Below are positions 1-49,525 of a stretch of DNA of 49,525 nucleotides, in pieces. Every line of letters starts with the position of its first letter. The stretch's first letter is position 1. The notes beneath the pieces were generated by a model. That model was not told the origin of the DNA. It was given only the letters and a program-made list of their open reading frames with translations, and did no database searches. The position numbers and the translations under genes were made by a program. This stretch comes from Gracilariopsis chorda (lineage: Eukaryota > Rhodophyta > Florideophyceae > Gracilariales > Gracilariaceae): contig NBIV01000379.1 in NCBI GenBank assembly GCA_003194525.1, positions 1-49,525 on the forward strand. The letters are read 5' to 3'.

Positions 1-355
1 CAAGTTGAGCAACGCGGCAAGAAATGTCTGGTCTGGTGTGAGTGATCCATCCGAGAGACATGAGTCGAGATTTGAATTCAGAGAACGGCGCATCTGGAGG
101 TAGCATGGTAAGCTTGCCGATTTGCTTGCGCTGATGGAGGCAAAGACCACGGTCTGTAGTGGAAATCTCGAGGCCGGCGAAAACGAAGTTATCGAGGGCC
201 TTGGGCTTGGCCTCAAAGCGTTGTGAGGTTACATCTGTACTCTTCATGAATTCGTCGCTGCCGCTTAGCATGGAGTCGTCGACATATGTGCCTGCCAGAC
301 CGGCGAGTTGGCCATTGATTGCTTGAGAAGAGTGGTAGATCACCAACTGCCTGTG
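1..355 (-). pseudogene. Ty1/copia reverse transcriptase relic, copy 1 (partial)
   Basis: This matches the RT relics at 1556-2083 and 3240-3806 but has extra small indels (near 322-335), so the frame is broken. It is cut by the window start. It encodes the region around the YVDD active-site box on the minus strand. Confidence 0.75.
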
Positions 356-370
356 TCATGTGCAGGTCGT

Positions 371-430
371 AAAAACCCCTAAAATCCCCTAAAAACCCCT
401 AAAAACCCCTAAAAACCCCTTAAAACCCTT
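371..430. repeat. CCCCTAAAAA decamer array
   Basis: About six near-tandem copies of a 10-bp word, CCCCTAAAAA or CCCCTAAAAT. The G-rich strand resembles a telomere-like TTTTTAGGGG repeat. The same block occurs at 2084-2142 in the second unit and briefly at 3797-3818 in the third. Confidence 0.8.
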
Positions 431-854
431 AGCGACTCACAAACAGCACGCATTGTGGTCTCGGCACTGCCGACTCGGCAGCGCGCACCTCGCACATCGT
501 TGGCTTCGGCACACATTAACTTCGAATGATGTCACATCATTTTCCTCGAATTTTCAATATTTTGAACCACTGTGGGAGCCGCAGTGTCACACTGCGTGCA
601 TTTTGAACATTCGTGCATCAATAAAGGTCATTCATCGAGCGTCGTCGACGTTCGCTGTATGACCCCATTTGATCCGAACGCTCGATCAACAGCAATAAAG
701 AGGCAAGCAGCTGTGATGTGGTTGTGTTTCAGAGCACAGAACTATTTTTAAGTAGTTTGGTGCACTCACATGTACAAGTAGTTTTACCAAAAGGTACCTG
801 AAAGGTTTTAAAACTTTCAAACAAGTAACATCTACTACTTAAAGACAGGCATGT

Positions 855-930
855 GTCCATCCTAGTCTCTCCCGTCCATCCCAGTCTCTCTCGTCCATCC
901 TTGTCTCTTCCGTCCATCCTAGTCTCTTCA
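855..930. repeat. 17-18-bp tandem repeat upstream of a small ORF (copy 1)
   Basis: Four degenerate copies of GTCCATCCTAGTCTCTC lie 30-100 bp before the ATG at 961. The duplicate block is at 2566-2640 before the ATG at 2673. The pyrimidine-rich strand and fixed position suggest a leader or core-promoter segment, but no function is shown. Confidence 0.7.
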
Positions 931-960
931 TTTTCTTACATCATTACCATTTTTCGAACA

Positions 961-1398
961 ATGACTCGCAGAAACAACGCTAACGCCACGCAAAATGAGA
1001 ATTCCATTGTCCAACTTCATTCAGATCAAGACATCATTGACTATCTTTCGTGCGCCTCTCCAGCGACAAAAGAGAAACTCCGTGAGGAAGCTCAAATATC
1101 TCGCAAACCTATAACCGAGAAGCATGTGCGATCATTGGTCATCAGCGAAATGGAAACTAATAAGAAGGAAATGGAGAACAAGATTGCCGATGGTATCGAG
1201 AACTTTTCAACATCCATCCTCGCGTTTATTGAGGTCAGACTAAACGATTTGGAAGAACGTCTTCATGCCATAATGAATCGTTCGTTATCGAGCATGCGAC
1301 AAGGCTTGTTTGTGCGATCCGTAAACCTTACCGTGGTGCAAATTCCAAATCTATGGCCTCCTCTTCATCGCATACTACCTGTGTCTTTTGCGAGATGA
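961..1398 (+). CDS. small coiled-coil protein, tandem copy 1
   Basis: The ATG at 961 opens a 145-codon frame. The first ~120 residues are shared with the copy at 2673. The N-terminus is basic and Asn-rich (MTRRNNANATQ), followed by charged helical sequence rich in Glu, Lys and Leu that looks like a coiled coil (roughly residues 35-115). One extra T near 1306 changes the frame relative to copy 2 and gives this copy a different tail of about 25 residues. I recognise no domain. It could be a gag-like or accessory ORF of the copia element whose RT relic lies on the opposite strand, or an unrelated captured gene. Near-identity of the copies reflects recent duplication and does not prove selection. 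Confidence 0.45.
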   Translation: MTRRNNANATQNENSIVQLHSDQDIIDYLSCASPATKEKLREEAQISRKPITEKHVRSLVISEMETNKKEMENKIADGIENFSTSILAFIEVRLNDLEERLHAIMNRSLSSMRQGLFVRSVNLTVVQIPNLWPPLHRILPVSFAR

Positions 1399-1555
1399 AG
1401 GTTGGTTGCTTTCGCCATAAGAAATGTTGAACCTTGGAGATTAGACATGTCATCTGTAGTTGATGTTTACACGTTAGATGACAATGAATAAACAGAGTTG
1501 ACAGGCGCCATTTGACACTCACGCTTGAACTGTGGTACACTTTTGCATACGACTT

Positions 1556-2083
1556 TCACATTTTTGGCTCCCCCGAAAATGAAGTCCCGGTTCCTGTCGG
1601 CGTCGTGGGAAGATTCTTCAGAGGTTGAATCATAACCATACGGAAGACGGATGACGATGGCAAGACCTTGTTAGGAAGGCTGACTATGTCAAAGAGCTCG
1701 ATGTTTGGGCAAGTTGAGCAACGCGGCAAGAAATGTCTGGTCTGGTGTGAGTGATCCATTCGAGAGACATGAGTCGAGATTTGAATTCAGAGAACGGCGC
1801 ATCTGGAGGTAGCATGGTAAGCTTGCCGATTTGCTTGCGCTGATGGAGGCAAAGACCACGGTCTGTAGTGGAAATCTCGAGGCCGGCGAAAACGAAGTTA
1901 TCGAGGGCCTTGGGCTTGGCCTCAAAGCGTTGTGAGGTTACATCTGTACTCTTCATGAATTCGTCGCTGCCGCTTAGCATGGAGTCGTCGACATATGTGC
2001 CTGCCAGACCGGCGAGTTGGCCATTGATGTGCTTGAAGAAGAGTGATAGATCACCAACTGCCTGTGTCATGTGCAGGTCGTAA
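1556..2083 (-). pseudogene. Ty1/copia reverse transcriptase relic, copy 2
   Basis: Minus-strand fragments encode copia RT motifs in order: GTYVDDSMLSGSDEF (catalytic YVDD box), FVFAGLEI, then HTRPDISCRVAQLAQ. A frame change follows near 1745-1755, leading into a segment with FGGAKNVKVVCKS. There is no upstream gag, protease or integrase, so this is a truncated non-functional fragment. It is duplicated at 3240-3806. Confidence 0.85.
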
Positions 2084-2142
2084 AAACCCCTAAAATCCCC
2101 TAAAATCCCCTAAAAACCCCTAAAAACCCCTTAAAACCCTTA
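2084..2142. repeat. CCCCTAAAAA decamer array, unit 2
   Basis: Second-unit counterpart of the 371-430 block, with about six decamers. Confidence 0.8.
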
Positions 2143-2672
2143 GCGGACTCACAAACAGCACGCATTGTGGTCTCGGCACTGCCGACTCGGCAGCGCGCAC
2201 CTCGCACATCGTTGGCTTCGGCACACATTAACTTCGAATGATGTCACATCATTTTCCTCGAATTTTCAATATTTTGAACCACTGTGGGAGCCGCAGTGTC
2301 ACACTGCGTGCATTTTGAACATTCGTGCATCAATAAAGGTCATTCATCGAGCGTCGTCGACGTTCGCTGTATGACCCCATTTGATCCGAACGCTCGATCA
2401 ACAGCAATAAAGAGGCAAGCAGCTGTGATGTGGTTGTGTTTCAGAGCACAGAACTATTTTTAAGTAGTTTGGTGCACTCACATGTACAAGTAGTTTACCA
2501 AAAGGTACCTGAAAGGTTTTAAAACTTTCAAACAAGTAACATCTACTACTTAAAGACAGGCATGTGTCCATCCTAGTCTCTCCCGTCCATCCCAGTCTCT
2601 CTCGTCCATCCTTGTCTCTTCCGTCCATCCTAGTCTCTTCATTTTCTTACATCATTACCATTTTTTCGAACA

Positions 2673-3035
2673 ATGACTCGCAGAAACAACGCTAACGCCA
2701 CGCAAAATGAGAATTCCATTGTCCAACTTCATTCAGATCAAGACATCATTGACTATCTTTCGTGCGCCTCTCCAGCGACAAAAGAGAAACTCCGTGAGGA
2801 AGCTCAAATATCTCGCAAACCTATAACCGAGAGGCATGTGCGATCATTGGTCATCAGCGAAATGGAAACTAATAAGAAGGAAATGGAGAACAAGATTGCC
2901 GATGGTATCGAGAACTTTTCAACATCCATCCTCGCGTTTATTGAGGTCAGACTAAACGATTTGGAAGAACGTCTTCATGCCATAATGAATCGTTCGTTAT
3001 CGAGCATGCGACAAGGCTGTTTGTGCGATCCGTAA
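2673..3035 (+). CDS. small coiled-coil protein, tandem copy 2
   Basis: The ATG at 2673 opens a 120-codon frame almost identical to the first 120 codons at 961 (for example a Lys to Arg change at residue 54). It ends ...MRQGCLCDP because it lacks the extra T of copy 1. A 17-bp repeat block lies upstream at 2566-2640. No family is recognised. It is predicted to be helical and soluble, with no signal peptide or membrane segment. Confidence 0.45.
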   Translation: MTRRNNANATQNENSIVQLHSDQDIIDYLSCASPATKEKLREEAQISRKPITERHVRSLVISEMETNKKEMENKIADGIENFSTSILAFIEVRLNDLEERLHAIMNRSLSSMRQGCLCDP

Positions 3036-3239
3036 ACCTTACCGTGGTGCAAATTCCAAATCTATGGCCTCCTCTTCATCGCATACTACCTGTGTCTTTT
3101 GCGAGATGAAGGTTGGTTGCTTTCGCCATAAGAAATGTTGAACCTTGGAGATTAGACATGTCATCTGTAGTTGATGTTTACACGTTAGATGACAATGAAT
3201 AAACAGAGTTGACAGGCGCCCATTTGACACTCACGCTTG

Positions 3240-3806
3240 AACTGTGGTACACTTTTGCATACGACTTTCACATTTTTGGCTCCCCCGAAAATGAAGTCCC
3301 GGTTCCTGTCGGCGTCGTGGGAAGATTCTTCAGAGGTTGAATCATAACCATACGGAAGACGGATGACGATGGCAAGGACCTTGTTAGGAAGGCTGACTAT
3401 GTCAAAGAGCTCGATGTTTGGGCAAGTTGAGCAACGCGGCAAGAAATGTCTGGTCTGGTGTGAGTGATCCATCCGAGAGACATGAGTCGAGATTTGAATT
3501 CAGAGAACGGCGCATCTGGAGGTAGCATGGTAAGCTCGCCGATTTGCTTGCGCTGATGGAGGCAAAGACCACGGTCTGTAGTGGAAATCTCGAGGCCGGC
3601 AAAAACGAAGTTATCGAGGGCCTTGGGCTTGGCCTCAAAGCGTTGTGAGGTTACATCTGTACTCTTCATGAATTCGTCGCTGCCGCTTAGCATGGAGTCG
3701 TCGACATATGTGCCTGCCAGACCGGCGAGTTGGCCACTGATGTGCTTGAAGAAGAGTGATAGATCACCAACTGCCTGTGTCATGTGCAGGTCGTAAAAAC
3801 CCCTAA
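3240..3806 (-). pseudogene. Ty1/copia reverse transcriptase relic, copy 3
   Basis: This is the longest open copy of the RT fragment, with the YVDD box and HTRPDISCRVAQLAQ on the minus strand. It runs into a second frame (DIVSLPNKV..., DFIFGGAKNVKVV) through a shift near 3400-3425. The tandem unit ends at about 3826, so the rest of this copia pol is missing. Confidence 0.85.
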
Positions 3807-3818
3807 AATCCCCTAAAA

Positions 3819-3878
3819 CGCCCCTTTTCAAAAATCCTTAAAATCTAATATCTCTATACCTATAGACGTGAAAACCCT
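3819..3878. repeat. 60-bp direct repeat, left copy
   Basis: A 60-bp word starting CGCCCCTTTTCAAAAATCC and ending GACGTGAAAACCCT is identical to 14179-14238, in the same orientation 10.36 kb away. Here it abuts the truncated end of the 1.71-kb tandem unit. Confidence 0.9.
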
Positions 3879-4045
3879 TAACGTCAAAACTCTTAATAAC
3901 TTAAAAACAATCGAAATTGTTCGGCATTACGGTATGCTTAACCGTTTCAAAGTTTTGAAAATGTTTTTATTCTCGTGGCCTTTCCCTACATGGTTTAGGT
4001 AGTAATTCTTATTCATTATCACCTCATAATACTTTTTGTCTTTTC

Positions 4046-4693
4046 CTAATTATTGGCGGGTGTGTACTGCTCGAATGATGCGATGTCATTCTCAATGGCG
4101 TTCACCATTTTCTCTATATCTTTTTGCCGTTTCCTAATGGTTCTAGAAGTCTTGCGTATCGGCTTCAAATGGCCGGTCACTTTGAGCCTAAATGCCAGAA
4201 AATCTACGTCGGTCCCGTCCACAACGACTGTTCTGGTGTTTGCATTACCACTTGGTACGTTTTGGGGTGCTCCAGTGCCTGCTGTCGTTGTTGTTGCTGC
4301 TAGCATTGCGGCTGCTGATGCTGCAGCTCCTGCAGATCGCTTGTTTATAAGTCTCTGTGACCGTCTCAATGACACCGTGGCTTCTACGGTACTATGTGTG
4401 ACTGCATTGGAGCTTTGCACCTCAATGCATTGCCCCAACTCACACACAGCAGGCACCGGCAATGTCCCTCCAGACAAAGTACTACCGGTACTTGTGGAGT
4501 TGCTACTGTGCACTGCGTTATTCGCTAGGGGTACATTGACTGCCGCGTGTGCAATGGCATGCACAGGCACCTCGACTGTTGCATGGGGTGGCGGAGGAGC
4601 TGTGCGTGGAGCATTCACTGGAGACACTGAGGGTGAGAGAAAGCTTTGATTTAATGGCTCAGTTCGGAGCGAGTGCGCACTATTCTCAGACAT
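4046..4693 (-). CDS. hypothetical protein, Ser/Thr/Ala-rich with basic C-terminal half
   Basis: The ATG at 4693 opens 215 codons. Residues 1-110 are low-complexity (Ser, Thr, Pro, Ala). Residues ~108-120 carry a basic stretch (SLRRSQRLINKR), then an Ala run. The C-terminal ~50 residues are basic and helical (RKTSRTIRKRQKDIEKM), compatible with nucleic-acid binding and a short coiled coil. An overlapping plus-strand frame of 198 codons lacks this structure and is judged a shadow. The gene follows the ULP1-like gene (ends 5115) on the same strand with a ~420-bp gap, so it is probably transcribed separately. No family is recognised. Confidence 0.5.
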   Translation of the reverse strand: MSENSAHSLRTEPLNQSFLSPSVSPVNAPRTAPPPPHATVEVPVHAIAHAAVNVPLANNAVHSSNSTSTGSTLSGGTLPVPAVCELGQCIEVQSSNAVTHSTVEATVSLRRSQRLINKRSAGAAASAAAMLAATTTTAGTGAPQNVPSGNANTRTVVVDGTDVDFLAFRLKVTGHLKPIRKTSRTIRKRQKDIEKMVNAIENDIASFEQYTPANN

Positions 4694-5114
4694 TGGTTCT
4701 TATCTGCGTAACGCGAATGCTTCAGATCTAACCTATGTGAAGTGCCTAAACATTTTGAGCGGAAACTACAGGTTATTTCAGGACTTCCAATTAAAACAGT
4801 TTGCCACGGGCTTCATGCTCTTAACCCCTGAGTATTGCAGTAGAAAAGTATCTCTTATCCCATAAAACCTAATACTCATTAATTACATGAACTAAAAACT
4901 CACCATTTTTGCACAAAATGCTTTTCTTCCTATTTACATAGAGTAAATAAAACGAATTTTGTATGTTTTAAGTCCCAAATTACTGCCCTTAACAGGTCTC
5001 TACATTCTACGTATTCTCTGTAGCAATCCATTCCTATGAGAAATCCCTTTACTACACCGTACCACGAAGATAATGTAAAGTACATGAACGTTCTCACCCC
5101 TCCGTTTTCATCTT
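4694..5114. other. intergenic stretch
   Basis: AT-rich, without a convincing gene. A 62-codon minus-strand frame (5118-4930) begins right at the stop of the ULP1-like gene. The bases ATATGTGAGTTGC just before that stop resemble a 5' splice site, so this could be a last exon, but no matching acceptor was settled on. Confidence 0.4.
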
Positions 5115-8100
5115 TCAAAGCAACTCACATATTTGGTGCTTGCAAGCCTCCCACTTCCGTCTAATTGCTTTGCTCTTCACCCTCCTTGCGAGAGTGACAG
5201 CTTCCTGAACCATGTCCAAGAACCCATCTTTCTCGTCTGCCACTCGTCCAGCTGAAACGCCCGCCAAGCCCCGTCCCGTAACATGAACGCCTTCTGTTAC
5301 TCGTGGAATAACCTGCGTTGCCCGGTACACGATATCCAAAACCAAAGATGAAACCCATCCTTTTACGGGACTTTCAACCGCCCCATCATAAGCGCTAACC
5401 CTTTTCTCTTTCCTCGCATGTCTATTCTTTGAAGAAAGCTCTCCTCCAGGGCCAACGATCGCCACAGCTTCTTGCGGGGCTATCGACATCGTAGCGTCCA
5501 AACCACTTTCACGCTTCTTCCTTAACAGTTCCCGAAAAGTCCCAGTATGACCCATAACCCCCCTCTTCAGAGGTGGGATTTTTAGCATCATAGAACCCTT
5601 TCGCTTGAGTGGTAAACTAGGACCTTTCTCTTCGTAAAGGAGGCCCCCTTCCACTTGCGTTTCCTGCGGAGCTTTTGATCCCCACAGCCAAGACGGCACA
5701 CTGATGGCACGGTTCGCATTCTCGTGGTACTTCCTTTCAAGATATTCGAGTCTCCTCAGAACGTCCTTTCGGTATTCCGCAAACGTGTACATCTTAGCCA
5801 CCTCACTCAACAAAACATCAATCTGTGTAAAGGTACTTCCTTCCAGCTGGGGGAACACGCGAGTGAAAAGCGATACGTAGTATCCCACGTAGAACCCACA
5901 CTCCATATCCTTCTGTGGTCCTATATTCAAATGGTGACTTGAAATCTTCTTCTCCAAAGACTTTGGTGACGGTCTGGTCCCCCAGGGTAGCACGCGCTAA
6001 GATAGTAGAAAATGTTGCCACACGTTTCCTTGTGGGTCGATATTAGGCCCATGCTGTCCACAAACAGTATACGTGGAATACTACCGGCATTCCGCAACCG
6101 CAGGCTTCTTCCTGTTCCCATAATGTCACGCAACCCCTTCAGATTCAATAGAACCACAAGAGACCAGTGCCCTGCTCCGCATATGGGCATGAAACAAACC
6201 ACTGCACCCCAGACTTCTCCATGAATGGTCGATGAGAATGGTCCCTCCTTGTTTACCTTGTCCATGAGATTCTTTGACTTCGCTTTATCCAGAGAGAGAT
6301 TACAGTCCCACCATCCACATGTCCGGAGTGAGTCAGGTAGAAAACACCCCTTCACGCTCTCGGCTGACCATTTCGTGAGAAAGGATACCGTGAACATAAC
6401 AGAGCGATCTGTGCCCATATGGAAATTGCGGATGGGAGAGATATCTTCTTCACAAAGTGTGACCTTCATCCCTAGCACACCACCCGTAACGACGAGCTTG
6501 ATGTCTCCGTTCTCATCACCCGTAATCTTGGTGGCTATATGATTCACAAGCTCTGGCACTGTGAGCTCAGAATTCCCTCCATTCCCATTGAGGGTCGTCT
6601 TCACAAGCGTTGAAACTCGGATTTCATTCTCTAAATCAATATTACACACCGCATTTTCTTGCGTTTCATTCTTCTTCATGAGTTTGCCAATGAGTTCACC
6701 CACTTCTTGAGCAGCAGGGGACGTCGTACAATCCCCCTTCTTCGGTGAATCGCTTGGAGGCGTCTCGGGGCAGTTTCCTTCTTCTGCAGGTAAACCACCC
6801 GTGCACTCTGGCTTCAAAGTCTCTTTCACGTCAACATCGCGCGTTCTCAATGGTTCAAGATCGCTTGTGTTGCCTTCTTTCCCGATACCGCTCCTGTCCT
6901 TTCCATCTTTGGCCATTGTACGAGCACTTTCTTCATCACGCATTACCTGTTCTCTGCACCTGAGATCCGCGAGCTTCTTTACCTCCCAATCCTCGGGGGC
7001 AGTTCCCTTTTCATCTCCACACACGAGCCTTTCACAGTGCTCAGATGGGGCCGTGTTACCCATGCTGATAACACCAGAAGGAGGGACATCCACCCCCATG
7101 TCAGCATTGCAGCCTGTTCCAGTCCTCACCACATCGCGGAGTGCTGTTTCGTCTGGACAATCGGTTTGGCGGGAGAGAAAGGTCCGCACCACCACCGCAG
7201 ATTCTTGTTTCTCATCCGCTATCGAGGCTACCGCATGGAAGGCATGTGAATCGTCAGTATTGTTGCCTGGCTTCTCTTTCACCAGTAAGGTTTCACAGTC
7301 CGCCTGCTTCAAGCGCCGAGGTTGCACAATACTTAAAACTCCGCTTTCCAACTTCCCGACATCCGCATTATTTAGCTTGGATTGAAAACCTCCTTCGCTT
7401 TCGCTCCCACCAGGCATTGGTAGATCCGCATTCTCAACGTGCTCAGCACGCCTCTTAGACTTACGACCGCGCCCCTTCCCATCAACTTCCCTGCCAGCCT
7501 TGTTACTAAAAACGTATCTTACCTTGACACGGGTCCTTTGTCTAACCTTCCACAACTCAACGACTTGCCTGATTTTATCAACAGACCAGTTCCGTACAGC
7601 ATATAACGAGGCCTTGTTGAACGACGCAGTGCCAGTGTTTTCCAAGCGGGCAAGATACGGAACCACTCCGCCGTCGAGAAGACGATCAGCCCCAGACATA
7701 TACTGCCTCCGCGTAGATGGTTTGTTCTCAACATTCTTATTGTCTTTCCTGGCGAGAAACTCGATTGCCCATCTTGACTTTGCTCCAGATACCTTCGAAG
7801 ACGCTTCGTAGAAGCTGTATATCTTGTTGTGTGACATAGCCTGGAGCATCGCCTTCCTTCCCTTCAGCTTCGAAACTCTCATCCTTTCCAGACTACGCCA
7901 GTGCTCCTTGAGATCCCTATAAAGGATTACCTGCTGCATAAACCCATATTTCTCCGGGCGTGGCTCATTGAACTCAACATGAAAGGTAATAATACCACTG
8001 CATTCGAAAACGTTGAGGTCCTCTCCGTTAGTACCAAGGCCTGCAAACGATACCAGTTTATACGGCAAAACGACAGTATGTAGTGAACATGCTGATGATA

Positions 8101-8377
8101 GAAGGCGATGGCCACCACCTATTACGATGAGCTTCCCCCTCAGAGGTCCTGACTTTGACTTGACAGCCAGAAGAGCTTGACTACTCTGAAACAGATGTGG
8201 TGCGCCTATGTCTCCGATCAATCGTTGTAGACGGATATGTGAAGTTTCACGTCCGACTAACGGACCAACAAACATATCCACGCTGGCGTAGCGGGTGGGG
8301 CTGCATCGTCGAAGCTCAATTCGACGGTATATCTCCTGTGATAGATTGTCGGTAAACCCCATTGTGTCGGTAGGCAT
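5115..8377 (-). CDS. ParB-like domain plus ULP1-type (C48) cysteine protease, one frameshift
   Basis: The ATG at 8377 opens 816 codons. A second frame (5993-5115) carries the rest. Residues ~45-100 resemble a ParB/sulfiredoxin-type nucleotide-binding fold ending in VIGGGHRLLSS (GGHR signature at 88-91). The middle (~300-620) is charged and disordered. The C-terminus has the ULP1 order: His737-Trp (AGHWSLVVL), Asp774 (ILFVDSMG), then in the second frame the oxyanion Gln (GPQKD) and catalytic Cys (MECGFYVGYY, codon at 5900-5898). ULP1 proteases cleave SUMO or SUMO-like proteins; such domains also occur in several DNA transposon families. The two frames join if the C5 run at 5979-5983 had one more base. 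About 260 basic, helical residues follow the protease. Product identity of the protease is firm; the ParB-like call is moderate. Confidence 0.85.
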
Positions 8378-9179
8378 TGTTTACACCACAGGTAAGAATA
8401 AACGAAGAGGGGGGGGAAGGTGTGTTTGATAGCGAGGATTTTGTGATCCAGAAGTTCGTGGGTTGTGCTTTTTCAACGCAGCGAAATAGGTGATGTCCGC
8501 GGGTGGTCTAGTCCGGGGAACAAAATGCGTGGTGCTTGGGCAGGTGGGGCAGTAGTGGGAAGAGATTAGCGGAGACGACGTTCGCTGGTGTAGTTGCCGT
8601 GAAGAGAACGCTGTAGTAGTCAGCGGGTTGGGGTGTACCGAGGAATGAATTGGGTGGTCGCCGGGGGTTACGGAGGCACCACTAAAGCGTTGTGCTAGGT
8701 TTGTGCGCCGCTTATAATAAAACGAGTATGAGGGTAGCTTCGCCAGTTGCTACTAAAACCTTGATGGGCATGCTGGAAGCTTTGGCTGCTGCTGCTAATC
8801 AGAATAGATTGCGGGAGGCCTTGCCTGCTGTTCTTATTCAGAAGTGGGTGCGGGCGGTGTCATTGTTTCGTAGCACACAAGGCGTTGTTGGGTGGAGCTG
8901 CACTGCAGTTCCAATGCGGTAGGCGTCACTTAGTGTTCAAGACAGCAATTTGAGAATGCGGGAGACCACGAAGGTCGGTGGCAACCAGATCAGGGGTTGC
9001 TGAAAACCCCTTATGAAATGCAGGATCGCTCGCTAAAAACCGTTGAAAGCAATATGAGAAAGCGGGATGCGAGAGGCAGCGACAGGTTGTGCTGTGGCAG
9101 GGTAATAGAGCAGAGACGAGGGCGCCAGCTGTTAGTGAGAAGATGTTGCGGTAGGCGTTGGCGGCTAGTGATAACACAA

Positions 9180-9470
9180 ACAGAGTACAGTAGGGATTGA
9201 AAGATGGTGCAGTATCAAAGTGGGAGTACGGTAATCGTCAGCAGTTAGTAGTACTGGGAAGAGACCGCGGTAGTCGACGTATGTTCGTGGTACTTGGAAG
9301 AGAATGCAGTGGCGGCCGATGGATGGTAAAGTACCAATATGATAATGCAATTGTCGTCGACGGTTGGTAGTACTTTGAAGAGAACGTGGGGAACGCCGGC
9401 GGATGGTCGCTACCGAGAACGTGATACAAGATGCCTCGACGACTAGCGGGTATGAGTAGGATGAATGGGG
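9180..9470. repeat. degenerate ~41-bp minisatellite
   Basis: Repeated landmarks (TAGTACTGGGAAGAGACC, GTACTTGGAAGAGAATGC, TAGTACTTTGAAGAGAACG) recur at about 41 bp or a multiple, with intervening CGGCGGATGGT-like blocks. Weaker copies extend back to about 8549 (AGTAGTGGGAAGAGATTAG, GCCGTGAAGAGAACGC). Confidence 0.5.
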
Positions 9471-9474
9471 GATG

Positions 9475-9509
9475 TGCTGAGATGGGGGAAGCCTTCCCCC
9501 ATCTCAGCA
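9475..9509. repeat. perfect 35-bp palindrome, family member 1
   Basis: 17-bp arms TGCTGAGATGGGGGAAG and CTTCCCCCATCTCAGCA around one base. It shares its core GGGGGAAG..CTTCCCCC with two other palindromes in the window. It could extrude as a cruciform or bind a dimeric protein. Confidence 0.9.
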
Positions 9510-9939
9510 AGGTCGCCAAAAACGGTCAGTGGCTTTGAACGCTGTAAACCTATGCCAGGACGTCCTGGGAGGCAGGCACATTTGGTGGTCTTTATTTGAA
9601 ACAGGTCACGGAAAAAATTGAATGACGTGCTGGTGGCGGTTTTAATCCTTCACCAAGGGGTCGTGTTTGCAAGTGGCTGAAGTGCAGGCTGTGGTACGTT
9701 GTCATGCCCTGTCACGGGTGTGCACTGTCAGCCTCCACAAGTCAAACCCCTGAACGTGTACAGATGTCAGCAACCTAATGGCCTAAAACCTCGCACAGTA
9801 CAAGTACGTTTCTGTAACGTCTAGAAAACCCCAACCACTGTATACCTGAGTCACAAGGGCCATCCCCTGCGAGAGGTCCCCACTGTATATTTCGAGTTTC
9901 GAATGCTAAAATTGGTACATGCGACCACGCAGGGCTATA

Positions 9940-9974
9940 TGCTGAAATGGGGGAAGCGTTCCCCCATTTCAGCA
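9940..9974. repeat. 35-bp palindrome, family member 2
   Basis: 16-bp perfect arms TGCTGAAATGGGGGAA and TTCCCCCATTTCAGCA around GCG. It lies 187 bp before the ATG of the 485-codon gene. Confidence 0.9.
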
Positions 9975-10160
9975 CAAACACCTTCCTCCCTTGGCCCAAA
10001 CTAATATATCTTCCCTCTCATCCAGAGGTTTTATGTAACAGAATCTCTTCCCTTACCCGAAGCGTGCAAAACACCCCTATACTAACCATTCCCCCCCGCG
10101 CTTGACGACTAAAAGCGCAACCACTTAACGATCAACCCCGCTACCGAGCCGCGGTACAGG

Positions 10161-11618
10161 ATGACGAAGAGTACACGACATAGGTCTAAGCATGCAGAGC
10201 GCTTGGCAAGCTTCATTGGTTCAAAAGGCAGGCCGGTGGAATTTCTAGTAACGGATAAGATGCTAGAGGACACTAGGGACGATAGCGCGAGTGCGAACGT
10301 AATGAAAGCTGCGTTCGAAGGGCTACAAGAGGGCTTTGGTTTCGGGCTGTGCTTCCATAACCTCACTGTATGTGAGTATGCTGACATCTTACGACATGTG
10401 CAACCTACAATCGGAGATGCGACTAGCGGGCTTAGTACACTGCACACACCATTACACTTGGAGCACGGCTACCTAGGACTGCGTTACACGGGCAAGCTGA
10501 TCCGTCTAACGGATCGTCGAAGGAAAAGAGATTGCGATGTACTGGAATCTTTGATCGTAGCCCATCAGCACGTGCTATCGAGAGTGTGCACAGAAGGGGA
10601 CTGCCTTGGTGGAAATAAAGGACCATCTGAAGAACCCCATAATATGAACGAAGCTATCAATGCGCTCACCTGGAGTCTATGTCGTTACTGTGTTGTACTT
10701 CCGTCATTGGCAGGAATGCAGGACTTTCTTCGCGTTGTGGATACCCCAATTGGAACCGTCGACGTGCAATGTGAAAGGAGTACATTGTACTCTAAGGAGT
10801 ATATCTACCCATACGAAGACCGTACACTTGGCTCATATTGTCGGCGCTACACTCCCCTGACCCAGATAGGACAACAAAACCAGGCGCTGTATGTCTGTTA
10901 TACTTTGCTACCGAGTATGGCGGGTGGCTTGGTCGCTAAGACTATTGAACAAACAGGAATATATGTGACGGTAAGTGAGGAGATAGTACGCGGACATACT
11001 GGTCAGAGAGGAAAAAGAGGCAAGTACTACGAATGGGTGTCCGCAGTCATACCGGGCGTCAAGGGGAAAAGAGTGCGAACATTTTACTTGGCATTAGGCT
11101 GTAGCCTTGTGCTACCCAGTACATTCGCTGTGCGAATTGGCGCTCACAGTACGGAAGAAGTAGTACTGTTCGTACACTCCGTTCGCGTGAGACTACCCCA
11201 CCGACAAACAACTATATTTATGAAGAGGGGGAAGCTGTACGTCCCGCGGGACTTGGATGAGTACGGAAATATAACGGATTTGTTAGAGCCAAGCTACAAG
11301 AAAGCCAACAACTGCATCTCATGGGTGGACTTTTGCGATATCAGTGACGATGAAGAACAATGCACAATCGGCACAATTCCTTCCATTACTAATGTACCTC
11401 TGAACACGAAACAACGAGATAGGATAGCAGAATTGGCCTGCAATCTGAAGCTTGGAAGTCAGGGTATAGCAGAAGCATACCGGCGAACCCCTGTGTTGAA
11501 ACTGAAAACATTGACAATGATTGAGTCAGGCAGTGAGGATGAGGAAGAAGGTGTGCAGTTAATGGGAGTTTCGAGCACATATATCGTTGACGACGTGCCG
11601 TATGCGTACTACGAGTAA
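10161..11618 (+). CDS. hypothetical 485-aa protein
   Basis: The ATG at 10161 opens 485 codons without interruption. The start is the first ATG of the frame, and the protein begins with a basic segment (TKSTRHRSKHAER). I recognise no domain. Visible features: a mixed alpha/beta composition with many Tyr and Cys residues around 165-245; a basic patch near residue 280 (GQRGKRGKYYEW); beta-rich sequence at ~310-375 (VRVRLPHRQTTIFMKRGKLYV); and an acidic C-terminus (SGSEDEEEG) suggesting a nuclear protein. No signal peptide or clear membrane span. A 60-nt candidate intron (11600-11659; GTATGC...GGGAAG) would replace the last six codons and fuse in frame to the acidic tail up to 11834. The gene sits between palindromes of one family (9940 and 13752) and inside the 60-bp direct repeats. 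Confidence 0.75.
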   Translation: MTKSTRHRSKHAERLASFIGSKGRPVEFLVTDKMLEDTRDDSASANVMKAAFEGLQEGFGFGLCFHNLTVCEYADILRHVQPTIGDATSGLSTLHTPLHLEHGYLGLRYTGKLIRLTDRRRKRDCDVLESLIVAHQHVLSRVCTEGDCLGGNKGPSEEPHNMNEAINALTWSLCRYCVVLPSLAGMQDFLRVVDTPIGTVDVQCERSTLYSKEYIYPYEDRTLGSYCRRYTPLTQIGQQNQALYVCYTLLPSMAGGLVAKTIEQTGIYVTVSEEIVRGHTGQRGKRGKYYEWVSAVIPGVKGKRVRTFYLALGCSLVLPSTFAVRIGAHSTEEVVLFVHSVRVRLPHRQTTIFMKRGKLYVPRDLDEYGNITDLLEPSYKKANNCISWVDFCDISDDEEQCTIGTIPSITNVPLNTKQRDRIAELACNLKLGSQGIAEAYRRTPVLKLKTLTMIESGSEDEEEGVQLMGVSSTYIVDDVPYAYYE

Positions 11619-11659
11619 ATTACCGGAAAACCCTTGCATTTCCCAGTTGCATTGGGAAG

Positions 11660-11834
11660 TTTATGGAAGCTGCAAGCCCCGAAAGAGAGCAACTCTAGTT
11701 ACGAAGGCAGTATGAGCATAAGCGAATCAGCCTCTAGCTTCGACTCTGAGGCATCTTTTGAAGACGGGTCTGGAAGCGAAGGAGAAGGGAGCAGCCAGGA
11801 TGGCAGTGGTGATCAGTCAGGCCATAGATTGTGA
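11660..11834 (+). CDS. candidate second exon: acidic Ser/Glu tail of the 485-aa gene
   Basis: An open frame ending in TGA at 11832-11834 encodes ~58 residues that are almost all Ser, Glu, Asp and Gly (SFDSEASFEDGSGSEGEGSS). It continues the acidic composition of the preceding gene. Joining across a GT-AG intron at 11600-11659 keeps the frame. This is inference from splice-site look and composition only. Confidence 0.4.
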
Positions 11835-12073
11835 AAAGAGTTAAACAACCTAGAAATATCCTGGAGTAAGTGATTGAAGTACGCCCCAATCAGTGTGGTT
11901 TCGAGGATACTAGCGCTTAGGCTTCATCGCCACTGCAACGTTTTGGTAGCCTGAGAAGCACTCCCGGGATAATATTCCTGTGTCCATCAGCAAGGCAATG
12001 GGTCCTGTATTTCTCCCAGTTGTGTCAAACTAAACAGTCCACGAGTACCCGCTCAATGCCCCCTAAAACCCCT
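11835..12073. other. short intergenic stretch
   Basis: No convincing feature seen. Confidence 0.5.
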
Positions 12074-12508
12074 CTAACGCAAACCTTGAAAGAAACCGGG
12101 GTTCCTAAACACGAGTCCGTCCCCCAAACCTCCACTAGGTCCATTGTATACCTGGTCTATTCTGCAGCAATACAAAATGTGGAAAGCTCCGCATCCTTCA
12201 CTTTGCAAGAAGCCTGAAAAGGTGTTTCTGGAGCGCGGAATGCATAGACCCGAAGAGGGCACCCCAATTCCAAGGTGTCGACGCTTTGCTGTACCCTTCT
12301 CAAGTCGATGATGAGTGGTATTCTCAGGAGTTTCGGACGAAGCCCTGACATCTTCGATAGGTCGTTTTGCTGGTGGGGACGTAGTGCAGACCCTACTCTT
12401 GTTTGATCCGCTAGCGCGTTTGGAGGCGATCGCATCGCGAGGAAGGCGTCTTATAGCCTTCCGACGACCGACTGTCTTTTTTACGGTGTGTAAAAGTACG
12501 GATTTCAT
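12074..12508 (-). CDS. possible small basic protein
   Basis: The ATG at 12508 opens 144 codons. The first half is strongly basic (TVGRRKAIRRLPRDAIASKR) with a Pro/Ser linker. The second half is Gly/Cys-containing. No domain is recognised. Codon use and composition are only weakly gene-like, and a plus-strand frame overlaps. It may be a chance ORF. Confidence 0.25.
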   Translation of the reverse strand: MKSVLLHTVKKTVGRRKAIRRLPRDAIASKRASGSNKSRVCTTSPPAKRPIEDVRASSETPENTTHHRLEKGTAKRRHLGIGVPSSGLCIPRSRNTFSGFLQSEGCGAFHILYCCRIDQVYNGPSGGLGDGLVFRNPGFFQGLR

Positions 12509-13751
12509 TTCCGTGTGAGCTGCAGTGAACAGGATATAGCAAATGAAGATTTGAGCTGGGGCGGCAGGACTGCAATGACTCAGTGGCAATGATCTGAACG
12601 GCTAGTTCTTTGGGACGATGGTGTCGAAAATCCTTCTTAAAACCCATGCTAATACCTGAACCCTATTCCCTGAGGCCCCTGACAGTGACAAAAGTGAGAC
12701 GGTTGTTATTGAACATCGCTAATACAGTGCGTTGTACATCTGGTCTTACATCGTAAAGCAAGGCTCTTGTCCTGTCAGGGCCGCAAATTCAGCACCTCTA
12801 AAGCCTCTCATTTGCAGATATGGAACCTCCTCTTCTATCATAAGTGTGACCGAATTCACTGCACATGCCCCCTCCGGCCCTGCTCTCTTATATCGTGGGA
12901 GCATTACTCAACATCTGAAAACCCAGCAAACCGATGTGGATCTCAATAACCAGTGAGTGTCTACTGTACGATGTTGTTTACAGTGCGCGTCCGCACAGTA
13001 ACGTTACATGACGTATCACTTGCGTATTGTGTAAGTGCCACGCGTTCTCATTGCGTTACTGTACGGCACGTCACACCAGCGTGCCTTCTATATTTCTTAC
13101 ATCTACTACGTGAATGCGGGAGTGTAAACTCCCAAAAACCACTCCCTGCGCTCGTAAGACCCATAGACCACTGAAACTATCTCCGTCGTAGGAAGTTCTC
13201 GTCAGCCCACTTCACCGTAGACACCCCGTGCTTTCGCCGGTGCTGGCGCACCTTGAAGACGAGAGCACCATAGTTTGCCCTTCACTGCAACCCCATCTCC
13301 AGAAAAGTGTGATGTTCTAGTGGGCTATGTAGAATTCCATGCAATACAAAAAGTACACTTCAGAGAAACCCCAGCATATACGGTATCGTAGAGCCAACCT
13401 AGTATTAGCATAATAGCAAAAACCTCCTCCAAAAAAAAGAAAAGGGAATACATTCGTGTGTGGTGAAACGCACGTAATGCAACGTCCCCTGGACACCCCA
13501 GTGCCTACGCACTGCACGACATGCAGGAATCGAACCCACGATCATCGATGCAGCAGCGCCGTGGGTATGGCCAGTACCAAATTTGCTACCGCAGAGATTT
13601 TTGCTTGCCGAACCCTCTCATTCCTGCTCCTCTTAACTCTGACTGTGTCGCTGTAATGGTACTGTAATGATATGCATACGTGGCATACGTTTCCGCTCCC
13701 GTGCTAGCAAACCCCGCGTTTTTGTCCCAAAAAATACCAAATACGCCTTGC

Positions 13752-13788
13752 GTGCACAAATGGGGGAAGGCTTCCCCCATTTGTGCAC
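13752..13788. repeat. perfect 37-bp palindrome, family member 3
   Basis: 18-bp arms GTGCACAAATGGGGGAAG and CTTCCCCCATTTGTGCAC around one G. Same core as 9475 and 9940, with different outer arms that changed symmetrically (CTGA or CTGAA to CACAA). Confidence 0.9.
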
Positions 13789-13801
13789 ATGCCTCCACGA
13801 C

Positions 13802-14175
13802 AACATGTACAAAACCCACTTAAAAACCCATGGAAATCAAGCTAAAAACCCATTGAAATCCTAAAATCCCTTCTACAATCCACAGGAAAACCCAGAAACC
13901 CAACTGATATCCTAAAAACCCACTCGAAAACCAAACCTAAATCTCTAAAACCCCTCTAAAATCCAACTAAAATCTTAAAAACCTCTGAAATCCTTAAAAT
14001 CCCCTAAAAATCCATAAAACCGCTATAGTCTGTAAAATCTCTCAAATCTTCTAAAATCCATCAAACCGCTATAGTCTATAAAATCCCTCCAATACTCCAC
14101 AATCCTCCACACCCCTAAAATCACCATCAATCTCCCACTCCCCTATAATCATCCCCACTCCATAAAATCCTTGAA
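13802..14175. repeat. degenerate CCCTAAAAA-type decamer tract
   Basis: About 370 bp made of imperfect copies of AAAACCCA, CCTAAAATCC and CCCCTAAAAATCC. Spacing is loose rather than strictly tandem. Similar words define the blocks at 371 and 2084. Confidence 0.7.
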
Positions 14176-14178
14176 AAC

Positions 14179-14238
14179 CGCCCCTTTTCAAAAATCCTTA
14201 AAATCTAATATCTCTATACCTATAGACGTGAAAACCCT
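14179..14238. repeat. 60-bp direct repeat, right copy
   Basis: Identical to 3819-3878, same orientation. It follows directly on the AAAACCC-rich tract. Confidence 0.9.
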
Positions 14239-17200
14239 ATGCCAACCATAATCAACTCCGTCCTGCAAGACTAAACCTCCAGAAACATGCTGAATGGGTT
14301 TGGGCAGCCTAAACCTAGTGACACCACCCATATCCAGAATCACAGCAAGTAAAAACCCCTGTTCCCATGAAGCTTCGAGTGCGGGCATCCCCTAGATTTA
14401 TCCTGCCAAAATATGCAGCTCCGTATGGATTGTTCGCCCGTTGAAGCATTGTCCAAACTAAATCGACGTTTCAAGTCTGAAACACTAGCAACAACACACA
14501 AGCTCTAGTGCCTCTCACTGGAGCCTATGCGAATAGCACCCACGTTATACTGAACCATTTCCTTAAGACTTCTCCAGCAAGCACTTGACTGTTTGTCGTC
14601 TTTCTTTTCTATTAGCGCGGTACGCAGTGATACCTTGCACTGGCTAGTCAAGGACTTTCATGGACCCTCTCCGAAGAATACACTAAAAGCCCAGTCAATG
14701 TCAATCACCTACACTTCTTGCGGTCCCTGTAACGATAAATGAATACCATAGCGCACTGAAAACACCACTTCATCATCCAACGACATTAGGCCTTCTTGAT
14801 CCATTAATTTTGTATCAATCACAGTGCAGTACCGCCATATGAAACCCTCTGGATCGTCTTCGGGGTTGCCGTTGGAAAGAAATATGGTAGAGAGTGACCT
14901 CTCATTTGGGACAGGATTTTAAAAAACCCCTGAATTACAAGTAGGGCGTTAGATGCTTGGCAATGTTACACATGACAGGGTGGGGCTTTGAGAGTCTGTA
15001 AAACCCCCGGATCGTGCTGAAGGAAACCACTGGAACCCTCCCCTAAAACCGTACTGCAACCATGGGGCGAATGTCGCGTACTTAGAAACCCATTATAGTT
15101 AAGCTGTTAGCGTACAGAGACGTTCTCGGAAAGGGAGGTGGATATTTGGAATATGTTTGCGCTGCACACCCCTTCAACCCTCCAAACGAAACGTCTACTC
15201 CAACTCCCTGTACTAAAGCCAAAACGTAAATATACGAACAAAAGTTTTTCGCGTAGGGACTTTTACGAAATTCTTCTGCACAACCTTTCCACGGATCTAC
15301 GAGTGAATGCAGTACTTGGGCGGTTTTTGTCTAAAATTCAGGTGCAGTGAGAACTGCTAACGCACATTTCGGATGCCCAGGTGTTCATTGTACTTCGCAT
15401 AGCGTGCTCTGCAAGAACAAATCGCATTTATACCTCAGTTAATACTTTTACTCACAGTAATGCAAACTCACGTAAAGCAAACTCTTCACCGAATGTGCAG
15501 TAGTGCTAACATCTGCTTCGAAATTTCAACAGGCATTAAACCCACCCAAGCACTTTCCATTCGTAAGGACATATTATCTCCCTTCGCGCAAAAACTCCTT
15601 AGGGGACTTTACTGAGAGAAAAGGGCTATCAGAAAGAGCAATTGCTTGAAGACAAATAGTTTACGTTGTTCTAGGGGGTCGGGCTTTAAAAGCCTTATTT
15701 AGTATACGCCACACCACCAATGATGCACACCACCCAAAGCCTGTAATACTACTAAAGCGGTGCATCTGCATTGCAATGCAACAGGCGGGGTTTTGTACTA
15801 TAGTAATTAAATTACTGCACTTAACAGGTAAGTTGTTTTGAAGTGCACTGCGCGCTTGGTTAACGGTTACCTGTTTATGCATTCCCTTACCCTCTCAAAT
15901 AAACGTGCACTACGGGTTTTCTGGAGGTAGTATCGTAACCAGCTTTCAAGGCAATGACGTTACATCCTAGAACACAGAGACAAAAACCCTCCGTCCATCA
16001 AATGCATTACTCCAGAGCCTAAACCTGTTCAAAAACCCACACACGGCGGTTTGAGAGCGCTTCTCCATAGACTGTCGCACTCGGCATAGATACCGCCTCC
16101 ATGGCGTGGCGCATTGGAAGGGAGCCACTGCTCTGCCAAAACCGCTAAAGCCAATCCGGTGTCAAGTACCACAGGGCTAGTCTGTTCTTAAAACATTTGG
16201 GAGGAGCTGGTTTTGAGCTCGACCTGAAAGATGGGAGTTGGGTAACCGAATGGATGTGGGAGCACAAAACCCCTAGGGGCGCAAGAAAACCAAGCAGGCT
16301 TAACGTAACGAATTGGTAGTGTTGGTAGTACGGTGCACACGGATTATAAAAGCCTGAATAGTCATAGCCAAACCATGATATTGACTGTAGAAACCAGTTG
16401 GTATCACGCTGAGCCAATAAAACCCCCTTAACCATCCATGGTGAGGGAGCGCTGCAGTCACGTTAAGAGTGAGCAAGGCTCAAGCTCAGTTGCATTTGGC
16501 TACGTGGTTTACGTTGAGACCGGTTCTAGTCAAAAACCCCACACCATAGTAGCAGGGTGTCACTACCTATCTAACATACTAAAATATATCAGTAAACTAA
16601 CTACTCAGCAACTCCAACCCATGTGACACCCTCACCAATTGGTCCAGTGCGGGTTGCACTTCCCATGTGTTCAGATCTCACTTTATTGCAGTTGATCATC
16701 GCATCGGGCACGAGTTGCAGCTTCATTAAGGGCTACATGGCAAACGGAAGTGACAATGGCGTCGGTGGAAATGAAAAAACCCCTCGGCGCTAAAAGCGCC
16801 TCAACATTACGCTCAATCGTACAAATTGTAACCGTGGGCACGGTCGAAACCATCCTCACGTTGTTGAGCCTAGCGTGACTGAGAACTAAAGCATTGGAAT
16901 GCGTATACGTCATAGCATGGGCATACTGTTGTTCTTGAATATGCCTAAAAACCTCGATATCGTTCCGATGTTCTCAGAGGTACTTCCTGTCGCTTTTATG
17001 GGCTTAGCACCACTGTCAGATGTGTTTGGTGCTTGGCACGCAGTTTTTGGGGTTTATACTGTCCAATTTTTTAACTGTGCGTAACGCTTCTAAGATGTTC
17101 ATGAAATCAGTTTTTTAGATTGCAGTCCAACGGCTCAGTTACTACAGTGGAACGGGTAGGATACTGTACTTGACGGGGCAGGGAAAATGTTGTCCTGGGG

Positions 17201-17553
17201 GCGCTCAAATGGTTTAAACGTGTCACGTTCTGCGAAGGACGATGAGCGTTTGCATTAATTAATTTACATGGTTCTAGTTTGGGGCTGCCTTGCCGTTCCT
17301 ACAGGTATTTGTATGCAATAGTACACTCATAGACAAAAGAGCAGATGCCTACAAACTTTTCTACAAGCATCTCCTGAGCGAGCTGCGCACGGGGACTTGA
17401 GGCAGTCTTCTGTCCCTAATCGCCTAAAAAGAAGAGCACGGGGTTATCGCGCGTAGTGTTCTGCGTTTGCAAAGTCTTAGCGCTATTTGCGTCTGCTGGC
17501 TTTGCATCGCCACGTGTAGCACCACTCTACGCAGCTTGCAACACTGCGTGATG

Positions 17554-17644
17554 TGTCAATCAGCTTTAGAGTATAAAACGTACATAAGAGCGAGATGTGC
17601 GAGCTCACGCAGTAAACCAAGGGAGTTAGAGTTTTCCTGTCACA
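17554..17644 (+). repeat. 5' LTR of copia element
   Basis: 91 bp, begins TGTCAATCA and ends TGTCACA. It contains TATAAAA at 17572-17578. It aligns along its length to 19945-20033 (shared words AAGAGCGAG, AGCTCAC, AGTTAGAGT). Confidence 0.8.
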
Positions 17645-17664
17645 GGTTATGAGCCCAGCGCTGC
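17645..17664 (+). other. primer-binding site, initiator tRNA-Met internal (half-tRNA) type
   Basis: GGTTATGAGCCCAGCGCTGC starts directly after the LTR. Its complement matches the anticodon-stem region of initiator tRNA-Met (GCTGGGCTCATAACC), not the tRNA 3' end. Priming from a cleaved half of initiator tRNA is known for Drosophila copia and relatives. Confidence 0.75.
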
Positions 17665-19853
17665 ACACAACTTGTCACCCACCCTTTTCACCTCAGTTTC
17701 TACATCAAAACCCCTCAAACCGGAGGCAGACATAAGACTACCGCTCGCGTCCAGAGGGAGCACACCCGCGAAACCCCTGAAATCACAAACGAACCATACA
17801 ACAACGCCGTGACTGAAGTGAACGACACACACCAAGCCAACGACACCACAGGACATCAAGCCATCATTGAACAAGCTCGTTCCGCCACCTACCCCGCACT
17901 ACATAGGCTAAACCAAGCCAATTATGCACCTTAGTATTTCTCCATCAAGAATCACGCCGAAACACTTTAAGCTACACACCACCTCACTTCAAACCCAGCA
18001 CTTCCCCTACACCAACCCGGATTCAAACGATTCCCGCAACAGAATAACCTAAACAACACGGCAGTACTCAGCAGCGTTCCAGGGCACATCTAAGGCCAAA
18101 TCCTGGTTCCAGAACCTCTAAAGCCCCCACGACCTAGTCACACGCATCTTCAGCTACATCAAGCAAACCACCAAGGCTGATCAACAGTTCCTAAAAACTG
18201 AAGCTGAGAGCATACAGTTCACATCAGAAACGAAAATTGACGATTATATCAAGGGACAGAAAGAGATCTGGCAACGTAAGCACGCTGCGTGCTACCCCAC
18301 CGTCAACGATGAGTCTGCGACCGTAGACGTCCTTATTGAACCACTAAAACGCATCTACACACTATCAAATATAGTGTTCCACTTTCTGGTTCTAAAGCTC
18401 ACCGACATTAAGGACTTCACACGCAAGTTCAAAGAACTATACACGTACACACGGATGTTGAAGCCCGGAGCATCCAGCAGTCCAACCACACCGCAAATCA
18501 TCCGGGACTACGGACGTCCCAGACCATACCGACGATATGACACACAATACTACAACTCACCACGATCGCGCAAGCCGTTTACAGGAAACCCATCTCAAAA
18601 CCACATCTCCTAACACATCCCGGCCCAACACACCGATATGGAATGCCGTGACCCAAAACATCCCAAAAAACGCCAACCCCGCACCCAACCCAATTACGCC
18701 ACAGCACAAAACCCTTACATGGCCCACGTCCAACACAATCCTTCCGACTATTTACAGAATCCACCCACAGCACCCAATTACCCCACGCCATACGCCCATC
18801 AGCAACTAGCACCCCCCCCTCCCAACAGATGTTGCGTCAAAACCAGATACTGCTGCAACCGGTAAGTTTGTATTAGACAGTGGCGCCATACCAACACATG
18901 TTACTCTTCCCACGAGTGATATGCACAAATTACGAACACATACACTAACGCATAGGGCCACCGAACAAAAGACCCCGTGCACACACCATGGACTGCTGAC
19001 AATAAAACCGCACAACAATAAGCGCAGCATTCGCACATACGCCGTTGCGAATAAACACCTCTACCACAATCTCCTCTCCGTCCTAAACCTAGCTTCACGA
19101 TACGGACTCGTAATCTTTACCAGTAACCTTTCCCAAATCTTCGACACCAGAAAGCTACCAGAAAAGGTCATTGCCACAGCCAAATAGAAGTAAAATCAAT
19201 ATTAACTCAAGGGCAATACAGTGACCCACACGTAGACATATACAGCACGATGAAATCCGCGTAATCCTAGAGATCACAACAAATACAACCCAGCTTCCCA
19301 GCCCCCAACTTCATCTCCAAGCACCTCCAATTCCCCCTCAACCCCTCCTGTTACGTCCATCCAACCCATCCAAAACAGCCCAGTCCATCTCAGTACACTT
19401 CACAACCCCGTTCCAAGACACCGCAGATCCAACATTCAACTCCAAACACAACAATGGCACCTCAAACTCAACCATGCACATCCAGCCAAACTGGCACTCA
19501 CAGCCAAACACAAACTCATCGCCACAATGCCGGTATCAGTACCAACCAGCCCCCGTCTCACCTGTACAGCATGCCATGACGCCCAACTACATCCCGCACC
19601 CCATAAGCGTACCACTCACAACTACAGCATTGGCGCATATGTCAGCTCAGACACGTATGGACCCATCAAGCCAATGTGTACTCGAAGAAACAATCATATT
19701 CTCATCGTTATATGCGCAGCCAGCAAATTTTCATTCGCTCACTTTCTTAAAGACCGGAAAAGCATCCCCAGCTACGTTGATACCACATTGCATCACATCA
19801 GACAACGCATGAACCACCTTCTATCAAACTTTACAAGTGAAAACGCCAAATAA
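17665..19853 (+). pseudogene. degraded copia gag-protease-integrase
   Basis: In different frames: a gag-like helical segment (~18120-18370; SETKIDDYIKGQKEIW) continuing to 18613; the protease signature FVLDSGAIPTHVTLP (~18867-18911) followed by the NLLSVLNLASRYG motif typical of the copia protease-integrase junction (18921-19187); and an integrase start with CTACHDAQLHPAP and SSDTYGPI, where the Asp is the first catalytic acid (19527-19853). Stops and frame changes interrupt all parts. Confidence 0.7.
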
Positions 19854-19944
19854 TACACATAAACACGCATGCAGACAATATACCACAATCACAAAATAGC
19901 ACACCACCTTCGCACTCCCCACCAACCTCAGGAGAACGTCCAGC

Positions 19945-20033
19945 TGTTAATCATCCTTACAGTACACAGCGTACAGAAGAGCGAGGTTCGCAAGCTCACA
20001 TTGTAAACGAAGATAGTTAGAGTCTTCCTCTCA
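19945..20033 (+). repeat. 3' LTR of copia element
   Basis: 89 bp, TGTTAATCA...CTCACA. It is preceded by a purine run (AGGAGAACG, 19930-19938) that may be the polypurine tract. Confidence 0.75.
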
Positions 20034-20554
20034 CATGCTGCTCTTCTTCTGTACAGGGGTGAAATTCGTTGGGATAGTAATCCTTGTATACGTCTACAGT
20101 GCAAAGGCATAGCACGCTTTACTGTACCGTGCAAAGTCATTGGTGTGTATGACCATGGTTCGGTATAGCTTGCAATGCCGTTGGTGCATACGACCGCTGA
20201 AAAATGGTAAGTAAAACGGTCATGTACATGCTACTGCAATAGCTCGGTTAGTGTACGGTAGCCCATAGGCTACTGTAGGTAGTCGGCTGGGCTACTGTGG
20301 CGTGCAAGGTAAACAACGTGGAAACGTGTCACACTATGCGGTGCAAGATGCCTCTTGAAGCGCTTAAGACGCCACGTTTCCACTTGGCGGCCTGCTTTGC
20401 GAGGTTCCAGCCAATGAGTGGCCGTAGAGGAACAGGCCGGTTTAAAACACAGACAACCATTGTCTTCAGTATAGTGTGCGGGAGTACAAACTAAGCTATT
20501 TATTCTGACAGGAATCTTCCCTAAACCTTTTTTAAGTGTTTCCTAAGACCGGCA
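20034..20554. other. intergenic stretch
   Basis: No gene seen. Two imperfect copies of a ~22-bp word occur at about 20124-20152 and 20170-20195 (GTCATTGGTGTGTATGACC and GCCGTTGGTGCATACGACC). Confidence 0.4.
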
Positions 20555-21817
20555 CTACCCTTCAATTTCAAATCCAGTCACAATGGGATTTAGCCGCTGA
20601 AGAGTAGCGCTAGCCTCAACAAGCTCGTAATGTAAGACTGCGTGTGATGCTACTAGACTTACGGCAAACACACTGTTCGTAGATACCAATGCAACCGCGG
20701 CGCTTAAAACGCCACTTGTGTAGAAAACTGCAGAAGCCAGCGATCCCATCATGCAGGATAGCATTCTGATCCCAATCAATCGAAATGTTCTGGCCGGACA
20801 GCCCACAAAAAGTGTGGTTTTCAATGAATTGCTTAATGCTGCAATCAGTATTTTGCTAAAGGTTCTTTCACGCATATGCGGCAGCAATGTGTACTTGGTA
20901 TTGAAATACGTACCCGTAAACAACGATATTAACCCAAGTTGACAGAGGTAACTAAACGCGCCAACGCTAGCGCCCCCGACTAAGAACGCAATGCAAGTGG
21001 TCTCCAAATTGGAACCCAACGTATACTGGGGGGGATGTAACCAGGCAACCAGAAACAGGACGATATTCAATGGGACTAACAGTGCGAATAGTAAACCTCC
21101 AAATTCGAGAAACGCTCGTGTTCGCCACCTATAACGATCCAATGCGTTAAACGGGGTACATTGAAGAGTTCCATATGCTGAGTTAATGTAAGCAACACCT
21201 CCTTCAATAAGCAAAATACGCAAAAAGCTCTGAATAAAGCCCTGAACGAATGTTCTCAGAGCAAAATGAAACTGAGAGTTCCCCGAATCTGGAACGGCAT
21301 ACTGCAGCAGAGGACTGGAAACCCCATACATTATGGTAAACGTGACCATAAAAACTATAGAAGAAGCAAGAAGTCGCGTTACACTGAACATGTTCCAGAA
21401 TGCAAAGTTTTGTGTCAAGTTGTCCACATGTTCTACATATCTAGCAATATGAGCCCTATCCTTCAGTATACCGTCAACCACGCCCGGCTCCAGAAGCCTA
21501 CGACGGACTTCAAGCGCTTTTATCGCTGTACAAACGTCATGAAGCTCTTGTTTAAGTTCTTCAGTAATATTTTGCATTCCTCTCACTTCAAATGCATTAC
21601 TGGTTGTTGGAAGTTTTACCTGTAGCACGTTGTTTATCGACACCACCGTGCGTTGCGGAAGTATATCAATTGTAGTAGTACATTGGCTGGTAGGACCTGC
21701 ACATATAGGGATACGTGTTTCGTACGACTGCATACAACGTAGAGCGGAGTACTTGAGACGCGCCAGATTTTTTGCAAAGACCGCTGGGAACAACGTCCCC
21801 GTCCTTTCGATGCCCAT
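20555..21817 (-). CDS. multi-pass membrane protein, paralogue A
   Basis: The ATG at 21817 opens 420 intact codons. Residues 1-145 are soluble with a helical segment (~82-130). Hydrophobic stretches at about 148-170, 238-260, 274-300, 345-372 and 373-396, plus an amphipathic one near 186-206, predict five or six membrane spans. There is no cleavable signal peptide. No transporter or carrier signature was recognised. It is clearly homologous to the plus-strand gene at 22530, with shared landmarks SYE at the N-terminus, TPFNALDRYRWRTRAFLEFGG (residues 221-241) and RLIGIRMLSC (346-355). The two genes point away from each other with a 103-codon gene between. Because this copy is uninterrupted it is the reference for reading the frameshifted paralogue. 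Confidence 0.7.
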   Translation of the reverse strand: MGIERTGTLFPAVFAKNLARLKYSALRCMQSYETRIPICAGPTSQCTTTIDILPQRTVVSINNVLQVKLPTTSNAFEVRGMQNITEELKQELHDVCTAIKALEVRRRLLEPGVVDGILKDRAHIARYVEHVDNLTQNFAFWNMFSVTRLLASSIVFMVTFTIMYGVSSPLLQYAVPDSGNSQFHFALRTFVQGFIQSFLRILLIEGGVAYINSAYGTLQCTPFNALDRYRWRTRAFLEFGGLLFALLVPLNIVLFLVAWLHPPQYTLGSNLETTCIAFLVGGASVGAFSYLCQLGLISLFTGTYFNTKYTLLPHMRERTFSKILIAALSNSLKTTLFVGCPARTFRLIGIRMLSCMMGSLASAVFYTSGVLSAAVALVSTNSVFAVSLVASHAVLHYELVEASATLQRLNPIVTGFEIEG

Positions 21818-21945
21818 TGTTGGGATACAATTTTATAACGCCAAAGTTCGATTTTGTTTGCCTGTTTAGATGCAAAATTGAGTGTTTACTGCGATATATG
21901 AATGTTTAGATTCTGTACTCACCCCTTAAAACTAACTTGTTTCCC

Positions 21946-22257
21946 TCATAGGCCTAGGTCCTCTGTTACGCAAATAAAAACCCCACGTAAACGCCCTCCA
22001 CCCTGTCCCCTAAAAACAATGAAATAGCCACAGTGCTCACAAAGCCTTCGTTTGAAACTCCCTGAAAGTAAAACCTCCTCATGAAATAACCGTTGTTCTT
22101 TGGTTTCTATATCGTACTTCTCAACAAAAGATTTGATATCATTCTCCTGGACATTAAAACCAGGTAACTGGTTTTTCAAGAATATGAAACGTATGATCAT
22201 CCCCGCGTATGAACCGCTTGGGACATATCCAGTATCCTCGCTTAAACCAACTTTCAT
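21946..22257 (-). CDS. hypothetical 103-aa protein
   Basis: The ATG at 22257 (MKVGLSEDTGYVPSG) opens 103 codons. A GTG two codons upstream is less likely in a eukaryote. Charged helical middle (IKSFVEKYDIETKEQR), then a Cys-containing end (RRLCEHCGYFIVF) whose CxxC pair could be half of a small metal site. It lies in the space between the two divergent membrane-protein paralogues and 129 bp upstream of paralogue A on the same strand. No family is recognised. Confidence 0.5.
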   Translation of the reverse strand: MKVGLSEDTGYVPSGSYAGMIIRFIFLKNQLPGFNVQENDIKSFVEKYDIETKEQRLFHEEVLLSGSFKRRLCEHCGYFIVFRGQGGGRLRGVFICVTEDLGL

Positions 22258-22529
22258 AAACACTCCTTATTCATTACTATAATATGGTGTGTTGCGTTTT
22301 GTAAAGGCTTGTAATGTTCACGTACCGATGTTTTACGCTAAGAGCCCTACATATACTATTTTAGGACACCAAGCCTCATGCATAAAAGTAACATTGATAT
22401 TCGACTACACTTGCATCTCAAATGTTGTTTTTAAACACTATAAAAGGAGAACAAAACCACACTCCCAACTTAACGGTATTAGATTGATTCTGTTCAAAAA
22501 CCCTCACTCAATTCAGCTTTCTAAGCTTC

Positions 22530-23656
22530 ATGAGATCTTACGAGTCTTGTGTACCAATTCACATCGGACCCCCAGTTCCCTGCAACACAACAGTTACCTC
22601 TTCAGAAGAGCATACTACTATCTCATTTGCGGATGTGCTGCAACTCACTGTACCCAAGCAAGGTGGAAACTACCAAATAAGATGTGTCCAGGACCCAAGT
22701 ACAAACGTAATGACAGAGCTGCAGGAAATCTATATTGCTGTTACTAATCTTCCCAGTCATGACGTCTTACTGCAAAAGGCTCAACTAGCCCGCCTACTCT
22801 CCGATCGATATCATATTGCCCTGTACATCCAAAACGTAAGTATCACACGTCATACCCCTAATGTCTGGAGCTTGTTCAGCCTTTCCAGATTTTTGTATTC
22901 ATCTCTCGTGCTAGGACTTGCTCACACATTGATGAAAGGTATCATAGGCGGGACAGTTGGTTTTGTTTTGAGAGGTCCAAAGAATTCTCTCTATCACTTT
23001 GCCCGCAAGGCTTTGCTCCATTGTTTCACCCAGAGTGTCCTAAACATTGTAGTTGGGGGGAGTGCAAAGCACTTTTTAACTGCATTGTGCGGAAGCTTAT
23101 GTAAAAGTCCTTTTAATCCGAGTATTGCATACTCATGGAGGACTAGATCAATACTTCAATTTGGGGTTCCTTATTAACCAGTCTGCTTCCTGTCAACATA
23201 GCCTTATATGTGACACATCTCCTCATCCCTTCTGGAAACACACTGCAATCCCATGTGACGAAGAAATGTATCGCTTACTCTCTAAGTGGGTCCCTGACGG
23301 GTGGCTTTACATACTTGCTGGATGTCTGGATTTTATCTAGATTAACAACAACACATGCAAATACTGCCTATACATTGCACCGTGATATACCAGCCAGATC
23401 CCTACTTCATGCCGCAGTGAACGCCGTAAAACGCTCTTTACGCAGTGCACTCTTCATAATCGCGCCGGCAACTACATGTCGGTTGATCGGCTTGAAAATG
23501 TTCTCCTGTACTCTAGCAGCCCTCACATCTACTCTTTTCTCTTCGCGGCATGCAGGTGGTAGAGGAACTCCCATCGTAGTCGCGAATACAATATCCACTA
23601 CGACCTCTACACTATCTAATGCTCTCAGGCTGTACGAGCAAATGGAGCAAGACTAA
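22530..23656 (+). CDS. multi-pass membrane protein, paralogue B, one frameshift
   Basis: The frame from the ATG at 22530 runs 215 codons to 23177. A second frame from about 23167 to 23656 carries the rest. Together they align to paralogue A: SYESCVPI with SYETRIPI; SPFNPSIAYSWRTRSILQFG with TPFNALDRYRWRTRAFLEFG; CRLIGLKMFSC with FRLIGIRMLSC. The break falls in GGGG at 23163-23166; one more G would restore the frame at the point where paralogue A has a second Gly. Similarity to paralogue A continues some 15 codons upstream of the ATG before a stop, so the true start may be spliced or damaged. Membrane spans as in paralogue A. Confidence 0.7.
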
Positions 23657-25154
23657 CACAAAAAACCCTTTCCAATGTTCACATTCCCCTTCAAACCTGT
23701 AAAGCCTGGACCTATGTCGACAAAGCTTGAAATAAAAAGTGCACGCATCGTACATTACCAATCTAAAACCCCCAACAAACCGCAAACCCGTTAAATAAAA
23801 CCCCAACCCTCGCGAAACCCACAACGCGCAGGATCCCAAAACGAATACCCGTATTCTTGCTTTGTACCATCATGTCGTGGCTCAGGCATTGACCCCTAAC
23901 ACAGGTTTTTGAAAATCCCTATTTCTACAAACCTAAACTGCGTTAAGTTCGTTTCCCACAAAACAAACTTATTCATTCATTTCTACGTGACCCTTTTGCT
24001 TAGGATGAAACACAACACGAACTTGTGTTCAACACGGCGCAAATTCATGTACAGACAGACCCAAACACTTTATGTTGTTGCCCGCAGTTCGTAAAGTAGA
24101 GTACGAGTCATCGCATGCCATTTACCCGCCCAATACTGGCTTTAAAACCCCTACATACTCACATCAGCAGTGATTTGGCCAAGCCACACAAAACTCTGTG
24201 TGCTTGTTATGCTTATTACACGTCAGTAAAAGAAGAGTATCTTTAATACTTTTTCAGTTCGTTCATTTCACAATTGAAATGAACGCTCATGACTGAAACC
24301 CATTTCGTTGTGTTTACCTCGTGCTACCTTACCGCCGTATACTCGCTAAAGGGAATCCATGCTGCACAACGCCCCTAGAACTGGATTAATTTTGTTTCGA
24401 AGCGGGGTGCCGCTTCAACTTTGCATAAAAGCCATTAGAACTCATTGGCTCCGTACCTGTTCCCTCTCTCTTACAGCTTTGGTTGTTTAGAGTAACTACT
24501 CGCTATTCTCCAAACGTTTTTATTACTACAACAGAACCTTTTGTAGAGCCAAACAACGTTGCGTTGTGGTCTTTTTGACATATGAAGCACTTTCCTAAAA
24601 GCCCTGAAAACCCCATATACTATCCCTAACATGGCCATACATCCTTTTAAACGTATTACATAACATAACTCTTTATATTTGAATACACATGTTGCGATTT
24701 GCGGCTTTCATACCTTCATTTCTTACATAACCACACTGCCTTTTTACACATGACTACATAACTTTGGTTGCTATGAATTTGTGTTCACATGTGCCTTTTG
24801 TTACAAACGGTGAAAGTATTGGGGGGAAACCCCGATGTGTAACTATGAGGTTTTAAAAAACCTCTCATGAAACCCCTAGAAAAATCATTAAAGCATGCAG
24901 CCCCGTAAACCTGAGAGATGGGATTTAGAACCCCCCTCCCAAAACCCCTAACATTCTAATCGCGGTTTAGGCTCGAATCCATATCCTACATATAATATAA
25001 AATGTTAGTACAGCAATTTCTGTCGTCAAACTTCTAAACAAACTTTAAGTAAGTAGAAACATACACCGACTCTTTTGTTAAAACCTTCACTTGTAATGCA
25101 AGATTCGTACTACCTACACTCCAAAAACTACAACAGCTATACCAACAAAACCAA
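23657..25154. other. AT-rich intergenic region
   Basis: No credible gene. It contains a small hairpin (24261-24284, arms GTTCATTTCA and TGAAATGAAC) and scattered AAAACCCC words around 24608 and 24937. Confidence 0.5.
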
Positions 25155-26070
25155 ATGGTTGGTCTTCTCAGATTCATCAAAATCGTTTTCCGAAGTTTTA
25201 CACAGCGAAACCGCATAAAACCGGCGGTAATTATTGGAAGGGCAGAATTGGCTCTCTTTTCAATATCAAGACTGCGTTTACGGGCTGGCGTTGGATTCTC
25301 AATTTCTTTTTTAAGCGAGATGTAGTGCTTGGCCGACACGACTTTATCCCAGAGTCGTACACCGGTCCCATTTTTTGCTGTGTACGAGCAGATGTTATCG
25401 CCACCAGAATTAACGCGTGCCCGCAATCCAAACGTGAAGATCTCATCTTCATGCAAAACGGCCATATCGCACCTATTCTGGAAAGAACTGGTGTGCTCTC
25501 TTCTTGCACCAGGGCTGTGCTTTATATTGGTGTTCCAGCCGTACACGAGCTTCCTACTGGCGGTGTTACCGATAAAGACCCTCAGGGACTCACGGTGGTC
25601 TGCGGAAAATGGGCTCAACAAGTTAAAAACCGCCTGTCGTATCACAATCTGTCCTGTAACATTGTGGACAGTGAACAATTTGAAAAGTAGTACTACGAGA
25701 AGATCACCTGGCTCTCTACTTTCACCTAATCGGATTGTACTACGGCGGCCTACTCATGAGTGTGGTTGCGAATGACAAAGCAGACGAAGCCAAGAAAATG
25801 ATGCACGAGCTTTTTGGGGTCGTCCAGCAGCGCACTTCCATTTCTTTCGACGTAAAAGACTCCGTAGAAAGACTTCTCTCGTACAGTCGGACGCTAACCC
25901 CCTTCCCAACCTCTTTTTCGGAGTACGAATCAAGGAACGCTTTCTTCTACGAGCATTCCAAACGGGTACTGGCCCGAGGCGAGACAGATCCCTCACCAAC
26001 GCACTCTTTTTACCTGCAAGCGTTATTCCAACAACAGTTCAAGAAGCCGATCCCACCGGCAAACCTCTGA
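25155..26070 (+). CDS. hypothetical protein, frameshifted
   Basis: Three plus-strand frames look like one coding sequence: an ATG at 25155 to ~25320, then ~25325-25690 (IPESYTGPIFCC, GVPAVHELPTGG), then ~25690-26070 (LREDHLALYFHLIGLYYGG, ...QQQFKKPIPPANL). The second break lies in AAAA at 25683-25686; one extra A joins the frames smoothly. The first break is less certain and could be an intron or chance, so the start is doubtful. A 214-codon minus-strand frame overlaps but does not continue like a protein. No domain is recognised. The gene converges on the dioxygenase gene, leaving 110 bp between stops. Confidence 0.5.
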
Positions 26071-26180
26071 ATCTGTTACAGAGTTTCCCACGCTCCTAAA
26101 CTCACCACATTAACCGTTCTCATTTTTAAAAACGCAGTTCAACACAGAACAGCGGAATGCACAACTAAAACTTAAAACGA

Positions 26181-27518
26181 TCATCTTTCGCCAGTGTCTA
26201 TGTTCTCCCCTAAGGCCTCACTTAACTCCCTTTCAACCGCACTAACCGGGTCGTTCTCAAGCACAACAACCTCTTCGTCTAAATCTCCTAAAACCAGGTC
26301 TTCTTCTTCTCCATCTCTAACAACACCAGTGTCATCGCCCGCACCATACAACCGGGTATCCTCCTCTACAAACTGGGGCTTGAATCCCTTCTCACGATGT
26401 ACGGCATCTGAAAGATCGTACCCTTCAGGGACCATGTACATGTGATAGCGGAAATTCACGCCGTCCATACTGCTGTCTGCTCCCCCGGCCCCTGCGTGGA
26501 AAACATCACCACGCCCGACGAATATGGAGAAAGTTGGAACTAACACCTTCGTAACCACCATCCTTTTCGACACATTTCGCAAACTTTTCCAGTCGGTCAC
26601 TACGATTTTGTGACTTCCTTCACATACCCAGATTGGAAACGAGTACTCCCCGGCGATCATCATGAAATATCCGGGATTTGCTCCTTCCCCCTTCTCTTCT
26701 ACAGCAAAGCCCCGAAAGTCTGTGTGCAGAGTCTGCCGCATGCACTGTCGAGTAGTAGCTAACACCCGTCCACCAGGTTTGGGGGCGTACATCTTCCTGG
26801 TTTCCGCTCTTCGATTGTTGCCCACGCGCAACGCTGTCATCACTTGACCCAGACGGGCGTCCATCATTGCCCTCCGCTTCACTACCCAGTGTGTACTGGG
26901 GTTTTCTTCCAAAGTGTCCGCAATACCAGCGCGGGTGGTAGTGAATCGACCTTCCCCCTTCGCTCCTTGTTCTATATCACGCTCTGCAGGTCCGCTGTTG
27001 ATTATCCAGGTCCACCTCTTTCGATTCTCCTCACGGCGGAGATCCGGTTGCTCCGTGTAGTTTTGGCGGAAGAAATCCAATACAGATTCCGCACTATCCA
27101 CATCCTCACTGGGGTTCGGGAGCACTTCAAACTTCCTGTCAATAGCGAACCCGGGGAGAATACAGAACCCCTTTTCCTTCAGTTCTGCACGCTTCTCCCC
27201 AAAGTATTCCAAAGCCAGATATTCCACCTTCTTCGATACCAAGTACAAGCGATCGTAAGAACCCAAATTTTTCGTAGAAACTCCAGCCGATATAGCCATT
27301 TCACTAATGAAATCACCTCCAAGTATATTCCCCTTCATCACCCCTGACTGTTCGTGGCCAAGCATCGCGGCGTGGTAAAACACCGTGTGATGAATGTACT
27401 TGAGGTCACCTGGACTCAGAGTTCCGGCCCGATGTCCAGGTGGAAGGTGAATACATTGCAACCAAGCTCCAACATTCTGAATAGGGTTCTCTGCTTGTGG
27501 CCAAACACTGGGCAACAT
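26181..27518 (-). CDS. 2-oxoglutarate/Fe(II)-dependent dioxygenase-like protein
   Basis: The ATG at 27518 opens 445 intact codons. Residues 115-125 (KGFCILPGFAI) look like the strand leading into a double-stranded beta-helix. The iron ligands can be placed as His265 and Asp267 (TLHTDFRGF) and His341 (GRGDVFHAGAGG), with Arg357 (NFRYHMYMVP) at the place of the 2-oxoglutarate-binding Arg. FPIWVCEGSHKIVV (294-307) fits the strand between. The last ~75 residues are acidic and disordered. Such enzymes hydroxylate proteins, small molecules or modified bases (AlkB, TET/JBP types). Which subfamily this is cannot be decided from sequence alone. It is the third of three consecutive minus-strand genes leading away from the palindrome array, beside a DNA methyltransferase gene, which makes a nucleic-acid substrate an attractive guess. 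Confidence 0.75.
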   Translation of the reverse strand: MLPSVWPQAENPIQNVGAWLQCIHLPPGHRAGTLSPGDLKYIHHTVFYHAAMLGHEQSGVMKGNILGGDFISEMAISAGVSTKNLGSYDRLYLVSKKVEYLALEYFGEKRAELKEKGFCILPGFAIDRKFEVLPNPSEDVDSAESVLDFFRQNYTEQPDLRREENRKRWTWIINSGPAERDIEQGAKGEGRFTTTRAGIADTLEENPSTHWVVKRRAMMDARLGQVMTALRVGNNRRAETRKMYAPKPGGRVLATTRQCMRQTLHTDFRGFAVEEKGEGANPGYFMMIAGEYSFPIWVCEGSHKIVVTDWKSLRNVSKRMVVTKVLVPTFSIFVGRGDVFHAGAGGADSSMDGVNFRYHMYMVPEGYDLSDAVHREKGFKPQFVEEDTRLYGAGDDTGVVRDGEEEDLVLGDLDEEVVVLENDPVSAVERELSEALGENIDTGER

Positions 27519-27605
27519 AATGCTGTAGACGCACCAATCTGGAAGTGGGTGCTCAGTATTGAACGGCTCACTTCTACTTAAAGTAGACGGCCATGCTGTC
27601 GGCAG

Positions 27606-29236
27606 TTAGTCATCGAATCCTTGTGCCGACTGTTCATTTGTTCCTGTCTCGTCCTCGAATTCAACCGATTCGTCTTCCGAATCCAAGTCCATATCGATTT
27701 CTTCAAAGCCTTTCCGGAGCAGCTGGAGCAAGTCGTTGTCCTTGAAGAAGTTGAAAACAACATCAGGCTCATAGGTTCGCAGACGTTGAACTGTTGCAGC
27801 AGTCAATATCGCTCCACCTTTCTTCCTCCGTATGTTTCTTCTCTCCGTCCTGCGTCCCGACTCTGAACTAGCCGCACCCGCCGACGAAGAACGACTGGAT
27901 TTCCGCCTAGTGCTCCGACGTACAGCACTCGATTGATCAGAACCAACTGCAGGTGTTCCACTCTCAGCACTGAAGGCAACACTAGCGGGCGGTGTAGGTG
28001 GATTTAACCCCCCTGGCTTTCAGGCATACTGCCGGTTGTACGCAACCTAGAAGTCCCGGTATTAACAACCGACGTCACTCGCTCCCCGATAGCATCTGGC
28101 TGCGAAACGGAAGCCTCTTGCACGTCTGGCTCCACACGAAGCTCTGGAATCCAGTTCTCCAACTTCCCCTTGAACAACGCTACAGCTCTCATTATGACGG
28201 AGCCCTGATTGCGAGGATTGGGAACGTTCCTAAAATGGTTCACCTGGTCTACAGCAAAGTCCCGAACTGTTGTCTCACCAGTCACAGAGGCAGACATCCG
28301 GAACGACTGAGCTAAGGACGACTCCATTTCCACCTCAACCCCAAGTGCCATTCGCCTCATCTCTTCCAGTAATTGTAAAACCCTGCTGTAGAAGTAAGAT
28401 CGTAGCATTTCGAACCCAACTCGGATAGAGGGGCCCTTGGGACCGACGTAGAACATCAAGCAGTTCATCGCAAAAGTAAACTTCAGCGGTTCCATCCTTA
28501 ACAGCTTGTCAGAGGACATGTGCGTGATACCCACATTCGAATATTGCGCACAAACCCGCTCGAAAACATCCACCAACATAGGATTGTTAGCAAGCTTGAG
28601 CGCAATTTCTGATATGCGACGCAGCTGTCTTTCTTCAATCTCCTTGGTTACTGCAGAGTTTTGAAGGGCTCCAATTACCATCCCAACGGTCCGCTCACCA
28701 ACAACCACGCCCAAGTCCACATGAAGAGAGTTAATGATACTCTCTACTGAGTAAATGCGGTCCGAAAACCGCATTCTCAGTACAGACGATGCAGTATCAT
28801 TCAGAAGAACTCCAATTTCCACAATCTCATGCGACGTGAGGTCCCTCCCGTCCGGTCTCGACCAGCTGAGAACTCGAAGCCATTTCAGCACCGCATACCA
28901 CCTTGTTTCCTTGATCCTCCTCCTGAACATGGCAAGTCGAGGATGTCGTCCATCGAAGAGGTCTGGAGATACAATTATGCGCCCATTCTGAACACACGCT
29001 TCCAAAGGTCGCCCGTTCATCCGAATGGTTACACTCATCAACCCCGCCGACTCCAACAAACCCTTTCGCTCGAGCTCATTTTCCAGGCTCTGGACATGCT
29101 CCTCTTCGATTCCACGAGGACTGTGTTCTGGTAGTCGTATTAAATCCAGATCCACAACGAGTATCTGGGCTTTGTAGTCCTGCAGACGAATGGTGTCCTT
29201 CGAAAACTGTGTGTCCACTTGAACAGGTTCAACCAC
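27606..29236 (-). CDS. ParB-like domain protein, one frameshift
   Basis: A 410-codon frame (29236-28004) starts at GTG after stops; the first ATG is at residue 67, inside the domain, so the true N-terminus is probably upstream or spliced. Residues ~28-105 follow the ParB/sulfiredoxin pattern: DLDLIRLPEHSPRGIEEEHV, then a helix and ERKGLLES, then IVSPDLFDGRHPRLAMFR (DGRHPR at 95-100, the phosphate-binding signature). Residues 110-330 are helical. The frame ends in a C6 run at 28008-28013; one more base would extend it ~130 codons through a basic Ser/Arg linker and an acidic end (MDLDSEDESVEFED) to 27606. ParB-fold domains bind nucleotides and, in bacteria, load onto palindromic sites. No HTH was recognised here. 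The DNA array at 30.4 kb is close by. Confidence 0.65.
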
Positions 29237-29289
29237 ATCGTCCTATCATTCGACTGACCCAGAACTTCAGACCTAATCTGAACTTCATC

Positions 29290-30088
29290 CTAGTCACTAC
29301 CGAAATCGCGGGCTACCTTCACACTCCCCCTACCTTCCTCCGCAACAGACTCGGCAACAGGAATGGGTGTATGATTTTCAGATACAGCACCTGCATCTTC
29401 CGTAGACTTCCCACCCTCACCAGTACCCACGCCCGATAAAGAGCTGGACGCCTGGCTCTTGTGAGGCGCCACCTTCTTAGCGGATACAACCGCGTCCCCT
29501 GATGGTGTTCGAACGCTTGATGTGTTCTTGACACTAGCCCTCGTGGGCGGTAAGGGTAGAACCGTAGCCAACCATCCTCCGTTCGCTTGGATTTGTGGCT
29601 TCTGAGCCGGGCAGCGGAACGGTTTTCGACAGACTTGTGTTGCGCGATATGGTAGGTAACCGTCGGCTTCGGGGGGACTGTGTCGTCGAGCGAGTTCCTC
29701 GGGCAATCGCTGTAGAGCGCTCCTGACTTCGGCTGCTTGTACCGGACGCCCCTGTTGAACGAGGAGAAGGTCCAGGGAGTTTTCGGGGGCGCATTAGCTT
29801 CAGGTCCCAAGCATACATTCCATAAAACGTCATCCCGGATAAATGCTTCGGAGGGGGTTCGGTTCCTTTAAACGGGTATGGATAGGCCTCCATTTTCTTC
29901 TCTACTATGGTGATTTTGCTCACCACAACCAGATCCTCCCCGGGTTTCGCACACACAGACAATGGATGTCCGTGGAGAGTGCGGCGAAACTCCCCTTCGG
30001 CCTCAAACACTATAGCGACCCCAACGACATCCCCGTTCGCCAGAAGCAGAGACACTGACGCCCCTGGCACGATTGCTGATGAAGACAT
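29290..30088 (-). CDS. hypothetical protein with conserved-looking N-terminal domain, frameshifted
   Basis: The ATG at 30088 opens 184 codons. The first ~100 residues look like a compact beta-rich domain (GASVSLLLANGDVVGVAIV, LHGHPLSVC, GEDLVVVSKITIVEKKMEA, PYPF, YGMYAWDLKLMRP). This is reminiscent of small domains found in plant transposon proteins (DUF8039-like), a tentative comparison only. Past residue 100 the frame becomes Ser/Arg junk-like, while two other minus frames (29319-29810 and 29290-29706) look better in turn, so one or two frameshifts or an intron are likely. The end (SGVGTGEGGKSTEDAG...) is low-complexity. First gene of the minus-strand set, 322 bp from the first palindrome. 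Confidence 0.5.
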
Positions 30089-30410
30089 GCTCGTGTGTGG
30101 AGTTATTTCAGAACGGAAACGCTTGAGGATAGGCGCAGACGTATGGCGGAATGTTTCGAGCGATGAAACGATAACGTGTAGCGTGCTTAGAACACGCTTT
30201 ACTAAGCCTTAAGCGGTGGCGGATGGACTCACGCAAACCCCTGAGTCAACAGCCCACGACGGCACAGTACAACAGTCGCAACCATTCCCTCCCTTACTTT
30301 ACGAGACCCTTCTCGGAAGGGGCGCCAACTGCACTATTTTATCATTTCGAATACGGGCTATTTTCAATACCCCCATTTTCCAAATTTTAGGGACACTTTC
30401 CCATAATGGT

Positions 30411-32283
30411 GTGTCGAGCGACAGGCCTGGTTGTGCACGACAGGAATGAGTTCCTGTCGTGCATGGCCAAGCCTGTCGCTCGACACAATACCCCCCCAAA
30501 ATAAACTCCAAACAAGGGGCCGACGGCGCTAGGCGCAGGCACACACGTGTCGGGGAACGTGCAACTCCTACACGTATGTGCATGAGCCACGCCCCATGCG
30601 CATCAACATAAATAATTTTTCAAATATTTCCGCCAGCCGGGTGTGTCGAGCGACAGGCATGGCTGTGCACGACAGGAACTCATTCCTGTCGTGCACAACC
30701 GGGCCTCTCGCTCGACACACCCCCCACATTAATTAAAGCAAAAATAAAGGCGCGGGCAACGGCGCTTGACACAAACCCACACGTGTCAGTTTGCGTACAA
30801 CTCTGACACGTATCTATATGCCCCATGATGCATGCGCTGTCCATGAAAGAATTATTCCAATTTTTTGGGCCGCCAAGTGTGTCGAGCGACAAGCCCGGTC
30901 GTGCACGACAGGAATGAGTTCCTGTCGTGCACAACAGGGCTTGTCGCTCGACATACCCTCCCTCAAAAAATTATGTGAAAACAAGGGCACAGCCGACACA
31001 GCTTGGCGCAGGCACCCACGTGTGAGAGGACGGACACCACTGACACGTATTTGCAACGGCCATGCCCCTTGCACACTCCTTCAAAAAATATTTTCAATTT
31101 TTTTGGCCGCCAGCTGTGTCGAGCGACACGCCCGGTCGTGCACAACAGGAATGAGTTTCTGTCGTGCACAGCCATGCCTGTCGCTCGACACAACCCCCCC
31201 CATAATTAATGCAAAAATAAAGGCGCGGGCGACGGCGCTTGCCACAAACCCACACGTGTTGGGTTACGTACACCTTTGACACGTATCTATATGTGCCATT
31301 ATGCATGCGCTGTCCATGAAAAAATTAATTCAATTTTTTGGGCCGCCAAGTGTGTCGAGCGACACGCCCGGTCGTGCACGACAGGAATGAGTTCCTGTCG
31401 TGCACAACCGGGCCTGTCGCTCGACACACCCTCCCTCAAAAAATTATGTGAAAACAAGGGCATGGCCAACACCGCTTGGCGCAGGCACCCACGTGTGATA
31501 GTACTGACACCACTGACACGTATTTGCAACGCCATGCCCCTTCCACACTCTTTCAAAAAAAAATTTCAATTTTTTTGGCCGCCAGCTGTGTCGAGCGACA
31601 CGCACGGTCATGCACGACAGGAATGAGTTCCTGTCGTACACGGCTGGGCCTGTCGCTCGACAGAACCTCCCCATAAGTAATGCAAAAATTAAGGCGCGGG
31701 CGACGGCGCTTCACACAAACCCACACCTGCTACTCTACGTACACCACACACACGTATATTCGCATTACCTCAAATACTATTTCTTTTTTTAGGCCGCCAG
31801 CTGTGTCGAGCGACACACCAAGTCGTGCAGGACAGGAATGAGTTCCTGTCGTGCAGGACTGGGCGTGTCGCTCGACACATCCCCCCCCCCCCCCCCCCCC
31901 CCCCCCGGAAATGAATGCAAATATGAAGGCGCGGGCAAGAGCACTTGGCACAGTCCCACGCGTATCACTTTACATACAACAATGATACGTATGTACATGC
32001 GCCACGCCTTTTGCACACTGCTCTCATTTCATTGATATGTTTTGGGATCCGATTTGTGTGCAGCGACACAGCCTCTCGTGCACGACAGGAATTCGTTCCT
32101 GCCAAGCACGCACGGGGCTGTCGCTCGACACAACCCGTGCTATCCATGTTCTAAAATATAGTATAAAATTGGGAGAGTTTCGAGGTTTTAAAACGTACAT
32201 GGCGTATAGTATTTCTATTACAGCGGTCGTGCACGGCAGAAACTGGTTCCTGTCCGCCGAGTACCGAGCTGTCGCTCGACACT
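30411..32283. repeat. higher-order tandem array of eight 76-bp palindromes
   Basis: Imperfect palindromes of ~76 bp lie at 30411-30486, 30643-30718, 30879-30954, 31116-31191, 31352-31427, 31588-31663, 31803-31878 and 32056-32131, with a half-site at 32227-32283. Spacing is 232, 236, 237, 236, 236, 215 and 253 bp. Each arm starts GTGTCGAGCGACA and the centre is GTGCACGACAGGAAtgagTTCCTGTCGTGCAC, so TGTCG or its complement occurs about six times per palindrome. The second palindrome has its centre inverted (ACTCATT). Spacers carry a second inverted repeat (ACGTGTCAG...CTGACACGT). Two spacer types alternate (units 2, 4, 6 versus 3, 5), making ~472-bp dimers. No coding potential is believed here. 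Confidence 0.95.
31881..31906. repeat. 26-base poly-C run
   Basis: An uninterrupted run of 26 C residues directly after the seventh palindrome, at the position where other units have 5-9 C residues. Length may be unreliable in an assembly. Confidence 0.9.
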
Positions 32284-32347
32284 ACAAAGCAACCCCTTAC
32301 GCCAACACCCGTTCGTTTTGAATCACCTGCATTTCAAGGTGTACCCT

Positions 32348-32353
32348 TTTATA
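32348..32353 (+). promoter_or_regulatory. possible TATA box of the methyltransferase-SET gene
   Basis: TTTATA within CCCTTTTATACCAGC, 81 bp before the ATG at 32434 and just downstream of the palindrome half-site. Position is suitable for a short leader. No other evidence. Confidence 0.3.
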
Positions 32354-32433
32354 CCAGCTTTAGTCTCATCTCCGACAAGAACGACGCATTCTCTACTACC
32401 TCCTCCGTCGGTTCGATCTAAAAACCCGTCAAC

Positions 32434-35400
32434 ATGCCACAATATGCAAGCACAGTGTCCGCATTTTTGGAATTACGTGACAACTATGCCGCTGAACGTA
32501 CACCGGAAGACCAACCAAGGGACGTGAAATACAAGACCATTGCCGAGTTGGCTATAGCAACACGTGGTTCGTCACCGTCTGCCATGGAGTTATGCAAACA
32601 GGCAATTGGTTCCTCCGATATGTCAACTTTTGGAGACGTGGAGGTACTAAATGCCTTAACTAACACGCACTCGCCCAAGCACAACGCTTTGCAACAGGCC
32701 TTTCAAATCGCACGGTCCCTAGATCAGATGGATAATGAAGAGGATCGTCCTGTCAAGGACTACTACCGCTTATGCCAGGCGCGAAGGTTTCCCTTCACTA
32801 TACGGTATTTACTTGCCAATATCGTTAGGTCTTGTGTGGATGGAATGAGCCTCAGAAGAAAAGGGAGGGACGAAGTCACTACCGAAAGAGCGACACGCTT
32901 TCAGGTTCTTCTATATCTGAGCATGTTCGTTCTGTTAACTCAACGAATGAAGGCTCTCTCAAAGAAGCGAAAACGCTCTGGTTCCACCGACGACCTAACA
33001 CAACCTCAGGCAATCCCTTTAAAGAATTTCGGGGATCAGAACTGCAATGGAATTGCATATGGCGTGCAACAGGTTGTTCGTTCTTGGGACAACTTCGCCA
33101 CATATCCTGGTTTCCACAACACCGAATCGATGCTAAGCGCGTATCTATCCTGTGACAGTTCATCTTTACTCTTCAAACCTCTAAAGACTCGCATTGAAGG
33201 GTTCGTACCGCTCAGACAGTCCTTCTCTCTTATCGGAGATATAACCCCCAGAACGACATCATCGGGGGTTGATAGCCACGCCTACGCACTTCCGCAACAT
33301 GTTGACGAGGGACTTAGAGCTCTGGCAGAAGAATTCCTCAATGACATTGTCACGGTCATCTCTCACCCATGCCTGTACGAAAAGGGAGTTGAACAATGGT
33401 TACTACTATTGGAGTTCCTCCCAGACGTGAAGCGGGCCCAACTGGACCCACGGCATACCCGACATCGTTCGTATCCACAACGATTCGACCGGCTAAGTGA
33501 GAATCTTTGGGCTCCAATCCGAACAGCTAACGCCCAGGTACCTCCTACCTCTAGTGGTGAAGGACAAACCTCAACTGTTCGCACGTTGGAAGTCATTGAC
33601 TTGGTCACCAGTCCCAACGATGAACTGGAGCCAGACACGCCTCCTGAGCAATCTCTGAGACCACAAGACGCAGACAGCGAGGCTGCTCCAAACGTTCAGC
33701 CAACGACTTACCTCCCTTACGAGGTGGAAGGTACTGGTGTATTTCTGCCAGACGAAGACGTCAGTGGTACGGTTTGGAAGGCAATAGAGATAGTGGAGCG
33801 GGAGATGATGAAACACTATGTCATGTACTCTACTCCCTACGACGAACTCCCTCCAGTCCACAATACTCTCCGCTCCACAGATTCCGTCCCATATGAAGAT
33901 GCCCAGTTCGCTTTGCTGGATGCTCCAACGCTCCTTCGCGCTGCGGCAGACAGAAGGAACAGTGAGTACGACGCCTCAACCGTGGCTGAAATAAAGGGCG
34001 TTGTGAGTAATGTCGCTTCTCCGTGAAGGAGGCCATTTCGTTCTATTCCGTTCCGTTGAACTGTTCCTCAGTTGGCGGAAAATGTTCCGAAACGCAACTT
34101 TGAAGGATGAGGACGGTAACGATGAACCGGTTTTTAAGGTGGATGCTTGCCCACTTCACTTCATCCGAGGGTCAGGTATATCATAGCCGCACCTGGAAGA
34201 GCATCTGGAGAACTACTGACAATTGTGGAATACGCCGTTCACGGGGTAAAGGTTGTTGCTTCCCGGGAACAGGAACAATCTCAGGTGAACTAAATGAACT
34301 TCAACCACGTATCCTCCACGGTTGCTGGTTATAAAAACGTTATAGATAACGTACCGACCTTGGATGTCAATGAGACTCTCATGTGGTCTAAATTGAACCC
34401 GAGTGACCAATTGATGCGTGAAAGGGTTCGCGCTGAACAGAAACCAATTCGTCTTGCGAGGGAACTTATAGCGCGGTTCTCCAACCCGGGTGACACGGTT
34501 GTAGACCTCTTTGCCGGTACTTTCTCTACCGCCCTCGCCTGTATGTCTTTCAAGCGTGGTGAGGGTCGTAAATTTGTTGGGTGCCAAAAAGATCCGGCAT
34601 GTTTCTACCACGCAAAGCATGCTGCCATCAAATTCTTCTCACGGCTCATTGCTGAAGACATGGCAAACGTCACGGTAACTCAAGGGGTTTTGGACGCTGC
34701 TCGATTAGTAAGCAATTACTTCCAGACCTATATTCGCCCTTCAAAAGTTTGGACACCACCCAAACACTTTCCACATTACCAGAGATTCCCACAACATATT
34801 ATGTTTCATTGCGCATCCAAATGGAACGACAACCTGTTTGCTTGCAAATATATCAACACGGAATTGTCTCAATGGCCAGCACAGTATCAGGGCGCTTTAA
34901 ACCTCATGGATGCAATGGACTTACGTGCTGTGGAAGCTACATCCTCTTGTCTGGTCATCGCAAAGTCTACTATAAACCATCCTAATGCAGGCATTGGGGT
35001 GTTCGCCGGAACAACTTTCACGCGAGGGGAGATAGTTTGTTATTTCTACGGTACACTTGTCTACCACGACCTTTCTCAACGCCAGGAGATCCGCAAGACA
35101 TATGGAGAGGGGCCCCTGGGTGTAACCGCTTCACAGTTTCGCTCGTATGCCATGGAGGTTGATGTCTCTATCCCGGATTTTGCCGCCTTGGTTGGTCTCA
35201 ACCGGGACACGAGCGAACTTCAATCTTTATTTCGCCGGCCCCTTTCTGTATTGGTGGCTACATCAATGACCCAAGGTACATTGAGGGCGATCTGGACATC
35301 CAAGCTGTCCACGACAAGTATAAAAAGAAAAGAACGGAGAATGTAACCTTGGATAAGCACAAATTGGCCTCCATTCGAAACAGGAAGCAGCTCGAAGATT

Positions 35401-35534
35401 ACACCATAATAACGATTCGTGCAACTCGCCGGATTGAGCGTGGGGAAGAGTTGTTTTTATCTTATGGTGTAGAGTACTGTTGGAAATCAAACCTCCTCGA
35501 CAGCAGAACCAGCAACACCTCCAATGCTTCGTAG
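32434..35534 (+). CDS. beta-class DNA methyltransferase fused to a SET domain, several frame breaks
   Basis: Frame 1 (ATG 32434, 530 codons): ~450 unrecognised residues, then STPY (466-469) in the place of the catalytic D/S-PP-Y motif IV. Frame 2 (34010-34186): EGGHFVLFRSVELFLSW, typical of the strand after motif IV. Frame 3 (34294-35346): EQKPIRLARELIARF (motif X-like), then VVDLFAGT (AdoMet motif I, residues ~71-78) and KFVGCQKDP. This IV-X-I order is that of the N6-adenine/N4-cytosine beta class. From ~residue 225, GIGVFAGTTFTRGEIVCYF starts a SET domain, which ends in another frame (35255-35534) with GGYINDP and RIERGEELFLSYG. Breaks: near 34015, near 34170 (a G3 run), an in-frame TAA at 34291, and C4 at 35239-35242. 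The last is repaired by one base; the stop is not, so decay or an intron remains possible. SET domains methylate lysines. The fusion suggests joint DNA and histone marking. Confidence 0.7.
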
Positions 35535-35893
35535 TCCAGTAAACACCAAACTCCAGTTACCCCTCATACTCCTCTGCTCCACTGTATGGGTACCGCACAC
35601 CTGCTAAAACCTGGTCACAATATGCATTAAGTAATTAGCTTTCCCTAAGATCTTAGCCACGTCTTCAGTTCGTTCATTACAGATGTTAAAGCACCCCTCA
35701 TACAAATGCGCAATTGCACTATAATAAGCAAACACGTTACCGTGTTAAACTGTTGCACATCCCCAATACGATCTGCCCAGTATATCTTGATCGTTCACAC
35801 TCCCCCTCCTCTTACCCATCCGTATACCTCAGTGAGAGCATTGTGAAACCCACTTCGACTATACCCTATAAACTCCTCCCCACCCTCATCGTA
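35535..35893. other. intergenic stretch
   Basis: Promoter-side region of the zinc-finger gene. CTATAAAC (TATAAA at 35867-35872) lies 22 bp before the ATG, rather close for a TATA box. The frame of the downstream gene stays open 60 codons upstream to 35714 but has no ATG there. Confidence 0.4.
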
Positions 35894-38108
35894 ATGGCAA
35901 ACGCAACGCTTAATATGGCTATCCTCTCGTCTCCTGCAACTCCACAGAGTCTGCCTGTCAACTTTAACACCGTAACACTAGGCGTACATGACGTTTTGCA
36001 CGTTATGGTTTGCGTGGACTGCCAACTGGCGTTCCGTTCAAAGCGCTCGATGCAATTCCATCTCAGACATGAACCGCATTACATGGAACTTCTTGAAGCC
36101 CAAAAGGCAACAAATGAGCTGCATATGGTGTGTGAAAACACTCGTTTATTGGGAACCCACCCCCTTTTTAACCGTTACGATGTTCAAAACCGAAATGCTC
36201 TACAGGACGTACTACCCCCTCTGTTTGGCCTTCGAACCGAACTAGGTCTCCGATGCCCTGAATGTGGATTTGCCTGGGTGGATACGGCCACCCTCCAAAA
36301 ACATATATCAGAATCCCACAATACGGATATAAGCTTTGCGCGTAATGCTGTCCAGAAAGAACTCGACCGGGGAAGATTGCGCGTTCACAGCGTTTTCCGT
36401 GGAACTCATAAACGGTCTTTTGCGGTTACAAATGACAACCCAGTGGGCTCTGTTTTACATCGACGGATTCTTATGCTGAAAAGCACACGGAAGCCTACCT
36501 CCCACTCAACACCCTCGCAGACCGACCACACAAGTATCGCCCGTGATACCCTCCCACAAATCGCAAATAAAACGCAGCCAGTGTTTGTTGAGAACCGCAA
36601 ATCTCTTCCGGATCGTCCTCTTGTGACGTCGAGGACCCTCCCCGGTACCAAGCTTGATACAGTTAACTTAGTATCGAAAACACAAAACGCACCGTATACG
36701 GGTGCGTACACGCAGCATATGGAGACGTTTATTAGGGATTTGCGCCCAAGCCGTTCGAAGACTCTAATTGGAAGCAATATCGCCGATGAGAAATGTCGTA
36801 ATTACTTCATCCAGAGCACGAAGTTGGACTTGGCCCTTGAAAGCCTTCGCATATCAATGGAAGACGCAGTATTTCTTTCGGGCGCGAAGTTGGTTGAAGC
36901 CCGGGGCAATAACCCAGATTTCTCAAAGCTTTCCGCAAACATCGTTCAGTACATGCAACGAACACCGTCCATAATGTCCACCTTACCCCCTTTTTTTCTG
37001 CATAGTTTGAACCAACGAACAAACTTTGCTTTCAAAACCGTGCGCCTCGATACGTTACAGAGGTACGCTCTAGACGTTGCAAGGTTGCTGTTCTTTGTCG
37101 CAAACGCTAATACCCGCTCCCATGACTTGGTGCCAAAATCGGTCGCCAAAATGACTGTGGAAGTCATCACAATTCCCAATATGATGAAGAATCTGCATGC
37201 GTCCCTAAAAGCATGTTTGTTACAGAGTCTTCAACCGTACACGCCAACGAGCAGGTTGTTAGTCCGTAATTTTGTTGCTTGTGCCTCGGTTCTCAAATTT
37301 ACGGATTGCGAACTGGACAAGCCTATTTACAAATACGCCGCCGCTGAAGCCATCACTCACTTGCTTGCGGCTTTGCAATACGCTGTCGCAGCATCTGCCA
37401 TCCATGAACTACACACACTCGGACAGTCTGGTGTACAAAATACGGAAACGAACGTTTCTGAGATGGCGAGCCTGACAACGTCTCTAGATATGCAGGCAAA
37501 TACCGCATTTTCTTTCATAAGAAACACTCTGAATGTTGCTATGAGCATTGCGAGAAAAGAAAGCCTAAATGTGTCATTTTTACCATGTACAATCCACACC
37601 AACTGCGGAATTGTTAAGGATGTGCATCTAAGCTTGTCGCAGGTGGGTAATCTCGTGCAGGAGTTAAACACGGAAATAGAATCTGTTATTTCGAATGATC
37701 TGCTCGATTGGTTTCCCTTCCCCCCTTGTTCAGCACACACTTGACATCGTTGAAAGATTCACCTTCAAACAGAGCCCCGGGATTTTCTTTCCTTATACAC
37801 CCCCAAAACACAAGCTTCATCCAACAAAACATGGAATATGTACTACAATGTCTTAGGAAGGGCTCTGCCTCCGGCTCCCACGTTCCATGCTTCCTCCTAG
37901 ATGACCCAACTAAACGGCCTTGGATACGATTCGGCTTGGCCAGGACTTCCTGCTTAGAAATGGTATATTACGTTGGTTGACGTACGCCCAAAAGATTCAT
38001 GAACGACTGCTGGTGGCGCTGCATCTGGCTTCTGGCTCTCCAGCGAGAGGAACAGAAATTGAATCCTACCGCTTGCATAACGATGACACCCATCTCCGTT
38101 CTCTTATT
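35894..38108 (+). CDS. OrsD-like two-zinc-finger protein (TLH/RecQ-associated type), interrupted by Ty3 insertion
   Basis: Start chosen at the ATG at 35894 (MANATLN). Two Cys2-His2 fingers open the protein: CVDCQLAFRSKRSMQFHLRHEPH and, ~85 residues on, CPECGFAWVDTATLQKHISESH. This pair matches the DUF3505/OrsD arrangement found in fungi at the front of large telomere-linked RecQ-type helicases and related selfish proteins. The long middle is helical. After a stop at 37744 the protein continues in two further frames (37708-37980, 37920-38108) to LVALHLASGSPARGTEIES, the GxPARGTE motif that normally precedes the helicase part. Both shifts are repaired by one base (C6 at 37723-37728; near 37930). 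The reading frame then runs into the 5' LTR at 38109. Any helicase domain would lie beyond the window. Confidence 0.7.
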
Positions 38109-39022
38109 TGTAGTGCAATACATTCCCGCGTACGGGCGATGGTGAAACTCATATCTGAGGTGTACTCGGGGCGAGCGATGAAGCGGGATGCATGAATTTT
38201 AGCCCCCGTTTACCGGGCTAATTAGCGGTCGGGTTACCCAGGGTGGTTATGGGAACGTTCATATTTTGTGGTACTTGCCTGGCAAGGGTGGTGGACACGT
38301 GGCTACAGCCCCGGCCAGGAGGCCCAAAACGGCTACTTATTTTAGTATAGTTTAGGGGTTAATTTTACTTAGGCTAGTGCACTACCTACTGTACTGCACT
38401 GAGCTAGTACTTGAGCGTCGGCCGCACGGCGGCGAGCTCACCAAGAAAAGTAACAAGAGTTCGGCTCTGACTCTATTCGCCATGCGAAGTGTCTAACTCC
38501 TCGCGGAGGTACACCGCTTGCCCGATAGTTTCACCCGACTCGCACCACCGAGGAGACCGTGCTCGTCGTACCCAGTGGGTTGTGACCACTCGTGGTATTC
38601 GTTGTTGTCGTGTGACCGCCCGTACAGGCCCTATCTCCGCCCCAGTTTTGGGTATTGATATTACCGACGTGTGTCGTGAGACCGTGAGACCATCCCTTCC
38701 CCTCATATCCCCTAACCGCCGCGCGGTGCGTGTTCGTGTGTGTGTATCGGCACCCCCCCTCCGGGGTCTGTTCCCGCTTTCCGCACGCCCCCGTCGGGTG
38801 GTCCCTTTCCCTCTTTTGTTCCACTGTTCGCAGGCTACTTCCGGACCAGCCGTGGTTCCGACCGGTTCTAACCCCTAAACCTCCGAGGTACATCCAGGCT
38901 CCCGACGGAGTTACGCCCGTCATACGGGACACGGAGGGCTCTACCCAGCTGGGCCTACCTCTCCAAGAGAGCAAGGCTTCGAGCTGCCTTGGGTGCCTTT
39001 CCCACACCGGGATTGCACCACA
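38109..39022 (+). repeat. 5' LTR, 914 bp
   Basis: Begins TGTAGTGCAAT and ends ATTGCACCACA, an 11-bp terminal inverted repeat with one mismatch, which fixes both borders. It contains no credible gene. Transcription signals were not identified with confidence. Confidence 0.9.
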
Positions 39023-39024
39023 AG

Positions 39025-39043
39025 TGGTCTCCCGACCTAGAAC
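39025..39043 (+). other. primer-binding site
   Basis: TGGTCTCCCGACCTAGAAC starts two bases after the LTR, as expected for pairing with a tRNA 3' end (...GTCGGGAGACCA). The tRNA species was not recognised. Confidence 0.6.
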
Positions 39044-39171
39044 GGGTTTGGCTTTCAATCCGGCCTGTCGGAAGTCCGCTTCCCCTTTTCCCTTTTATCC
39101 CTTTTTGCTCATTCGTTGAGATTCCCAAGCCGTGGGACTGGTGAAGTAAGCCGTGGACGGCTATCTGCAGT

Positions 39172-41214
39172 ATGCTACCCACAGCTCCGAGTTCCCCCAG
39201 GAATGGTCCGCAACGGAACGCCGCAGCGGCGAGATCACGAAGGTCCGTTCCGGAACAACTACTTACCAATGCCGTCGGTCTGGAATCCCAAGGAATCCCA
39301 TCGGCAACCTCGGTGCCTCGAGCCGTGAGAGCTGTGGCCACTACGCCACCTCCGGTGGTCGAAACGCCGTCGGCTGTCCCCCCGAGACCCGGGTCGCCTA
39401 AGTACCATCTCCTCGAGTCGAGAATCGACATTGCCAATGTGGCCCACGCCTCCCTCTCGCAGCAAGTTACCGAGTTGGAACGGCGATGGAGTGACTCCCT
39501 GGCTCGGGATTATTCGGGAGATATTCGTCTCCTGAGAGCTGATGTGAATTCCATTCTGGAGTGTCTGGGTACTTCGGCTGCCTTCGTAGAAGGATATCGG
39601 GAGTTCGTGGAGGAAGTTAAAACCCATATGATGCGGGTAACCGGACGTATGGACACGCTGGAAGCGTTGCTCAGAGAAGACCTGAACGCTCCGAGACAGG
39701 AGGAAGTGAAGGTCATCTCAACCCAACACCGCTCCAGTCACCTCCCCCGTCACCCTGGAAAGAGAGTTCATCGTTATGAAGTTTCGCCAAGTTCCGACTC
39801 GGAAACAAGTTCGAGTAGCTCGTCTTCGAGATCATCGCGTGAAGGGAGAGGCCGCCGTCGCGGAGAAGAACCTAGTTCGAGGGCTACCTACACCTCCCAT
39901 GGAGCAATCCGTGCGCGGGAGAAAGGTCGCCGTCATTTCGGCTTGAAGGAATTGAAACCGACGAATCCCCTTTACAGGAAGCTGTTGTCCTATCGTTATT
40001 ACCGATTGGAAGACTCTTCGGGCACTCGAAGTTCGAGAGACACCGGTCGGGTGAAGGATCTCATACGTCGTATGAATGTGACGATGCTTAAGCAGAAGTT
40101 CTCCGGTGAAGATCCGATCCTCGTGTTGGATTTTCTGGCCCGCTTTGTGCAGGAAGCAGACGTACTCGAAATGAGTGAGGCGCAGGCATACGTTGCGTTG
40201 CCCTACTTTCTTTCAGGAATGGCTGAAGATCAGTACAACTCGGTCAGGGGTTCGTCCAGGGCCTCAGAAGGAGGTGTTACGTGCTGGCCCGAGGCTGTAC
40301 ACTACCTGCTCAGGTCGTACGCGACGGGAACTGCAATCAGTCAAGCCATCGTGGCGGTTCGCGATACGAAACAGAAGCCTGGTGAAACGGAAACGTCGTA
40401 TTCAACTCGCTTGAATAAAGCGTTTCATCGTTGTGGAAATGTGTTTACCGCTTTTGAGCGTTGCTCCATGCTGGTGGATGGTTTAGATCCTGGTATCAGG
40501 GCACTGGTGTCCCGCTACAGGGAAGAGAAGCGCAAGGCGACGTATCTGGAACTGGTCCAGTACGCGCAGGCTGAGGGTGACACCCTCAGAGCGAGAGACC
40601 CGAGGCGTCGGTCGTCGAAGGCTCTCTTCGTCGAGAACGAGGCTTCCTCGGCATCTCTCCCTAACCCGGGACCACCTTCCGGATTTGCGGATAACATCCA
40701 GTATCTTGGCAGTCTTGAACAGTCGTTGGAAACCTCGGAACTGCCGTCCACGGTTACACCCCCCGTGGTAGATCCGGCCTTTTACGCAAACCCCGGTCGG
40801 GTTCCCCCAGCCCCGCTAGCCTACGCGTCGAGCGCCACAAGACACTCCCGCCCGGGATGGTCCAACCCGAAGCAACTAGCATTCCAACCACAACACCCTC
40901 AGCACCGCGGAATGATGTCCCACGCCACCGGAACACGTTCAGCCCCGCTGATTTGCTACATTTGTTACCTTGAAGGTCATACTGCGTCGCAGTGTACCCT
41001 CCCCATTCGCGAGATGTGGAAGATCGTGGGAAATTATGAGAATCTCCCACCGGAGCATAAGGCTCGTGTCCCGAGTAATTCGTATGAAGACGCAAAGGCT
41101 GCGGTCCACAATGCTCAAGCTCGAGAAGCCGCGAAAACCGCGAACGGTAACAACCCTAACCTTTCGGAACGGGCTCAGCCGCACGCAGCGGTCGATTCGG
41201 TCCCGAAAAACTAA
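39172..41214 (+). CDS. gag: Gag polyprotein of Ty3/gypsy element
   Basis: The ATG at 39172 opens 680 intact codons. Residues 1-75 are Pro/Ser-rich. 80-190 is helical (coiled-coil look). 205-235 is a Ser/Arg-rich stretch (SSSDSETSSSSSSSRSS in part). The region ~290-470 (FSGEDPILVLDFLARFVQEA, then VALPYFLSGMAEDQY) fits the retrotransposon Gag capsid domain. A CCHC zinc knuckle, CYICYLEGHTASQC, lies at ~595-608. It packages element RNA into particles in the cytoplasm. The stop TAA (41212-41214) follows CCGAAAAAC. Pol lies in the minus-one frame and overlaps the gag end, so a minus-one shift on the A5 run is the probable route to Gag-Pol. Confidence 0.9.
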   Translation: MLPTAPSSPRNGPQRNAAAARSRRSVPEQLLTNAVGLESQGIPSATSVPRAVRAVATTPPPVVETPSAVPPRPGSPKYHLLESRIDIANVAHASLSQQVTELERRWSDSLARDYSGDIRLLRADVNSILECLGTSAAFVEGYREFVEEVKTHMMRVTGRMDTLEALLREDLNAPRQEEVKVISTQHRSSHLPRHPGKRVHRYEVSPSSDSETSSSSSSSRSSREGRGRRRGEEPSSRATYTSHGAIRAREKGRRHFGLKELKPTNPLYRKLLSYRYYRLEDSSGTRSSRDTGRVKDLIRRMNVTMLKQKFSGEDPILVLDFLARFVQEADVLEMSEAQAYVALPYFLSGMAEDQYNSVRGSSRASEGGVTCWPEAVHYLLRSYATGTAISQAIVAVRDTKQKPGETETSYSTRLNKAFHRCGNVFTAFERCSMLVDGLDPGIRALVSRYREEKRKATYLELVQYAQAEGDTLRARDPRRRSSKALFVENEASSASLPNPGPPSGFADNIQYLGSLEQSLETSELPSTVTPPVVDPAFYANPGRVPPAPLAYASSATRHSRPGWSNPKQLAFQPQHPQHRGMMSHATGTRSAPLICYICYLEGHTASQCTLPIREMWKIVGNYENLPPEHKARVPSNSYEDAKAAVHNAQAREAAKTANGNNPNLSERAQPHAAVDSVPKN

Positions 41215-41216
41215 TC

Positions 41217-44200
41217 TTGGGAGTCTCCCCCACCGGAGGGGTGTCTTCCAAGCCGAAGTTGGAGACGCCTGAGGCGCCACCGCTTCGCTCCCCTGCCAAA
41301 ATCCTTACGAGGAAACTGGCTCAAGAAGACGTGAGCTCGGACCACTTAGTGGCTCTGCGTCGTCCGTGGATACGGTCCCGTAACCTCCGCATCCCGGATC
41401 GAGTTTTGGTAATGGCCAAGAGGAACTATAAAGTTTATAGTGACCTCGGTCTCTCTAACCAGTTCATGGTTCGTCAGTTATCTGTCCTGGATACAGGTGC
41501 CGCTCCGAACCTGATCAATATCGGGATTATTCCACCCGCCATGCGGAAATGCATTCGCCTTGGTCCAAGTCTGGATCTGGCGGACGCTAATAACAACCCG
41601 CTCCAGACTCTTGGAACAATTCCTCTGGTACTCAGACTAGGCACCTACGTGGTGAAGTTGGACTTCATCGTATGCGATTCTCTTGCTGCACCGGTCATCC
41701 TCGGTTGTGATTTCTGTGACCGCTTCGTGGAAGCTATCCGCCCTCGCTCCAGATCCGTAGAATTGGCCAACGGTTCGACCATCCCGATTGTACGGAAGCC
41801 CTTGCGACACGCCTCCCGTAAACGGGTACCTTTACCTGCTGCTCAGGAAGCGTCCAATGTGGATCGAGCATCTACGAAGATTCGCGTCGCGGAACCAGTT
41901 TCGATCCCGAAGGAATCTCAGGTGTGGGTTTCAGTAACATCCAAACACCACGGGTTGCAGGTTGTTCAACCGCTCCCCTCGCTCTACGAACAGCGCCGTC
42001 TCGCATTAGCAAATGGGATCGTATCCGTCGAGCCGGACAAACCCTTTAAGGTTCTCGTTGCTAACCTCGGAACTACCACTCAGTGGTTGGTTAAAAACCA
42101 GGTCCTGGGCAACATGCTTCCGCATCCGTTGGCCATCCTTCCTACAAAGATTCCGATATCCGACGTTCTCGGAATACAAGACCCTAAGGAGGGGGAGGAG
42201 GTCCCGTTCGTTCCGTTGGATCCCGCCCGGGAAAGTTCAGATTCGACTGTCGAAGAAGCTCAGAAGAGCACGACTTCAGCATCGGCAGATACTGCGTTAG
42301 ACCCAGAACAGGCTTTGGATAAGTTGGACCTGGATCACATTAATGAATCTCATCGTGAGAAGTTTCGTGACATGCTCAGGGACTTTACCGCCATGTGGGA
42401 CGGTTCCCTGGGGACGATAGGGGTAACCGAACATCGGAATGATTTGTTGCCGGATACACGGCCTATTGCACAGCACCCGTATCGGGCAGGCCCTAAAGCA
42501 AGGGGGGAAGAGAAATCTCAGGTGGAGAAGATGCTGCGAGCTGGAGTTATCGAAGCAGCACAATCCCCTTGGGCTTCTCCTGTTGTCCTTGTTCCGAAAG
42601 CCGATGGATCATGGCGTTTCTGTGTGGATTACCGCCGCCTGAATGCGGTTACTGTCAAGGACGTCTATCCGATTCCACGAATGGACGAGTACATTGACTC
42701 CCTGGGGAGCGCAACGGTGTTCACTACCCTCGATGCCAATTCTGGATACTGGCAGGTCCCTATTAGGAAAGAAGATCGTGATAAGACCGCGTTTGTGTGC
42801 CATCAAGGACTATATCGCTTTAAGCGAATGCCGTTTGGACTAACGAATGCCCCAGCTACATTCCAACGGGCAATCGATATCCTCTTGGCGAGGTTCAAAT
42901 GGACCAGCTGTCTGGTATACTTGGACGACATTATAGTTTTCTCCAATAACTTGGACGATCACCTGTCCCATGTCCGGGAAGTCTTGACAGTGCTCCGCAA
43001 CGCAGGCATCACCCTGAAGCTGGGAAAGTGTGAGTTCTGCGCCGATTCGGTAAAATATCTGGGGCACATCATCCGCCCCGGACAGCTTTCAATCGATGAA
43101 GCAAGAGTGAAATCACTTCGAGAGGCGAAACATCCGACTAATCAAACGGAGCTTCGATCCTTCCTAGGACTTTGCAATGTATATCGCCGATTCGTCCCGA
43201 ACTTCGCCGACTTGTCAGCACCGCTTAACGCACTCCTCCGGAAAGGACAACCCACCGAACTGGACGTCTTTGACGAGGCTGAGTCGTCAGCATTCTCGTC
43301 TCTTGTCGACGCTGTAACGTCCCCGCCAGTTCTGGCCTTACCGCACCCGGACTTACCCTTCGAAGTGGATACTGACTCAAGTGCCCACCAGGTGGGTTGT
43401 GCGTTGTTTCAAGTCACGGAAGAAGGAGAAAGACATCCGATCGGATATTGGTCACGTTCGTTGAACGTTCACGAGCGCAACTACTCGGTGTCCGAGAAGG
43501 AGTGTCTTGCTGTTGTTTGGGCGTTGGCAACGCTTCGCCCATACCTTATGGGTAACCATTTCAAGGTTCACACCGATCACTCGGCTCTCCGTTGGCTACT
43601 CGAAATTCGAGAACCGTCGGGCCGCCTCATGCGTTGGCGTCTCCGACTCTCGGAATTTACATTTGATGTCCTCTACAAGAAGGGATCCCTGAATACTCAG
43701 GCTGACGCCCTATCGCGCTTAGGAACATCAGCGGAAACCGAACCGGTCGACGATCTGGAAATACCATGTTTCATGGCACAATCCCCGGAGGGAACGGAAG
43801 AAGACGACCCAGACGTGAATGGGGATGACATCTGTGACGATATTCTGGCTGCAAACCCTACGGATCCTCCGGATGACCAGGTTGTTCCCATATCCCCTGA
43901 GGAAATGATCCGTGAACAACAGCAGGATCCTTTCTGTGCCCAGATTCGTGCCCGTCTTAACGGGGGCGCACAGATACCCTTTGCGGTGAACGATCGAGGC
44001 TACCTAGTCAGGTTGCTGACACGGGCCCCACAGATCGTTGTACCTCACACGCTGCAGCAGCGCGTCTTGCATCTATCGCATTACGCGAAGTTGGGTGCAC
44101 ATCCCGGCGGGAGGAAACTATACCTGACCCTTCGCAGGGACTTCTATTGGCCTGCTATGGCATTTGACTGCTATGCAGTTCGCCGCTCGTGCGTGGAATG

Positions 44201-45632
44201 TGCGAAGAATAATGTGAAACTTCGGAAGTACTCGAAGAAGTTAACACTATTCCCGGCACGGGCGCCACTCGAATATGTCGCTATTGATATCTTGGGCGAG
44301 CTTGTCAAAACCAAACGTGGTTACAAGTATCTTCTCGTCATTACTGACCGCTTCTCAAAGTTGGTGAGAACAGTACCGCTTAAACGGATTACCGCGGACG
44401 TGGTTGCGCGTGCGTTCGTAACCCACTGGGTCTTTACTTACGGCCCGCCGGTACACCTACTCTCCGACAACGGATCTCAATTTACCTCAAAGTTCTTTCA
44501 GAACGTATGTAGAATCTTGGGAATCAAGAATATGTTTACTACCACCTACCACCCGCAGTGTAACGGACAAGTGGAACGATTCAATCGTACTATGCTCAAC
44601 GCACTGCGCGCGTATGTCGCGGATCACCCCATGGAATGGGACTTGTACACGGACGCTATTACGTACGCGTATAACACCCAGGTACACCGGGTCACGACCC
44701 TTGCTCCATTTGAGCTGGTCCTGTCTCGGATTCCGCCACCCATGGCTATTGAAGCGCAACCGAACGTCTCGGGGTACCCTTCACCAAGGTTATATCGAGA
44801 TTCCTGGAAGGAATGGTTGAAGAACATGGTCCCTACCGCCCGAAAGGCTATGGGAAAAGCCCAGGAGGCATACAAACAGAACTTCGACGCGAAGATTCGT
44901 TCCCCGATACCCCAGGTCTCGGAAGGGGATTCTGTCTTCCTGCGAAAGGAATATTATAATCCCGAAAAGGAGAAGCGCCACAAGTTGTCACCGATAGTGA
45001 ATGGACCCTATCGGGTGGTTTCCGTCGCCGACGACACAGTCGTACTGGACATCGATAACCAGTTCGAACGCGTCTCACGCGACCGCGTAGCCCACGCGCC
45101 TGCGCCCCCTGAGGGCTCATCACCGCTCGTGACAATCCCGGAGGATGACCTCGTAACTCGGCCAACGGATAATCTGCTTCCGTCCCGCCCACCCGTCTTA
45201 CCGCACCCGAAACGGGGACTCTCGGATCTTCCAATTGCCGATCAACCGGTTGGGCGCGCCGCGCGTATCGTGCAACGCACGCTTGACCCCAAACGCCTAA
45301 CCGTTACTCCGCCCGCGGAGGTCCTTCATCCTGAACCCACCGCCCTCTCACCTAAGGAGGGGGAGGGACGGGAATCGATCGCGCCATCGCGGAAGGAAGC
45401 TCCGGCGTCGGACGGTGTCCCGTTTCATACGGCATCGTCGGATGAGCACCCCCGGAGCAGGGAGGAGTTGAACGCATCTCGAAGCGAGAAGGCCGTCTCC
45501 GCGGACCCGGATGCACTCCTGTCGAGCGAGTCGCTGGGTAGCGAAGGAGGAAGTAGTGAACCGGACTCGGTGTGGTCACTAATGTGGCGAATGATATCTC
45601 CGAGCACGGAGCGCATACAACCTCGTTCATAA
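41217..45632 (+). CDS. pol: Pol polyprotein: protease, reverse transcriptase, RNase H, integrase
   Basis: An intact frame of 1471 codons. The listed start is a TTG with no initiator role; the frame is open upstream into gag, and the first in-frame ATG is at 41412. Domains: aspartic protease SVLDTGAAPNLI (DTGA 92-95); RT with FTTLDANSGYWQVPI and YLDDIIVF (YLDD 568-571); RNase H VDTDSSAHQVG (~718-728) and HTDHSALRWLL; integrase zinc-binding region (HYAKLGAHPGG ... CVEC); DDE acids Asp1024, Asp1084 and Glu1120, with exactly 35 residues between the last two; then a GPY/F module (NGPYRVVSV). The last ~170 residues are Pro/Ser/Glu-rich. All catalytic residues are present, so the enzyme set looks functional. 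Confidence 0.95.
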   Translation: MGVSPTGGVSSKPKLETPEAPPLRSPAKILTRKLAQEDVSSDHLVALRRPWIRSRNLRIPDRVLVMAKRNYKVYSDLGLSNQFMVRQLSVLDTGAAPNLINIGIIPPAMRKCIRLGPSLDLADANNNPLQTLGTIPLVLRLGTYVVKLDFIVCDSLAAPVILGCDFCDRFVEAIRPRSRSVELANGSTIPIVRKPLRHASRKRVPLPAAQEASNVDRASTKIRVAEPVSIPKESQVWVSVTSKHHGLQVVQPLPSLYEQRRLALANGIVSVEPDKPFKVLVANLGTTTQWLVKNQVLGNMLPHPLAILPTKIPISDVLGIQDPKEGEEVPFVPLDPARESSDSTVEEAQKSTTSASADTALDPEQALDKLDLDHINESHREKFRDMLRDFTAMWDGSLGTIGVTEHRNDLLPDTRPIAQHPYRAGPKARGEEKSQVEKMLRAGVIEAAQSPWASPVVLVPKADGSWRFCVDYRRLNAVTVKDVYPIPRMDEYIDSLGSATVFTTLDANSGYWQVPIRKEDRDKTAFVCHQGLYRFKRMPFGLTNAPATFQRAIDILLARFKWTSCLVYLDDIIVFSNNLDDHLSHVREVLTVLRNAGITLKLGKCEFCADSVKYLGHIIRPGQLSIDEARVKSLREAKHPTNQTELRSFLGLCNVYRRFVPNFADLSAPLNALLRKGQPTELDVFDEAESSAFSSLVDAVTSPPVLALPHPDLPFEVDTDSSAHQVGCALFQVTEEGERHPIGYWSRSLNVHERNYSVSEKECLAVVWALATLRPYLMGNHFKVHTDHSALRWLLEIREPSGRLMRWRLRLSEFTFDVLYKKGSLNTQADALSRLGTSAETEPVDDLEIPCFMAQSPEGTEEDDPDVNGDDICDDILAANPTDPPDDQVVPISPEEMIREQQQDPFCAQIRARLNGGAQIPFAVNDRGYLVRLLTRAPQIVVPHTLQQRVLHLSHYAKLGAHPGGRKLYLTLRRDFYWPAMAFDCYAVRRSCVECAKNNVKLRKYSKKLTLFPARAPLEYVAIDILGELVKTKRGYKYLLVITDRFSKLVRTVPLKRITADVVARAFVTHWVFTYGPPVHLLSDNGSQFTSKFFQNVCRILGIKNMFTTTYHPQCNGQVERFNRTMLNALRAYVADHPMEWDLYTDAITYAYNTQVHRVTTLAPFELVLSRIPPPMAIEAQPNVSGYPSPRLYRDSWKEWLKNMVPTARKAMGKAQEAYKQNFDAKIRSPIPQVSEGDSVFLRKEYYNPEKEKRHKLSPIVNGPYRVVSVADDTVVLDIDNQFERVSRDRVAHAPAPPEGSSPLVTIPEDDLVTRPTDNLLPSRPPVLPHPKRGLSDLPIADQPVGRAARIVQRTLDPKRLTVTPPAEVLHPEPTALSPKEGEGRESIAPSRKEAPASDGVPFHTASSDEHPRSREELNASRSEKAVSADPDALLSSESLGSEGGSSEPDSVWSLMWRMISPSTERIQPRS

Positions 45633-45714
45633 CCAGTTTCGTGGTGAGCTGAAAAGCAACCGCGGACACGGAGAGTGTGGTTGACACTGCGTGCGTTACC
45701 GCAGAGCCCTACAA

Positions 45715-46416
45715 ATGGACACTGTGACGCCACTGTCACGCGGACGAAGCCCGAAATTCCAAACCGTGGAAAGGTGTACACGTACATACCGCCGGCCGGC
45801 GTCAGGAGTACAGTCAAGACCCGCGTCGTGGAAAGACCGCGCGCGACACTTGCCGCCAGCGGCCAGCCAATCACAGTGTGTGATGCATGGCAATCCGCCT
45901 CCTGGCGTCGGAACCGTAGTGAACCGCCTCCCTCACCGTGAACGGTCAAACTCACCAGAGTCGCACGGGTCGCGTGGGAGAAGAGCTCGCGAGCTGCGAG
46001 TCAATAGGGGAATCCGGTTAGAACGGAAGGCCCCCCCCACAAGGAGAGGATTAGGAAGCGGAAAGACCGCAATGCGGTATCAAGTCCCAGCACTCGCAGC
46101 GTCGAGGAAAGCTGACTTTGCCCGCAGGGTCGCGCCAATTTCAGGCAAGTCCCCTCACAGGGTTCTCCCCTTAAGCCCTGCCATGACGGGTCAGGAGCCG
46201 GCTACGTACGACCAGGAGTTTGTCGTTGACCACATCGTGGATCATGTTCTGGACTCCAAAGGAGTGTGGTTTTACCAAATCCGATGGTACGGATACCCCC
46301 CGGAAGAGGACACATGGGAGCCCATTCAGCACCTTCCTCGTTCCAAGGTGATAACCTACCACCGCCGGACGCGGTTCCCACTCCCATCCACTTTGGACAT
46401 GGCCCAGGTTGGGTAG
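45715..46416 (+). CDS. separate chromodomain ORF of the Ty3/gypsy element
   Basis: The ATG at 45715 opens 233 codons, in a different frame from pol and 82 bp after its stop. An inner ATG at 46183 would give just the chromodomain. The N-terminal ~155 residues are basic and Pro/Arg/Ser-rich. From ~residue 165, YDQEFVVDHIVDHVL then FYQIRWYGYPPEEDTWEPI form a canonical chromodomain with its aromatic positions. In typical chromoviruses this domain is the C-terminus of integrase and steers insertion to histone-marked chromatin. Here it is detached, so it would need splicing, reinitiation or a shift to join integrase, or would act as a free protein. Confidence 0.8.
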   Translation: MDTVTPLSRGRSPKFQTVERCTRTYRRPASGVQSRPASWKDRARHLPPAASQSQCVMHGNPPPGVGTVVNRLPHRERSNSPESHGSRGRRARELRVNRGIRLERKAPPTRRGLGSGKTAMRYQVPALAASRKADFARRVAPISGKSPHRVLPLSPAMTGQEPATYDQEFVVDHIVDHVLDSKGVWFYQIRWYGYPPEEDTWEPIQHLPRSKVITYHRRTRFPLPSTLDMAQVG

Positions 46417-46752
46417 GACGATACACTGCACTATGCAGAAGATTCCGAAGACGGAAGAGAAGTCTCCGAAGAGAAGAGGACACAGGAAGAGATCTGGCTA
46501 CAGAAGGTTACACGAAGTAATGGACTGGATAGGGAAACCAATGGTCATTGGACGTCACACCGCCTAGCGGTCCGACCGAAGTAACGGTTTAATGAAGAAT
46601 ACCGCCTAGCGGTCCAGCATGAAGATGCTATGAAGAAGAAAAAGAAGAGTCCGGACATACGGATATAGAAGAAGGAAGTCGTTTACCACAAGCTATGGAG
46701 CGTTAAGCGCTAACCTATATCAGGTGTGCGTGCCACGGTCCAGGATCCTGAC
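46417..46752. other. non-coding spacer between chromodomain ORF and antisense ORF
   Basis: Purine-rich. It holds two copies of ACCGCCTAGCGGTCC or a close variant (about 46558-46572 and 46601-46615), each containing the inverted CCGCctaGCGG. Function unknown; possibly a 3' end signal for the converging transcripts. Confidence 0.5.
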
Positions 46753-48318
46753 TTAGGATGAGCCGCTCGTTGGCGGTTGGTAGTTCGCAGACGCGAAAGC
46801 CAATAACTCGCTCACGCTGGTGAGGTTGGAAGGCGCAACCACTCCAATGGACTGGAGGTGAGCCCTGAGGGCAACGGCCTGAGGGTCCACGGGGACCGGA
46901 GATGCGGTAGACGGAGAAGCAGCCGCACTGGCGGCCATATTCCAGCCATCTGGAGCAGCCACATGCTGGCCGGATCCGTCGAGATCGTTGACCATCGCCG
47001 TTACCGGGGCTACGGCCTCCTCCACCTCATCGGGGTCGTCATCCACCATTGGATCATCCTCGTAGGAACCGTGCCAGTCATCGGAAAACATGAACCCAAC
47101 CGGGTGGCCTCGCGGAACGGAGCGTGGTACATCGCGTAACGCTAGCGCGTGAGCCCGTGAAGTCACGGATACCTCCCAAGGGTCATAGAAGACGAAGTTG
47201 CCAGCGTTTGGATTTCTCCGGCCTGAAGAGCGATCATGCCTGGAAGGCTCACCGTCAGGGACGTTGGAGACTGGGACTGTATCCCAGTTAACCATATCGA
47301 TGGTGTTCAGAAGGCACTGAAGCTCATCCACATTGGCTTCGGATCCCAGAGGGATATAGAGATCCAATCGGCGGATAACCTGGCGTAGGTGAGGAGGAAT
47401 GTACCACAGACGGTTCTTGTCGTACACCTCCCAGAGGAGAAATGCGGCAACGCGAGCAGCCCATTCGGCGAGGAAGAGAGTCCAGTAACCGGAATCCGGA
47501 TTGTTGATTAATCGTGAACCGATGTAGCTGAGGTACGGAGGCATCTCCGCAAAGCATCCCCTCGGGACTTCGAACCTGCTCCACCAATGGGGAAGAGGTG
47601 CATACCGGCCGCGCATCGCGGATGGACGGAGCCTCTCGACTTCGAGATTTTGGTATGGTACCAGGAACCCGAAGCGGGAGCGCGCCTTTCGCTCAAACCG
47701 GAGTCGGTCGAAGAAGGATCCGCGATGATTCGGACGACGAAGATATCGGAACTCTGCACGCAGAATTGGGCGCCTCCAGAGGAGCATCCCGGCTTCTATT
47801 GGAGTGGACCGGAACGGTGTAGATGGCTGGTAGGCAGCAAGGTTCTCGCAGTATGAGACTTCACCGTAGGTACGGTACCGCGAGAGGTCAAAGCTGTATT
47901 CCGTTGGTATCAGCTCATCCGGATAACTCGCGCGGGCGAGACGGTCGTAGGCGACCTTGGCCATCCCGGCACGGGCTTCATTCAGCGTCTCGAAACCATA
48001 TCTGGTGCGCTTGCGTGCGAGGAACTGTGGCTCTACCGCGATACGCGTCCTCCAGTCGAAGGAGTCGACCATATCCCGGCCTAGTCCCCCTGGGAGCTTG
48101 CCCTCCTCCACATAGGAGTCGATGAGGTCCGAGTCGGAAACCCATGTGGGGTGGAACCAGGGCGCACGCGAAAAGAGGAGAGCGTCTTCCCGGGGATTGC
48201 GGGCCCAAAGTGTCGATGGTGACACCCAGCCGGCGGCGGTCGCAGTGATCGGTATCGCTTTGAGCGGAATTCCAGGCGGCGATACTCGCGGCATCCGAGG
48301 CATCCAAGGTTGGAACAT
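46753..48318 (-). CDS. antisense accessory ORF inside the Ty3/gypsy element
   Basis: The ATG at 48318 opens 521 codons on the opposite strand to gag and pol, ending 336 bp from the chromodomain ORF. A second minus frame with an ATG at 48469 (MTNTPFSNN..., Pro/Ser/Gly-rich) overlaps the start and could be the true N-terminus through one frame change. The protein is Trp, Tyr and Arg-rich. It has a well-structured middle (~75-330) with repeated RFxFLxPYQN and LRRPILRAEFRYLRR-like segments and a possible amphipathic/hydrophobic helix (YWTLFLAEWAARVAAFLLWEV in part). The C-terminus is acidic then Ala/Ser/Pro-rich. There is no known domain and no similarity I can see to Env or Gag. Antisense ORFs before the 3' LTR are known in some plant Ty3/gypsy elements. 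Confidence 0.65.
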   Translation of the reverse strand: MFQPWMPRMPRVSPPGIPLKAIPITATAAGWVSPSTLWARNPREDALLFSRAPWFHPTWVSDSDLIDSYVEEGKLPGGLGRDMVDSFDWRTRIAVEPQFLARKRTRYGFETLNEARAGMAKVAYDRLARASYPDELIPTEYSFDLSRYRTYGEVSYCENLAAYQPSTPFRSTPIEAGMLLWRRPILRAEFRYLRRPNHRGSFFDRLRFERKARSRFGFLVPYQNLEVERLRPSAMRGRYAPLPHWWSRFEVPRGCFAEMPPYLSYIGSRLINNPDSGYWTLFLAEWAARVAAFLLWEVYDKNRLWYIPPHLRQVIRRLDLYIPLGSEANVDELQCLLNTIDMVNWDTVPVSNVPDGEPSRHDRSSGRRNPNAGNFVFYDPWEVSVTSRAHALALRDVPRSVPRGHPVGFMFSDDWHGSYEDDPMVDDDPDEVEEAVAPVTAMVNDLDGSGQHVAAPDGWNMAASAAASPSTASPVPVDPQAVALRAHLQSIGVVAPSNLTSVSELLAFASANYQPPTSGSS

Positions 48319-48632
48319 GAGACGATCCTCCAGGCAGAGGCAAGGAGAGGAACCCAGAGGATGGGTGACGAACCCACGACCCCGGCGTCGCGAAGGAAGG
48401 TTGTCCGCTCGCGGAAGTCCCCTGCGGGGCGCCCGCAGGCGGGTTGTTCGAAAACGGAGTGTTGGTCATAGTAGAGAGGGGCGCAGAGTCTGTTGAAGAA
48501 GGTACTGAGGGTTGATCAGTTGTAACCGTGTTGGTACGGGGGACCGGTATCTCGGCGATTCCCTTGTCGGGACTATTTATACCCTCGCGCCTCATCTCCT
48601 CACGTTTATACTCACGTTCGTTTTCGGCCCTT

Positions 48633-48643
48633 AAGGAGGGGGA
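48633..48643 (+). other. polypurine tract
   Basis: AAGGAGGGGGA ends two bases before the 3' LTR TG, the expected place for plus-strand priming. Confidence 0.85.
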
Positions 48644-48645
48644 TG

Positions 48646-49525
48646 TGTAGTGCAATACATTCCCGCGTACGGGCGATGGTGAAACTCATATCTGAGGTGT
48701 ACTCGGTGCGAGCGATGAAGCGGGATGCATGAATTTTAGCCCCCGTTTACCGGGCTAATTAGCGGTCGGGTTACCCAGGGTGGTTATGGGAACGTTCATA
48801 TTTTGTGGTACTTGCCTGGCAAGGGTGGTGGACACGTGGCTACAGCCCCGGCCAGGAGGCCCAAAACGGCTACTTATCTTAGTATAGTTTAGGGGTTAAT
48901 TTTACTTAGGCTAGTGCACTACCTACTGTACTGCACTGAGCTAGTACTTGAGCGTCGGCCGCACGGCGGCGAGCTCACCAAGAAAAGTAACAAGAGTTCG
49001 GCTCTGACTCTATTCGCCATGCGAAGTGTCTAACTCCTCGCGGAGGTACACCGCTTGCCCGATAGTTTCACCCGACTCGCACCACCGAGGAGACCGTGCT
49101 CGTCGTACCCAGTGGGTTGTGACCACTCGTGGTATTCGTTGTTGTCGTGTGACCGCCCGTACAGGCCCTATCTCCGCCCCAGTTTTGGGTATTGATATTA
49201 CCGACGTGTGTCGTGAGACCGTGAGACCATCCCTTCCCCTCATATCCCCTAACCGCCGCGCGGTGCGTGTTCGTGTGTGTGTATCGGCACCCCCCCTCCG
49301 GGTCTGTTCCCGCTTTCCGCACGCCCCCGTCGGGTGGTCCCTTTCCCTCTTTTGTTCCACTGTTCGCAGGCTACTTCCGGACCAGCCGTGGTTCCGACCC
49401 GTTCTAACCCCTAAACCTCCGAGGTACATCCAGGCTCCCGACGGAGTTACACCCCGTCATACGGGACACGGAGGGCTCTACCCAGCTGGGCCTACCTCTC
49501 CAAGAGAGCAAGGCTTCGAGCTGCC
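48646..49525 (+). repeat. 3' LTR, truncated by window end
   Basis: Starts TGTAGTGCAAT and matches 38109-38988 with about six differences, including two compensating one-base indels in C/G runs. The last ~34 bp and the flanking target duplication are outside the window. Confidence 0.95.

Follow-up and report, generated by a model that had tools for sequence, protein, structure and literature searches.

A repeated element family in the red alga Gracilariopsis chorda with a DNA methyltransferase-SET fusion and palindrome arrays between divergent genes

Introduction

Can a set of genes for DNA methylation, histone methylation and oxidation, gathered around one array of repeated sites, belong to a selfish element that marks its own DNA? 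The question is raised by a 49,525-nucleotide contig of the red alga Gracilariopsis chorda (NBIV01000379.1; the whole contig is referred to here as the window). Between positions 26,181 and 38,108, an initial annotation described five genes, encoding a 2-oxoglutarate (2OG) dioxygenase, a ParB-like protein, an unrecognised protein, a DNA methyltransferase-SET fusion and an OrsD-type zinc-finger protein, and suggested a self-contained marking or partition system. Our analysis indicates that one decayed copy of a repeated element lies in the window, and we give an even chance to the reading that the module belongs to a large mobile element, present in many copies, that encodes chromatin-modifying proteins directed at its own palindromic control region.

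Results

Three broken genes diverge from a palindrome array

The "five genes" proved to be pieces of three, all of them broken in the window copy: the domains named were present, but the dioxygenase and ParB-like pieces form one gene and the unrecognised and methyltransferase-SET pieces another (Table 1). In the core layout genes 1 and 2 are divergent, with the array between them and gene 3 downstream, such that the genes read away from the array on both sides, as first described. The module is interrupted by a Ty3/gypsy element whose LTR begins at ~38106, and in the C58 copy the element sequence runs on past the point equivalent to 38108, so that position is not the end of the module.

Table 1. 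Features of the element copy in the window
Feature	Position	Strand	Remarks
Gene 1	30088-26184	(-)	ParB-like/2OG-dioxygenase fusion
2OG-dioxygenase part of gene 1 (broken copy)	26184..27518	(-)	HxD, H, R residues; at least 102 match rows in same genome
ParB-like part of gene 1 (putative)	28004..29236	(-)	DGxHR motif
N-terminal part of gene 1	29293..30088	(-)	C58 copy aligns at 97% in two stretches
Palindrome array	30410..32285	(.)	9 units (about 75-84 bp each), flanked by the two divergent genes; repeat family D6
Gene 2	32434 to ~35507	(+)	N-domain/putatively adenine-type DNA methyltransferase/SET fusion
N-terminal helical domain of gene 2	32434..33900 (right limit approximate)	(+)	aligns at least partly with 15/18 outside relatives; helical in model
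DNA-methyltransferase domain of gene 2	33988..34621	(+)	limits transferred from copy L014 (PF01555, residues 385-595); DAPT replaces DPPY
SET domain of gene 2	34996..35507	(+)	limits mapped from copy L014 (PF00856, residues 721-880); contains frame break
Gene 3	35894..38105	(+)	OrsD zinc finger (PF12013 6.6e-9), recombinase-like motifs, RecQ in other copies; relative P0022; stop at 37744, cut by gypsy LTR at ~38106

The array itself is real: scanning the entire window for strict palindromes returned five long ones, every one of them within it, and the start-to-start spacings of its units are 232, 236, 237, 236, 236, 215, 253 and 151. Palindromic units of ~75-86 bp occupy the divergent gap in three subfamilies (A, to which the window copy belongs, B and C), at spacings of 236, ~112 and 236 bp, and their sequences differ, such that the position of the palindromes is kept while their sequence has changed. 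The strict scan found no palindrome in three subfamily B arrays, though it detected those of A and C; read from the sequence, each B unit has one inverted repeat nested in another, with a spacer that does not pair. Places bearing an array related to that of the window number at least 20 in subfamily A and at least 11 in subfamily B (hand-picked among the matches listed of 185), and wherever genes 1 and 2 are both present the array lies between them.

The core recurs across the genome and one subfamily spread recently

The genes occur at dozens of loci in a fixed divergent layout with the array between them, and not as single-copy orthologues in unrelated neighbourhoods. Among the matches listed, at least 45 of 116 methyltransferase places (from 117 match rows) have a dioxygenase gene upstream, divergently oriented in 45 of 45; the dioxygenase places number 86 (from 102 rows). 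The other 71 places lack a scored dioxygenase partner, in part because the best 95 of 209 dioxygenase candidates were scored and because of contig ends, and young short derivatives match just a small piece of the dioxygenase gene. Subfamilies were assigned by identity only in this pairing count, and C985, counted as B at 63% identity, is probably a decayed A copy, judging by its dioxygenase and array. RecQ helicase sequences, found with gene 3 (see below), have no adjoining methyltransferase at 21 of 47 places (80 match rows merged by hand).

Three strongly diverged subfamilies share this core, and its genes are under constraint between them. One subfamily spread recently: five full intergenic copies and 19 short copies with identical limits are all 99-100% alike (searches for dispersed copies in which the best 40 of 48 and the best 40 of 161 candidates were scored); a palindrome and the methyltransferase-SET gene make up the smallest young unit. 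The copies sit within large contigs, and a telomere-like sequence had one match in the genome. When up to 18 loci were compared with the window, each by its best match, there was no sign of CpG hypermutation, which would point to 5mC: the transition/transversion ratio was 1.34 at CpG versus 1.41 elsewhere. No transposase match was obtained among the ORFs scanned with Pfam. The stretches read around the copies, which stop short of the element's termini, contained no end, target duplication or empty site.

Gene 2 fuses a beta-class DNA methyltransferase to a SET domain

In the window, gene 2 is interrupted by a stop at ~34026 and again by a frame break near 35172-35241; the C637 copy is an open frame of 1039 aa. 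The methyltransferase of the initial annotation was confirmed by PF01555 in the window ORF (1.1e-10), in the better copy L014 (1.2e-11) and in four of four outside relatives scanned (3e-19 to 4e-17), and structure comparison of a relative confirmed a beta-class DNA methyltransferase fold (alignment rows mainly over residues 439-732). Its SET domain was likewise upheld, with PF00856 matching L014 at 5.7e-6 (27.1 bits versus a cut-off of 22.4), scoring above the cut-off in three of four outside relatives scanned (P0001 fell below) and appearing in 12 of 18 in a precomputed list.

The catalytic motif differs between subfamilies. The (D/N/S)PP(Y/F) motif is present in none of 14 subfamily A copies, nine of which read DAPT and the rest other changes, and motif I is retained. 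Because all 14 lack DPPY, the subfamily A methyltransferase is probably inactive, which leaves the DNA methylation initially proposed doubtful for the window's own subfamily, the methyltransferase domain notwithstanding. Subfamily B and C loci kept the motif in 10 of 16 cases (changed in four, not mapped in two), and DPPY persists in the majority of B copies and in the C-type relative. DPPY or DPPF occurs in 18 of 18 outside relatives, including P0001, whose identity to subfamily C is 92% over 332 residues. DPPY suggests N6-adenine as the base methylated, with the proviso that N4-cytosine enzymes have the same fold. SET domains usually carry "NH" at a motif that reads "ND" in subfamilies A and B.

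Gene 1 joins dioxygenase residues to a ParB-like motif

Stretches of two better copies align to gene 1, revealing frame breaks near 29750 and 28010 in the window, and other genome copies have open frames of 1349-1417 aa. Its N-terminal part resembles the N-terminus of relative P0020 (E 4e-6) and that of subfamily C (E 6e-17). The proposed 2OG-Fe(II) dioxygenase is borne out by its residues but not by Pfam, which gave no match in the window ORF: the HxD...H...R series is present in six of six sequences, and among 28 genome copies checked HxD was found in 23, the second H in 26 and R in 26. A structure model of this part was poor (pLDDT 42) and produced no fold matches at E <= 0.001; its 50 best fold rows, at E 4e-3 to 4e-2, were 2OG oxygenases of kinds other than TET/JBP. 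The Tet_JBP profile had no match at E <= 1 in the window ORF, in relatives P0019-P0021 or in copy L041, and on these two grounds the TET/JBP kinship first suggested was dropped.

The ParB likeness of the middle part rests on the DGxHR motif and is unproven; among five sequences compared, DGxH is present in all and DGxHR in four. Pfam and PHROGs gave no match for this part, and a PDB sequence search with it yielded no credible match and one chance-level row, the structure model being too poor there for a fold call. Comparison of the ParB-like/2OG alignment with PDB sequences returned nothing.

Gene 3 combines OrsD with recombinase-like motifs and RecQ

The OrsD domain was correctly recognised at the outset, in a gene longer than was noted. 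The full-length product in the C58 copy is 998 aa, and in P0023 the end of the OrsD gene continues into a RecQ helicase (PF00270 at 9.9e-15; PF00271 at 23.4 bits versus a cut-off of 23.5). Both the 998-aa protein and P0023 contain, as read by eye, an R-K-R-H-Y series, the signature of tyrosine recombinases. A tyrosine recombinase profile had no match in the copies of this protein searched, and a PDB sequence search with the OrsD protein returned a zinc-finger row.

Discussion

The initial annotation's idea of a selfish element that carries its own site array together with methyltransferase domains for DNA and histones fits these data. We propose that within each subfamily the element's proteins recognise the palindromes particular to it, that the methyltransferase-SET protein would mark element DNA and nearby histones, and that the ParB-like/dioxygenase protein would remove or oxidise marks at the same palindromes. 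Together the two may allow the promoter region between the divergent genes to stay expressible although the host silences repeats; the chromatin-modifying proteins probably act against host silencing, a role that we liken to the one played in Arabidopsis by the VANC proteins of VANDAL elements. Gene 3, with OrsD, tyrosine-recombinase-like motifs and RecQ, probably supplies movement. In the window's subfamily the DNA-methylation step has probably been lost, which would leave SET and DNA binding. A stronger version, which we regard as unlikely, is a two-layer self-marking code in which DNA and histone methylation are written at subfamily-specific palindromes, the divergent ParB-like dioxygenase erases or oxidises there, and each subfamily marks only itself. 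On that version, the palindrome and methyltransferase-SET gene would be the smallest young unit as if self-marking sufficed for propagation, and the DNA methyltransferase of the window's subfamily would have become a non-catalytic binding part, with SET retained.

Alternatively, the palindromes could be sites of recombination or replication, such as cruciform origins or crossover sites, to which the methyltransferase-SET protein and the dioxygenase are unrelated. The element does carry a recombinase-like/RecQ gene, a deletion common to three copies ends at the dyad of palindrome 1 (806/807), and of 40 loci scored, 31 retain palindrome 1: 24 are short-derivative or full copies not in the partial class, and seven are further derivatives. 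That count, drawn from the best 40 of 161 candidates, is biased towards retention by its query, the intergenic palindrome region itself. A crossover site, however, does not need multi-unit arrays, and the placement of the array between divergent genes in every two-gene place is that of a control region; we consider this explanation rather doubtful. Far less probable, in our view, is a partition system in which a ParB-like protein on a parS-like array segregates an extrachromosomal or chromosomal element. The motif and the array would suit it, but the likeness to ParB amounts to the DGxHR motif, the ORFs scanned contained neither a ParA-type partner nor a ParB profile match, and the copies lie inside large contigs; the partition proposal of the initial annotation is thus not supported.

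The genes could also be passengers of an unrelated large transposon, an integrated virus or segmental duplications, in keeping with copy limits that vary and with neighbours and orientation that differ at clusters such as C117, C138, C236 and C96. Recurrence of the same core in three strongly diverged subfamilies, the constraint maintained between them and the make-up of the smallest young unit, palindrome and methyltransferase-SET, argue against passengers, as does the lack of a viral hallmark among the ORFs scanned with Pfam, which cover part of the element, and we judge this explanation quite improbable. Among the matches listed, IMG/VR loci match the gene 2 protein solely around its methyltransferase part (query residues 440-768; at least 600 stretches, of which 114 passed and 80 were kept). 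In a phage collection 66 records match that part, each over less than 80% of the query, and no record there matches P0020, the ParB-like/2OG relative. A viral origin was dropped on this evidence.

A mobile element that marks and defends its own control region would bear partial resemblance to several known systems. KDZ transposons of fungi carry TET/JBP genes, and the red-algal element shares with them the association with a 2OG-dioxygenase gene; it differs in that the dioxygenase is fused to a ParB-like part with a methyltransferase-SET gene opposite, and in that no Tet_JBP or transposase profile matched the ORFs scanned, which are part of the element. Cryptons are large eukaryotic elements with a tyrosine-recombinase-type protein, a combination also described for Starship elements and, judging by motif only, putatively present here; the OrsD/RecQ fusion and the host, a red alga and not an ascomycete fungus, set the present element apart. 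Gene 2 has the fold and motif order of the beta-class methyltransferases CcrM, M.BceJIV and HpyAVI, and differs from them in its N-terminal helical domain, its SET domain and the loss of DPPY in subfamily A. RecQ-like and OrsD-bearing sequences also occur in one repeated family in UTASa/UTASb of Ustilago maydis, which adjoin telomeres and for which the accessible text describes no methyltransferase-SET or dioxygenase (PMC10532341). The available part of a study of VANDAL/VANC places target motifs in the element's non-coding DNA, often as tandem repeats that vary from one related element to another (PMC5735166); as there, a chromatin-acting protein encoded by the element is paired with motifs in non-coding DNA of that element, palindrome binding being putative in our case, whereas long palindromes over a divergent pair, the methyltransferase, SET, the dioxygenase and the recombinase-like/RecQ gene are particular to the red-algal element. 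The N4CMT of bdelloid rotifers, as far as the accessible text of its report goes, has an SPPY motif and makes 4mC, with SETDB1 named as a potential reader (PMC11065753); it too is a DNA methyltransferase of bacterial type that a eukaryote acquired and that is connected with a SET protein, whereas gene 2 joins DPPY and SET in one protein on a repeated element. In the literature searched, a scope outside which most subscription papers lie, we found no published description of this element or of a methyltransferase-SET fusion in a transposon.

According to the available text of a review, methylation covers about 8% of the G. chorda genome, chiefly outside CG (PMC8566409, citing Lee et al. 2018), and H3K27me3 lies on repeats in another red alga (PMC8566409). 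A methyltransferase and a SET domain in one element protein, with a dioxygenase encoded opposite, would allow a direct test of the coupling between DNA and histone marks, and copies at 99-100% identity make experiments realistic. The same system would show how a selfish element resists silencing.

Recurrence and structure of the element

The genome search covered 91.3 Mb, and split rows were merged before places were counted. The methyltransferase part of gene 2 (N-domain/DNA methyltransferase/SET) is encoded at 116 places and the dioxygenase part of gene 1 (ParB-like/2OG dioxygenase) at no fewer than 86, the latter from the best 95 of 209 candidates scored. The dioxygenase lies 5' of the methyltransferase within 20 kb at at least 45 of the 116 places, divergently in 45 of 45 and at a distance of 3.6-8.0 kb in 43; among the same 95 candidates it lies 3' within 20 kb at three places, every one more than 18 kb off. 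Because dioxygenase places come from the best 95 of 209 candidates, the 71 unpaired methyltransferase places are an upper bound. By identity, the methyltransferase places fall into subfamilies A (the window's; 14, at least 11 paired), B (18, at least 8) and C (84, at least 26). The joint occurrence of the genes and a palindrome array, which the initial annotation had proposed to look for elsewhere, is found at other loci: among the matches listed, both genes flank 12 of 20 A arrays (one gene at 5, none at 3) and 3 of 11 B arrays (one at 7, none at 1). RecQ sequence occurs at 47 places; at 26 of them a methyltransferase is encoded 5', within 6 kb and in the same orientation, and at 21 it is not.

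The initial annotation had also described five separate genes in the window; the five sequences are all present, but they are fragments of three genes, and better copies have fused open frames. Gene 1, on the minus strand, comprises a 2OG ORF, a ParB-like ORF and an N-terminal piece reaching 30088; stretches of two better copies (L041 and L070) map onto it as four pieces with frame breaks, and its frame is open over 1349 aa on contig C172 and 1417 aa on C204 and C550. Gene 2 (32434 to ~35507) consists of a 530-aa ORF, a methyltransferase ORF and SET, with one stop and one frame break, and is open over 1039 aa at C637. The OrsD gene (gene 3) spans 998 aa in the C58 copy. A public protein, 'Bloom syndrome protein-like [Gracilariopsis chorda]' (P0023), overlaps the end of the OrsD protein, runs on into a RecQ-type helicase and matches C220 at 100% over 680 residues.

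The window's module stops at ~38106, the start of a Ty3/gypsy LTR; this gypsy element is young. The right side of the C58 copy extends past C58:286001, and left limits vary among copies. Elsewhere in the window, positions 1-3793 form a head-to-tail repeat of a 1.71-kb unit (two full and part of a third). Window 12227-24108 recurs at C497, and shorter parts at C743 and C104; since the three matches have one left limit, a further element may begin at 12227.

Features of the interrupting gypsy element and of the C58 copy
Feature	Position	Strand	Remark
Ty3/gypsy element interrupting the module	window 38106-49525		two LTRs 99.2% identical over 884 bp
ORF at gag position	39172-41214		no Pfam match
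pol	41217-45632
Small separate ORF, chromodomain	45691-46416		Pfam
521-aa ORF on the opposite strand	46753-48318	-	no Pfam match
DEAD_2 + Helicase_C_2 (XPD-type) fragments	L069 1695-3608	-	C58 copy, beyond RecQ part

Palindrome arrays

The window's array (repeat family D6) spans 30410-32285. Its nine palindromic units start 232, 236, 237, 236, 236, 215, 253 and 151 bp apart. When the window was scanned end to end under strict criteria, five long palindromes came up, each inside the array, which goes far beyond what chance would give. B arrays (L152-L154) have a period of ~112 bp (107-113), a motif partly common with A and units that are each two nested inverted repeats; none of these units passed the strict palindrome scan. 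The C gap at C550 (L151) holds a pair of 86-bp palindromes with letters largely unlike A, of which one is perfect over 43 + 43 bases; they lie 236 bp apart, a spacing that A and C may share by chance. Compared across subfamilies, the arrays have conserved position and form and swapped sequence, which is what co-evolution with a putative recognition protein would predict.

Divergence of gene 2

The catalytic DPPY is present in 0 of 14 A copies (window 34294-35346 and the others), nine of which have DAPT, and SAM-binding motif I is retained in most; the A-type methyltransferase is probably inactive. The A gene has been kept and copied despite this loss in 14/14. At 16 other loci checked, DPPY is present at 10, changed at 4 and not mappable at 2, and each of the 18 outside relatives carries either DPPY or DPPF. 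The SET motif is normally NH; nearly all copies checked have ND.

Median dN/dS is 0.63 within A (78 pairs) and 0.79 within B (45 pairs), values that decaying copies should show. For the 130 A-B pairs, median pN is 0.34 and pS 0.81, with dS saturated (methyltransferase part 0.29 and 0.77, SET part 0.31 and 0.84); pN against pS indicates constraint between the subfamilies. Outside the genome, the methyltransferase-SET protein has at least 18 relatives (best 7996 candidates scored), with PF01555 in 18/18 and PF00856 in 12/18 by precomputed domain list. The tree of this family is deep, and support is good for 6 of its 18 inner branches. One of these relatives, P0001, shares 92% identity with subfamily C across 332 residues. 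The ParB-like/2OG protein has three relatives.

Proposed roles of the palindromes: marking or recombination

The main alternative is that the palindromes act as sites of recombination or replication. Using the C550 gap (2400 bp) as a genome query and scoring the best 40 of 161 candidates, we found palindrome 1 retained at 31 of 40 loci, and C332, C421 and C901 have the same deletion (L151 538-806) terminating at its dyad; both observations are also compatible with this alternative. Full-length matches occur at five loci (C550 and four others at 99-100%), and 19 short-class loci have exactly bases 424-1004 at 99-100% identity; palindrome 1 is also kept at seven loci of five other types, and nine matches are partial or cut. 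In 16 of the 19 short-class loci a methyltransferase match begins 676-677 bp downstream, within a stretch free of stops in 15 of the 16; open frames are 428-647 aa, and 608 aa in 11.

Under the marking reading that we propose, the element's proteins would act on their own palindromes within a control region common to both genes. We saw no CpG-specific mutation excess between the window and its best match at up to 18 loci, which agrees with the mostly non-CG methylation that a review reports for the red alga G. chorda (PMC8566409). The closest described parallel is VANC, from VANDAL elements; its targets are in many cases tandem repeats, and these differ among related elements (PMC5735166). Given the missing DPPY in A, the DNA-writing part of the explanation would hold for B and C, where the gene 2 protein may write DNA and, through a putative SET activity, histone methylation; in A it would write histone methylation alone. 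The gene 1 protein would oxidize or take off marks, and the balance of writing and removal would keep the element expressible although the host silences repeats.
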